From assembly GCF_025602895.1 (NCBI RefSeq), contig NW_026516203.1, forward strand, positions 434,001-498,000: a stretch of DNA of 64,000 nucleotides, given 5' to 3'. The stretch comes from Polychytrium aggregatum (lineage: Eukaryota > Chytridiomycota > Chytridiomycetes > Polychytriales). How positions within the stretch are numbered: position 1 is the first letter of the stretch; the number at the start of each line of letters is the position of its first letter. Shown piece after piece: positions 1 to 64,000 of the stretch. A program made the translations under genes and the position numbers. The notes beneath the pieces were generated by a model that did not search any database, had not been told where the DNA came from, and saw only the letters and a program-made list of their open reading frames with translations.

Positions 1-114
1 CGTCGACATGCGACATTCGCTCCATAGCCGCGCCGCAGGCCTTTCAGCACCCGACAGCTGGCTTGCAGCGCAAACTGACTAAACACACACCACCGCTCAG
101 TCCCCGCGCCTTGT
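1..114. other. No gene seen; region 3' of the formin
   Basis: Short stretch downstream of the formin stop codon. I see no coding signal here. It is probably the formin 3' untranslated region or the start of the next intergenic region. Confidence 0.4.
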
Positions 115-3100
115 CTATTCCTCGAACAGCTCGCGGACAGAGCCCAGCGAGCCTCGTGCTTGTTGCATCGTGGTGAGACGTCGGATCGTCTTGCGGGCCT
201 GGAGGACACTTCCAACCGCCAGGAGCTGCGGTATGCTGGCTGAATTGTCGGCCATCGACGGCGACGCTGTCGCCGCCTGGCTGTCCAAGCCCGAGACTGG
301 AGAAGCGTCATCGACAACACGACCGACTCCCACCGATTTGCCGTGACGAACAGTAAACGTCTGCGAAAATGCCATGCCGTGGGAGCTCGTGGGCTTCAGT
401 TTGGACATGGCGCCTTCGACGGGAGGCGCAAGCAACATGGGGCTGGAGCGCCGCGCAGTGAGAGAAATGAATCGCAAACCCGGATTTGTGAGTACACGCG
501 AAGCCTGACACCAAGTTCACGCTAAAGCCATTTGCAAGTTCCCCACTCGGCCTTCAGTGGTCCGACGCTGAGCACCATCGACTCTCCCAAAAGTCGAAGC
601 AACTCAAAGTGCCGCGACTCGCAACGTCGCCGCAGTATGCACTGCTACCCAGTCAGTCCCGTCGACAGATATACTCACGTTCCCTTCGGTGCGGATTCAA
701 GTGCGATTTTCTCGACCGCCGTCTGGAACGACTCCGAATCGACGATGCCGTTGAGCCGCAGTTCGGGGCGCTGCTGGGCAGCAGCAGCAGCAGCCGGAGT
801 GTTTCGGGCTCGGGCTTGAGCCTCCTGCTTCGCGTTTTCTCGGAGACACTTTTTTATCTCCGACGAGAACTGGACAAAGATCCGGAAGAAGGCTGTCGGT
901 GCGTTCTCAAACTTGCCCATCTTGTGCCACTCTTCCTCGCGCTCGCCAAAGTGCTTGAGGGTGCTGAGGATGTTGGCTTTGGTGGCTTCGTACTGCTTCT
1001 GCATCTCCTGGAGTCTGGCTTGAGTTTCGTCCAAGAAGACACGCATCACCCGCCTGAACTCGTCTTCTGGATACTGGGCGTCGTAGTCGGGCTCAGAGTC
1101 ATAAAACTCAAGCTCGCCTTGGACCGATTTGAGCTCCTTTGTGGAGCGCTCGATGATGGATTTGACGGCCTCGATGTCGTCTGCGCAAGCGATCGAGGAG
1201 GGCACGCAAGCATCGATGGTAAGCTGGCGAGGCACAAAGAAACGACAAAATCCAGGGCAAGGCTGATGGACTCCTGCAAAATCGCTCACCCTTTGCTGCG
1301 GTCTCGACGCTGGCGGCCTCGGATAAGAACTCGAGCGTGTCGGGATCCTTCTCGTGCAGCACTTTGACAAGATAGTGCAGGAGGGTGGGATACGACTTGT
1401 TGCGGCTTCTCTTGTCCCTGAGCTGGAAGCATGGATAGTCCAAGCAAACAGGCGAACACCAAGCCGATTGGTCGACAAGAATTCGCAAGACACAGAGTTA
1501 GCGCATACTCCGATCCCAGGACTGAGCAACCCAGCCTCAAATCGCGCGCTCCCTGACCCAGTTCTAGTAGCAAGCACCGATTCGCATGATCCGTGATCAT
1601 CCCGGCGAGCAGGTAGCAGAGAATAGACCCCGAGGCTGTCGGTGCTGTGTATGCTGTGCACGACGATCCCTGCCGAGCCTTTGACCGAAAGTGGCTTTTA
1701 CCTTCAAGAGTGCGTCGATCTTGAATCCAAAGGCATTGCCCCAGGATCCGTTTTGGTCGTTGAGGGCATTGCCGATCAAAAGCGTCATTTCAAGGATTCG
1801 GGAGAGGCGATTGCTCTCTCGAAGCTCCTGGCAGGCTGAGGCGATGGTGTCGAGGGTCTGACGGGCCAGGCAGTTCCGAACGAAACCCAATCCAAATGTG
1901 TACGGCACGTCAGTAGAGCCTCCCACACCGCCAGCCATTCGCCAGTTCACCAGTACGCCAGTTCGCAGGTTCGCAGGTTCGCCGGTTCACAGCCCGCGCC
2001 ACATCTTGCAAGTACGCCAGCTCGGACAGCAACTTACACGAGCGCCCTCTTCTTGCTCGTTCAAGAACTGGCCCTTGAACATGAGGAGCTCCAGGCGGGT
2101 CTTGGTGTTGCGAATGTCCCGGATCTGGACGTAGAACCTGCTTGGCTCGTCCAGTTCATCCAGCGAGCCATCGTAGACAAACACTTTGCTGAGCTGTGAA
2201 GAAGGGATCGGGTTAGTCGCTCGGAATATCTCACAGCGTTTCGTTGGACATACAGGGCTTATCAAAAGCACGATCTGAAAGCGGAATCCGTACCTCTTCG
2301 TTTGAGAGCGCAACGCTCCAGAAGCGCGAGACAACTTCGGGCGCCATGAGGCTGTCCTCCATCTTCCACAGTGCATCGCGCACAGTGGCAAGCTGAAGCT
2401 TGGCCGATTTGAGGAAGATGCCTACATTGCAAACAGAACAAAAGTGTGGCGTCAGCTAGCAGGCTCAGCAAGCATAAAACACATAACACTGCCGACTCCT
2501 CGGTGCACTTGCCAATGTTTTGTGATTTGCGAGAGTCCAGCAGAGACAAAAGCTCCTTCTTTTCGATGATCTTTTTTGCGGCTGGCGCGAGCTCCTCTGT
2601 AGATGAACAGGAAAGATCGAGAGTGACCCGTCGCAGTGATTTAGTCGGCTGTCGCAGATGGTTCGGCCGCACTGCCCCACAGAGAGCCCTGTGGAGCCGA
2701 ATACGCATGATCGACAGACCCCCCTCACCTTTAGCAAACAGATCGGCAAGCTCGGACATATCGAGAGAGCATGCATCCCCGGAGTCGGGATATGCATGCG
2801 ACACGACATTCTGCCAGATCGTGCCATTGATCATGTTGGGATTGGCGAACTTGTTCCACCGGAACGGCTCGACCTTCTTCTGCAGCGGTGTCTTGTGGAG
2901 CTTGCGAACGCCACCGGGGCCGAGCCCAGGCATCCCAGGCGGAGGTGGCGGACCTCCAAACGGCGGTGGGGGAGGAGCCCCTGGGGGAGGCGGGGCTGGA
3001 GGTGGCGGAGGCGCAACAGCCGGGGGTGGTGGTGCCGAAGATTCGCTTTCCTTGGGCGACAGGCCACTAAGCTTGGTTGCAGCATCGTCGGCGCCCGTGC

Positions 3101-6100
3101 TGCTGGGTTCGGACTCGCCTCCCAGGCCTGGACCCAGACCGGGACCCAAGCCTGGACCCAAACTCGGGCCCGAGCCCAGGATCTCGGCTCGAGCGAGCTC
3201 GATATCAGGAAGCTGGTCGATGTGGACCTTGTGCAGCGCAGCCTTGACCCTATCAAGCTGCTCGCTCTCTCCTGGAGAAACAGCAGACAGATCGTTCAGA
3301 GCAAGCTGCGACTCTCGGATTGCCAATCGCAGCCGCTGATTCTCCTCAAAGATCTCGCTCAGCTTCTCGGGAGAGCCCACGGTTGCCTTGAGCCGCATAT
3401 TTTCGCCTCGGAGCATGGATTCACGCTTCAATGCCTCGTCATACTGTTGGTTCCGAGGCCACAAAGTCAGTGCGCGGAGCAGGTATTAGGTCCATTGATT
3501 TGCCACTATGGCCACCGCTTCGCGTGTCGTGGCAGGCGCGAGGCTATCAGCGACCAGGCAGAGAAACACGAACGACTTGCCTCATGACGCTTACCTGCTG
3601 CTGGAGGTCTTCAAGTCTCTGGACGTATTCTTTGATGGCACCGCGGCCGACTGGCTCAGCAGCACCGTCGGACGACTGGTCTCGCAAGTCCTCGCCACTG
3701 AGACCCTCGAGAATGCCCTGCAGTCGTCCAGACAGATGCTTGAACCGAGCGGTGCGATCACTGGCCGTGTAACCAACTGCATCGCCACCAGTGCCTGGGT
3801 CGGCGCTAATCCAGGTATCGGCGGTCTCAGTGATGGCCGAGAGCGTCTGCTCCCACACTTCGAGCATTTCAAGCGCTGATTCATTTGCCGCCACGGGCTT
3901 GTCGCCGATCGGTCCAAATTTCGCCATGAGCTTCCGGAGCTCGCCGAGGGTTAAGAGGAGCAGCTGCTTCAGTCTCTGCGGATCGGCACCATGCTCCGCC
4001 TGGCCCAGGATCCGCTTGAACTCCTCCTGGGGGTCTCTGATAACAGGTTCGAGGGGGGGAGCATGGGCGGAAAGTGGTCAGTATATCGGTCAACACTCAC
4101 TTGGACCGCCATAACGTAGCATGGGCCAAAGGGTCTTACCCCATAGTGCTTATCGTCTGCTTCAACTCCTGGGTAAAGTCCTCCGTGTCGGATTCCATAT
4201 CGCTTTCAAAGATGGCAATCTGCACGGCAGCCTCGTCTGACAAGCGCAGACCTTTCAGCCACTGACCGAGCAAAGACGAAACACATCAGATCCGAGGTAC
4301 CGCAGGATGGGCGACTGCATTCAGCAGAGGCGGCTGTCGTACCTTTAGTTGATCGAGTAGACCACATGTCTCTAGCTCCTGTCTCAGGCGACGGCGCTCG
4401 ACAATCGTCTCATATTCGCCAATCAGGCCATTGAGGAGGAGAAGGATTGCGGTCCGGTACTGCCAGATGTGCTCCAAGATCTCAGAATCGCCAACCGGGT
4501 CAAGCTGCTCGATATTCTGGAGCGTGTTGTTGAGCTCGGGGTTGGTGCTGTAGAAGCGATTTGGGCTCGGCGATACTGTGCGGAGGGCGTTCTCGGGGAG
4601 GAACGGTGTCCGGAGAGAGCTGACAAGACGGATGAACCGCGGGCGCTTGTTGTTGGCTGCATACGCCGCCAGAGTCCCGAGTATCTGTCTGAGATATTAA
4701 ACACGATACAAGATGAGCCGTGGGCACAGTCGTTGATAGCCAACGTGAATAGAATCGACGGTCGGCTCGAATTGAGTTGGCGAATGATTCGTGCACAGAC
4801 GACGAGCGAGATGGGCCAGATGAACGGGATGCACAAGACGAGTGCATATCAGAGTGGGGAGGGAGCTTGCTGGAGCACAAAGGTGCGGGATGATGCAACA
4901 CAATGTCTCTGGCTCAAGAGCTACTTACTTGTGCCATCGTGGGTTGGATATAATCATAAGTCGAAGCAGATATGCCACTCGCGTTCGGAGAACTATGTTG
5001 TTGTATTCGACACTGTCTTCCAGCTCCCCATCAGTGATCTGCGGCTTGGAGGATGTTGCGCCTGGCCACATGAACTCGAGGCATCGGACGATCTCGGAGA
5101 GGAAAGTCTCCAGCGAACGACCAAGGCTTCTTCGACCGGCATCAAAGGAGATCAGAACCGGGATGCAGTCGACGATGTCGGCCAGAGCCTTGTCCTCGAT
5201 TATCTGGTCCGCGTATGAGACTCTCATGTGAGTCTGGCTCGTGCGCTGCAGGCTGTAGCTGCGATGGTCGCTGATCCGCCTCAATAGCAGAATTAGTGCA
5301 TCGATACCATGGATGACGACGCTGCCTGCGTGGTGTTCGCAGAGCAAGTACGCATTGATCCACGCTTCATCACAGCGCTGGATACGGCGACGAAAGGTGC
5401 CAAGATGCCTCTGGAGAGCTTTAAGGGATAGATTCCTATGGTGCCGTGCAGCAACAAAGAAAAAAATGGCCAGAGCTCGGTTCAGTCGTCGTTGCGGCAC
5501 CTCGGCTCAGTGGTCGTTGCGGCACCTCGGCTCAGCGGTCGTTGCGGCACCTCGGCTCAGTCGTCGTTGCGGCACCTCGGCGACAGAAACACATGCCACT
5601 TTGAGAGCCGTCTGCAAACGCGGACAGATGCTGGGTACGATGTCGCCATGGTGTCGTCATGGTGTCGGCATAATGTCGCTTTGATGTCGTCATGATGCTT
5701 ACCAAAGCGTGAACTGGCGAAAGTAGTACTCCGGATCCGCATCAAAGTCGTAATCGTGAGGATTTGGCATCGACCGTGGTGGGCCTCCGGTGTGGGGCCG
5801 CTCAGGCAGCCTTGGGGGCTCGTATCCGGTCTGGGGCTGGCGCCCAGTCAGATACCGGAGCTTGAACGAGTGGATTTGGTCTCGCATGTCTTTGATGGAC
5901 TTGGTGTAGAGCATGCTCTGTATGGCTGTCTCGGTGAGATCGAGATGGCTCTAACCGCGGGCCAGAAGTTATCGGGAAAGAGTCGGTTTCACTCCATATT
6001 AGCGAACGCGGGACTCATGCCTCCAACTGCGAGGTGAGTCGAATCGACCACCGGGCCCGAGTTGCGTGCATGTGTATTGGGCACACGCGGTAAAAAACCG

Positions 6101-7366
6101 CCACCGTACCAGCACATAGGAGTAGACTCGGCGCAGAGCATCGCCATTGAGATCTTTTTCGTCGCGGTAGATGTCGCTGGGCAAGCTCTCCATTGATGCA
6201 AGCCCCGATTTGGAGCTCGCTTGGGGCTGGGCTGCTGCTCGGGACGTTTGCTCATCGTTGAACTGCCTGATCTCGTCGCGCTTCTGGTCGGGCGAGAGCA
6301 CCCGCAGCCGTTGTTCTCTCGTCACCGAATCGATGCCTTTCAGACACTAACGAACAAACAGCCGTAGAACATGGCCGTCAGCGACAGGGACTCGCTTCAG
6401 TCTCGGCCGCGTAGATGGAGCTTTGCAGACAGGCCAAGCCAATACCCCGACAGGCACAATACCCACCATCGTCCTGTCATACTCTTCGTCCAGTTCGATG
6501 CCGTATAGGTGCCGAGGATCCACTCGGGCTCCTGTTGCCGATGCGAGCGACGGCGCCTTGGAAGGAGCTGCGTATGGCGACCCGGACGAGCGATGGGTCG
6601 ATGCGGACGATGAGCGAGCAGGCACAGCCGAGACGTGTGCGGGCAGCGACGTGGTCAGGGAGTATGTCGACGAGCCCGGAGAGTATGGAGAAGATGACGG
6701 AGCCTGGGCCAAGGAAGGCGAGTAGGTCATGGCTGGAGGGGCGCCTTGGATGTCGCCGTGGTCATTGCTGCTCGGCCGCGTCAGTCTGCGGAGAAAGTAC
6801 TGCAGGTACTTCTCCCGTTCCTCGCGACTAGCGCTCTGGACGAGCTGCATAAGTTCCTTCTTCTGAGCGAGTGGGAGCTGCTGCAGACCCTGAACTGCGC
6901 CGGGGCTCTCGATTCGGAGGGTAGGCAGGAAGGCATCGAACTGGGCGCTGATAAACGCCTCCTCGCTGGCGCCCACGGGCGAGACTGGAGGCCGCTGTCC
7001 CTGAGGAAGACTCGAGTTTCGAGGCGCCCCAATGACAGTCGGCGCCTGCTGGGGCGAAGGAAACGAGAGCGACGTGTTTGTCGGATTGTAGGGCATGTTC
7101 GCAGAATAGGTGTGCTGCTGCTGAGGGCCATTCTGGGAATAGCCCGACGAGTATCGCAGGGAAGCACTGGATGGCGCATAGGAAACAGGGCGCGATTGCG
7201 AGTACTGTTGCTGGAACTCGGGCTGACTTGGGTACTGGGGCTGGGGATCCGAAGGGCGGCGGACCGAGTTTTGGAACGAAGGAAAGTATCGGGCGCTCTG
7301 CGGATCGGCGGGATGAGGGGAGTCCGAGGCCGGGGACCGAGGCGGAAGGGGAGGGCCGCCGGGCAT
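115..7366 (-). CDS. Diaphanous-type formin (multi-exon)
   Basis: Formins nucleate and processively elongate unbranched actin filaments, and diaphanous-type members are released from autoinhibition by Rho GTPases. The N-terminal exon (ATG at 7364-7366, opening MPGGPPLPPRSP) is Pro/Ser/Gln-rich and carries a GBD-like helical stretch (FDAFLPTLRIES...LPLAQKKELMQL). FH3-type armadillo helices follow at about 5910-4300 (for example EAWINAYLLCEHHAGS and LIGEYETIVERRRL). A coiled coil and an FH1 segment with several proline runs lie at about 3200-2930. The FH2 domain runs from about 2900 to 700 (PFRWNKFANPNMI, LLIGNALNDQNGSWGNAFGF, RSRNKSYPTLLHYL, YDAQYPEDEFRRVM). The C-terminal exon ends SLGSVRELFEE, like a DAD autoinhibitory tail, with its stop at 115-117. 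At least nine introns are needed. Bni1, Cdc12 and Dia share this layout and I cannot say which is closest. Confidence 0.9.
5486..5580. repeat. 25-bp minisatellite in a formin intron
   Basis: Nearly four tandem copies of a 25-bp unit (core CGTTGCGGCACCTCGGCTCAG), differing at two or three positions. They lie in the formin intron between the exon ending RQFTL (donor near 5703) and the FH3 exon ending near 5430. A second, looser repeat built on TGTCGtCATGG follows at about 5640-5697 in the same intron. Confidence 0.85.
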
Positions 7367-7779
7367 AGTTTAGGGACGCAGCCTCTGCAAACACAGGCGT
7401 AGCAGGGCCGGTCGCCGATCGGGGGGATTGCAGGGACGATGGAGGATCAAGAGCGAGGAAAGAAGGCCAAGGCCGGTGGCAGACAAGACAAGACAAGACA
7501 AGACAAGACAGGAGAGACCCGCACGAAGGTGGCGATGGCGATCGCGGAGGAACGGTCGTACAGACGCGCTGCGGTGCGACCAGCGATTTGGGAGGCGCGG
7601 GTCGAGCCAAATCGAGGGCGATCGACCAGGCACCACAGCCCGTATCAACGCAAACAGAGAGGAGCACAATCGGCGCTGATGTGGTTGTGGTGTATTGCAG
7701 AAAAGAGTGGCCGCAACAACGGCACTCAGGATTTCCGTGGATCCCCTCCTGCTCGCCTCCGACGTCAACACGGCCGCAC
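7367..7779. other. Intergenic: formin 5' region / DNAJC3 3' region
   Basis: Between the formin start and the DNAJC3 stop, both on the minus strand. It must hold the formin promoter and 5' UTR and the DNAJC3 3' end. It contains a perfect AGACA pentanucleotide array of six copies at 7481-7510. I see no gene here. Confidence 0.5.
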
Positions 7780-10436
7780 CTAAAAGTTGAAATGGAACTG
7801 CTGGCTGTGGAAAGGTCCACCGCCGCCGTGGAACTGACCGCCCTGGAAGAACGGATGGCTGCCGAACGGGAAACCACCGCCTCCGGGTCCTCGCTGGTCC
7901 TGGTACTGGTCCTGCAAGCGTCGAATCGAGAGTGAGTGGGAGCGCAAAAGCAGGTCTGGCAGGGCCCCAAAACAGTACGCAGTCATGTGTCACTGTCCGG
8001 CTTACATTAGGATCCTCGCCGTTGTCGAACTTTTGTCGGAGTTCTGAACACAACCATAGAAGGGGACGTGCGCCTTTGGTGAGCGATATGGCGGAGGGTG
8101 ACAACAAACAGCCAGAAACGTGGGAGAGGACCCGCATATGTCGCAGTGATAGCGTGGCTGCGGACTCTCCGACAAGGCCATGCAGCAGAACCCACCATCG
8201 TCGCTGAGGATCTCGTAGGCCTCGTTAATCTCCGACATCTTCTTGGCTACGGACTCCTTGTCGAGATCACCGGAGTACTTGTCGGGGTGCCACTCTTGAG
8301 CGAGCTTGCGGAAGGCCTTCTTGATTTCACGCTTCGAAGCAGTTCGAGGAACACCCAGGATTTTGTAGTAGTCCTTTCGGGAGGCCTGTCGCATCAGTCT
8401 CTGTGCGCGATGATAGCCATCGTGTGCCTGTTGATAAAGGAACAATCGACGGCATCATACGCCGCAATAACAGCCAGTCCAGCAAGCAGCGCCGTTAGAT
8501 TGAGTCGATGTCAAGACCGGAAGTCCACATAACCAGCGCATCGCGGGCCCATCGATACAGAGGACACATCAGAATAAGACGCCCTGTATCGGAGGCCCCG
8601 CAAGCGACCACCTGCCATTGCTTACCCGACGATCCTGGCCGTTGATTTGATTGGCTTGCTGGAAGTCGTGCATCGCCTGGTCATACTCCTCAAGCAGGAT
8701 TTTGACTTCAGCACGATTCAACAAACCTTCAAAGTTCTCAGGATCCAGCTGTAGCAGTCGGTTGCAGGCGACGAGTGCCTTGCTCGCGTCTTTCAGCTCC
8801 CGATAGGCTTTGCAAGCCATGCCAAACACTTTGATCTGCAGGTTACGCGCGCCCAAGACGTCAACCTCGGTCAGCAAGCCGCGGTCTCCCTCGAGCTCGT
8901 CCTTGAGATCACTCCACTTGGATTTGCTGTATAGCGAGTCGGCCAGAGTCAGGCCCTTATCCAGTCGTCGCAGCTCGCGATAAGTAGATTTGCACGACTT
9001 TTGGTCGGGGTCATATTTGAGGCATTCGCGGATCGAAGCCAGCGCCTGGCTGATTTCTCCAGTCTTGGTCTGCAGCGAGGCCAGCTTGATCAGGATCGAG
9101 ATGCTGTTGGGCTGGATGTTGGCGATGCGTCTGGGCAACGAAGGAGATTAATGAGTTAAACGCATTCAAGCGCTTGTGCAAAGCCACACCCACATACCTC
9201 TCAGACTGCATGCCCATCCTATCTCAATGCAGATCACGCCGAGCCACGCAGATCAATCAAGCGCCCACACAAGCTGTACATGCTCCATAAAACGCACCTG
9301 TAGTCACCGATGGCCATTTCATTGTTGCCGCTGAGCTGGTGGAGCTCGGCTCGCTTGAGACGGTGCTGAACATGGAGTGGGCAGAGTGAAATGATCCGGT
9401 TGAGGGCATCGATGGCTTGGTCGTTGGCCTTTTTGGCGATGAGGCTGTCGACTGTGTCAATGATTCTCTTGACTTCAACGATATCGCCGATCTGCGGAGA
9501 CGAGGCCGTTAGCCATGACACGAGCATACTGGGGCTCAGTCCAACGGATGAAGCGGCGCCTCTGGCTCAAAGGACACCGTGCGTCCAATGTCCTCCGCAG
9601 CTGTATTTCACATCGTCCAAACTCCGCACCCGACCTACCAGCTTATCGATTTCCTCGTCATTGGGTCGGATGTCGTGATACTTGGACAGGTCGTTGTAGG
9701 CATTTTCGAGAGCACAGTCCTTGGCGTAGAGTCGGCCCCGCTGGAGGAGGGCCTGTTCAAAGCCAGGCTTGAGCTCCAGAACCTTGCTGAAATCGTGAAT
9801 GGCCGGAGTCGTTCGTCCCATGTTCAGATACGTGGCAGCTCGTCGGAAGTAGGTCATATAATTGCTAGGGTCAATAGCTGTGAGCCGAGAAGAATGCCCC
9901 ATGTAGACAAACGAAAATATGATATGGCGTGAGCAAGCGATCGCGACGAATTGCATGCGCGAGAATCCAGCGGTGTGGACGTGCTCCAGGACTCAAAGAA
10001 CACAGGGCGCGCAGATTCGGATAGTCCTCAAATGCTTGGGCCAACTCGGCCTGGCCCTGTTGACTTGTGTCGGGTGGGGTCGGGTCGGGTTGGTCGGAAG
10101 GGGAGTCGTCCATGCGCAGATCGGCTCGGGGCACTGTCGGGAATGCACACGAGCGCTGGCTCCGCAAGAGCCTTTGGAAGCCTTTCTAACGGGCCTAACG
10201 GGTCTTCTGGGCATCGCCCGCATGCGCGAACGGAATCTGCGAGCGAGCCGGGACGTACCAATGGCGGATTCGTAGGCAGAGAGTGCCTCGTGGTACCGCG
10301 CCTGAGACAGATGGACCTTGGCTTCGTCAAGGAACTTTTTCGCCTCGACCTGCGGGCTGGCCGAGCCGGCCCTGGCCAGCAGCGAGACGATAAGGAGCGA
10401 TGTCCAAAGGAGCAGCGACGACAGACAGGGATACAT
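7780..10436 (-). CDS. DNAJC3/P58(IPK)-type ER co-chaperone (TPR + J domain)
   Basis: Family role: ER-lumenal co-chaperone that binds unfolded clients through TPR repeats and stimulates BiP through its J domain. The start at 10434-10436 opens a hydrophobic signal peptide ([20 protein letters not shown]) followed by TPR helices ([20 protein letters not shown]). Further TPR units lie in exons at about 9900-9600, 9480-9260 and 9140-8600 (such as [20 protein letters not shown] and [18 protein letters not shown]). The J domain at about 8400-8190 has [12 protein letters not shown], the catalytic HPD (WHPDKYSG) and [11 protein letters not shown]. The last exon is Gly/Phe/His-rich and ends [10 protein letters not shown], as in animal DNAJC3, where the tail is likewise Gly/Phe-rich. 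There is no KDEL-type signal. The order signal, TPRs, J, G/F tail is diagnostic. Confidence 0.92.
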
Positions 10437-10869
10437 TGCGCTGGCCGAGAGGCAGACCTGGCCGGCGCTGTCCACCGGCGAACGATCGCCATTTCTTGAC
10501 CCGCCCCGGCGCCCAAAACCAGGCGGGAGAATGCCACGTGTCTTCTGACACGGCCGGCAACGATTGGCTGGGGCGGCGGCCCAACCAGCGCCGAGCCTGA
10601 TCCGGAACCAAGCCCAGCAACGATTCGTTTCCGGCACCCATCCGCTATCACCAAACAGTGTCTCCCAAGAGGCCTAACCAACACAGCCGACCCAGTCGCC
10701 CACGGATCACTCCACTGAAGGCAGGGTTGGTGTGAAGGAACGCAAACGCACTCAGTCCCGTTTTTGTTCGGAGCATGCTGTATTCAAATACAAAATCGGC
10801 ATATGCGACCGGAAGAGCCATCCGAGTTGAACAGGGGGGTCAGGACGAAGCAGATCCAGAGGCACGATT
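10437..10869. other. Intergenic: DNAJC3 promoter / TCTP 3' region
   Basis: Separates the DNAJC3 start from the TCTP terminal exon. It is expected to contain the DNAJC3 promoter. I see no open reading frame with recognisable content and no RNA gene. Confidence 0.4.
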
Positions 10870-12055
10870 TACTGGATATCAGAGAGCGGGGTCAGTAGGA
10901 GAGCAATGTCGAACTTGATCGCCGGGAAATCCCCACACCATCACAGGCCGTCCTCGCTTCCTCCCTCACGCCGACAGACAGTTCACCATGCCGAGCTGTT
11001 GCAGCGCCACGCTAGCTTACCATCTTCTCGATGCTGAGACCATCCTTGAAGTAGGTGAGGTATGGGGTGACACCATCTTCGCGGTAGTTGAGGAGAGCGA
11101 CGTGGCCCTCGGGGTTCATGGTCTCACCGACGTAGAACTCGTAGTCCTACAAGAGCATGGGCGAGTGAGCGAAAAGAACAAGCCCTGTTAGCGGAGCTGG
11201 ACCAGTTCTGGCAGACCCGCTCGATCAGACCGCCCCGGCGCTTTCGGCCAAACACAGCCCAATACACAGCCCAAGAGACACCGGACGCGGTGCTCACCTT
11301 GAAGTTCTCGAGGACCTTCTTGACGAAGGCGGTGACCTTCTTCTCGAAGACGGGGACGCGCTCGGGGTCGGTAGCGGCAAGATGCTTCTTGACGGCCTTC
11401 ATGTACTCCTTGAGGTAAGCCATGTAGCCCTTCTTGTCAAAGCCAGTGGACTGGAGGCGGAACGAGTAGACGACGTTGTTGACGGACTGGGCGCCTTCCT
11501 CGAGCTCCTCGGCATCCTCGCCCTCGGCAGAGGCGTTGGCACCGATATCGACCTCGCCTTCCTTGATGATGATGGTCTGGAACAGCCACAGATCCCACAT
11601 GTCAGTCTGAATGATTGGATCGCTTCATGCTGGCACCACCGCTGCACCGGAGGCTGACTTGGCAGCAAGTGCGCTCGGCTGATCTGAAGCAGCTCCGAGG
11701 CCGATGCTTCACAGCCAGCCAACAGCAAGCGATAAGGGGGGTCGTGATGGCAGATCCTCACCTTGCAGTCAACCTCGTAGGCAATGTCATCGACCTCGAT
11801 GATCTTGTAGGCATCAGAGAGCATCTCATCGCCTGGTGGAGTCAGTTGTATTAGCACACCGCACAACGACCCCGTCAACCAAGCCCATCGGCGGCAGACA
11901 AGCCACAACCCCACGCAGATCCCACTGTCGTCGCAGGGGTGTACCCACGAACCGGCGCAGCTGCCCGGTCAGCAGATCCTGGGCAGCCCCAGGGAGGCGG
12001 CAGACAAGCACCAGCATCGGCACGAACCAGAGATGACGTCACGGTAGAGAAGCAT
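10870..12055 (-). CDS. Translationally controlled tumour protein (TCTP)
   Basis: TCTP is a small, abundant cytosolic protein with an Mss4-like fold, linked to growth control, microtubules and stress. Exon 1 (12055 to about 12029) encodes MLLYRDVIS. Exon 2 continues [20 protein letters not shown]. Exon 3 has [16 protein letters not shown], an acidic loop ([13 protein letters not shown]) and the helical hairpin ([17 protein letters not shown]). Exon 4 carries the TCTP signature ([19 protein letters not shown]) and ends [12 protein letters not shown]. After that ATG codon the sequence is GTAAGC, a good donor. The best acceptor I see (CTGATATCCAG) is followed at once by TAA at 10870-10872, so the last exon would add only the stop. 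If that intron is not used, translation would add Val-Ser before a TAG. It shares an upstream region with OMA1. Confidence 0.93.
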
Positions 12056-12445
12056 GTTGGCTGAGGTCGTGGGTGTGCAAGCGGGAGAGCGGGATGCAGG
12101 AGACGAGGGGCGGCGGCGACCGGGCGAGGGCTGGGCTTTATGGGTTGGGGGGGGGGGCAGCTCCGCCTTGGACGAAAATTTTTTTTTGTCGGCCAATCGC
12201 GTGTGCGCCCGCATTTGGCAGTTCTGTGCAGGCCGGCCAGCACGGTATTAATTAGCCACAGCGTGGCTGGCGGGCTGGGGCTGCACCCGGCCAGCCTCTC
12301 TGTGGCTGTGGCAGCTGTGGCGCAACAGGCGTGACTATCGCGTGACCGTCGCGTGACCGCAGCCATGTCCATCCGCACGCCGCCCAAACCCAAGCACGAC
12401 GATTGCTGCCACCATCGCCCAGCTCCAACACCGAATCTGCCGCAT
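12056..12445. promoter_or_regulatory. Divergent promoter between TCTP and OMA1
   Basis: About 390 bp lie between the TCTP start and the preferred OMA1 start, which are transcribed apart. It holds a G-run (about 12150-12160) next to a T-run (about 12180-12187). The part from 12365 to 12445 is either OMA1 5' UTR or extra N-terminal coding sequence. Promoter function is inferred from the head-to-head arrangement only. Confidence 0.5.
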
Positions 12446-14688
12446 ATGATGCATCTCGGCACGTACCTCGGCCGACGCCTCGGCAGCCCCCTGGCTCGGC
12501 TGGGCACCGTCGCGCTGCGCCCAATGTCGACGCTGCGTTCGCCCCGCTCGCCGTTCCAACGACCCCGCAAGCAGACCTCATCGCCCAGCACGAGCCTCGA
12601 AGAAAGCCATCCGGCAGTGCAGCCCGCCCGGATCGAGATCTTCCAAGACCGAAACGGATATCAGTACTTTCGGAGCCGTCGGTATCCATCGAGTCGAGAA
12701 GCTCGTCTGAGTGACACTGTCTATTTTCCGCGCCTGACACCCTCGCCACTTGTGGGATCTCAATTGCAGGCTCAACCCCGCTCTATCAGACCCGTCGGTT
12801 CTGGATCGTATCCGGTGCTCTGGGGACCTTCTGCACCATTTATTATCTGAGGTGGGCGACAGACAGCCAAAGTGACTGTGAACACACGGGACCGAACACC
12901 ATGTGGTTCCCGACGCCTGCCTTGGCTGGCAGATACGAATGCTCATCCCCTGATGTCACCTGTCTCGCCCCAAAGCCACCTTGAGACTGTTCCGATGAGC
13001 GGTGAGTCGTTTGCGCCGAGCCCGAGCCCGAGCAGAGTGTCGCTGCCCAAGCCGAGATGTCTTTCGCTAGCACTGGCTGAACCTTGCACTGGCTCTCTGT
13101 GACTGCCGCCTGGAAGGCCGGACGCGATTCATCGACATGACGCCGGAACAGGTACGGAGTGAGAATGCATCGCACCTGGCGGACCTACCTCTCTGTCTGG
13201 CTCGATTCTGACCACTACCACACCCACGACAATCCCGATGTACGAACAACAGGAGGAGCAAATGGGCCGCGAGGCTTATCACTCCGTCATTCAGCAGTAT
13301 CAGCATAAAATCCTGCCGTGGAACCATCCGCATTCGGTGATTGTTCGGAAAGTGGCTCAGCGCATTATCCAAGGTAAGGGCAACGGCAACGTCAATATCA
13401 CCGGCCACGACAGCACCACAAGAGACTGCCAGTAGAACTTACGAACCACATGCGTCTGGTCTTGGCGGATCTGTCGCTGCAGTCAGCGGCATGAACAATG
13501 TTGAATGGGAGGTCTATGTCGTCGAAGATCCGCAGGTAAGCCGAGCCGGCATCAATAAGCGCCTCGCGCGGCAGACTTGGCCACTCCCCAGAGATCCTAA
13601 CACCCGTCTACACGCACAGAGAAATGCGTTTGTCTTGCCTGGCGGCAAAATATTTGTCTTCACAGGCATTCTCCCAATCGTTCAGGGCGAGGACGGCTTG
13701 GCGGCAGTCCTTGGCCACGAGATGGCCCACCAGATTGCTCGTCACTCGGCCGAGAAGATGTCGTGGACCAAGGTGATTTTCTTGATCCGGGTCCTGATGT
13801 CGACCTTCCTGGACACCAGCTTTCTGTTTGGACAAATCCTGACGACCTTTGGAATTGCGGTAGGCTTCTGTTGCATCCGCACATCTGGATTCGTTTGACG
13901 GCCTCCTAAACTGACCGGACGGATTGCATCCACCTCCGACGCAACCACAGATGCCATTCTCGCGCAAGTGTGAGACCGAGGCTGACTACATTGGTAAGAA
14001 CCGCGCGCTAGTCATGGCCGCTCGCTGCAAGTTGACTGATGGGGGCCATTCCGCCTTGACACATCTAGGACTCAAGCTGATGGCACAAGCTTGCTACGAT
14101 CCCAGGGCCGCGGCGCAAATGTGGGAGGTAGGTACAGCAACAGAGGCTGCCGAATAAACATGCATAGTTGCTGAATCGGGCTGAGCTGACTTTTGTGACC
14201 CTGGGCACGCCAGCGAATGAAGCACTCCGACGACAGCGGACAGAGCCTGGAGTATTTAAGCACCCATCCCAACCACGGTAAGTCCTGCTTGACGCAGGCA
14301 AACAGTCACAATATCGCAGCAGCCTCGAGCCCGGTACTGAGCCGAGGCCCTTTGGGGTTTCCGACAACTAGATACGAGAATCAAGAAGATCATCGAGTGG
14401 CTCCCCGAAGCTATTCAAATACGCGAAGCAGCCGACTGCGAAACGGTAAGCAGCCATGGCTATGGCGGTGATGCCTCAAATCCTGTGCAAGAGCAGAAGC
14501 GGCTCGAGTGTCGGAACCTCGCTGACGAGTGGGACGACAGACATCTTCATTCTACAACATGTTCCGCAACAGACGCTTCTGAGCAAATGGCCCGCTCCCT
14601 GTCTCGGCGGCATTCGGCAGTTGATACCTCCACACAAAGTCCAATATACAGCGCTTTCAGCAGGCCATTGGAGCAATTTTCTTTCTGA
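12446..14688 (+). CDS. OMA1: OMA1-type mitochondrial inner-membrane metalloprotease (M48)
   Basis: OMA1 is a zinc protease of the inner mitochondrial membrane that cleaves stress substrates, OPA1 in animals. I prefer the ATG at 12446 because it opens a basic, acid-free presequence (MMHLGTYLGRRLGSPLARLG). An in-frame ATG at 12365 is also possible. Later exons give EQQEEQMGREAYHSVIQ, NNVEWEVYVVEDPQ and AFVLPGGKIFVFTGILPIV. The zinc site HEMAH (HExxH, near 13713) follows, then a hydrophobic segment (VIFLIRVLMSTFLDTSFLFG). The third zinc ligand region is KCETEADYIGLKLMAQACY, and SLEYLSTHPNHDTRI is the usual M48 C-terminal block. The last exon (from about 14495) reads QKRLECRNLADEW and runs to a stop at 14688; its tail is Ser/Thr-rich and less certain. 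Confidence 0.88.
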
Positions 14689-15502
14689 ACCAACAAGTGG
14701 CAATCCAATCGTGTCGCAATCGATTCGATGATGACCAAGCCGCTCATGTCCATGACACTTGTCCATGACGCTTGTCCATGAAATCGACCATAGCCCAGGA
14801 GTCAGGCAGTCCACCCGAATAGGAACGGGATTCACTGTGCATGTGGACTGCATGATGCTGAGCAATCAACTGGCTGGATGCTGTCGATCGGCGTTCGTAT
14901 TGCTGTGATGGATGAGCCATCATGGAACAGGCAGCAAGAAGACGGTCTCACCACCGGTCGTTCTCTTCGTGTGCGTGATGAGATATGGTTCAATTGCGAC
15001 GTGCTTGTATCCGCAAGAGAGAATGTGTCTCATTGCTTTCGACTCGCTGTAAACTGTAAGAAATCGCTCAAGCCTGGTCAAGGTCCTCGTCGTCACTACT
15101 GACCTGTGTGCTGCATTGACGGCGCAATCACGAATTGTACAGCAACCGATGGCATTGCAGCTCCTGGAAAAGCGGGTTGTCCCTGGGAGTGATGGACCGG
15201 AGTGATCTCTCGCCCAGAAGAACAGTTTGGGTCACCAGCGGAGGAAGAGTGCGAATTGCCCCGTTGCGTTTTACGCGCGCTGAATTTGGCTGCACCGCCC
15301 TGCCTCGCCCTTGGATGCGGATCTGCCTTGGCCATCCCGTCACAACTGGCAAGAGGGCGGCTGCTGTCCGAGCCTCCATCCGTCCGCAGACCACACATGG
15401 ATCAGCCCGCTCCAAAGACGAAGCAGCCGGGCTCTGAGGCGTAAGTCGATCGTCAGCCCGATCCAAGAGCCAAAGTCCTCGGCCAGACTCGGCCCAACAG
15501 AC
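14689..15502. other. Intergenic between OMA1 and the WD40 gene
   Basis: No gene recognised on either strand. A short direct repeat (ATGTCCATGACACTTGTCCATG and variants, about 12-13 bp unit, three copies) lies at about 14744-14781. The distal part probably holds the promoter of the downstream WD40 gene. Confidence 0.4.
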
Positions 15503-18500
15503 ATGGCGGCTGTTGACCCAAGGCTGCTCGCTGCGACGTGAGGCTCAATGCCAGCGATATCCCTCATCTGTGCCTACAGCTTCTTGAGAGAGCAACAAGA
15601 AAAGGTCAATAAGGAGGCCCGTGTTCTGAAGCAGAGGGTTGAGATTCTGGAAAAGGTACAGCTCAGACGCACAGCCAAGCAGCCCAATGTCGCCTCCATC
15701 GGCGCAAGGATGCATGAGATCGACCCTCGCTGTCGTCTGTGCACTCATCCCCAGCGGTACGGCGCTTGGTGCCTCTCTCCTGGAGCTCTAGGAAAATGCA
15801 GCCTTGAAAAAATCGCTCTACGACCTCTCTGCAAAATACAATCTGTATGCACTCAAGGCCCAGCCGTTTACCCTCGACTTTTTGGTGGCCGAGACCGGCA
15901 TCGGCGACTTGTTCGAATCAACGACCGCGGCGGCGAGCGGTGCAGACGAGGTTTATGGTGCGTATTTTTCCTGCATGCTGCTCGTAGCGCTCACCGCAAC
16001 GGTGCCCGCATCGACCAGAGCCCTCTGTGCGCCGTCGTTTGCCTAACCATCTTCCGAACCATGATCAGCCCCGACAACGATCCGCGATGTGTCCAAGGAC
16101 AGTCGGCAGTTTATGCTGAAGTATGAGCTCAAGGTAAAGAGAGAGCAATCAGTGCAGCTGGCGTGCTATCGTTCCGACCGCCAGAGGACCATGGCCGATG
16201 CACCCAGGATCCAAAGTTATAGGAGATGAAAGCTCTCGCCCCGATCTGTCCCCGCGAGGCAGCCTACTCCGATATCCAAAGATGAGCCTGCCACTCACCC
16301 TGCAACGAACACAACCAAAAGGGCCACAGCGGGGCCGTCTATGCTGTGCAGTTTTCTCCCTGTGGAAAGTTTCTCGCCTCGGGCTCCTTTGACAAAACTG
16401 TTCGAGTATGGGACGCAATGGCCACACAGAAAGAGGTAGGGCTCCGGTGAACATCCAGGGCCGATGTCCTCGACCGAACCATCGATGGCGCACTTCCGGA
16501 GAAACTCTGCTGAGCATACCAGGGGAGCTGGGGCGAGACTGCCGGCTGTCGATCTGACCGGCGAGCGGCCACACAGATGCACTGCTTCAAGAAGCACACC
16601 CTCAACATCTCGGACCTTTGCTGGTCAACCGATTCGACGGAGCTCCTGTCGGGGGGCTACGACCAAACGTGCAATATCTGGGATCTCGAGAATGGCAAGC
16701 TGGCAGACTCTTTCGAGACCGACGGCTTTGTTCAATGCGTCATGTTCAACCCACAAGGTATATCGACGCTGGCCCTACGGCTATTGCTCGCGCTGCAAGT
16801 GTTGCTGGTCTTTCGTCGACATGATGCACGGGCTGTTGCGGCTACGGGCCTAAGCCCTGTTTTCTCTTCGCAGACCAAAACATATTCTTCAATGGAACAA
16901 GTCGGAATATCCTGGGCATGGTGGATCGCCGCAAACCAGGCGAAGCGCTCAGCATCAAAAACTCGGCCATGATCAACTCAATGTCAGTATGAGCGGCAGT
17001 TTAGTCCCGGGCCTATCGGCGGCGGCCATGTTTGCTGCTTGTTCACCTCGGACACCGACTAGATCGTTAATGGGATCCGGATCAACCGTGCAGATATGTG
17101 TATCGAGATGGCTCGTACGTCATGGCGGCGGATCATGCTGGGGCCATAAAGACCTGGGATTATCGAATGGGTAAGCTTGAGAGCAGCTCTTTTGCTCAAT
17201 CTGGCTCTGGCTCTGGCACAGCATCCCTCTCCTATACGTTGACGTCGGTTGGTCAGTGTCCGCGCCGGCTGTCGCTTGCAGTGTTCTCACTAAGGAGGCT
17301 TACATTTGCTGGCCAGGCAAGTCGGTTCTGTCGATCGACAATCCAGGCAACAAGAAACCGATATCGCACATCACAGTTTGCCAACAACAAGGATGTGAGT
17401 GCATATACGGCGGGGCAATCACCATGGCACCAGAGTCATGCGGGAGCGGAGAGGCATTCGCCTTGATTTAGGAGCAGCCACGAGTCCTGCGGGCCACACC
17501 AAAGCACACCTCAGTGATGTACCATTTAACCAAACATTGCAGCGGACGATGAGCCTCGATACATGGCCGTCAATAGCTACGACAACGGTGAGATCTTGTC
17601 GCAGAGCATCAACGCGGGCCACCGCGGAGAGTACGGGCAGCCGCAAGCCCCTCCGACGGCAGTGGCTCAGTTTTAACCACACAAAGTGACGATGGAGAAG
17701 GCTTCACTGGAGGTTGCATCGCTATGACGCAGCAATACTAACGGTCCGCCCAATGCCGTGCCCGTCACTGAATCCAACCCTGAATCCAACTCAAATCTGG
17801 GTGTTGCCGGTAGTCATTCGTGTTTACGACCGGGGATTCACGCCCCCCACGAGTGCCCAGCGCTTGATCCACTCACTCAAGGGTCACAAGAACAAGAACT
17901 GGCCTATCAAGAGCTCGTTCTTTCACTATCGGGACGGCCAAGGTGGATACCAATACCAACACCAACATATGCTGATATAGGCTGCTTGGAGCGAGAATTG
18001 ACCGAGCCGCACGTATGTCTGGATCACTATAGGCCTTGGATCCGCCAAGCGAGCGAACTCGCACTCCGATCTGCTCTATCTCAAAGACTCGGAAACAGAA
18101 TCGAGCGATGGAAATAGGTACGTTGTCGTATTCTGATCGAGAAAGTGGTTCGCGTCCTCTAGTTCCGGGCGGTGTCTGTCCGGTAGCAGCAGCGTTTGCG
18201 AGCCGGAACCTGCTGACATCAGTGTGGCGTCACCCTCTCACCCCAGAACGAACAAGGACAAGTCGGCAGAGCCCAATATTCTTTTGGCAACCGGAAGCTC
18301 CGATCCATCTGTGTATATATACAGTGTTGGCGGCGCCGAGGTGTGTATGTGTGTGAGCTCTTCAATCAGATGCAGTTGCGATGCAGGTTCACAAGTAGAC
18401 TCATGGATTTGAATGTGAGGTCGCTGGGGCCGACAGCGCTGTGTTTGTGTGGGTGTGGCGTGGACCCAGCCAACAAAGGATCGTACGTTGCTTTGGTCTG

Positions 18501-18681
18501 GTCAGTTGCAGAGTTTCTCACCCGCCCTTTCCACTAGGGAACGAGCGAGCTGGTTCAAAAGCTCGAGGGACACACCGACCGGGTATATGCGGTCAACTTC
18601 CACCCGACAGAGGCTCTGCTAGCATCGTGCTCGGCAGATTCCACGATCAAGATGTGGTACTCGAGCCGGAAGAAGAACTGA
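15503..18681 (+). CDS. Coiled-coil / WD40-repeat protein, WDR13-like
   Basis: Exon 1 (ATG 15503) splices cleanly in frame into a coiled coil (FLREQQEKVNKEARVLKQRV). A helical region (ALKKSLYDLSAKYNLYALKA) and a TIRDVSKDSRQFMLKYELK segment follow. At least six WD40 blades come next: GHSGAVYAVQFSPCGKFLAS, HTLNISDLCWSTDSTELLSG, YVYRDGSYVMAADHAGAIKT, RYMAVNSYDN/VIRVYDRG, ILLATGSSDPSVYIYS and GHTDRVYAVNFHPTEALLAS. The stop is at 18679-18681 after KMWYSSRKKN. The blade order and the C-terminal blades resemble animal WDR13, a nuclear protein of uncertain function. That identity is tentative; the beta-propeller is not. About ten introns are present. It converges with the UNC93-like gene downstream. 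Confidence 0.8.
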
Positions 18682-19190
18682 CCCAACAGGAATGACAAGA
18701 CAGCAACTCGCACGAGCAGCACCCAGCTCGCATTTGACAGTGGCCGTGATGAGATGTAGAGATATTTGCTGCGCCAATATAGGCTGCTCGCTGCCCTTTC
18801 TGGTCCAAATGCTTTGGCAGGAGTCGCACTTGGCTCCACAAGGCTGGTGTCGAGGAGCCAAGCCGCGTCAAGCCGAGCCGAGCCGCACGATTTGGTGATC
18901 CTGCTTGGCTATCTCTTTCCCTGTGATCTGCAGTGCCATCACCAACAATATTCTCGATGATCTATCACGGTACTGCAGTACAATGGCATGCCGCCCGGAA
19001 CATGGCTCCACTGTGCACTGGCCTCTCGGAAGAACTGTGGAACAGCAATCATCTTGTCTCTATTGGGGTGCGCGAACGACAATGGATTGTCCCGGGGATT
19101 GTCTGTCAGCGCCGGAAGGCTGAGGTCGGGTACATCAAACACCCTGCGCAGTGTCACGGTCGATTACGGTCAGAAGAATACGTCATAGAA
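18682..19190. other. Intergenic between convergent genes
   Basis: Lies between the stop of the WD40 gene (+) and the stop of the UNC93-like gene (-), so it should contain both 3' ends. No coding or RNA feature recognised. Confidence 0.45.
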
Positions 19191-22100
19191 TCACATCTTG
19201 GAAGAATCGCGGGTGGCGATCGTATCATCGAGGGCAATCCCAAGGCTGTCCTCTTCGATCTTGACGACTTCTTCAAGCGGCGCAGAGGTTGCATGCTGAG
19301 ATCTGGGCGAGTACCATCGCTGGCCCATGCCAACGCCGATCACGGCAATTAAGAATATGCCCATCTGAAGGGGCACCCAGACCGCCATGTTCGGCACTCG
19401 GTCGGGGCCAAGCAAGTACTTTGAGGATATAAAGAATATACCCAGGCCTAGAGACTGGTGAAAGTTGAAACATGCAAACGCAGACGGTGTGTCGGCGGCC
19501 TCAGGGAACATCTCGTTGATCAGGATGAAGTTTTGAGTGCGGATGACCTGAGAGCCGAGAGGGGGCAGTCGTGCCAGAGAAAGCAGAGGGGAGAGTGCCA
19601 AGCCCCAAGTAAATGGACATGCAAAACATAGGCTGGGTCTTGAGTGTGCCTATGTGCGCAAAGCAACGGTCTCCCTGCCCCACACATAGGCGTGTGACCT
19701 ACCGCGTCGGTCACTCCGAGGATGATTCCGATAGGAAACAGCGCCGCCAGATTGTTGACAGGTCGGAGAAAGAGGACTAGAAGCAAAGCCAGAGCTTGAC
19801 TTGCCCAGACGGCCGATAAGAGGTGGAGAGACCGAAGCCTATATCCAACTTTGGTCAAGACCAGGGCAACCTGTATCGAGTTCAGGATGCGAGAAAGCAT
19901 GTCAGCGTGCGACGTACAGCATGAGGAGCCCCAGCTCGAAGGAAAGAAAAAACCTACGCAGGAGCTCGCCAGAGCCAAAGTTCCAGCTAGATAGAGCTTG
20001 ATCGAGAGATCAGTGTTTGGATCGTGAAAGCTTGCGATAAAGAGGGGGAAGGTGGCATTGTAGAAGGCTATAGCCGTGGCAATCGATGTTGCAGATGTCA
20101 TGGATGCCAGAATGGAGCAGGTGGAGTGTGAGAGGGCTGATTACATCGATCCGACAGCCATTCGCTAAACAGCACCGACACGCTCCCCTGCTGCTCTCAT
20201 GATGGACTCGGGTGTCGCTCACCTTGCTGAACCGACTGCATGTAGAACATTGGCGTCAATGCAACCATGCGCGGACTGGCAATCTTCCGGGCCGTCTTGG
20301 ACATGCGCGTCAGAGTGCTTTGCTTCTCGCCACCGACTTTCTTGATTCCCTCGGAGGGCTCCTCGGTGAAGCACAGGTAAATCAGCAGCAGAAATCCGAT
20401 TGAGGCGATTCCCGTCAGAAGCTTGAAGACCACACCCTGAACAGTCCAACAGAGTCGGCGTCGATCGGGTCAATAAAACGGCAGCGGCTTGGCGGAGGTT
20501 GCTGCTCCGGCTGTAGCAGGTGTTAGCACGATCATCAAAACTTGCTGCTCGGTCTGCGCGCATGGACCGCCCAGCTCGTTACCTTATCAACTCGAGCCGA
20601 GAGTAGAGCAGCACCTCCAATTGCGCCGACAAAGGCGGCAAACAAGTAAACGGAAAAGAAAATGCCGGAGTAGAATCCAGCAGACTCCTTTGTGGCGGCT
20701 GTCCGCGACAGATAGGTTCTAATGAAGCAACATAGTGTCATGAACACCCTCTGCCTTTGCCCACTCCCTTCCTTTACCCTTGCCCTTTCCTTTCTGTTTG
20801 CCTGTCTTAGTGCTTTCCCTTCCTTCTGTTTGTTTGTTTCCCGCGCTGTGCTGCCTTGTTGTCTTACCGCAAGCACGCGCGCTGCCTGTGTTCCGTTCCC
20901 GCTCCCTTGCTGTTGGTCATGGGTTACGCCCACGACGCCGCCTCGACGCCGCCTGACGCCTTGGCGCCGCCAAGCCGCCGCCACTGACGCCCGCTGACTC
21001 ACGGATCCCGAGTCACGGCCGCCACCTGCTTCGCTCGCTGCTTCGCCCTCCCCGCCGCTGCTTCGCTCCTGCCCCCTCGCTCTGCAGCGTCGATCCTTGG
21101 CGCTCGCATAAATAGCCCTCCGACCAGCCTCTGTCTTTTGCCTTCGTCTTGCCACTTTGTATTTTTAGTATCCTAAGCCTTGGATCTAGAATAAAACTTT
21201 GGCTTCACACTTGACACTCTGTGTCCCAGTCCAGTTCCCGCTCCTCTCCCTACGTTCGAGTCTTGCATTAGGACTCTTGCGCACTTCCCTGCTTGCCCCG
21301 TTGTCCAGTCTTGACACTTGGCAAGACCTTCAACAACCCCCCACTTGCCCTGCCTTTGCCCCGTCCCCTTCTCTATCTCTTTTACCAATGGCTTCCCCTT
21401 CTGGCCTTTCCGAGCCCGAGCTCCAGGCCATCCGTGCGGTCATTATCCAGTCCGCCGAGAACGCCCGTTCTCTCCAGGACTTTTCCAAGTTCCTCCACGA
21501 TCAGGATGATGCGCTCAACCGCATCACCGATCGTATGGACCAGGTCCTGGCTCGCCGTGAAGAGGATGTCCGCCAAGTGGTCGCCGCCAGTGTCCAGGAG
21601 GCCCTCCGCAGCTACCAGGCCCAGCTACCTCCTCCTGCTCCCGCTCCCGCCCCGATCCGTCGTGCAGGTCGCCCCTACTTCGGCGTTCCTGACGACGTCG
21701 ATGATCCTGCCCAAGACCCCGAGGACAACCCTGCTGGTCGCAACTCTGCCACCAGGCAGATAGGTCCCCCTGATCGCTTCTCTGGTAAGGACCCGAGCCG
21801 CTGCAATGCCTTCCTCTCGCATTGCAGACTGGCCTTCGTGTCCAACCCTCCCCTCTTCCAGACTGAAAGGGATAAGGTGTTCTACGCCTTATCCTATCTC
21901 GATGGTACTGCTGCAGACTACATGCAGCCGTACATCGATCAGTTGGAGAGAGACCCCGAGTGCTCTCCCCCTGCCATCCGTGACTTTGCCGGTTTCTCCG
22001 AGTGGCTCCGTGCTGCCTTTGGCCAGGTCCAGCCCACCATCGCCGCTGCTCGCGAGATGGTCAGGCTTTACCAAGTCACCTCCGCCGCCGCCTATGCCGC

Positions 22101-25100
22101 CGAGTACCGCCGCCAAGCCGTCCACCTCCTCACTTGGTCCCAAGACCCTCTCATGTTCCACTTCGAGAGTGGACTCAAGCCCTCGGTTCAAGACGAACTC
22201 TCCCGCCGCTCCTTCGACAACCTCGAAGATCTCATGCAAGCGGCGATCGCCATCGACAACCGCCAGGAGGACCAACGTTCCCGCCGTCCCAACCACCGCT
22301 CCGCTCCTGCTCCTGCTCCTGCTCGTCCGGCTCCTCTCCCTTTCCGTCCGGCTCCTCGCCCCTTCGCTCCTGCTCCTCCTCCTCGCCCCGCTCAAGCCTT
22401 CAACGTTCCGCAGCCCATGGACCTCAGCCAGGCCTCCGCTCGCAGGCTGACCGCCGAGGACAAGGCCGCCCTCCGTGCTGCCAACCGCTGCTTTTATTGC
22501 AAGCAGGAAGGGCACATTGCCCTTCGCTGCCCCAATAAGGCATCCTCCCGCTTGGCTGCCATCGATGCTTCTTTGGCTGTCGTTGATGTGAATAAACTTG
22601 ACGACCAGGAAAACTTCTCTGCCTAGAAAAGGTCGGAGGAGCTTTCCTAGGCGTCAATCATGTCATAAATCTTCCTCCTGTAAATGTCTCCACGGTAAAT
22701 CACTCTTCTGCCTTTTGCCATCTTGCCCCCGTCACCATTGCCACCGTTTCCACTGCTCTTGCTTCTTCGTCTTCGCCTCCCGAGCCTGACATCCAACGTC
22801 AGCCCTCCCTCGCTGTGACTCTGCTGTGCGGTCCAGAGTCCATACGGGCAACCGCCATGATCGATACCGGCGCGGTTACTTCGTTTATGGACACTGGATT
22901 CGCCGCAACCCACGCTCTCCCCACCTTTGCAACTTCTTTCGTCATCACTCTTGCCGATGGTTCTTCGATGGAGTCTAGTCTTGGAGTTTGTGTTTCTATG
23001 ATCACAGGCATCAGCCACTATGAACAAATCTCGTTCGCGCTGATTCCCTTGGCTTCATACCCGATCATCTTGGGTATGGATTGGATCAAGAAACACAAGC
23101 CCTACTTTGACTGGCACCATGACTCTATTTTCTTGCCTTGCACCTTCTATCCACAGTTTGGCCTCCCCGTTCTCTCCCGAGCCACAGTCCTCTAGGTCCA
23201 GCCCTGCCGAGCCGCCTGCCGAGTCCCCTGCTGAGGTCCCCGCCGAGCCTGCCGTGTCCCTGCCCGAGTCCAAGATCGTTCCTGCCAAGTCCCCAGCCGA
23301 GTCCCCAGCCGAGCCCGAGATCCTCCCTGCCTTGCCTCCTGCCGTGCCCAAGCCCAGTCCTGCCTTGCCTCCTGCCGTGCCCAAGCCCAGTCCTGCCTTG
23401 CCTCCTGCCGTCCCAAAGACCAAGACCAAGACCCAGTCCCTGCCCAGCGTCAGCCTGATCGGCAGCATCCCCTTCCAGCACGCCGTCCAGAAGGAAGGCC
23501 TGGAAGTGTTCCTCTTGGATGCTGCCCGAGTCCTGTCCCTCTGCTCCGTCGACGCTGGAGCCAAGCCCAAGGCCGAGCCCTCTGTCCCCTCCAAGTACTC
23601 GTCCTTTGCCAAGGTGTTTTCCAAGTCCGAGGCCGACAAGCTCCCCCAGCACCGCCCTTACGACCACACGATCCCGTTGGTCGAAGGTGCGTCCCCGTCG
23701 TTTGGGCCCGTCTACAACCTCTCCAAGCCGGAGATGGACGCCCTCCACACCTACATCCAAGAGAACTTGTCCAAGGGTTTCATCCGCCGTTCCGAGTCCC
23801 CTGCCGGTGCCCCAGTCCTGTTCGTCAAGAAGAAGGATGGCTCCCTCCGTCTCTGCGTCGACTACCGGGCCCTGAACAAGATCACCGTGCCGAACCGTTG
23901 TCCCTTGCCCCTGATTGCCGAGACGTTCGACAACCTCGGCAAGGCCAAGATCTTCACCAAGCTCGACATGCGAGGCGCATACAACCTCTTGCGCATCGCT
24001 GAAGGTGAAGAGTGGAAGACGGCCTTCCGCTGTCGCTACGGCCACTTCGAGTACAACGTCATGCCGTTCGGCTTGACCAACGCTCCTGCCTCGTTCCAAG
24101 CCTTCGTCAACGATGTCCTCCGAGAATACCTTGACCAGTTCGTGGTCGTCTACCTGGACGACATCCTCATCTACTCCTCCGATCCTGCCGAGCACGAGGC
24201 TCATGTCAAGAAAGTCCTGACCAAGCTCCAAGACGCCGGACTCTCACTCAAGCTTGAAAAGTGTGAGTTCGACCAGTCCTCCGTCGCCTTCCTCGGGTTC
24301 ATCATCTCGCCCGATGGAATCTCCATGGATCCCGACAAGGTCAAGGCCATCCAGGAGTGGGAGATCCCCCGATCTGCCCACGACATCCAAGTCTTCCTCG
24401 GCCTGGCGAACTTCTACCGTCGGTTCGTCAAGGACTACTCCAAGATCGCCACCCCGCTGACGGACCTCCTGAAGAAGGACATCAAGTTCTCCTGGTCTCC
24501 CTCGGCTCAAACGTCATTCCTGAAGCTTAAGGAATGCCTGAGCACCGGTCCTGTCCTCCGCCACTTCGACCCCGAGCGTCAGTGCGTCATCGAAGCCGAC
24601 GCATCTGACTATGCTCTTGGCGCTGTTCTCAGTCAGCGCGACGACGAAGGCCTCCTCCACCCCGTGGCCTTCTACTCCCGGAAGCTGCTCGATGCAGAAA
24701 TGAATTATCAAATCTATGATAAGGAACTTCTCGCCATCGTCGCAGCCTTCAAGCAATGGAGACACTACCTCGAGTTCTCCTCCCAAGCCACCGAGGTCGT
24801 CACCGACCACAAGAACCTCGAATACTTCCAGACCTCCCGCAACCTCAGCCGTCGCCAAGTCCGTTGGTCCGAGATCCTTGGCGATTACAACTTCGTCATC
24901 AGGTATCGACCCGGAACCCTCAACAATGCCGCCGACGCCCTCTCCCGCAAGGACAAGTTCCCTAAGGAGGGGGGTGACTCCCGTAGCTCCCCGAACACCC
25001 AGACCCTGCTGCCACCAAAACTCTTCGTTTCCGCCCTCCGAGCTGTTCCCGTTGCCCCCGAGTCCGAGGATATCGCCGTCCCTCATCAAGTCAAGCCTCA

Positions 25101-28100
25101 AGAAGGACTCTACCTTTGGTCCGATCCTGTCCCAAGTCCTCAAGAACCCTGCCTCCTGTCCCGGCTACTCCGTCGACAACGACCTTCTGCTCTTTGAAGG
25201 TCTCGTCTGCGTCCCCGATGTCCCGAGCTCAAGCGCAAGATCCTCGTCGAGTGCCACGACTCGCCGACCGCCGGCCACTTCGGCGTCGCCAAGACCTTCG
25301 AGCTCGTCTCCCGGACCTTCCACTGGCCGACCATGCGTCGTTACATCAAGGAGTATGTCTCCGGATGCGACACCTGCCAGCGGAACAAGCACTCCCGTCA
25401 CAAGCCCTACGGACTCCTTGCCTCGCTCCCTGTTCCCGATCGCCCTTGGTCTTCTGTCTCGGTCGACTTCATCACCCAGCTTCCCGAGTCCTCTGGACAC
25501 ACAGCCATCTGTGTGTTTGTCGACCGCTTCACCAAGATGGCCCACTTCGTCCCGTCAAGCAACGAGGCCAACGCCGAGGACACTGCTCGGATGTTTGTCG
25601 AGCACGTCTTCACCAAGCACGGTCTTCCAGACGATATCGTCTCAGACCGAGGATCTACCTTTGCCTCCAAGTTCTTCCAAGCCGTCCTGACCCGCCTCAA
25701 GATCAAGCACAAGATGTCGACTGCCTTCCATCCGCAGACCGACGGCCAGACCGAGCGGGTCAACGCCATCCTCGAGCAGTACCTCCGCTGCTTCATCAAC
25801 TTCCAGCAAGACGACTGGGCCCAGCTCCTCCCTCACGCCGAGTTCACCTACAACAACACCTCTCAAGCAACCCTCGGCTGCTCCCCCTTCTTTGCCTACA
25901 CCGGCTACCACCCTCGTTTTTCCGTCGCCCTTCCCCGCACCACCAAGAATGCCTCCGTCGCCGACGATCAAGCCCGAGCCATTCACTCCCTCCACGATGA
26001 ACTCAAGTTCAACATCGCCCTCGCCCAGGACTCCCAAGCCAAGTTCTACGACCCCGGCCACTCCCCTTCCCCTCCGTTCAAGGTTGGAGACCGAGTCTGG
26101 CTCTCCGCCAAGAACATCAAGACCCAGCGACCCACGGCCAAGCTCGACCACACCAAGCTTGGGCCGTTCAAGATCGTCGCTCAAGTCGGTTCCCGCGCTT
26201 TCAAGTTGGACTTGTCCTCGTCCATGCGCATTCATCCTGTCTTCCACGTCTCCCTGCTCGAGCCTGCCGCCGACGACAAGATCCCAGGTCGAACGATCCC
26301 GCCCCCTCCACCCATCCAAGTCGACGGCCACGACGAATGGGAAGTCGAACAGATCCTGGACTCCAGGCTGTTCCGAGGTAAGCTCCAGTATCTTGTGCAC
26401 TGGCGTGGCTACACGGTGATGGATTGCACCTGGGAGCCCGCCAGCAATCTTGCACATTGTCCGGAGCCTGTCGCTGCCTACCACTCCTCTCATCCCTCGA
26501 AGCCTGGCCCTCTCGGAGCTCGGGCCTTGTAAGGAGTGAACAAGCGCAAGGACGAAGACCAAGTGCTTGGTATGAGCTTTATTAGCTTTTAGCCCCGAAC
26601 ACCAAAGAACAAGTTTTGTTCGAACTGGTGTTCAACATAGGCTCAGACATGCAGGGCTATTTATAGACCGGGAGAAGGTCGAGGGGCAAAAGTGGGCGAG
26701 AAGGGTGGAGCATCACAGAGAAGCGAGAAGGGGGTGCGAGAGTGGCTGGTGTGCAAGCGAGAGAGGCTTGGCACAGCCCGGGGACATGTGCCGAGCGGTG
26801 GGGGAGGCAGGAAACCAGTAGACGCGGGTGGCAACGGCGCGTGCTCATGCATGGGGGCAAACAAACACGTGGGGACTCATGATTGGTGCGGAGGGCGAGA
26901 GCATGCGGGACAATCTCATTGGTCCGTTGTGATGCTGGTCATCACACTATCTCCTCCTTAAACTACGGCGTGTTCCATCTTGAGTTCTCCTGGGGCCAGG
27001 CTTGTCTGGGTAGCGTCGGTGGTACTCCGCGGCCACCGTTGGGGCAAAGACAATGTCGGCGGGCTCCCAACTTCGATCGGTGACCGGGTAGCCTTTCCAA
27101 TCGATGAGATAGTGCAGCTTTCCGCGCACGAACTTGGAGTCTAAGATCTCTTCGACCTCCCACTCCAAGTTCCCATCGATGACCACCGCAGGGGGCGGCG
27201 CTTGCACCCGACCCGGAAGCGAGTTCTTCTTGTAGGGCTCAAGAAGAGACACATGGAACACCGGGTGCACCTTTATGTCCTTTGGCAAGTCCAGGCGGAA
27301 AGCCAATGTCCCGACGGCCTCGAGGATGGTGAATGGTCCAATCCTCTGGTAATCCAGCTTCTTGCTTGGGCGAGTGGTGCTGATGTTACGAGTCAGCACC
27401 CAGACTTGATCGCCCGGACGCAAGTCGGGAGCCTGGGACCTCCGGAGATCTGAGAAGTGCTTGTAGTCAGACTTTGCCTTCTCAAGATTCTCCTTCAACA
27501 GTGCCAGGTTCCGCTGGAGATGTTCAACCCTCTCCGTGGCAGAGGGAACATCAGGGCCGCCAGCGACAACGGGGACTTCGAACCTTGGGTGGAACCCATA
27601 GGTTGCCAAGAATGGCGAGGCATGTGTTGACGAGTTCTCGAGGTTATTGTAAGAGAACTCGGCCAACGGCAGCAGCTCGGCCCAGTCATCTTGCTGATAC
27701 GACGTGTAACAGCGCAGGTATTGGTTGATGACCTGGTTGACCCTCTCAGTCTGTCCATCGGTCTGGGGATGGAAGGCCGTGGACAGACTGGTTTGGATCC
27801 CGAGCTGCGTGCAGAGTGCCTTCCAGAACCGAGAGGTGAACTGACTTCCTCGGTCTGAAACCACTGTGTCGGGGAGGCCATGGAGACGAAAGACATTGTC
27901 GAGGAACAGTGACGCAGTCTCCTCCGCCGACGGCAGTGAACGCCAGGACATAAAGTGTGCCATCTTTGTGAGGCTGCATACCACCACAAAGATGCAGGTG
28001 TGACCCTTGGACTTTGGCAGATCAGTGATAAAGTCCATGGTCAGTGTCCCCCAGGGTCGATCGGCTGTCTGGAGTGGCAACAGGAACCCAAACGGCTTGT

Positions 28101-31100
28101 GTCGCGGAGCTTTCGAGCGTGCACAGGTGTCGCACGTCGAGACGTACTCTTTGACATCTTTCCGATAGGTTTGCCACCAAAACTGTCGCGATACCAGAGC
28201 CAGAGTCCGTCGGATGCCTGGATGACCCACAGCGACTGGGTCATGGCACGACTTGAGCGCCGGAACTCGGCACGACTCTGGGACCACAATCCTGTTCTGG
28301 AAGGTGAGGTACTGGCCATTCCAGACGAACTTCGGGTCACGACGGTATTTGTCTAGACCGGGATCCCGAGCCTGCTCTTCGGCTATGAGCTGCAGCAAAT
28401 CCACAGGGTCACTGCGACTTGCAACCGAAGAGCGGGCGTCTCTGCTTCGGAGCACGCGTATCACCGCGGCAGGATCGAGAAGCAGAGGCGGATCCCTCGA
28501 CACGGAGGCCGACGAAGGGATGTAGTCCGAGCGACGAGACAGGGCATCGGCCTTGCCGTTCCTCGCACCAGGACGGTACTGGATGCGGATGTCGAACCGA
28601 GACAAGAACTGGGACCACCGTGCATGACGCTGGTTTAGGATGCGAGCCGTTGCCAGGTACTCCAAGTTCTTGTGATCGGTCAGAACGGCAACGGGATGCT
28701 GGGCGCCTTCGAGGTAGTGTCGCCACGCCTCGAAAGCCTCCTTGATCGCCAACAGCTCTTTCTCGTATATGCTGTAGTTACGTTCAGCATTCGAGAGTGT
28801 CCGCGAATGGAACGAGCAAGGATGAAGGCGATCATCAGCACCCCGCTGGGAGAGCACGCATCCAAGCGCAAAGTCCGACGCATCTGACTCTACGACGAAC
28901 GGCTTGGATGGGTCCGGATGCACCAGAACGGGCTCCGAAACGAAGGCATCCTTCAAGGATCTGAATGCTTTATCGGCTTCGCGGGACCACTGGAAGCCAT
29001 GCGTCTTCCGGAAGAGCCGAGTCATGGGCCCCGCGATCTTTGCGTATCCATCGATGAAGCGTCGATAGAAGTTCGCAAACCCGACAAAGGATCGAAGATC
29101 CGAGATGTTGCGCGGTATGGGCCAATCCAAGATCGCAGAGAGCTTGGATCGCTCCATACCGATGCCCTCGGGCGAGACCATGAAACCAAGGAACGAGACC
29201 GAGGTTTTGGAGAACTCGCACTTCTCCAGCTTGCAATACAGCTTTGCAGCTCGGAGCTTCGAGAGGACCTGCTTGACGTGCTCTACATGCTGCGACGGAT
29301 CAGCACTGTAGATCAAGATATCGTCAAGATACGCAATTGCGAACTGGTCCAACTCGGTGCGCAGGACGTCGTTGATGAAGTGCTGGAACGTCGCTGGCGC
29401 GTTGGTGAGCCCAAAGGGCATCACCAAGTACTCGAAGTGCCCATATCGAGTACGGAAAGCTGTCTTCCACTCGTCCCCGGAGCGGATGCGCAGCAGATTG
29501 TAGGCTCCACGAAGGTCCAGCTTAGTGAACACCTTCGCGCCTCGAAGTCGGTCCAGCAGCTCGCCGATCAGCGGTAAAGGGTAACGGTTCTTTACCGTGA
29601 TACCGTTCAGTGCGCGGTAGTCAACGCAAAGACGAAGTGAGCCGTCCTTCTTCTTGACGAAGAGGATTGGTGAGCCTGCTGGGGACGACGAAGGACGAAC
29701 GAATCCCTTGGCAAGATTCTCGTCGAGATAGTCACGCAGAGCGTGAAGTTCGGGCTCGGACAGTGAGTACAGAGGCCCGAACTTTGGCGACTTGCCCGGC
29801 TCCAAGTCAATGGGGCAGTCATAAGGGCGATGCGGAGGCAAGGAGTCAGCTTCCTGTTTAGAGAAAACAGACAGGAAGTCCTTGTACTCCGCAGGCACTT
29901 CGACAGTCGCAGTGCTCGGCTCGTCAGTGGGCAGGACATGGACCTGAAAGATGGTCAGGGGTTGCGTTCCATGCCTGCATGCATCCAAAGACTCGCGCAT
30001 CGAGCGGTAATCAATGCTGCAGACGCGGAGAGGAGCGTCCGAGCTGAGAGGAGGGGCGTGGACAAGGTCAGAATAATGTTCGACGGTTACTTTATTCTGA
30101 ACAATGTCCGAAGAACAAACAACAGGAGGAGGTACATCAAGGAGGGAAAGAGAACTGACAACAGAAGAAGGGGTTTGGGAAGAGCGAAGGGGTTCGGGAG
30201 GAACAAGACAAGAAGGGGAAGACGAAGGTGGGAGCGTAGGAGAGGAGCTTAGATCAATCAAAGGAGTGGAATCATCAAGAAGGGGAGTGACATTGGAGGA
30301 AGTGGAGCAAGACGAAAGAGAAGTAGTGCATGGAGAGGGGTCGGAATCAACAGAAGGAGGGAGACAAAGAAGACCGCGAGACCAGACAATCTTGGGCTCG
30401 GCGGTGCGCAACCAAGGAAAGCCAAGGATAAGTGGTTGATGTGGAGACCTGATCACATCGAACCGAAGGCGTTGCGAGACGTCCCCGAGAATCACCTCGA
30501 GTGGAGCAGTCTCGCGGAGGATGGGGCCAGACGACAGCGGCTTACCATCCACGCCTTCCACTGCCAAGGGCGAAGCCTTGGAGCAGGTGGGGACAGAGTG
30601 TCGAGCAACAAAGTCCTCGTCGATAAAGTTGCCAGAGGCACCAGAATCGACAAGTCCTTCGCACGACAGAGAATCACCAGAAGGAAGACGAACAGCGACG
30701 GGAACAACCAACGAGCAACGACGAACAGACGAAACACAAGACTTTGGTTCGGTACCAGCTTCGGCACCAGGGTTGCGGCTAGCACAGACAGTTAACTTTG
30801 CCGAGGGTTGGCAGGACAGCTCAGGTATTTGCACCTGTGGATGAGGTGCAGTTCCCAGTGACACCAGAGGTGCCACGGGTACTATGCCAGAGCTGAGAGT
30901 GTCCGCCGGTCCAGAGGCAAGGCGAAGCTGTCCGCACATCACTGCTTCCCCAGTACTTACCAAAGGCACCTTACCAATGTCTTCACTTTCGGAAGGCGGT
31001 GGGCACGGCTCCGGTTCAAGGCCTTCACTTAGAACCGGGCCTGGTCGTTTCCCGAACTGAAGTCTTGCACTTCTCCATCTTCGTAAACGATGGTGCGGAT

Positions 31101-34100
31101 GATCCTCGGGCCGGGAGGTCCAGGGGGCGGTCCGGTAGCTCTGGTAGATCCAAACTTGACGGGGCAGTTTCGTACCAAGTGGCCCTTCTTGCCACAGTAC
31201 AGGCAGAGTCCAAAGCGGCGGCGGCGTTGTTTCTCCTCGGCGGTCAGGGGTCCAGAGACGGCAGAGTCCACTTGCATGGGCTCGGAAACAATGTAGGAGG
31301 GGTGCGGCGGAGCGAGGACGGGCGCGGGAGCGATGGCGGGAACGGCAGCGGAGGCGGAACCAAAGGCGAACTGGGAAGACCGGTAGCGGGCAGGCGTGCT
31401 TCGGCGCTCTTGACGGCGCTCGCGGATTCGTGCATCGAGCTCGTTACAAAGCTCGATGTACTCCTCCAGATCTCGTGGCAGAGGGCGAACTCGCGAAAGT
31501 TCGTCTCTGACATCATCCGACAAGCCAAGTCGGAAGAACGAGATCTTTGCACCGTCGTTCCAAGTCGTATCGGCGGCAATACGAAGGAACTCGGATGCAT
31601 AGACTGCGCACGGGCGGTTGCCCTGAGACAGTGTGGTGATCACTGACTCGGCAGTCCTGGCCCGATCAGGGTCGTCAAACACTTTGGAAAAGCGTTCTAG
31701 GAAATCGCCAAAAGAGTTGAGTCGGGGATCACCCATCTCAAGCATCGGAGTCGCCCACTGGAGAGCCGGTCCAGTGAGCAGACTAATGACGAATCCGACC
31801 TTAATCGGGTCAGCAGGGAACCGGTGGGGCTGCATTCGTATATACAGTTTGCACTGATTTACGAATGCCCGGAACCCTTGCCGGTTACCGTCGTAACGGT
31901 CCGGCATCTGCACGCTGTACCCAGCGGCAGGAGCATCGCGAGCTGTCCGGAGCTCGGCGAGCTCGGCCTCCAAGGCACGGAGGCGGTCCACGAGGGCAGG
32001 ATCCATGGCGGGACTGGGACTGGGACTGGGAAAAAAAAAAAAAGCGAGGAGGTTCAAGAACAGGAGAGCGAAGAGGGCTCAGACACAAGTGTGCTTGAGG
32101 TTCGGACAGGACTAGGAAAGGGGCGGGGCTAGGAGCGGAAGATACCAAGCAGGTGGTATCAGTAGAAGAGAGTTCGAACAAAGTGTAAGGAGTGAACAAG
32201 CGCAAGGACGAAGACCAAGTGCTTGGTATGAGCTTTATTAGCTTTTAGCCCCGAACACCAAAGAACAAGTTTTGTTCGAACTGGTGTTCAACATAGGCTC
32301 AGACATGCAGGGCTATTTATAGACCGGGAGAAGGTCGAGGGGCAAAAGTGGGCGAGAAGGGTGGAGCATCACAGAGAAGCGAGAAGGGGGTGCGAGAGTG
32401 GCTGGTGTGCAAGCGAGAGAGGCTTGGCACAGCCCGGGGACATGTGCCGAGCGGTGGGGGAGGCAGGAAACCAGTAGACGCGGGTGGCAACGGCGCGTGC
32501 TCATGCATGGGGGCAAACAAACACGTGGGGACTCATGATTGGTGCGGAGGGCGAGAGCATGCGGGACAATCTCATTGGTCCGTTGTGATGCTGGTCATCA
32601 CAGGCCTTGAGAGGGGGGTAGTGTCATGAACACCCTCTGCCTTTGCCCACTCCCTTCCTTTACCCTTGCCCTTTCCTTTCTGTTTGCCTGTCTTAGTGCT
32701 TTCCCTTCCTTCTGTTTGTTTGTTTCCCGCGCTGTGCTGCCTTGTTGTCTTACCGCAAGCACGCGCGCTGCCTGTGTTCCGTTCCCGCTCCCTTGCTGTT
32801 GGTCATGGGTTACGCCCACGACGCCGCCTCGACGCCGCCTGACGCCTTGGCGCCGCCAAGCCGCCGCCACTGACGCCCGCTGACTCACGGATCCCGAGTC
32901 ACGGCCTGTAAGGAGTGAACAAGCGCAAGGACGAAGACCAAGTGCTTGGTATGAGCTTTATTAGCTTTTAGCCCCGAACACCAAAGAACAAGTTTTGTTC
33001 GAACTGGTGTTCAACATAGGCTCAGACATGCAGGGCTATTTATAGACCGGGAGAAGGTCGAGGGGCAAAAGTGGGCGAGAAGGGTGGAGCATCACAGAGA
33101 AGCGAGAAGGGGGTGCGAGAGTGGCTGGTGTGCAAGCGAGAGAGGCTTGGCACAGCCCGGGGACATGTGCCGAGCGGTGGGGGAGGCAGGAAACCAGTAG
33201 ACGCGGGTGGCAACGGCGCGTGCTCATGCATGGGGGCAAACAAACACGTGGGGACTCATGATTGGTGCGGAGGGCGAGAGCATGCGGGACAATCTCATTG
33301 GTCCGTTGTGATGCTGGTCATCACACGGCCGCCACCTGCTTCGCTCGCTGCTTCGCCCTCCCCGCCGCTGCTTCGCTCCTGCCCCCTCGCTCTGCAGCGT
33401 CGATCCTTGGCGCTCGCATAAATAGCCCTCCGACCAGCCTCTGTCTTTTGCCTTCGTCTTGCCACTTTGTATTTTTAGTATCCTAAGCCTTGGATCTAGA
33501 ATAAAACTTTGGCTTCACACTTGACACTCTGTGTCCCAGTCCAGTTCCCGCTCCTCTCCCTACGTTCGAGTCTTGCATTAGGACTCTTGCGCACTTCCCT
33601 GCTTGCCCCGTTGTCCAGTCTTGACACATAGGTTGTCTCGGTCACTCGAGGTCAAGGCTGCTCATAGCAGCGGGAGAATAGACACACGAGCGCGGCATGA
33701 ATGTCCGGCAGCTTGGGTTGACGTCGGTTCTGCTGAAGCCGCTCTGAGCCCTCGCAAACCCTCGCGAGGACAGGGCTGCAGGCAAGTCAAGAGCGTGCAG
33801 ATATACCCTTGGGCAGTCCACAGAATTGATGCACCTATGCCAACGAGGACCGCAGCAGGGATCAAAAGCTTGTACTGCAGGCTGAGTTGGTCGGGGCTAT
33901 CAATGGCGATGACATAGGCGACATCCATCAAGATATACGGGAGCGCCCCGAGAACCAGAGCATATCTGGCGGGGTTGTCATCCGAGAAACAAGCGGTCGG
34001 TGAGTCTGCTTTCGGGGGGAGGCGCTGGCCAAGAGCAGATGGACTTGGCTGTCCCGGTTGCCGCAATTAAGACAAACGAGGGAAGGAATGACCAGCCGCT

Positions 34101-34451
34101 GCAGCGATTCGATTTGCGGGTCGCTGCCCTACCTGACTCCGAGCAGCTCGACTGTGAGACCGGCAAGGGCAAAGTTGGAGATGCCAAACGAGAGATACAG
34201 GATCGAGAGCGTCCAAAAGGCCAGCTGGGTGTCTAGAACCGTGGACATGAGCGTCTGTGGCGAACTCAGGGTAAGTTGCAGCCCGGGCGGCACCTTTGGC
34301 ATGGCGAGGGGCGAGGGGGTGGGCGTAATACCTGGATGGTGCTGAAGGCGCTGAAGATGAGCAGAAAGCCCATCGACAAGACCACAACCCGGGCGAGATA
34401 CTTGCGGCGAGCAGGGCCCGCAGCAGACCCAGAGGAGCTACTTTGGGGCAT
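19191..34451 (-). CDS. UNC93-like (DUF895) multi-spanning membrane protein, intron split by transposons
   Basis: UNC93-like proteins are major-facilitator-fold membrane proteins; fungal members have no firm function. Exon 1 (ATG 34449-34451) has a Ser-rich start and a first membrane helix (VVVLSMGFLLIFSAFST). The next exons give WTLSILYLSFGISNFALA, YALVLGALPYILMDVAYVIA and LLIPAAVLVGIGASILWTAQ, the last two being typical of the family. The exon ending at 33807 joins in phase to the one starting at 20718: WTAQ-G-TYLSRTAATKESAG, then YSGIFFSVYLFAAFVGAIGG. Later exons add LTGIASIGFLLLIYLCF, the TM near 20080-19940 and a C-terminal tail ending ATRDSSKM (stop 19191-19193). The intron between 33806 and 20719 is 13,088 nt, of which 12,891 is transposon. 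Without it the intron would be 192 nt. All exons look intact, so the gene may still be expressed if the intron is spliced. Confidence 0.78.
20736..21316 (+). repeat. TE1 5' LTR (581 bp)
   Basis: Defined by comparison with the 3' copy (32622-32906 plus 33331-33626, 285 + 296 bp, identical by eye). A TATA-like CATAAATA lies at 21107-21114 and an AATAAA polyadenylation signal at about 21190. Two bases after the LTR comes TGGCAAGACC, a candidate tRNA primer-binding site. Confidence 0.93.
21388..22626 (+). CDS. gag: TE1 gag (412 aa)
   Basis: Retrotransposon capsid/nucleocapsid protein. The ATG at 21388 (MASPSGLSEPELQAI) is the natural start; the open frame upstream lies in LTR and leader. The sequence has an N-terminal helical region, a Ty3-type gag core (RFSGKDPSRCNAFLSHCRL ... 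FGQVQPTIAAAREM ... LLTWSQDPLMFHFESGLKPS), a Pro/Arg-rich linker and one CCHC zinc knuckle (CFYCKQEGHIALRC) near residue 370. The stop is TAG at 22624-22626. The pol frame lies -1 relative to gag and is open from 22602, giving a 25-nt overlap. The frame looks intact. Confidence 0.9.
   Translation: MASPSGLSEPELQAIRAVIIQSAENARSLQDFSKFLHDQDDALNRITDRMDQVLARREEDVRQVVAASVQEALRSYQAQLPPPAPAPAPIRRAGRPYFGVPDDVDDPAQDPEDNPAGRNSATRQIGPPDRFSGKDPSRCNAFLSHCRLAFVSNPPLFQTERDKVFYALSYLDGTAADYMQPYIDQLERDPECSPPAIRDFAGFSEWLRAAFGQVQPTIAAAREMVRLYQVTSAAAYAAEYRRQAVHLLTWSQDPLMFHFESGLKPSVQDELSRRSFDNLEDLMQAAIAIDNRQEDQRSRRPNHRSAPAPAPARPAPLPFRPAPRPFAPAPPPRPAQAFNVPQPMDLSQASARRLTAEDKAALRAANRCFYCKQEGHIALRCPNKASSRLAAIDASLAVVDVNKLDDQENFSA
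22602..26532 (+). pseudogene. pol: TE1 pol: protease, RT, RNase H, integrase, chromodomain; frameshifted
   Basis: Protease (MIDTGAVTSF, DTG active site near 22858) is read in the -1 frame from gag and meets a stop at 23193-23195. The Pro/Ala-rich linker, reverse transcriptase (YLDD at 24151) and RNase H (DASDYALGAVLSQRDDEG) continue in the next frame to 25197. The conserved text then shifts frame near 25,080 and back near 25,222, where one C seems lost from a C-run. Integrase follows, with its zinc site (GHFGVAK, CDTCQRNK), the DDE core (SVDFITQLPES, VSDRGSTFAS, PQTDGQTERVN) and a C-terminal chromodomain (VEQILDSRLFRGKLQYLVHW). Three frame lesions mean no full polyprotein can be made unless some are assembly errors. 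The last codons are replaced by TE2: the frame now stops at 26530-26532 just inside the TE2 LTR. Confidence 0.88.
26528..26946 (-). repeat. TE2 3' LTR (419 bp)
   Basis: Identical by eye to 32184-32602 and to the solo LTR at 32907-33325. On the element strand it contains TATAAATAGCCCT and an AATAAA signal. The pol stop codon (26947-26949) directly abuts it. Confidence 0.93.
26947..31053 (-). CDS. pol: TE2 pol: protease, RT, RNase H, integrase, chromodomain
   Basis: One open frame runs from the frameshift site at 31047-31053 to the TAG at 26947-26949; its first internal ATG is at 30969. Order: aspartic protease (LVDSGASGNFIDEDF), reverse transcriptase (FVKKKDGSLRLCVDYRAL, YLDDILIYS), RNase H (VESDASDFALGCVLSQRG, LTDHKNLEYL), integrase zinc domain (HPGIRRTL, CDTCARSK), the DDE core (TMDFITDLPKS, VSDRGSQFTS, PQTDGQTERVN) and chromodomain (VEEILDSKFVRGKLHYLIDW). 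All catalytic motifs expected of a Ty3 chromovirus are present and I see no stop or frameshift. The chromodomain suggests targeting to modified histones, known for this clade and inferred here. Confidence 0.95.
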   Translation of the reverse strand, partial: GKRPGPVLSEGLEPEPCPPPSESEDIGKVPLVSTGEAVMCGQLRLASGPADTLSSGIVPVAPLVSLGTAPHPQVQIPELSCQPSAKLTVCASRNPGAEAGTEPKSCVSSVRRCSLVVPVAVRLPSGDSLSCEGLVDSGASGNFIDEDFVARHSVPTCSKASPLAVEGVDGKPLSSGPILRETAPLEVILGDVSQRLRFDVIRSPHQPLILGFPWLRTAEPKIVWSRGLLCLPPSVDSDPSPCTTSLSSCSTSSNVTPLLDDSTPLIDLSSSPTLPPSSSPSCLVPPEPLRSSQTPSSVVSSLSLLDVPPPVVCSSDIVQNKVTVEHYSDLVHAPPLSSDAPLRVCSIDYRSMRESLDACRHGTQPLTIFQVHVLPTDEPSTATVEVPAEYKDFLSVFSKQEADSLPPHRPYDCPIDLEPGKSPKFGPLYSLSEPELHALRDYLDENLAKGFVRPSSSPAGSPILFVKKKDGSLRLCVDYRALNGITVKNRYPLPLIGELLDRLRGAKVFTKLDLRGAYNLLRIRSGDEWKTAFRTRYGHFEYLVMPFGLTNAPATFQHFINDVLRTELDQFAIAYLDDILIYSADPSQHVEHVKQVLSKLRAAKLYCKLEKCEFSKTSVSFLGFMVSPEGIGMERSKLSAILDWPIPRNISDLRSFVGFANFYRRFIDGYAKIAGPMTRLFRKTHGFQWSREADKAFRSLKDAFVSEPVLVHPDPSKPFVVESDASDFALGCVLSQRGADDRLHPCSFHSRTLSNAERNYSIYEKELLAIKEAFEAWRHYLEGAQHPVAVLTDHKNLEYLATARILNQRHARWSQFLSRFDIRIQYRPGARNGKADALSRRSDYIPSSASVSRDPPLLLDPAAVIRVLRSRDARSSVASRSDPVDLLQLIAEEQARDPGLDKYRRDPKFVWNGQYLTFQNRIVVPESCRVPALKSCHDPVAVGHPGIRRTLALVSRQFWWQTYRKDVKEYVSTCDTCARSKAPRHKPFGFLLPLQTADRPWGTLTMDFITDLPKSKGHTCIFVVVCSLTKMAHFMSWRSLPSAEETASLFLDNVFRLHGLPDTVVSDRGSQFTSRFWKALCTQLGIQTSLSTAFHPQTDGQTERVNQVINQYLRCYTSYQQDDWAELLPLAEFSYNNLENSSTHASPFLATYGFHPRFEVPVVAGGPDVPSATERVEHLQRNLALLKENLEKAKSDYKHFSDLRRSQAPDLRPGDQVWVLTRNISTTRPSKKLDYQRIGPFTILEAVGTLAFRLDLPKDIKVHPVFHVSLLEPYKKNSLPGRVQAPPPAVVIDGNLEWEVEEILDSKFVRGKLHYLIDWKGYPVTDRSWEPADIVFAPTVAAEYHRRYPDKPGPRRTQDGTRRSLRRR
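31011..31053 (-). promoter_or_regulatory. -1 programmed ribosomal frameshift signal of TE2
   Basis: On the minus strand, the canonical slippery heptamer G-GGA-AAC (31047-31053) is in the gag frame (TCG GGA AAC). It is followed by an 8-nt spacer and a perfect 7-bp stem: CCGGTTC (31032-31038), a 14-nt loop and GAACCGG (31011-31017). The gag stop (31029-31031) is in the loop. A -1 slip enters the open pol frame. Sequence and spacing match known retroviral-type signals; function is inferred. Confidence 0.85.
31029..32006 (-). CDS. gag: TE2 gag (325 aa)
   Basis: Start at ATG 32004-32006 (MDPALVDRLRALEAELAEL), a coiled-coil opening. An in-frame ATG at 32057 would add a Phe/Ser/Pro stretch encoded by a T-run and is less likely. 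Ty3-type gag core (NQCKLYIRMQPHRFPADP, LLTGPALQWATPMLE) and a single CCHC zinc knuckle (CLYCGKKGHLVRNC) near residue 275 follow. It ends GNDQARF at TAA 31029-31031, 16 nt beyond the slippery heptamer. The frame is intact. Confidence 0.92.
   Translation of the reverse strand: MDPALVDRLRALEAELAELRTARDAPAAGYSVQMPDRYDGNRQGFRAFVNQCKLYIRMQPHRFPADPIKVGFVISLLTGPALQWATPMLEMGDPRLNSFGDFLERFSKVFDDPDRARTAESVITTLSQGNRPCAVYASEFLRIAADTTWNDGAKISFFRLGLSDDVRDELSRVRPLPRDLEEYIELCNELDARIRERRQERRSTPARYRSSQFAFGSASAAVPAIAPAPVLAPPHPSYIVSEPMQVDSAVSGPLTAEEKQRRRRFGLCLYCGKKGHLVRNCPVKFGSTRATGPPPGPPGPRIIRTIVYEDGEVQDFSSGNDQARF
32184..32602 (-). repeat. TE2 5' LTR (419 bp)
   Basis: Upstream LTR of the minus-strand element. 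It has the same termini (TGTGATGACC...CCTTACA on the element strand) and the same TATA-like and AATAAA motifs as the other two copies. Confidence 0.93.
32622..33626 (+). repeat. TE1 3' LTR, interrupted by a solo LTR
   Basis: The first 285 bp (32622-32906) and last 296 bp (33331-33626) match the TE1 5' LTR. Between them are a 419-bp TE2-family solo LTR and one extra copy of the CGGCC target duplication. Confidence 0.93.
32907..33325 (-). mobile_element. Solo LTR of the TE2 family
   Basis: A 419-bp copy identical by eye to the TE2 LTRs and in the same orientation, flanked by a perfect CGGCC duplication (32902-32906 and 33326-33330). It must come from an independent insertion followed by LTR-LTR recombination that removed the internal region. 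Confidence 0.95.
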
Positions 34452-34715
34452 GGTGGCGTGTGGAGAGCAGGAGAGCCGAGGGAAGATGCGGGGGGGGGGC
34501 GGTCGAGGGAGGGTGATGGGGGATCGAGGACTGGGCGACCAGACGACATATATTTTTTTCGGCCCGTGGACCCCATGGCCAGGAGCAAGGCACAGCCGAG
34601 CAGATTGTGCGAGCAGCCGGACAAATCGGGGAGCGCATGGGTCGTCTGTTGGGCCGTGGGAGCAATTCCTGCCTGCGCACGCAGGGGGCTGTGGTCCCTG
34701 GCAAAGGGCAGTCCT
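34452..34715. promoter_or_regulatory. Short intergenic region upstream of the UNC93-like gene
   Basis: 264 bp between the SLC45-like stop and the UNC93-like start, both on the minus strand. It must contain the UNC93-like promoter. A G-run lies at about 34490-34499 and an A/T-rich TATATTTTTTT at about 34549-34559. The tight spacing of two transporter-like genes is notable. Confidence 0.4.
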
Positions 34716-37115
34716 TCAGTGGCTGCTCTTGTGGCTGATTTCGGTCATCGAGAAGGCCTTGGCGGCTGCGATGGCAAGCCAGAGCGAGGACATTCGCAGG
34801 ACCCACCCGAAGGCATCCGCGTCGGCACCGCCGCCGTCGAAGCGGCCGATGATGGCAAAGATGATGCTCGACAGCAGGATGCTGATGAACTGCGGAATCA
34901 CAATGTACATATTGTGGATGCCCAGGACGATGCCCGAGTCGAGTTGCGAGGCGGCCGGGGCCCGTGGGACGGCCTCCTCGATGCTGTCTGCGCGAGAGAA
35001 TCGCAGCAGCGAGTCGTCCTCGAGACCACCGTCCGTGGTGGATCCCAGCGAGGCAGGATCCCGAGCTTCTTCGGCGCAGGCGATGGTGGACTCGGCTATG
35101 AGCGTAAAGGGGATCCACTGCGTCGCACCTGTCGATGGCCGGGTAATGAGAAAGGGCGCAGAAGCAAAAAATCGAGTCAGCGACCCGCTAAAGAACAGCG
35201 GCTGGCCAGAGCCATGCTGTGGTCGATGGTACTTACCCCACGGAATTCCGACAGCAGCGACGATAGCCACAGCCCAGGGCGCAGTCGTGACGGATATCGT
35301 CGTGATCATGAGCAGCGCAAAGAGCACCAGGGTGTAGGCCCAGACCCTGGGCAAGGTGAGATATGGCGCCCAGTCGGGGCTATTGCGCAAGCCCGATCCG
35401 GCAGAGTTCGACTTGCGAACGGTCAACCCCGGGAGGACCAAGACGGTGGCGATGGAAATGAGCGAGTTGAGCAGCAGCGCCAGCGGCCCATATCGCGACT
35501 CTCCTTCGGAAGTGAGCGTCGATGGATCGGCCTTGGAGGCGATCCATGCGGTGCTGAGGGCGGCGTAATCCAAATCACCGACAGGACCGAGACCAGGCAT
35601 GGGTATTGGTTGTTTGGAGGAGGTGTGCGTATTCAGCGAGCAATGGGTTTCAGGGAAGATGGGTAGTTGTAATTCTGTGGGCGTCAGCACTATGGGATGG
35701 CCAGCCAAATCCCGGAGAGAGGACGAGCTGCTCCAAGTCGCAAGCTACCCCGTTGTTGTTGGAGCAGCATTGGAAACGCAGCCACGATGCTCACCTGTAG
35801 AACAGAAACGGGAACCAGGCTGTCCAGGCAAAGAGTTGGACGTTGCAGACCTCCTGGATCGGCCGCGGCAGCGTCCGGAAGGCTTTGACAATGTCCAGCA
35901 GCGGCTTATACCAAACCGCCTTTTTCGGCGGAATCGACAGCGGAACTTCATGGGCGACCAGACAAGTGACCAGCAGCGTGCCCACAAAGACAGCAATCGC
36001 CAGGACACAGAGAACCTTCAGTTGCGTATCGCCCAGGAACGGAAATAGCGAGACGAGGTCGAGATAGCCCATCAGGTAGCCTGTGGAGTGACCGACTCCG
36101 TTCATCCGACCAGCCCAAGCGTTGGCCAATTGCTGCTGGTCGAAGGGAACCAAGTCGACGACAAGCATGCGACAGGCGGCCATGACGGCATTGATGGAAA
36201 AGTCCAGCAGATAGAAGGCAAAGACAGCCACGAGAATCGGTCCCGAGCTGGCCTGCACAACGACGATGCAGAGATCCAGACACCGTTAATGCGCTGTGAG
36301 CTGATGAAACTCGCTTGCTGAACTGATGGAACTCGTTGCTGTAATAGCAAACTCGGGGCCGAGCTCGATGGGCAGGCTCAACTGTGCTGCTCGCTCGCTC
36401 GGGGGCTGGATTCTCACCTTGTCAGAGTCGTAAAAAAGAAAAACAATCTCCTTGGCATATGCAATCAAGACGATCGACAGTACTACCAAGAGTCCTCCGG
36501 CTGGTGGTGTGGATGTGCCGATAGGGGAGGGTTTCGAAGCGTCCGGGGTCAGTGCGGATGGCGAGATGTCGCTCTATCGACCCGATGGATTGCAGCAAAT
36601 CAGGACGCCAACTAGCCGGCAACCGGCGCCAGGATGAATGCCCAAGCCAAGTATCAGGCCGAGTATCCAGGTCGATAACCGTGTGCATGGCAAGAATGCG
36701 GTGAAGAACCCACCAACAATAAATGGTCGGCGACGACCCAGTCGGCTGGTCAAGCTGTCGCTGTAGGCACCGACGATGGGCTGGACGACGAGACCTGATG
36801 GAAACGGAGGATTAGAGCATCGCAAGCGCCGTTCCACCCCATTGGTCCTGACAGGAGGCGAGCTGGGAACAATGCAGTGCCAGACAGGATGGGCTTGCCT
36901 GAAAGGGGGCCGGCAAGCCAGACAAGCGCTATGAGGGGCTTTGAGAGTCCGAGCGACAGGAGATATGGGGTCCCAAAGCCCAGCTCGACTGCCCACGCAA
37001 AGTTGATGCCGATGAAGCCCAGGGTCAGCAGAATTAGATCTCGGGTCGAGATCGAGCGCTGAGGGGCAGCGCTGGCAGCGGGCAGCTGGCTGTACTCGAC
37101 GCTGGCATGTGCCAT
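34716..37115 (-). CDS. SLC45/sucrose-type sugar transporter (GPH/MFS)
   Basis: Members of this family are proton-coupled sucrose or alpha-glucoside symporters (plant SUTs, animal SLC45, S. pombe Sut1). The start at 37113-37115 gives MAHASVEYSQLP and the first helix (LILLTLGFIGINFAWAVELG). The next exons give VVQPIVGAYSDSLTSRLGRR and PFIVGGFF; SRLGRRRPF is the family hallmark. The exon at about 36250-35800 has YLLDFSINAVMAACRMLVVD and FAWTAWFPFLFY. The last exons have LLNSLISIATVLVLP, TQWIPFTLIAES, LGIHNMYIVIPQFISILLSS and LWLAIAAAKAFSM before the stop at 34716-34718. The usual STTWVGE-like text after FPFLFY is not evident at the 35,790-35,680 junction, so that junction is unresolved. The substrate is not predictable. 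Confidence 0.86.
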
Positions 37116-37851
37116 TGCCGATGCCCTCGCTCGAGGAGTTGTGACGAAATGCAGGTTGAAGGATCAAGGGGCAGGTGCGTGCAGGTGCAGGTGTGCGGGT
37201 ATGCTGGAGATCGACAGAGTGCCCAAAGCGTCGCTGCTGATGGCCAGGGACAGCCAGGGAGATGCGGGAGAAAAGGAAAGGGAAAATCGTTGCTGGGGTT
37301 GCTGGCGATGCAAGCACGCCAACGACAACACACCCAGGTTTGGGCACCATTTGCCGACCACAGACAGCCGTCTGTCGACGACCACTCGCCCGAGGCATTA
37401 CCGATTTCGAAATGCCGCCCTGGCTGAGATGTGCTCGGCTGCTGGTCAACCAGCCAGAAGCCCTGTCCCCAACGGCGCCGGCTTGGTCTCGAGACAGCAA
37501 AAATGCCCAGCGAATAGGTCGCCCTCTTTCGCCCGAATCCTGGATGCTCGGAGGACATTCGCGCACCAGTCTAGATGGAGGAGTGGGTTCTGCCATCGAG
37601 CCGTCCTCCACAATGACCAGTGAAGGTCGACAGCGCTGCTTTCGCGGCGGCTCAGGAGACCACGGCCGACTGAATCTGGTATCGGAGCCGTATCGAATGC
37701 AACGGCAGTCCCTGCCCGCTTGAGATCGGTGCATGCCACGGTATTCCGCTTCATCGACGCAGGTCGTCGTGGTGGGATGAGTGACCATGTGTGTATTCAC
37801 AGCCATGGAGAAACAACAGCAGTAACGAGTGGGCTCGAATGGAGGGGACGT
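37116..37851. other. Intergenic: SLC45-like promoter / NDUFA7-like 3' region
   Basis: About 740 bp with no recognisable coding content on either strand. It is expected to hold the transporter promoter. Confidence 0.4.
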
Positions 37852-38975
37852 TCAGGCTCGACCCTGGATCGAGAACTGGGGGTTGACCTCGTTGGGAGCC
37901 AGATGAGGCGAGGACTTTTTCCAGTTGTACCTGTTGTTGATGATGGGAGGCAGATGGCTGGGGGTGTAGATCTGAGTGCTGGCGGTCGAGGTGGTAACTT
38001 GAGCCTCGCCGGAAGCGATGCTGTGCAACGAAATTGAGCGAGTTGACCCGATCAAACAACGGTCAGAGATATTCAAGCCATGCCACGATCCAGGCAGCGT
38101 TGAAATATCACTGCAGAGTATCGAGACGAGGCCCAGAAACGAGGCATAGAAACGAGGCATAGAAACCAGGACCAGAAACCAGAGAAACGAGGGCCGCAGC
38201 AACGCTAATCACCTTTTCAGGGCTCCAGAGGTCAACTCCTTGCTCAGCTCCTCCGAAGTGTACACGACTGTCTGAGGGTAGCTTCGGCGAACGTCACGGG
38301 TAAAGTACTGGTTCTTGGAAATGGGGGTGGTATCGACCCGGTTGAAATCGGGCTGGGATCTGTTGCGGCCGAGAGGACCCACAAGTCACGGTAAGCGCCC
38401 CGGCGATAAAAATGCAATGCGATGTGATGCGATGGGATGCAATGGGATGTGATGCGATGGGATGCAATGGGATGTGATGCGATGGGATGTGATGTGATGC
38501 GGGTGCTCGCATAATTCTCGGAAGGATGGACACAGGTTGGCTGAGCATGTCTCTTTCCATCAGCTTTCCATTAGCTCTTCCCATAGCTCTTCCCATTCAT
38601 CCAACCAAGCCAGCTGGTACAGCGTGCCGGGTCGCCCAAGGATGAATCGGTCGTACCCAGGAGCCACATTTCGGTATTCGCTCGCCTTGACGATAACGGG
38701 GGGGAGAGAGGGGTTCTGCAGTTGGACGCGAGATGATGGCCGCATTGTTAGTTTGTGAATGTGCGCGCCATAGAGGCAGTAGTGGCGATAGTCCAGAATG
38801 ACGGGGTCGAGGTTGGAAGGAAGACCCAGGCCGGGCAGCGGCCGGTGTCGAGCTTGCGGTTGTTGGGGATTGGAGTCGATGCAGATGCAGGGCAGACACC
38901 TACAACACGATAGAACCACTCCAGGTCGCGGAAGGACTTTGGGACGGCGTCGATGAAGGACTTGAGAAGCGACAT
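37852..38975 (-). CDS. Mitochondrial complex I subunit NDUFA7/B14.5a-like (fungal NUZM)
   Basis: This accessory subunit of NADH:ubiquinone oxidoreductase acts at the matrix arm/membrane junction. Start ATG 38973-38975 (MSLLKSFIDAVPKSFRDLEW). Next come a short hydrophobic exon (ILDYRHYCLYGAHIHKLTM) and NPSLPPVIVKASEYRNVAPG. The exon near 38370-38215 has SQPDFNRVDTTPISKNQYFT and RDVRRSYPQTVVYTSEEL, which resembles the YYCTRDGRR...PPSIIMSSQ block of animal NDUFA7. The final exon ends PPIINNRYNWKKSSPHL and QFSIQGRA (stop 37852-37854). The extended N-terminus with hydrophobic stretches is known from fungal NUZM. One donor site, either after RPGTL or after the following LAWLDEW text, is unresolved. 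Confidence 0.72.
38421..38500. repeat. GATGN short tandem repeat in an intron
   Basis: About 80 bp of imperfect GATGC/GATGG/AATGG/GATGT pentamers, partly organised in a 25-bp higher-order unit. It lies within an intron of the NDUFA7-like gene. Confidence 0.8.
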
Positions 38976-39176
38976 TCCGAACGATCTGGACAGGCGCTCG
39001 ATGCAGCTGGGGAGTTGTTCGTCTCGGCTCGTCGTTGACAGCAGAGGGAAGATCGTTGGCGACGGTGGTTCGCAAAAGGCAAAAAGCGTGCGATGGCCAG
39101 GGCGCGGCCAGCCACGGCGGGAGTGGGGCGGGATATTAAAATTTAATTACGTACCAGATGCAGGGTAAAACACAAG

Positions 39177-39258
39177 CGACAACTGCAGGGTTCGAACCTG
39201 CGCGGGCGAAGCCCATTGGATTTCAAGTCCAACGCCGTAACCACTTGGCTAAGCTGTC
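39177..39258 (-). tRNA. tRNA-Ser (anticodon TGA)
   Basis: On the minus strand the acceptor arms GACAGCT and AGTTGTC pair (one G-T wobble), with discriminator G as usual for tRNA-Ser. The anticodon loop is CTTGAAA with anticodon TGA, reading UCA. The T arm has GGTTCGAAC and the extra arm (TGGGCTTCGCCCG) is long, as in class II tRNAs. No intron is present and CCA is not encoded. Confidence 0.96.
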
Positions 39259-39601
39259 TCTGTCGGTTCTGGTCCTCCCGGTCATGGTACGTGCTCAATG
39301 CATCGCTCCACAGCATTCCGCCTCACTCAGCCACCCAACCCAGAGCATGGTGCCGCTCTGCTGTTCTGAATATAGCGTCCCACCAGAGACGCCCCAGGGC
39401 CAGAACACACGGCCAGCGACTCGCTCTGCTCGAGTTGCATCCATCCACCTCGCTCGGTCACCGGCGCAATAATCGCCAGCACACCGCATCGGCAATATGC
39501 AGCAGTCCACAGACACAACCAACCACTGGAATAGCTTTATTACGAAAGCCGCGGTGTGGAAACGGATATGCTCTCACGAAGCACGGTCACCAAAGACATT
39601 C
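39259..39601. other. Intergenic between tRNA-Ser and OST3/6
   Basis: About 340 bp containing the 5' flank of the tRNA gene and the 3' end of the OST3/6 gene. An open frame on the minus strand runs through part of it, but it is a read-through of the OST3/6 terminal intron. Nothing else is recognised. Confidence 0.4.
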
Positions 39602-41800
39602 TTAGAAGAACTGCAGTCGACCGCACAAACAAAAGGCGCCAAATGGGTGAGCTAGTGAGACAGACGGACCAGTGCCAGTACGCTCGATCGACAGCGATTC
39701 CAAGGCACATGGAGCTCGAACCTACCAGACCAAATGGATACTGTCCGCCGTGCTTGAAGTTGTAGACCTTGACCAAGAGCGAGAAGGCACCCAAGAAAGC
39801 GATCAGCAGAATCACACTGGAGATGCGCTGGATGTTGAGGTTGCTGCTTCCGGGGAACTTGACAGCCAGTCCAACAAAGAGCAGGGAAATAAGACCGTCT
39901 GTGGGTGGGATGGCAATGGCGGTGAGCAGAATGAGCAGCCAATCAGCTCGCATCCCTATAGTGCTTGCCTCACGAGCACATCCGCGACGGATGTAGCGTT
40001 TTCTCGGGTCAGACGCTACGCATGGTTACTTACAGAAGGTGCCCACCATCTGGGTCTCCACTTGGTACTGGTTCTGGTACGAAGGGCTGATCATCTCGGG
40101 CTGGCCGTTGCGCTGGCGTCCCTGGTAAGGGGCACCGCGAATTTGGTTCCACATGTAGCCCGAGGTGAAGGTGAGAATCCAGGCCTGAGAGTGTGAGCCA
40201 AATGTGAGTGTGAGCAAGTTGTGATTGCGAGCCAAATATGACTAATCCAAAACAAATTCTGTGAAAGCTTCATTGGACAGATCAGGACAGAGCCTCCCCC
40301 CCGAGCGAGATCCTGTTCCTTCGTTCTTGCTCTGCAGGAGCTTTGGGGGGGGGAGAGAAGCGGGCAGTGATACTAGCACGTGAACGCGACGCAAGACATA
40401 CCATGGCAATGGCTGTCCAGATGTGCTTGCTCTGGAAGATGAGAACAATGGCTGGGCCAGCAATATAGAGCGACGCCAGCAAAATGACGACCGAGCCTGC
40501 GAGAGGCGCATATTTGGTGTAGTCGATGGGGCGCTTGATGGTGACCGGGGGCTGAGCATAGCCAGGACAGAGGCCGAGTCAGTTTGAGCAACATTCTCTC
40601 CGGCCAGTGCAGTGCGGCAGATGACGGACGCTACCTCGATCTTGGCCACGTTAGAGATCCACTTTGCGACTGACTCGGCGAGGAGGCCGCTGCAAAATAA
40701 CAGCAGACGCAGCAAGATATAGTCAGCACACTGGAAGGGATGCTGGTTCGTTCGCACATTGAGGTTTGCTCTGATGGCGACTCACCCCATCGGAATATCA
40801 TAGACCTCATATTCGTCGGGAATCGACTTGGCGTTGGGGCCTTCGGTCGGAGGGAAGTGGAGGATGTAGGGCACGTTCGTCAACTTGAGCTGGTGTTGTG
40901 GATAGAAGCGAAAGCGAAGGCGTGGCCGTGAGATACTGAGTCGATCAAGCAGGCACGACCATGACCCGGCGTCAAGGGCAGGCCGATTGTGACCGGGATA
41001 TGCACGCCCGTCATGGCTGGAAAGCACGTTGCGCGATTTTTTGGCGATCCGAGCCGAGGCTCTATCTCTGTCAGGATCCTGTCAGGCGGACGCACCGTTA
41101 CAAAGATGTCTCTTCCGTTCTTGAAGTCCAGCGAGGTAAAGTAAACATGACCTGGGGTGAAGGTGGATGCCAGCGCCGAGGCAACGAGCTTCTCTTCCTT
41201 TCGGAAATCGCTTGAGGCGCGTTCCCCGACGGCAGATCGAGAGTCAGATCATGACACCGAACTTGGATCGATCAAGTGGATGTGATTCGCGATCGCAGGG
41301 CCATCGATCGCTTGCCCGTACTGGGCGAAAGGAGCCCACGACTGGATCCGCCGCCCTGGCCACTTGTGCCCATCATGTCTGCATCGGCCGACCGCTGGCG
41401 CACGTTCGAGATCGCATATCGGTATTGCGCGATGACCCGGTCCTGGTCAAGATGCAGTCTCGTCGACATGGCTTGTTTCGATTGAGGCCGCATCGGCGTG
41501 GCCGTAAACACCGCAAGGATCGGTGACCCTGCGCTCCACACATGACAACTCTTACCGGCAGGGCTCGCACTGGTGCTCCGACGACAACGCCGTCAACACA
41601 ACAACGAGCGAGTAGTTGCGCGGCTTCTCAGAGAACCGCAGGAAACTGGTCGTTTCGAGCTCAAAGATCTCTCCGGGCTTGTACAGATCGTTCAGCTTCT
41701 CGACCTTTTGCTGCGACGAGGCCGCAAGCACCAGGTGAGCCGAAAGGACCAGGAGAGCGACGAAGGCACTCAGACGCGGGACGGACGAGGACATGCGCAT
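39602..41800 (-). CDS. Oligosaccharyltransferase OST3/OST6 (MAGT1/TUSC3) subunit
   Basis: This ER membrane subunit has an N-terminal lumenal thioredoxin-like domain that helps glycosylate sites near cysteines. The start at 41798-41800 opens MRMSSSVPRLSAFVALLVLS, a signal peptide. Then come KLNDLYKPGEIFELETTSF, NYSLVVVLTALSSEHQCEPC and the CxxC redox motif CEPC. Downstream exons give IDYTKYAPLAGSVVILLASL, AGPAIVLIFQSKHIWTAIAM, MWNQIRGAPYQGR and TAIAIPPTDGLISLLFVGLA, then VYNFKHGGQYPFGL, the expected four-helix C-terminal half. The last coding exon is probably tiny: after YPFGL a GTAGGT donor joins an acceptor CTGCAG followed by TTC TTC TAA (stop 39602-39604), giving YPFGLFF. The 3' end is therefore inferred; the gene identity is firm. 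Confidence 0.9.
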
Positions 41801-42373
41801 GGGGAGAAGAGTCGCCACGGGGGGGGGTACGTTCGGTTGGGTGAGGACGCTGTTCTGCAGGCCGGGCAAGACGGGGACAGAACGGAGGCGGAACAGAACA
41901 GAACGAGGGACTGGCAGCGGGGAGCCTGGAATCTCGCTGGGAAGGGCGTCGCTGGGAAAACGAGATGCCCTTTCGCGGGCTGCATCCCGTGACTCTGCGG
42001 TGGGACAGGGTCGACGCGACGCGGGCAGTGGGTCTTGCTCCTGGTCCTGGCCCAGAGCAGGCCCAGAGCAGGACCAACAGGCCAGAGGGGCAGTCGCTCG
42101 CAACGCAGGTTCCAGGTTCGCTCGACGAGCGTCGATACAGGCGATCCTGAGAGGCAGCGTTGGGATGCATATGGTGGCGGCATGTGTCTCTGAGCGCAAG
42201 CCATGCATCGCGCCGGATGCACGTCAAACGGCATGGGAGCAATCCACCAACCCGGCGATCCTGCGGCTCTCCCTCGGCTCTTGCTCCCATCTTCCAGGGC
42301 CATCTCCTCCCCTGAGCCCTGCTGCTATCTCCCACTCGCCGCCGGGCCGATCGCCTCCCCACCACCACTTTCC
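41801..42373. promoter_or_regulatory. Divergent promoter region between OST3/6 and the LRR gene
   Basis: About 570 bp between two genes transcribed apart. It includes a G-run at 41820-41826 and the pentamer repeat AACAG-AACAG at about 41895-41903. The frame of the LRR gene is open upstream to 42203, so a longer N-terminus cannot be excluded. Confidence 0.45.
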
Positions 42374-44179
42374 ATGTCGTCGTCTGCCACAACGGAGACA
42401 CCGGCGTCGCTGGTGGGTCAAGCGAGCTCTGCTTGCTTCGACCTACTCGCGGTCCTGATCACAAATGACGAATTCATTCGCTCCGCCACCCCGTCGCTGT
42501 TCGCAAGGCTCCTGAGAGTGTCACGGCATACTCGGGCCATCCTCAACACCGGCAGGACATGGGAGTGTGCCCTTCCAGCGTGGTTGCAAGTCACGGCCGG
42601 GTTTCTGTTCGATGGTGTCGATCCCTCCATCAGTCGCCTGAAAGTGCTCTATGGCCTTTGCCGCTACATATTCCGCCGGGACCGACAACAACCAGCCGAT
42701 GCGTCCGTGTTGGAGAAGGAAAACGAGCTCTGGTCCGAAGTTTACCGTGATACGACGCTCTACAGGAGAGTGTTGCGCTACTGCCAAGTGACCGATCCGT
42801 CGTTCCAGTTCCCAAGGACGCAAGACCCAAGCTCGCCCGCGCGGCTGTCGGTCGAGGAAATGGCCAGGATCGCCGAGGGTGAAAGCTTTGACATATGCTC
42901 GCCGGTCGAGATCACTTTCGGGTCCAGCTACGTCAAGATCCGGCACAGCGGGATACAGGGCCATGACGTCTATTTGTCCAAGCTTCTGCCCTTCGACATC
43001 CCAGAGATGGACATCACAAGCGAGAAACAGCTAACAATCGCAAACATGTCGTTTCTCAAGGTGTCTGGATGGCACAAGGTGCTTTCTGCCTTCACAAAGC
43101 TGACCATCACAAAGGATTGGCCGCTCACGGGCCCAAGTTTCGACGATCCTCTCGCCAGCTTGCAGGGCATGCCAAAGGTACTTCCGCTGCTGCGATTCCT
43201 GCATCTCGGAGGCAGCACGGATTTGACATCGCTCCGGGGAATGCCCGAGATGCCACGGCTCGAGCAGCTCTATCTCCCAGAGTCGATCGAGTCCCTGGAA
43301 GGTATGCCAAAGGAGCTGCCCTCACTAACAGAGTTTGGCATCGAGTGGAGCCTGAAGCTCAAGTCGCTCAGAGGAATGCCCGAGATGCCAAAGCTGGCAG
43401 AGCTATTTCTTTCAACCTCGATCGAGACCCTGGAGGGCATGCCAAGGGAGCTGCCTTTGCTCGAATGCTTCAGCGTGCACCGGCACGGACGATTGACGTC
43501 GCCCCAGGGCATGTCCGCGATGCCAAATCTGACGATGCTCCAGCTCCCAGAGTCCATCGAGACCCTGGAGGGTATGCCAGCGGCTCTTGGCTCGCTTCGG
43601 ACCTTCCGTGTGCGGCACTGCACACAACTCACGTCGCTCCGGGGAATGCCTGAGATGCCCAAGCTGCTTGAGATGGACCTTCCAGTCGGAGTTGAGACCC
43701 TCATGGGCATCCCTGAGGAACTGCCTTCTCTCACCAAGCTCACCATCAGCTCGCACAGACAACACATCATCAGCCAGCTCCCAAGAATGCCCAAACTCGA
43801 CCATCTCGTCCTGACGAAGTACTTTGTCAACCTGGCCGATCTGCGTATCAATCAAAGCACGCTCCGGGTGCTTGATCTGAGACAGTGCTGCAAGTTGAGT
43901 TCGCTGGACGACATGGCTTCGTTCCCCGGGCTCGAGATCCTCCGCATTCCTTCATCGATCCGGACGATCAGGGGTCTGGCCGCGAAGCTACCGTCCCTCA
44001 AGAGCCTGTATCTGGAATCGAAGCTGCCCCGGGACGGGGATGAAAGATCGCAGGTGGCAGCAATGTATAAGAGGGCATCCTACAGCCTCAGTCTTTGGTG
44101 GAGGATCGCAAGCTGGACACTGGAGCTGCCGGCGGGCTGCTGTGTCGCTTTTTATGAGGATAAGCTGAATCGCGGCTGA
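42374..44179 (+). CDS. Leucine-rich-repeat protein with alternating 24/21-residue repeats
   Basis: Single-exon protein of 601 residues; the preferred start is MSSSATTETPAS. Residues 1-80 are helical and F-box-like in pattern (LFARLLRVSRHTRAILNT), but I cannot confirm an F-box. Residues about 262-550 form a solenoid of at least twelve repeats built on two alternating units: SLRGMPEMPkLxxLxLPxSIE (21 residues) and TLEGMPxELPxLxxFxxxxxxxLT (24 residues). The repeated GMP/MP text is very regular, suggesting recent internal duplication. No signal peptide or membrane segment is seen. LRR solenoids bind proteins, and the partner is unknown. With F-box proteins as precedent it might be a ubiquitin-ligase adaptor, but that is speculation. 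Confidence 0.85.
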   Translation: MSSSATTETPASLVGQASSACFDLLAVLITNDEFIRSATPSLFARLLRVSRHTRAILNTGRTWECALPAWLQVTAGFLFDGVDPSISRLKVLYGLCRYIFRRDRQQPADASVLEKENELWSEVYRDTTLYRRVLRYCQVTDPSFQFPRTQDPSSPARLSVEEMARIAEGESFDICSPVEITFGSSYVKIRHSGIQGHDVYLSKLLPFDIPEMDITSEKQLTIANMSFLKVSGWHKVLSAFTKLTITKDWPLTGPSFDDPLASLQGMPKVLPLLRFLHLGGSTDLTSLRGMPEMPRLEQLYLPESIESLEGMPKELPSLTEFGIEWSLKLKSLRGMPEMPKLAELFLSTSIETLEGMPRELPLLECFSVHRHGRLTSPQGMSAMPNLTMLQLPESIETLEGMPAALGSLRTFRVRHCTQLTSLRGMPEMPKLLEMDLPVGVETLMGIPEELPSLTKLTISSHRQHIISQLPRMPKLDHLVLTKYFVNLADLRINQSTLRVLDLRQCCKLSSLDDMASFPGLEILRIPSSIRTIRGLAAKLPSLKSLYLESKLPRDGDERSQVAAMYKRASYSLSLWWRIASWTLELPAGCCVAFYEDKLNRG

Positions 44180-45157
44180 TTCTCAGGTCGCGGAGTTTGC
44201 ATGATGCGCTTGGACCCGTGTGCTTTGCGCTTTGGCAGAGAATCGAATCAAGATTGCATCGCAGGACACACCACGATGCTTCCCTGCTTGAATGCTGGTC
44301 TCCGTGATTTGTGGTGCTGTGCTCCATACCCCTATTCTCTTTCATACCCCTGTGCTCCTTCATACCCCTGTGCTCCTTCATATCCCATGTCTCTTCATAC
44401 TCTGTGTCATTCTTGTCATGTGCATTCCCAACACTCGACGCAGCCATCACTTTGGATGCCGTCGCGGGTCCCGCACCAGGCTCGGTTGCGTGTGGCATCC
44501 AGAATGCTTTCTCTGTCAACTAGAGACGAGTGGCTTCCATCATCCCGAACCGGAGAATCTCGCTTCGCGCAAATACATTCCGGTCGAAATGGCCATCATT
44601 GTCTGTGATATGCGGTGATATGTGCGATGGTCGATCACCTGTTGAACTTGATGGCACTGCTAATCCACGACATTTTATGCCGACAAAAATGAGACACTGG
44701 CCCATATCCATCGAATGTGTAGTATGATATGGCTTGAATTCAGCAAGACCATGTGCAACAGAAGCTGGCCACTTCCGCAGTATCCGAGCGAAGTCCCCGG
44801 ATCGTACTCCACTCACCAATCGCCCGCCATCACCGTCAATCGGCTCAAGGTGACACCAAATGCCAGCAAACAACACACGCAGTGGAGTCTATGCGCAGCA
44901 GTCCAGCTCCGTGCCACATACAACGTGACTTTCAGGTGACCGAGATGGGCAGCCGCGAGGGGGCCGGAAAAAAATTGATGGTGATAGTTCATCACACATA
45001 TGTCGGTGACACAGCCCACCCCAACAATGCGCATGTTGCGGACGGCTGTAGTTCGAGAGCACTTTGTTTGAGCGTCCTCGGCCAACCCGCTCGACTGACA
45101 TCTCTATCGGCTCGCTTCTACCGAGCCACCCCCTCCCTGCATCAACGCTTGTCCACC
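44180..45157. other. Intergenic, with an 18-bp tandem repeat
   Basis: No gene recognised. About three copies of CTCCTTCATACCCCTGTG, decaying at the ends, lie at about 44337-44400. The frame of the next gene is open upstream to 44753, but the text there is not protein-like and the strong start context is at 45158. Confidence 0.5.
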
Positions 45158-47656
45158 ATGGCGGACGCCTCAGTTCTGGATCTCGACGAGAGTGGAGAGC
45201 TCGACTCGAAGCCCGGCCTTGTCTCTGAAGACTCGGGTGTCGATCTCAGTGCCGGCGTGCGGTTGCCGATGTGGTATCCGTTGGGCTCACGCCGGCTCAC
45301 CACCCGCCGACCGCTCGAGAAACGAGCCAGCCTTCCTCTCCTCTCGAAATCCAGGACGGCGACCACGCCGTACTATGCCGCTCCAAAGAGCGAAGCCAAT
45401 GACCTGCTACCGATCCTTGTTGACCAGCGCGAATCGATGTGGAAGACCAATTGCATGTCCGATGTCGAACAGGAATGCGACATCGGCAATGACCCTGGTC
45501 CCAAAGCTGCCCCTCCACGCCATGATATAGCCAAGCGCACGGTTCTGGAGTATCTCGGCCCGCGCAAGGATCTCGAGCGGGGCCTGTACAGAGAACCACA
45601 GTACATGGTATCGGAAGATCCTCAAGCCGCAACCCCGCCTGAGAGTGTTCCAAAGCAGCACTTACTCCCGAGCCGCCAGTCGAGTCAGTCCGAGACACAC
45701 GGCCCCGCCGATGCCAAGCAGGGGCTCCACACCGTCGTAGCCACCGATCCTCCGAAGCTTCATCATCCATACACACGGAGTTCCTGCAAGATAGGCAGCG
45801 ACAGGCTGGATAATGTCAATTGTGTGGAAGTCAAAGGCGTGGCCACCAAGGTCTTGGAGCGACAGCGGCCCGTCCAGATTTCCAAAACGGCCTTGTCGCA
45901 TCAGTACCTCAGGGCCCAGGCATCGAACCGATCCCACGGTCCCAAATCGACATCAATGTCAACACCAAATCTCCCAGTCAGCGACATCAGTTTGGAAAAG
46001 TCTCCCAGGAACACTGGAGCGGCAGCTACCCCACCAGCGGGACCTGACCAGTTCCAAGAGACTCGCAATATTCCCATGCCGCCTGTGCAAGCCGCGGAAA
46101 TGGGGCCCCCTGGCAAGTCCGAGGGTCTAGAGTTTATTTCGTCTGTGCAGCCCCTTCCAACCCTGGTTCCCAAGAACACATCGACTCTTCCCCAGTGCAA
46201 CACTCAGACAGACTCCCCCAGCAAGACCAATGTTGAGAACAAACCTTTCAAGTTCCTACGCCGCTCGCGCCCCTTCATCCGACATGCGAAGCTGGCAGAC
46301 TTGCCCAAGAGCCGTACCCGGACCCCCGCAAAAGCCGATAGCCTGCCAGAGATTGCGGACTCGTTCAAGTCTCCAGAGTGCAGGGCATCCCCTGTCCGGG
46401 ATGAACCGCTGATCCAATTTGAGTTCACCGCCGCCATCATGCGCGATGTCGATATCATCAACGGCGAATTGGAGCCGTGGTCGGAAAAGTTCCAGGAAGT
46501 GCTGCTCCCACCCGTCGTTCCTCTCGCGCCGCCGCCAACTTCAGACCCAGACTCCAAACGTGCCAAATCCCGCAGGGCCGAAGCCGAGGAGCTGCGAACA
46601 AGCCGTGATGTGCCCACAGACAGTCTGGAGACACCCCGACCGCCCAGAACCTCGCATTACCTTGACAAACCCATCGAAACAAATGTGCCCGTCAGTCCAA
46701 CCAACCTTGCAAAGTCTACCGTCTCAAATCGATTAGAGGAAAGCTCTGGATCAAGCAACGACTCGCCAAGTGCTGCTCTGGAGCCACGGCCTGCAACTCC
46801 GCAGCTCAACAGCAAGGGCGATCCAGAGCCATCCCAGCCAAAGCCACCCACCAAGGCGTCGAGAGAGCCAAAGTCGACCGCACAGTCAGTCAAGCCCGGA
46901 GTCACTACAGAGTCAGCGATCGATGACGATTGGAGTAAACAAAGGCTGATCGCTACCTTGACAATGAAGGAGCTCAAGAAGCTGTTCCCGCCCCTTATCA
47001 AGCAGTACTACGATAATCGCAAGCTGGAGCCCAAGTCCAGCATCATCGTTCCGCGAACCGAGTCGAAACGAAGCCTCCACACACGACATTCTCATTCCAA
47101 ACCGGCGGCGGCGCACTCGGATGTCGATGTGCAAAAGGTAGAGAATGCTGACAGGCAGCTCGTCGAGGCGATAGAGCTGCCGCGTGGGTTTTGTTCAAAC
47201 CAATGGCTGCTGTCTCACTCGTCTGTGATGCTGAATCCTCCCCCCCCCTCCGAATTGGTGCCATCGCAGAATACATCAACGCTGCCGCCCCGGGTGACGA
47301 CATCCTCTGCTTCTAAGCTATCCGTCACCACTTCCACCAAGCTTCCTCAGATTCGGTACTCTTTTGCCTCGTTGCCGCCCAACTCACAAGCGGAATTCGC
47401 TCTGGTCCATCGTGCGATGGCAAGCCTGGCTGATCTCTCTCCCAGCCGAACTCCTGCATCAACACCGAATACACACCGATCGTTGCCACGACTACCGGAT
47501 ACCTACCGACACGCTTCCCAGCACCACCCAAAACTGAGTATCGATCAAGCCTCATTAATACCGCTTAATGCCTCGGCGACTTTTCCGAAAGTTCCGGCAC
47601 CTTCGCATAAGAATGCCGTTTCGGATAGACACGCAGTACACTCTCGAAGGTCATAG
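45158..47656 (+). CDS. Hypothetical disordered protein, 832 aa
   Basis: I do not recognise this protein. The ATG at 45158 lies in a strong context (CCACCATGG) and begins MADASVLDLDESGELDSKPG. The sequence is rich in Ser, Pro, Thr, Lys and Arg and has many short basic/proline patches, such as RRPLEKRASLPLLSKSRT and RRSRPFIRHAKLADLPKSR. One stretch looks helical: residues about 590-630 (WSKQRLIATLTMKELKKLF, then LIKQYYDNRKLEP). It has no signal peptide, membrane span, zinc motif or enzyme signature that I can see. The long uninterrupted frame supports a real gene. A scaffold, cytoskeletal or nuclear role would be guesswork. Confidence 0.65.
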   Translation: MADASVLDLDESGELDSKPGLVSEDSGVDLSAGVRLPMWYPLGSRRLTTRRPLEKRASLPLLSKSRTATTPYYAAPKSEANDLLPILVDQRESMWKTNCMSDVEQECDIGNDPGPKAAPPRHDIAKRTVLEYLGPRKDLERGLYREPQYMVSEDPQAATPPESVPKQHLLPSRQSSQSETHGPADAKQGLHTVVATDPPKLHHPYTRSSCKIGSDRLDNVNCVEVKGVATKVLERQRPVQISKTALSHQYLRAQASNRSHGPKSTSMSTPNLPVSDISLEKSPRNTGAAATPPAGPDQFQETRNIPMPPVQAAEMGPPGKSEGLEFISSVQPLPTLVPKNTSTLPQCNTQTDSPSKTNVENKPFKFLRRSRPFIRHAKLADLPKSRTRTPAKADSLPEIADSFKSPECRASPVRDEPLIQFEFTAAIMRDVDIINGELEPWSEKFQEVLLPPVVPLAPPPTSDPDSKRAKSRRAEAEELRTSRDVPTDSLETPRPPRTSHYLDKPIETNVPVSPTNLAKSTVSNRLEESSGSSNDSPSAALEPRPATPQLNSKGDPEPSQPKPPTKASREPKSTAQSVKPGVTTESAIDDDWSKQRLIATLTMKELKKLFPPLIKQYYDNRKLEPKSSIIVPRTESKRSLHTRHSHSKPAAAHSDVDVQKVENADRQLVEAIELPRGFCSNQWLLSHSSVMLNPPPPSELVPSQNTSTLPPRVTTSSASKLSVTTSTKLPQIRYSFASLPPNSQAEFALVHRAMASLADLSPSRTPASTPNTHRSLPRLPDTYRHASQHHPKLSIDQASLIPLNASATFPKVPAPSHKNAVSDRHAVHSRRS

Positions 47657-48157
47657 CTCCGTTGCGTTCAGCCCAAGTTGATTCATGCCCGTCGATCATC
47701 TGCGTTTGCAAATGCAGCCAGTGCGGCGGCATCTCTACCTAACCGCGACGCCTCCAAGATTCGAGATCAAAGTGGCTTGATGCTGTAGGGTGGTATATGT
47801 CGCCGTGGTCGATTCCTCCGCCACTGTAGCCACCATCATCAGTCGACCGCAACATGCTCGTGTTGGCTAGCATGGCCTCGAATACACGATGGTACCATCC
47901 CTTGGTGATCGATATGTGTAATGTGATTATGACCCAGTCTGCGCTGGCGTGGGGATCAATGAGTGATGGCGGCCTGTGCATCGATGCATGGCAACGCAGC
48001 TCAGCAACACATCATAGAGGTGCAGTATTGAGGGTGTTGTCGATGTTGATGCCTTTTGGAGATGTACATGCATGCATCCGAAGCCCAGCATAGAGTCGTG
48101 CGCTCGCCGTTTGAACGCATCTGCCCATTGGGTCTGGTTGTGCAATATTGCCCAAGT
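47657..48157. other. Intergenic between convergent genes
   Basis: About 500 bp between the stop of the 832-aa protein gene (+) and the stop of the MRNIP-like gene (-). It should hold both 3' ends. Nothing else recognised. Confidence 0.4.
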
Positions 48158-49389
48158 CTATTCGTCATCATCGTCAGCAAAGGTGCTCCATTTGGATGTC
48201 GCTGGTCGTTTGAAGGTTTTCGGCCCGGACAGCGACTTTGGGGCGACACTCGCACCCATGGGCGGTGCTGAGGATGCTGGCGATGCCAGGCTTCTTGGTG
48301 TCCATGGGGATGTTTGAGGCGGTTTGGATGGCATGCTGCCGAACAAGGCTCCAAAGTGTTTCGCGGGTCGCTCGGTGGGAGTGTCGTTCGTTTGACGGCC
48401 ATCGCTCCGGTTGGATCTGGGCGGATTATCGAGCGATGCCGTCGGTTTTGATCGCTTGTGCTGTGCTGGATCAAAGTCCTTGGCTGGGTTACCCTGCCTC
48501 ATCCGCTTACCGCCCTGCCACGGCTGCTGGGGAAGCGAAGAGCCTCCCTGGTCATCGTGTTCGCCCTGGAGAAAGAGCAAGAGAGATGCAAAGGAATAAC
48601 GAGTCAATGCAAGAGCCCAACAAGCCAGATCTACCGATTGTCGTCACAGCAGTCCTATCGTTTCCTTGCGGTTGATCATGGCTTGCAGCGATCGCGCACC
48701 GTCTCATCATCAGGCTCCTCGTCGACATAGTCTTCCCATTTCGATCTTGTCGGCAGACGACATTCCTGTCGCTGCGGTACAGCCGCTTGGTCTTCTTCAC
48801 GAGACTGTCTCTGGTTCAGCAGATCCTCTTCGGCCCTGCCTCTGGCCATGTTCATATTCTGGACAAACGTTCGGCACTCCGATGCTTGTGGCGACGTCAA
48901 GAATACCTGCTGGTCCAAAGCAGATCTCTGAGTCGCTGATCTCTGTAGTTCGCTCATTCAGATGCTGTGAGATCGCCGCTTTCACGGCGGACACATGAAA
49001 GGAGGCATTGTGTGGGAGGGATTTCACTGGATTCACAGTTCAAACGGATGCGAGGCTGCGATGCTGATGTTCGTGCTCTCGGCCTCTCCCCAGGCTCGAG
49101 CGACGGGCCGATGGCGGTACCTTGATGGTGCTCTGCTTTTCTCCGCAGACCCTGCATTGCCATTTGTTGACCTTCTTGACCTTTCGGCAACGGCAGCCGG
49201 CGAGGGTGTTGTCAGCGAGGCGATCCACAACTCGGCGCAGCATTGTTCCGTTCATGCAACAGCACCGATGTTTTCTGTCATCCAGGCTATGGAAGTGTTA
49301 CCACAGGATCTACGGCACTCGGGTACCTGGTGAACCTGAAACATCCGGCACGAGTCCTCGTAGCATCGCAAGACCTGGTAGGTGGGCAT
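48158..49389 (-). CDS. MRNIP-like (MRN complex-interacting protein)
   Basis: Animal MRNIP associates with the MRE11-RAD50-NBS1 complex and promotes the DNA damage response. Exon 1 (ATG 49387-49389) encodes MPTYQVLRCYEDSCRMFQVH. Exon 2 gives QVKKVNKWQCRVCGEKQSTI. Together they form the N-terminal zinc-binding block with CxxC pairs seen in MRNIP (RCCSCRLFQ, WTCKACGEKQS). The next exon has SASECRTFVQNMNMARGRAE, equivalent to the ADCRRHVQKLNLLQG block, then SKWEDYVDEE. The last exon is disordered and ends TSKWSTFADDDDE, matching the conserved SKW motif and the acidic end of the animal protein. The stop is at 48158-48160. Three or four introns. A function in DNA repair is inferred from the family. 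Confidence 0.8.
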
Positions 49390-50165
49390 GGTCGTTGCAG
49401 GCGGTGGTCTGTCTGGGGGTTGGCAAGTCCAAGGAGGAAGAGAGCTTCGCAGAGGCCGCTTGCTGTTTGGTGCTGTTTTGGTGTTGGCGGCTTGTCCGAG
49501 CTGGTACTCTCCGGGACCAGATGGAAAGATGAGAGGGCCTGAGCCAAAGCTGTATTGTGGACCGGTCCCTGTTCCGCTCCCGGGCAACCTCATCGATACA
49601 ACAACCGGTATCGCTTGTCAGGCGCATCAAGACCCTCTGCTGTCTTCATCTAGTATATTCAGCGAACTTGTTTTGAACTGGGACACCTTCACATGCAGAT
49701 GGCTTGTGGATCGGCTGATGTTGATCGATCTGGCTGAACGGCTTTGATATATGATCCGCTCGCCGAGGTCTTGCAGCGATATTGCGCTTTGCCCTGCGTC
49801 TGCCTCCCTCATTCCAGGCATGTCGTCTTGCTCTGACTTGCTCTGACTTCCAGCGACTGCATCTGCAGCGAATCGCAGGTCCCGTCGTGCCCACTCACTC
49901 CATGCATCTCGCCCACACAGGGAAATGATTAGATCAGCGTGTGATATCATCCGACTACGCTGTGTTTGTCCGAATGAGACAATGCCCTATCTTTTCGTCA
50001 ACACGCTGTATATTCAGCGAGAAACTGCAATACAATCCCCCCTCTGGCGTCTGGGGCAGCCGAGGCACACCAGCGAGGCCCAGCGAGGCCCGGTGAGGCC
50101 CAGCCAGCAGTGGCGAAGGCAAAGGGGGACTCGCCGCTTCAGGCCATCCTCATCGAGGCACCCTT
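49390..50165. other. Intergenic: MRNIP-like promoter / NTF2 3' region
   Basis: About 780 bp. A short repeat built on AGCGAGGCCC/GGTGAGGCCC lies at about 50074-50105. A 107-aa frame on the minus strand (49627-49950) has no recognisable features and I do not call it a gene. Confidence 0.4.
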
Positions 50166-51293
50166 TTACATGTACACCAGTCTGAAGACATCTAGAGAGC
50201 CGCAGCCGATCGAGCCAGACAGATTCCAGTCGATCGGGCGCGACAAATCCAGCGGCCCAACAGAGCCGATTTAGCAGGGGGCGATGAAACGGCCGAGGTG
50301 TCAGTTCCGCATTCGATGGCGAGGCTGCTCTAGCTTTTCGGACAGGCTTACCGTTATAGACAAAGTAGTTCGATCCTTCAGGGACCAGCTGGAAGGTCTG
50401 GGTGAACTTTTGCGGATTCTGCTCCTCGTCGACCTGTCCAGGAGAGTACATAATTGAGGATCATCGTGCCGGTGCTGCCTCGTCTGACCTACTCTGGGCC
50501 AATGATATGGTGCCAATAACGATGCCAATGATGGTGGACGGCAACGACGATGGTGGTGATCTGCCTTTTGATCTACTGCCGATTTGGACTCGATTTGCCC
50601 ATAGCCACAGAGGGTCGGTATCGGTGTGCTGCTGCCTGCACCCAGCTTGGGCCGACAGCTTGTTAGCGCGCAGGACTAGCTGGGATCTTTACCAGGAGTT
50701 GGCCCGTCACGGTGACGAGGATGGTGGGGATGGAGGGGTTTGCGGGTTGGGCATCGATGGTTGAGACCTGGTGCTGGACACGTCGGAAGGGCAGTCCCTG
50801 AAGGCACGATAGATGGGCCGTCAGCACGACCGATCGATTGGGCGTTGCAGGTCTCCGAGGTCAAGCGCCGTGGCATCAGAGAGAAGGGCGAATCAACAGA
50901 GCAAGGGGTCCGGACCATGCAAAGCCCTGGGCTAGCGATCGAGGCGTCTCCTGATCGCTTGACAACTTACCGCCAGCTTTTCGACGATGGCTTTGGTGCC
51001 CTGGACTTGATTTCCCTCAAAGGTCATCATGGAGATGTCTTTCTGCAAAGACCCCCAGGATATTTGGAGACCATGGCGCGATGGTGGCCGATCCAGGCAG
51101 CCGGGCAGAATCGAGACGAAGCAAACATGGATGAATCGGCTTGGTTAGTGGCTGCACGACCAAGACAGGGGGGAGGAGCGCTGTGGTCATGGTGGATACC
51201 TACGTAGAGGGTATGCAATTCGGCCCGGTTTCGGTCAAAGGTCGAATAGTAGTAGTCGACAAAGCTCTTGGCGATGGTCACGGCGTCGGCCAT
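50166..51293 (-). CDS. NTF2: Nuclear transport factor 2 (NTF2)
   Basis: NTF2 is a homodimer that carries Ran-GDP into the nucleus through the nuclear pore. Five short exons are clear. Exon 1 (ATG 51291-51293): MADAVTIAKSFVDYYYSTFD, then RNRAELHTLY. Exon 2: KDISMMTFEGNQVQGTKAIV. Exon 3: LPFRRVQHQVSTIDAQPANP and VTVTGQLL. Exon 4: VDEEQNPQKFTQTFQLVPEG, then SNYFVYN. Exon 5: DVFRLVYM, stop 50166-50168. All match the cone-shaped NTF2 fold and its length (about 125 residues), including the conserved DEEQNPQ and DAQP blocks. It lies head-to-head with UPF1. Confidence 0.95.
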
Positions 51294-51684
51294 GGCGATG
51301 GGCTGGGGCGGAATGGGTGGGGTTGGGATGAGATGCGAGCGAGGACCTGGGCCAGACAAGACCAAACGGTGGCTGGCAAGCAGGCAAGCAGGCGCCGGGT
51401 CGAGCCGGGATCGAGCCGGGATCGAGCCGGACGCCATCCGCCCCGGCCGATCGGTTCGAGCCGGCTAAGCCCCTCCGTTTTTTCTTGGGCCGCAGCCCTC
51501 CCCGCTTTTGCCCCGCAGCACGACCCAAAACCGATCCACACCCCGCCGAGGCCTTGTTCCTCCTGCTTGCCTCTGTCCGGTTCCTGCCCGGTTCCTGTCG
51601 TCAGCGTCTCTGAGGCACCGACTCTCTCCCGCCCAGCGATCCGCCCTCCGCACAGCCTCCAGCTGCTCCTCTCGACTGAATACT
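51294..51684. promoter_or_regulatory. Divergent NTF2/UPF1 promoter with an 11-bp repeat
   Basis: 391 bp between two divergently transcribed housekeeping genes. Three tandem copies of TCGAGCCGGGA lie at about 51400-51431 and a fourth TCGAGCCGG at about 51457. The repeat may bind a regulator of both genes; that is inference. Confidence 0.55.
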
Positions 51685-54600
51685 ATGGACGATGACTTCA
51701 GCTTCTTAGAGCACTCTGGCACCCAGCAGTACCACGACGACGATCTCGTCAACTTTGCCTCCATCACCAACGACGCCGAGCCCGACTTTCTCACTAACGA
51801 CACCGATCTCGGCTTCGAGTCGCTGTCGCTTTCCTCTGCCAGTGCCTCGGCCCGTGTCGGCCAATCGAAAAAGCGCTCCTCCAAAAAGCCGGCTGCCAAT
51901 CCTGCCTCCCTTGACGATGTCGATTACGTCTCCTTCGAGGAAGACCGCGGCGGTGATGACTCATTGTTGAACTTTGAGGAGCCCGACCTAGATCTCAACG
52001 ACGACGGCCCCCTGGGCTTCTCCAACTCGGAAATCTCGACCGAGCTGCCTGCGCACTCGTGCAAGTACGTGATGCCCGATACCGCCCTCGCTTCTGGTAG
52101 TCGCTGTGTCGAGTGGTGGGCTCATGCCGTTGGGGCCGTTTGGGCCGTTGGGGCCACTGAGGCCGTGATGCGCCGGCAACCACCCAGCGTAATTCTTTCC
52201 CTGCACCTTCGGCTCACGGATACTATGATGCCATGAATTCAGGTACTGCGGCATCCATAATCCCGCCTCGGTCGTCAAGTGCACCTCCTGCAGCAAATGG
52301 TTCTGCAATTCTCGGGTCGGCAACACCTCGGGTTCGCACATCATCCATCACCTCGTCAAGTCCAAGCATAAGGAGGTGTGCCTGCACCCGGACTCACCCC
52401 TCGGCGAGACGGTGCTTGAATGCTATCAGTGCGGCTGCCGCAACGTGTTTGTGCTGGGCTTCATTCCCGCAAAGTCCGATACCGTCGTCGTTTTGCTTTG
52501 CCGGTAGGTGCTCAAGCAGACAGAGCACGATGTGGCTGTCGCCGTCCCTGTCGTGCCCTCTGTACTGGTTCCTCTGTCTCACCTTTCCCTCTCGATCTAT
52601 TTCAGTCAACCCTGTGCAAGTGGTGCGAGCAGCAAGGATATGAACTGGGACCTGTCGCAGTGGCTTCCGTTGATCGAGGATCGCTCCTTTCTCTCGTGGC
52701 TTGTCAAGGTGCCTTCGGAGCAAGAGCAGCTCCGTGCCCGCCACATCACCACGAACATCGCCAATCGTCTTGAAGAGATGTGGAAAGAGAATCCGACTGC
52801 CACCTTGGAGGATCTCGACAAACCTGGTGCTGACGACGAACCCCATCCCGTCCTACTGAGGTGCGTGCAACAGGCTTTCCCGATGGATGGCGCTCTTCCA
52901 CCAGCTGCAAAGCGCCTGGCATATTCTTTGCCCCTTCTCGACGACAACAGCATCTGCTCCCGTTGTCTCTGCGCTTCAAGCCAGATCAACTCCAACGATA
53001 GCGATCCGCATGGGTGCTCCCCAGACATGCTTCACAGACGTGGCTTCCTAAATCAGGGTTCCTCCCACGAACCAATGTAGATACGAAGACGCCTATCAGT
53101 ACCAGAACATCTTTGCTCCGCTCGTCAAGCTCGAGGCTGAGTACGACAAGAAGCTCAAGGAGTCTCAGACGCAGGAGGATGTCGTCGTCCGCTGGGATGT
53201 TGGTCTGAACCAAAAGCGAGTGGCGTACTTCCTTCTGCCCAAACTCGAGCAGGGCGACATCCGTCTCGCTCCCGGTGACGAGCTCTTGCTCAAGTACAAG
53301 GGCGAGCTGCACGCACCATGGGAAGGTCGCGGCCACGTTATCAAGGTTCCCAACAGTAAGTGTCGTGACTAGAAAACCAAGGTGCTCGCTGCGCTAATTG
53401 GTTTGGCGGCTCGCGAGGCCCAGGGGCACAACAGACTCGCTAGTCATCCTGGTATCGATGCCCCCTGTCGTTGTACGGGTTTGCGCGATACTATAATGCC
53501 GACTGCCAAGCACATTGACTGAGTCCGCTGTTTTGTTTGTGGGTCGTCTATCTGAAGATGTCTCCGAAGAAGTTGCCCTTGAACTTCGCCACCCCGATGC
53601 TCCTGTCGACTGCACCCACAACTTCTCTGTCGACTTTGTGTGGAAGTCGACTTCGTTCGACAGGTACTGCAGAGCGGTGTAGATGACAGATTCTAGACAA
53701 TGGCGCCCAAGCTCCTCATTCGGCTGTGCTGGGGTTGTCTGCAACTCGACTGGATGCGCCCTGTCCGCCCCTTAACAGCCGGCCTTTAACTTGCCTCTCT
53801 TTCCCATCTCGAACACAGAATGCAGACTGCGCTGAAGACCTTTGCTGTCGACGAGAACTCTGTCAGCGGCTATATCTACCATCGCCTGCTGGGCCACGAA
53901 GTCGAACCCCAAGTTCTGCGCGTGACTCTCCCGAAGCGCTTTTCGGCGCCCAACCTCCCCGAATTGAACCACTCGCAGGTCTTTGCGGTCAAGAGTGTTC
54001 TGCAGCGACCCATCAGCCTGATCCAAGGTTTGTTTGCGGTGGAGCATTGTCCCTTCGTGATGGAGCACCATTCGTAAGAGGCAGCCCCCTCCCTCTTCTT
54101 GCAGATCTCGTCTGATACCGTTGTGTTGCTACCTTGCCCTATACGTAGGTCCGCCCGGAACTGGAAAGACAGTCACTTCGGCGTCGATCGTTTACCACCT
54201 CTCCCAGATCAGCCAGGGCCAGGTTCTTGTGTGTGCCCCTAGTAACGTTGCCGTTGATCAGCTGACGGAGAAGATCCACCAGACGGGTCTCAAGGTTGTC
54301 CGTGTCGCCGCAAAGAGCCGCGAGACCCTCGAGTCACCCATCTCGTTCCTGACCCTCCACGAACAAGTCAAGAACAACGACACCAATCCCGAACTGCAAA
54401 AGCTCATTCGACTCAAGGGCGAGCTTGGTGAACTCAGCTCGGCTGACGAGCGCAAGTACAAAACACTCTATCGACAGGCCGAGCGCGAGATTCTCCAGCA
54501 CGCAGATGTCGTTTGCTGCACCTGTGTTGGTGCTGGCGATCCACGCTTGACCCGCTTGACCTTCCGCACTGTCCTCATCGACGAAGCCACGCAGGCGTGC

Positions 54601-56363
54601 GAGCCCGAGGGAATCATTCCGTTGATCCTGGGATGCAAGCAGGTCGTCTTTGTTGGCGACCACCAGCAGCTCGGCCCGGTCATCATGAACAAGAAGGCAG
54701 CGCGCGCTGGCCTGTCTCAGTCCCTGTTCGAGCGACTGATCATCCTCGGCATCCGCCCGATTCGACTCCAGGTCCAGTATCGCATGCATCCGTGTCTCTC
54801 CGAGTTCCCCTCCAACATGTTCTACGAAGGCAGTCTGCAAAACGGCGTGACGATGCAGGAGCGCCTCCGCAAGAACGTCGACTTTCCTTGGCCTGTTCCC
54901 GAGACCCCGATGTTTGTTTGGGGCTCGTTTGGCCAGGAAGAGATTTCGTCCTCGGGCACATCATATCTCAACCGCACCGAGGCCGCCAACTGCGAAAAGG
55001 TTGTTACCCGCTTCCTGAAGGCGGGAGTGCCGCCTTCGCAGATCGGCATCATCACTCCATACGAAGGCCAGCGCGCGTTCATTGTCCAGTACATGCAGTT
55101 CAATGGCGCTCTCAAGAAAGAGTTGTATAAGGAAATCGAAGTGGCCTCGGTCGACGCCTTCCAGGGTCGCGAGAAAGACTATATTGTGCTTTGCTGCGTC
55201 CGCTCGAACGAGCACCAAGGCATCGGTTTTCTCAGCGACCCCCGTCGTCTCAATGTGGCGCTGACCCGCGCAAAGTACGGCATCGTCTTGCTCTGCAATC
55301 CCAAGGTCTTGGCCAAGCATCCGCTGTGGTATGAGCTCTTGATGACCTACAAGGCACGAAACTGCCTAGTCGAGGGTCCGCTGAACAATCTCAAGGTGTC
55401 TGCAATCCAGTTCACGAAGCCGCGCAAAAAGGACGGCGACGTCGCTAACATGGCCAGAGGCAAGCGCTTTGGTATCGATGCTGCTCAGCACTACGCCAAG
55501 GCTCCGAGTGCGAACGACTGTGAGTACTCGCTCTACTTTCTCCCTGGGCGGGTGCAATCTTGGGCCTCCATTGCGATGGAGGGTCTGTCCGCGATTGGTC
55601 TCGTACGAGTGTGATTCAGCTAGAGCGGATGCCCCGCACATGTGGTGCTGAGTCGTTGGTATGCTGGACTTTGTCAGAGTGCTGCAGGCTATTGTAATGT
55701 CCTTGGTTTCATTCGATCTATTCTGCTAACTAAGATGCCTTCCTCCCCCCCTCTGTGTCATCGCTGGGATCGACTTTCGACACCACCTTGCATTGTCATT
55801 GCCCGATCGTCAATGTTTGGTTGCTGTGTTGACAAGCAGTCCCTCGTGGCACCGGCAGCGGTGCACTTGCTGGCTTCCAGGATCCGCTGCTTGATCCCTC
55901 TCGACTCTATTCTCAGTCGCAGTACTCGATCCCATCAGCCTCGCCCATGACGCCATTCACGCAAGACATGCCCATCCCTGCCGCTGCGTCGCAGCCTGGA
56001 TTTTTCCCCGCTTCTGCGACGAGCTATCCCTCCCAGGATAATGGCCTGCAGCGCTTTCCTGCCTTTCGCCGAGGCAAGCTCCGCGGGCCCCTTCCGTCTC
56101 AGTCCCAAACTCAGACCCAAAGCCAGAGACAGCGCACACAGCAGAGCATGTTCACTCAGCCCGACGTTCATACTCAGTCTACCTTCCTGTCGGCCACTCA
56201 GACGACCCTCAGCCAAAGCGATCGACTGGGTCTCGGAAGCTCGATGCTGAGCCAGGACTTTATGGACGACTATGCCTACAAGAGCCAGGCCGATGTCTGG
56301 TTGAGCCAAGGTCCTCGCAGCCAACTCGATGGCATGAGCCAAGGTGGATTCACTCAGTTCTAG
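51685..56363 (+). CDS. UPF1: UPF1/RENT1 RNA helicase (nonsense-mediated decay)
   Basis: UPF1 is the ATP-dependent SF1 RNA helicase at the core of nonsense-mediated mRNA decay. The N-terminus is acidic and disordered ([16 protein letters not shown]). The Cys/His zinc domain that binds UPF2 follows ([46 protein letters not shown]). The 1B/stalk region has [20 protein letters not shown] and [16 protein letters not shown]. The helicase core lies mostly in one long exon (from about 54150): GPPGTGKT (motif I), [13 protein letters not shown] (Ia), [10 protein letters not shown] (II), [10 protein letters not shown] (III), [13 protein letters not shown] (IV), [11 protein letters not shown] (V) and [11 protein letters not shown] (VI). 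The last exon is SQ/TQ-rich ([26 protein letters not shown]), like the animal UPF1 tail phosphorylated by SMG1. The stop is at 56361-56363. Confidence 0.96.
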
Positions 56364-57479
56364 CTGCCTGGACCCAAGCCTGCCTCCCTGGCCGCAACAC
56401 AGTACAGCGCGACCTGCTGCTGGCTCCTCCCGTCCACGGACATTGTCTCCCCAAAGCCTGGACGATCACTCCACAGCTCTGTGGATTTACCTGCGGACAG
56501 CTGCCTTTGCACGCTCTCATGCTCTTAGATCAAGAGGGCTATCCGGGTGCCATCTCTCGGCGCTCGCCGGCAAAGTAGTGCCTGGCCGAATGGAGCCAAC
56601 AGATGGGTTCTCGTCGGTGCAGACGTTGCCGAGAGCGTTCGCATGAGCGATTCGGTTAGTCCGAGGCTCTGAGCCTGGCCGATATTGGCATGAGTCTGGA
56701 CTGCGACCTTCGAGCCCCCAATAAATCCGAATACCGCTGCAATCAGTCGCGATTTGCGCCGGAGAACACACTGCACACACAGTGACCCCCCTCCTAAAGA
56801 GGGCCGAGAGCAGCCTCGTTGGCTACGGTGCGGAGGATCAGACCTGCTTGTCGGAAACCAGCCCGATTCACATTCGTATCCGCCCCAAGTGTACCTGATA
56901 CCCGCAGGTACTTGCGCCGTTGCATCCTCCCGCGTGCTGACAAGGACCCGGATTTTCAAGTGGCCTGGTGTTTCTGATGCTCTGGCTGCCAGTCGACACC
57001 ATGCAGTCTGCCCACAGAGCAAGCGATCACCCATGCAAGTATGCTGCTGTGGGATGGGATGGGATCGCATTGGTCGACAGCAACCTGGCGGTCGGTTGCA
57101 AATCCAAGGCACTTGGCTGCCAGATCCCTCTGCTTTCGCAAGCATTCCGCATCGTGGCCACTTGAGCCATCGCAGCCCCCGCTCGATGCAGCGCCGCCCC
57201 ATGCCCGCCTCTATCCGCACTGCCTTGGCCGGCTCCTTTCCGTCGCCCAGACACTTTGCCACCATCGGGGAGGTGTGTTGTGGTGCTGCTTCGGGACTGC
57301 CTCGCCAACAGGACGCCGAGGTGCTAAGCCACACGCCTGGAGGAGACGGCCACCAACCAACCACCGACGGGCTCTGTGGTTCCCGCTTGGCCTCTCGCCC
57401 CCGTGTCCTTTTTCTCACTTGCCTCTGGCCCAGACGCTTTTTCCCATCCCTCCGGGCGAACACCCAAGTACCTTGCGCA
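56364..57479. other. Intergenic: UPF1 3' region and promoter of the HDAC-CSL gene
   Basis: About 1.1 kb. Long open frames cross it on both strands (a 494-codon one on the minus strand), but they have no recognisable protein content and continue antisense into the HDAC exon, so I treat them as GC-rich chance frames. Promoter of the downstream gene expected here. Confidence 0.45.
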
Positions 57480-60400
57480 ATGACTGCCGTCGAGCCTGCC
57501 CAGGGCACCCATTCCGTCAACGGGTCTCTTCCGGAAGGAGATGTCTTGATGGCCGAGGCCTCGCTTGCCATCGACGACTTTCTTCGGCTACCGGAGGAAC
57601 CCAGTGCCGCTGCAGAGCCGCCGCTCGCCAAGATCGAGTCGCCCCGGGAGCAGCCCATCCAGGATATTATTATGGACGAGCAGCAGCCAGCCGCCGAGGA
57701 CGCAAAGGGCACTGCCCTGGCAAAGCGAGTCGGATACATACTCTCGAGCGACATCCTGCGTGCCTCCGACTCGCTGCCGTCCAACGAAAACAGAGTAGAT
57801 ATCCCAATGCCCCGCCTCCCTCCCCCCTTGGCTCGGCTCCGGGACTGAATGCCGGCTGCCTCGTACTGATCCAATGTGCCTGTTTTGTGCACCACATGCA
57901 GTCCTCGATGCTCCACTCCCTCATTATTGCGTACAAGCTCCATGAGCACATGAGGTATGGTCTCGGCTGGCGGCAAGAGACGCAGGCCGGCCCGTGCAAA
58001 GCCTCGCACCTGTTCCCACGAGCTTTGGTCGTCTCATCCTCTGCACGTTACTTGCTGCCTGCAAAGCATTATACCGCCGGAAATAGCATCGATAGAGGAT
58101 CTGAAGGAGTTTCACTCCTCGGATTACGTTGGTAAGAGACCCGCAGCACTGCTGATCGACCCGCGAATCTGCTGGTGGGGAGACAGGATCTTCGGGTCTG
58201 CATGCGATCAGTCTGGTCTCTGACAAACATCTGTCCCCCCCCCATTGATGCCCTCTCCCCAATCTTGGCGGGACCCATCCAGACTATCTTATGGAGGTCG
58301 AGAAGCTGGAGGACCGCAATCCGGACGACCTGGACCGCTACGGCCTCGTCAAGTACGGCCCTGCTGCGTGCTGCCCTGTCCTCGCTGGCCGTGCCCGCTG
58401 TGCCATAAATAACCTGTGTTTATTGCTCCCGAGTACCTGCATCTGTGTGCGTCCGCTGCCCTGTCTGATCGAGTGCTTCTCACCCATGTCTTGCCGATCG
58501 CCAGTGACTGCCCCATCTTTCCTAATCTTGCCAACTACGTGAGACTCGTGGCTGGCGGCACCATATCCGCTGCCAAGCTGCTCACCGAGGGCGGATACGA
58601 CGTCGCCATCCACTGGGACGGCGGTCGCCACCATGGCAAAAGGTAAGCAGGGGGTCTGATCCCTGCCTCTTGTGCACTCTATCTCGGATCCCGCTGCTGG
58701 GTGTCCCACACTCGGTTCTCGGGATGGCTCGGGCTTGATCGGCGTTTGCCCTGGCCACGGCACTGACTCTGGTCGTCTGTTCCTGGCTCGCCCCTGCCGC
58801 CGTCTGATACAGAGACTCGGCCTGCGGATTCTGCTATATCAACGACATTGTCCTGGGCATCCTCGAGCTCCACAAGAAGTACGAGCGCATCCTGTACCTC
58901 GACCTGGACATCCACCACGGCGACGGTAAGCCTCCAGCGTTTCTCACACCGCTGGCGACGACGCTCTCGCGGCCATCCTGCTCCCGAACAAGCTGCGTGG
59001 GAGGGCCCGCTGACTAAGCACCACGCGGTTCCCTGTTTTGGCCGACAGGCGTCGAGCAGGCTTTCCAGACAACGTCCAAGGTCCTCACGGTTTCGTTCCA
59101 TAAATACGAGCCCGGCTTTTTCCCTGGTAGGCAGGCCGGATGATGGAGATGGTGGGCGTCGATGCAGGGTCGCAGGGTTGCAGGGAGCGGTGCGTGGGTG
59201 ACGGCTGATCGTGCCTGTCGTCAAGCATATCGTCCCGCACCACAGCGGGCTCGGGCTTTGTTGTAACTCGTGGAATGCTCTCTCGTTCGTGCGCTCCCAG
59301 GAACGGGCTCGATTGACGACGTTGGTTACGGCAAGGGCCTCAACCACTCGCTGAACATCCCGCTCCGTCCGGGCTTCAGCGGCGTTGGTCTCCGCTACCT
59401 GTTCAGCAGGGTCATCGATAGTGCCATGGAGAACTACAATCCCGACGCCATCGTCATCCAGTGTGGTGCCGACGGCCTCGCCAACGACCCGCTTGTTGGC
59501 CGCGGAGGCTGGAACCTGGACGAGCGAAGTATCGGCGAGTGTGTTGCCAAGACCCTGTCCTTCAACAAGCCCACGCTGGTCCTTGGTGGCGGGGGCTATG
59601 GCAATCCGAATGCAGCTCGGTGCTGGGCCTGGTGCACAGCCGTGATTGTCCAGCAGGAGGAGCTCATCAGCGAGGACATCCCGGATCACCCTTTCCTCAA
59701 CAAGTACGGCCCAGATTTCCGGCTGCCGGTTGATCTTACCTTTTACAAGGATCGCAACGACACTCGCTACGTCGACGACGTCATCAAGAAGGTCACGGGT
59801 ATCCTCAAAAAGACCCGTCCAGGTACCTTCAACCATGTCGAAGACCTCGAGGAGTCCATACTCAACCTTGAAACGCCTGAGCCGGTGGAGCTCGAGCCCA
59901 CCAGCCTCAACCTTTTCCCGGCACAGAGGCAGGTCCAGAAACGGAAGCCTCGGGGGCCTCCCACCGAGCTTGAGCCACACGAAAAGCGCCGCAGTTCGCG
60001 CATGCGCACTTCCTCGCTGTCAACGACACCCGTGCCGTCGGTAAACGACGACCAGCCCCGCCGCAGCCGGCGCTCTGTGCCGTCTATTCCCTCCCCGACA
60101 AGCCCAATCGCCCTGGACAGTCCCCGCCGATCGAGATCACCGAGTCCATATGTCCGCCGAATCATCGACTCGTCAACCACCCATGCCTTGCTCAGCCAGC
60201 CTGGAATGTTCCACACGCCGCAGCGGGAGGGGCGTTCCCGATCCCGCGAGGACCGTGAGAAGTCCCAGGATCGAAACAGCCAAGCGCGCCGGTCTCAGAA
60301 CAGTAGTGCCCATCCTCGCACCTCCTCTGGATTCAGCTCTCTTGATGGATCGATTGACCAGAGCGGCCATTCGCTTGCGCTTTCGCATAACGGGCATCTG

Positions 60401-63334
60401 GATGTCTCGTCTCTCCCGCCCACCCCTGACGACCGCCCGGACCACATGCTGCCTCCGCTCGATCCCATGAGCTTCATCCGCTACGAGGACAGTTCGGCGC
60501 CTGCGATTCCGTCATACTACCCAATGCTTGCTCATCACGGAGCACACGCAAGCTATCCCGCGACAGCGTACACCGGGCTCCCAAGCACTGCACTCGCTGA
60601 TCCAGGACTCCTTCAGCAGCTCAAGTGCGTACCTTGGCCTGACAGCTTGGTCGCATCCGCGTACTCGCTCGCTTCTTCTCATGTGCCGTGCATCTAACTC
60701 TGCGTCTGGACTTGAATAGGCATCACGTGTCATCGTATCTTGCAGGAGATTCTGGAAACACCTACTCCCTCATCATCATGAATCCCAAGGTCGCTCAAAA
60801 GTCATACGGCACTGAGAAACGGTATGGCAGTTGTGGGTCCTTGCACGTGCGCGAAGGCTGTCGGTGCTCCTTTCGTCGCTGGACTATGGACTGTGCTGGT
60901 ACGGCTTGCAGCGTTGCTCCTTTCTCGGATCGGCCGAGTCAGTCGAACTTACTGCTTTGCCCAAAACGTGCATGCCATCCTTCAGCTTCTTTTGCCCTCC
61001 TCCGCTCTGTGTCATGAGTGGCGGCGGGTGGTCCACCGCACACACTGCTGTCAACGATAGCCTGGCGACAGACTTGAAGATGTATGTTTCTCTATCCGAG
61101 CCTATCGATGAGGATGCCGAGTCCGCCACGGGCCTAGGCGTTAGAAATCGCAACAAATCCCGGGTCCGTTATGCGTCCCCGCCTTTGCAAGCACCTGGCT
61201 GCGGCGATATGGAGGCTTCAGAGATCGATATCCTTCGGACGCCCGAGTCGGCGGTGGGCATCCAACCCAACTCGGATCTCCATCGACTGGCCGTGTTCCG
61301 CAACCTCTTTGTCAACGACGCCGAGAAGCGCAAGGACTTTGAGCTCTTTATTCGGGTAAGTTCGGCCCAAGACTCCAAATCCTCGCGGTGACTGTCCTAC
61401 AGCGCCGCTCTGAGTGGACACGCACCGCCATCGCTGTATGTCAACACACGGCACTAACGCCACCAACCTCAGATTCAAGGTGCGGCGTACTGTGCTCCAT
61501 TTGGGAGTTTCAAGTCCAAGCCCATCAAGGTCATTTCGAAGCCATCCAAGAAGCGGCTGCCTGTCTCGAAAAACGGATCGTGTAGGTGTTACTGCTCACC
61601 GTGTCCGCTTGGCTACCTTTCCGGACTGTATCTGGAGCTCCGTGAGCTCTGGGTCAGTGTGATGCCATGGCGGTGACGATATCCCCTGACCTCCGCTCCT
61701 GCTTCTTCGTTTGTCCTTGACACCCCAACCCTCGGCCCGTTTGATCCCGGTTCAGTGTACATCCACTCGGGCACTTCCGTGGGCATGTTCAACCGCGTTC
61801 GTTCTCAGACCATCAGCACCCGGTTTATCTCTGTGAGTGCCGATGGTCAGTCGCTGCTCCCCAGCTATGGTACCTGGGACAGCTTCATCATCTGGTCCTT
61901 GGACGACCCTGCCTTTGACAAAACCGACCTGCTCAAGAACCACGAATATCTCCCCGACGACGAGATCATTTGTCATCGCCCTTCAACAAGCCGATTTGCT
62001 GGCCAGCTCAATGCCTACATGACTCCGCCTGTGTCCCCGCATCTTAAGCGCCGCACGCTCCCTGGAGCGACCGTCCTCGCAACTCCCCAGTCCGAGTCCG
62101 TCTCCGTGCCCCCCTCACCCGCGGTGGAGCACCGAGCCCTTGAGTTTGTCTCGGCTCTGGATGAAACAGGCTCAAACAGCGACGACGTTGAGAACGCTGA
62201 GGACGAAGGTCGCGTGCTTTTGTACGGCGAGCGCGTTGTCCTGCAGCACGTTGGGAGCGGGCTGCTGACGCGGCCGTTCATCATCTGCCACATCGATGGT
62301 CGCGGCCAAATCACAAGTGATTTTGGTGCCGGAGCCGGTATGTATTTCCTTATCGCCATCATGACAGGTAGTCAAATCGGAGCCGCATCCGACAACTCAC
62401 CGCTGCTCTTTGTTGTTGTTGCCCTACCAGGCCAAGGTCGGGGTATACCTGTCTGCCAGCTGCACAAGATCGCCTTCCAGCTCGCGGATAACCCCAATCG
62501 TTTCCTGTGCCTCACTGACGGGCGGCACCGCGATCGTCTGGCTATGAACCTTGTGAATGTCGGCGACAACACTGGGGCAAGCTCATCCAGGCAGTCGTCT
62601 CCCGCTCGCAAGAAGCCACGCCGCTCGCGGAGCATGGTTCGAGGACGAGAGGCCGAGGGCGATGATGAAGGCCTGGGCGACATGGACACATCCGTAGAAG
62701 TGTCTCCGGGCGACCTGCCTTCCGACGAAGCCTTTAGAGGCGCCGATATGAGCGAATATGGCGTTTGGAGCATCATTGGCATCAGTAAGTAGCATCTCCA
62801 ATCCCTCATCGTTGATGCGAGGCGCTTGACTGCACATAACGGTCTCCCACGATGGCTCGCCCTTGCTCACTACCCTTTCTCTGTCGCTCTCGGTGCCCTG
62901 CATCTGCCTTTGTAGACCATATGGAGTACTCGTTTTACATTCCACCCGGCAACCTCGCAAGCCATCCGGAGCAGCCCCCTCATTTGTTTGACTCCAATGC
63001 GTCCATAGCAGGATCCAGCGCCCATCCCATCCCGATTGTCCACTCGACTCAGGTCTCGACCGAGAATCCGTCTCGGCTCACGCTCTTTGGTGAGAACTTC
63101 ATCCCAGACCTGGTGGTGCACTTTGGCGCCACCCCCGTTCTCTCGGCTGTGATCAACAATCCCAGCACAATCACCATCGATGTCCCTCCTGAGTTCCTCC
63201 TCGGAGACGGCAGCGGATCGATGGGTGGTGCATTCAAGCCGCAGCCAAGCCCAGACCGCCTGCCGATCCTGCTCGCTCGCCTCGACGGCGTTGTGTACAA
63301 CACTGGCCATTTCTGGTCAATCAAGATCGACTGA
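57480..63334 (+). CDS. Class I histone deacetylase (HDAC8/Hos1-like) fused to a CSL (CBF1/RBP-J/Su(H)) transcription factor
   Basis: Start ATG 57480 ([15 protein letters not shown]). The HDAC domain (residues about 78-464) spans exons 1-8: [37 protein letters not shown] (catalytic His pair), [10 protein letters not shown] (zinc Asp/His), [11 protein letters not shown] (zinc Asp), [15 protein letters not shown] (catalytic Tyr). Exon 8 (59301-60624) runs on without a stop through a Ser/Arg/Pro-rich linker of about 250 residues to [10 protein letters not shown]. It then splices in phase (donor GTGCGT at 60625, acceptor GAATAG, exon 9 at 60720) into [95 protein letters not shown] and the TIG-type C-terminal domain ([17 protein letters not shown]) ending WSIKID (stop 63332-63334). 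Predicted protein about 1370 residues. A separate CSL promoter inside exon 8 cannot be excluded. Each domain is certain; the single transcript is inferred. Confidence 0.85.
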
Positions 63335-64000
63335 ACCTGGACAGCGACCTGCCACCACGCCGGCGACCGAGGCCCGACAGCCCCAGCAAAGGCGCTGGAG
63401 CACTCGTTTGTTGGGGAACAGTGATGGCGGCTCTCGATTCCGAAAATACAGATATTTCATTGCAACAGCGCCTTTCCCCCGTCCACATCGTTTCAATTGC
63501 GAGCCGGATCGCGATAAGAAAGGTATCGATCAAAGAGACACCCAAGTGAATCCGGATGGGTGACGGTCGGACAGCCAGATTCGTGATATTGCTACCGCTG
63601 CGTTCATCGCCAGGACCTCATCTTGCAAAAGTTGCCTGTGGCCGTGAGAGCCACCGAAACACAGACAGCGAAAACAACACCATCTCCGACACAGAGGGAC
63701 TTGTGTGCGCAATATCGAGCACGTTTGGGAGAAGTGGGATGTCTGACACCAAAAAAAAGGAGGGGGAGGGTGCATCGAAGAGGAAGAGAACGGAGCAAAG
63801 AGAGAGAAAGAGAGAGGGAGCTCGAAAGTGATGGCGAGAGAGTCATGTAAGAGAAAAGCTCAGACGGAGGAAGGAGGTACGTGTGGCGAGCGGGGCAGAT
63901 AGCCACGAGAGAATACAAATGTGGGGGTGGGGAAACTGCACCAGCAAGTTGTGTGCAAAGGATGGGAGACAGGCGCACATTCCCGGGTTCGGCATTCATC
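63335..64000. other. 3' region of the HDAC-CSL gene; GA-rich repeat
   Basis: No gene recognised. A purine-rich stretch dominated by GAGA/AGAGA units lies at about 63770-63835, and an A-run at about 63753-63760. The window ends here, so a gene starting beyond cannot be judged. Confidence 0.4.

Follow-up and report, generated by a model that had tools for sequence, protein, structure and literature searches.

Near the end of the window (the whole stretch of 64,000 nucleotides analysed here), positions 57480-63334 of the forward strand of this Polychytrium aggregatum DNA accommodate a 14-exon gene model that encodes 1,363 residues followed by a stop codon. The calculated mass of its product, 149.2 kDa, agrees with the approximately 150 kDa estimated in a preliminary description of this DNA. 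All 13 introns have GT-AG borders. The splice sites were chosen by eye, by frame and homology, so the open frame over exons 1 to 7 is not independent evidence for the model; the openness of exon 8 is, because it is one exon. The features are as follows.

Exons 1-3: 57480-57794, 57902-57954 and 58067-58131, + strand, gene model
Exons 4-6: 58283-58352, 58505-58642 and 58813-58925, + strand, gene model
Exons 7-9: 59049-59126, 59301-60624 and 60720-60821, + strand, gene model
Exons 10-12: 60986-61355, 61473-61581 and 61756-62337, + strand, gene model
Exons 13-14: 62431-62784 and 62916-63334, + strand, gene model
N-terminal extension (roughly aa 1-81), then the beginning of the histone deacetylase (HDAC): exons 1-7, 57480-59126, + strand, from the model and Pfam
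Second half of the HDAC, disordered-looking linker and start of the CSL helix: exon 8, 59301-60624, 1,324 nt, + strand, single stop-free frame
Linker, aa 453-710: 59825-60598, + strand, low hydrophobicity, S/P/R-rich
First conserved CSL helix, LLQQLK/HHVSSYL (slash, intron 8), aa 714-726: 60608-60741, + strand, split by intron 8
Intron 8, 95 nt, gtgcgt..tag: 60625-60719, + strand, CTAAC 23 nt upstream of the acceptor
RHR-N (LAG1-DNAbind, aa 737-906, 60772-61562): exons 9-11, 60720-61581, + strand, from Pfam and alignment
Beta-trefoil region with insertions (BTD match at aa 1052-1136, 62172-62519, below cut-off): exons 12-13, 61756-62784, + strand
RHR-C (TIG_SUH, aa 1263-1359, 63029-63319) and stop codon: exon 14, 62916-63334, + strand, from Pfam
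Helicase, the upstream neighbour outside the fusion: 54061-56363, + strand, AAA_11/AAA_12 at 54061-55611

The helicase, presumably UPF1-like, ends about 1.1 kb upstream of the ATG at 57480, with an AATAAA at 56720. We take the frame 55833-56363, which has no Pfam match, to be its end, the two frames having been joined by eye.

The deacetylase part matches the Pfam domain Hist_deacetyl at aa 100-392 (E value of 2.4e-77). In comparisons with PDB entries it scores 356.8 bits against HDAC8, 309.7 against HDAC3, and 304.4 against HDAC2, and 163 of the 356 residues aligned with human HDAC8 are identical. In a 27-row tree, built from the query, two HDACs of the same genome, human HDAC8, and 23 of the 120 listed HDACs, it sits on a long branch and groups with the 6 HDAC8-type rows, apart from the 20 others, with a support of 100/100; 5 of these 6 rows were selected by their score to human HDAC8, P0104 was left out, and none is fungal. 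The residues aligned with human H142, H143, D178, H180, D267, and Y306, which we take to be the zinc ligands and the catalytic His and Tyr, are all conserved (aa 210, 211, 246, 248, 335, and 377), as is human D101, while human Y100 is replaced by N and K33 by S. Human HDAC8, with a full length of 377 residues, is active without a corepressor complex; its alignment ends at residue 375, about where the linker starts, whereas the predicted fusion protein continues for some 910 residues that include the CSL part. By sequence, this deacetylase is a member of the HDAC8 subclass of class I, the counterpart of yeast Hos1, and the tree and the PDB scores rule out an HDAC1/2/3-type corepressor enzyme. 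Separate genes of the HDAC1/2/3 type are found elsewhere in the genome (loci C364 and C12 were classified as such), and no second HDAC8-type gene was recognised among its HDAC loci.

The C-terminal part shares with the CSL family (RBP-J, Su(H), LAG-1, and fungal Cbf11/Cbf12 of classes F1 and F2) the order RHR-N, BTD (here below cut-off), and RHR-C, preceded in this case by the HDAC. LAG1-DNAbind (Pfam ID PF09271) is matched at aa 737-906 with an E value of 8.9e-31 and 108.1 bits (cut-off, 25), and TIG_SUH (PF20144) at aa 1263-1359 with an E value of 2.3e-13 and 50.6 bits (cut-off, 24); the BTD match (PF09270; aa 1052-1136) reaches 23.2 bits, below the 25-bit cut-off, and parts of that region align with LAG-1. 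In an alignment read by eye, the blocks [37 protein letters not shown] and QLHK match LAG-1, and the main DNA-contact blocks for binding GTG(G/A)GAA are, judged from this alignment, conserved. A quick tree groups this CSL with six chytrid CSL rows (98% SH-aLRT), on a long branch that is flagged as unsure, which lends modest support to a chytrid affiliation. Scans of the genome found no second CSL locus. The window contains 12 GTGRGAA sites versus 18 expected, of which 6 lie within 57412-63096, three being intronic and two of these containing the branch-like CTCAC; we therefore draw no conclusion on self-regulation.

The two parts meet in exon 8, and here the preliminary description holds: the exon contains the C-terminal half of a class I HDAC, all of its 1,324 nt are stop-free in the HDAC frame, the donor AA/gtgcgt after 60624 joins 60720 in phase, and one uninterrupted frame encodes both parts. 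At its 3' end, the exon supplies L718 and two bases of K719 for the first CSL helix, which exon 9 completes. Usable sequence was available for 197 of 211 CSL proteins, and 166 of these had the Y/F/H/W-L anchor of this helix; counted from the anchor, a hydrophobic residue occupies position -7 in 76% (L in 88 proteins) and one of K, Q, or R position -6 in 136, whereas position -4, which is H in the HDAC-CSL protein, is hydrophobic in 82% of the anchored proteins. A CSL start in unspliced exon 9 was rejected: the frame there opens only at 60643, with the first Met standing directly before KVAQKSYG.

Between the HDAC and this helix, the 804-nt stretch 59819-60622 is open for 268 codons in the HDAC frame and has 2 and 10 stops in the +1 and +2 frames, respectively. 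Shuffling gave a mean of 5.0 stops in the HDAC frame, with 0.7% of 2,000 shuffles stop-free; the six frames of this GC-rich window also hold 50 stop-free stretches of at least 220 codons, some of them antisense to the HDAC-CSL gene. The 3-base periodicity of the stretch, 2.97, was equalled or exceeded in 1% of 2,000 shuffles and is only the median of 804-nt windows across the whole window (HDAC core, 9.7; CSL exon 12, 7.2; one intergenic stretch, 0.80). Its synonymous-codon preference is 0.3 versus -10.9 and -16.3 in the two remaining forward frames, but 240-nt windows starting at 59906 or later show little difference between the three frames. The coding signal of the linker is weak. The linker carries a bipartite NLS-like sequence, [18 protein letters not shown], at aa 491, and gave no BLAST match at an E value of ≤1 to HDAC tails or CSL N-termini among the 120 HDAC and 211 CSL proteins listed. 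The available text of PMC3155561 describes the N-termini of fungal CSLs as long, disordered, and devoid of known domains; the fusion protein shares the disordered stretch with them but differs in having a catalytic domain on its N-terminus.

None of the 331 distinct database proteins listed (120 HDACs and 211 CSLs) combines both domains, nor did the titles and abstract beginnings examined, drawn from literature outside preprints and most subscription journals, mention such a fusion; the author of the preliminary description likewise knew of no protein with this architecture. No relative with the combination was seen: the eight chytrid CSL entries listed, from seven genera, all lack PF00850; six of them reach the first helix without an HDAC, and P0256 and P0261 start inside RHR-N and are uninformative. 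A 2007 paper, in its accessible part, gave no evidence of CSL in chytridiomycetes (PMC1973085). A partial parallel comes from the Mortierellaceae proteins P0075, P0081, and P0082, in which, by precomputed Pfam assignments, the chain with a class I HDAC also carries C2H2 zinc fingers; their HDACs score 432 to 435 bits to the HDAC of locus C364 versus 299 to 301 to human HDAC8, they have no CSL, and a simple C2H2 pattern matched one of the three, which makes them candidate fusions by annotation only. HDACs beside foreign domains are common among the database proteins listed, and some of these may be annotation merges.

We consider it probable that an HDAC8-type deacetylase and CSL are encoded by one gene and made as one protein, a CSL-guided deacetylase likelier to act on SMC3. 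Such a protein would begin with a zinc deacetylase of the HDAC8/Hos1 type, connected through a flexible linker of some 260 residues to CSL at the C-terminus; the CSL part would bind GTG(G/A)GAA elements and carry along a deacetylase that is presumably active without a corepressor complex, leading to local removal of acetyl groups at CSL sites. SMC3 of cohesin is the likelier target because it is the known substrate of HDAC8 and yeast Hos1, as documented in the available text of PMC4769318; histones or other promoter proteins would be the alternative. The fusion may have arisen from two tandem genes when the stop codon of the HDAC and the sequence separating the genes were lost, the ordinary disordered N-terminus of CSL becoming the linker.

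In animals, the link between CSL and HDACs is bridged by corepressors and involves HDAC1/2/3. The preliminary description had proposed that the fusion hard-wires the SMRT/NCoR-SIN3-HDAC repressor of animals. A class I HDAC and CSL do share one uninterrupted frame, and, as in the animal complexes of CSL with SMRT/NCoR-SIN3-HDAC1/3, CSL and a deacetylase would be joined at a DNA site; the animal mechanism itself found no support, as the connection here is covalent instead of bridged and the enzyme is of the HDAC8 type (tree, 100/100; PDB, 356.8 bits). Its documented target is SMC3 (PMC4769318, available text), and HDAC1/2/3-type genes are separate in this genome. According to the accessible part of PMC1973085, SMRT/NCoR-binding residues are mostly not conserved in fungal CSLs, some being kept in class F2.

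A real fusion could also deacetylate histones, as a plain CSL-tethered repressor of the kind proposed in the preliminary description but with HDAC8 in place of HDAC1/3. This overlaps the favored explanation, differing in the substrate, and we regard it as unlikely yet worth serious attention: loss of Cbf11 in fission yeast goes along with H3K9 hyperacetylation at stress-gene promoters, but the heading in the available text of the same paper presents this effect as likely indirect (PMC9870116), and Cbf11 of Schizosaccharomyces pombe is described, in the accessible text of PMC11658701, as an activator of lipid genes, which does not point to repression; the documented substrate of HDAC8/Hos1 likewise speaks against histones.

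Somewhat unlikely, too, is that two overlapping genes share exon 8, the HDAC8 transcript retaining intron 8 or being cleaved in it and a CSL promoter lying inside exon 8, so that the fused protein is absent or a minor isoform. With intron 8 retained, the HDAC frame would stop at 60695-60697 and yield an HDAC with a long tail, and the linker, with its five in-frame ATGs (60002, 60206, 60446, 60467, and 60524), could be part of a separate CSL, whose N-terminus would then have a normal length (a median of 291 residues before Q(K/R)SYG in 207 CSL proteins). Pyrimidines account for 0.70 of the 60 nt upstream of the ATG at 60467 versus 0.63 upstream of 57480, but the richest 30-nt pyrimidine tracts within 200 nt reach 0.70, 0.77, and 0.77 before 60002, 60446, and 60467 and 0.87 before 57480, and the ends of intron 8 are standard, with a branch-like CTAAC inside it. 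The stretch 59819-60719 contains no AATAAA, ATTAAA, or TATAA, which says little because AATAAA and ATTAAA are likewise absent 3' of the stop codon (63335-64000), as is TATAA before the ATG at 57480.

A false fusion, with a stop codon or intergenic stretch between tandem genes lost to assembly collapse or base error, is improbable: HDAC loci do occur in contig pairs (C12/C112, C221/C235, and C364/C162, one pair identical and two not), pointing to haplotypes or errors in the assembly, but the 5,855-base HDAC-CSL locus is single copy in its own genome, where no second allele was found for a test of frame conservation, a single base error would not give 268 open codons in intergenic DNA, and the end of exon 8 holds the CSL helix in the HDAC frame.

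If the single fused protein is made, a class I deacetylase would be directed to genes with no corepressor in between, and, should RNA confirm it, two normally separate chromosome regulators would be linked. That CSL brings an SMC3 deacetylase to its target promoters and so couples gene control to the cohesin acetylation cycle is a doubtful extension of this idea. In that case the fusion would also serve as a "Rosetta stone," from which one would predict that CSL and HDAC8/Hos1 cooperate in other fungi, where they are separate proteins, in line with the altered cohesin dynamics reported for fission yeast cbf11-delta cells (available text of PMC11658701, citing Vishwanatha 2023). Apart from the fused gene, our scans recognised no CSL and no HDAC8-type gene in this genome, so a single molecule may have to serve both functions. 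In animals, CSL forms the DNA end of Notch signalling; it also occurs in fungi that lack Notch, and there is no agreement yet on what it did ancestrally. A covalent link to HDAC8 offers a concrete, testable lead that fungal CSL may act via local deacetylation, possibly of cohesin.

The predicted HDAC-CSL gene occupies 57480-63334 on the plus strand and comprises 14 exons and 13 introns, all GT-AG, with splice sites placed by hand, guided by homology and reading frame. Its predicted product is 1363 residues long, followed by a stop codon (calculated mass, 149.2 kDa), and contains the Pfam domains Hist_deacetyl, LAG1-DNAbind, BTD (scoring under its own cut-off), and TIG_SUH, in that order. The preliminary description had placed both parts in one open frame, and the spliced model bears this out: exon 8 (59301-60624) carries a single stop-free frame that runs from the HDAC across the linker into the start of CSL, and the coordinates proposed for this exon, its donor, and the following acceptor match exactly. 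A CSL-type site, GTGAGAA, is located at 57412-57418, ~60 bases upstream of the predicted start codon; overall, the CSL-type motif is not enriched within the window.

Three lines of evidence argue that exon 8 genuinely continues into CSL: the fit of its end to the CSL helix, an open frame beyond that expected from shuffled sequence, and a normal intron 8. The 3' end of the exon encodes L718 together with two bases of the K719 codon; these two residues correspond to positions -7 and -6 in the conserved CSL helix with the ending V-x-x-Y-L. Among 166 CSL proteins aligned by a simple anchor rather than in full (from 211 proteins, 197 with usable sequence), position -7 is hydrophobic in 76%, and 136 have K, Q, or R at position -6; the His at -4 is a misfit, as 82% of the CSL proteins compared are hydrophobic there. 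The 804-nt stretch 59819-60622, which covers the linker, has no stops in the HDAC-CSL frame and 2 and 10 in the other two, is stop-free in 0.7% of 2000 dinucleotide shuffles, and has a 3-base periodicity matched by 1% of shuffles. That periodicity is just the median of equal-sized windows over the 64 kb, far under the values for the core of the HDAC domain and for CSL exon 12, and long open frames are not rare in the window, which has 50 stop-free stretches of at least 220 codons in six frames. Codon preference is close to neutral across the linker, a common feature of disordered regions, and 240-nt windows from 59906 onward show little difference between the three frames; no relative covering this stretch was found among the HDAC and CSL proteins listed. 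Intron 8 has standard ends and a CTAAC 23 nt ahead of its acceptor. Judged from the DNA sequence, the HDAC-CSL architecture looks genuine.

The best match of the deacetylase among solved structures is human HDAC8 (356.8 bits; 163 identities over 356 aligned residues), followed by HDAC3 (309.7 bits), HDAC2 (304.4 bits), and HDAC1 (303.0 bits), and all six catalytic positions of human HDAC8 are conserved. In a 27-row tree, which used 23 HDACs out of the best 120 of 187 matches and omitted the near-copy P0104, the deacetylase clusters with six HDAC8-type rows at 100/100, apart from 20 HDAC1/3-type rows, among them two other class I genes of the same genome. Of the six HDAC8 rows, none of them fungal, five were chosen by their score to human HDAC8. 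The earlier reading of a class I HDAC and CSL in one frame stands, whereas the proposed hard-wiring of animal SMRT/NCoR-SIN3-HDAC repression is not supported, since tree and structure scores make the enzyme HDAC8-type.

The closest solved structure for the CSL part is Caenorhabditis elegans LAG-1 (138.9 bits), with which its DNA-contact blocks align. In a quick tree of 42 rows it shares a branch with six of the eight chytrid CSL rows (98% SH-aLRT), the other two (Anaeromyces and Piromyces) falling outside; the tree program marks the long branch of the query and its grouping with other long branches as unsure. This grouping makes a chytrid source organism probable. In the predicted product, a single frame holds catalytic and DNA-contact residues that are both intact.

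In the 64.7 Mb of the genome, PF09271 and a Blyttiomyces CSL protein match the fused locus only, in scans made exon by exon for the best candidates, which a very diverged second CSL could escape. The fused locus was found once. Further PF00850 loci lie on contigs C364 and C12 (HDAC1/2/3-like by PDB score), C162 and C112 (assumed to be their pairs), and C221 and C235 (class II resemblance, by eye only). These loci occur as contig pairs, C364/C162, C12/C112, and C221/C235; the loci of one pair (L010/L011) are identical, and those of the other two (L003/L004 and L005/L006) differ. Both haplotypes may be partly represented in the assembly.

The window has these other features:
21190-26529, plus strand: Ty3/gypsy-type retroelement, spread over three frames
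26950-31443, minus strand: Ty3/gypsy-type retroelement, single open frame of 1498 codons
39176-39258, minus strand: tRNA-Ser (tga) gene
The two retroelements, close together and in opposite directions, each encode reverse transcriptase, RNase H, integrase, and a C-terminal chromodomain.

A database of 5.8 billion proteins was searched with three queries, each scoring the ~8000 candidates with the most shared words: the complete product, with words taken from residues 1-500 (lengths ~750-2385; best 120 of 187 matches); residues 640-1363 (same lengths; best 120 of 195); and a 616-aa composite of an HDAC N-terminal piece and CSL pieces (lengths ~339-1078; best 120 of 224). PF00850 and PF09271 co-occur in none of the 331 distinct proteins among the matches listed (the Pfam list for P0114 is incomplete), and none of the papers listed in the literature searches describes such an architecture, in line with the initial statement that no described example was known. 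BLAST comparisons of the HDAC part with the CSL group and of the CSL part with the HDAC group gave noise only (best E value, 0.068). No near-identical counterpart is among the matches listed, so this genome is seemingly not annotated there with the fusion as one protein. Six of the eight chytrid CSL entries (P0242, P0260, P0263, P0264, P0310, and P0320) extend as far as the first CSL helix and carry no HDAC; P0256 and P0261 start inside RHR-N and are therefore uninformative on an upstream HDAC. The nearest parallel among the matches listed is in the Mortierellaceae, where P0075, P0081, and P0082 combine C2H2 zinc fingers with a class I (HDAC1/3-type) HDAC in one annotated chain. Accordingly, the combination of an HDAC with a DNA-binding domain may occur in other proteins too, while the pairing of CSL with HDAC8 has so far been seen just once. 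Inside the deacetylase domain of the Sorochytrium HDAC P0109 there is a long insertion which, judged by eye, resembles an intein.

Unlike HDAC1/2/3, HDAC8 needs no corepressor complex for its activity, and the fusion would deliver a self-sufficient deacetylase to CSL sites. Fungal CSL N-termini have been described as long, disordered, and devoid of known domains (PMC3155561), and SMRT/NCoR-binding residues as generally absent from fungal CSLs, with some retained in class F2 (PMC1973085). In fission yeast, Cbf11 and Mga2 are reported to activate lipid genes, with Cbf11 probably tethering Mga2 to DNA (PMC11658701); this activator role disfavors a simple repressor role. Deletion of Cbf11 is reported to alter cohesin dynamics (Vishwanatha 2023, as cited in PMC11658701) and to be accompanied by H3K9 hyperacetylation at stress genes, under a heading that calls the effect likely indirect (PMC9870116), and yeast Hos1 and mammalian HDAC8 are described as deacetylating SMC3 (PMC4769318). 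The substrate of the tethered deacetylase at CSL sites would be cohesin or histones.
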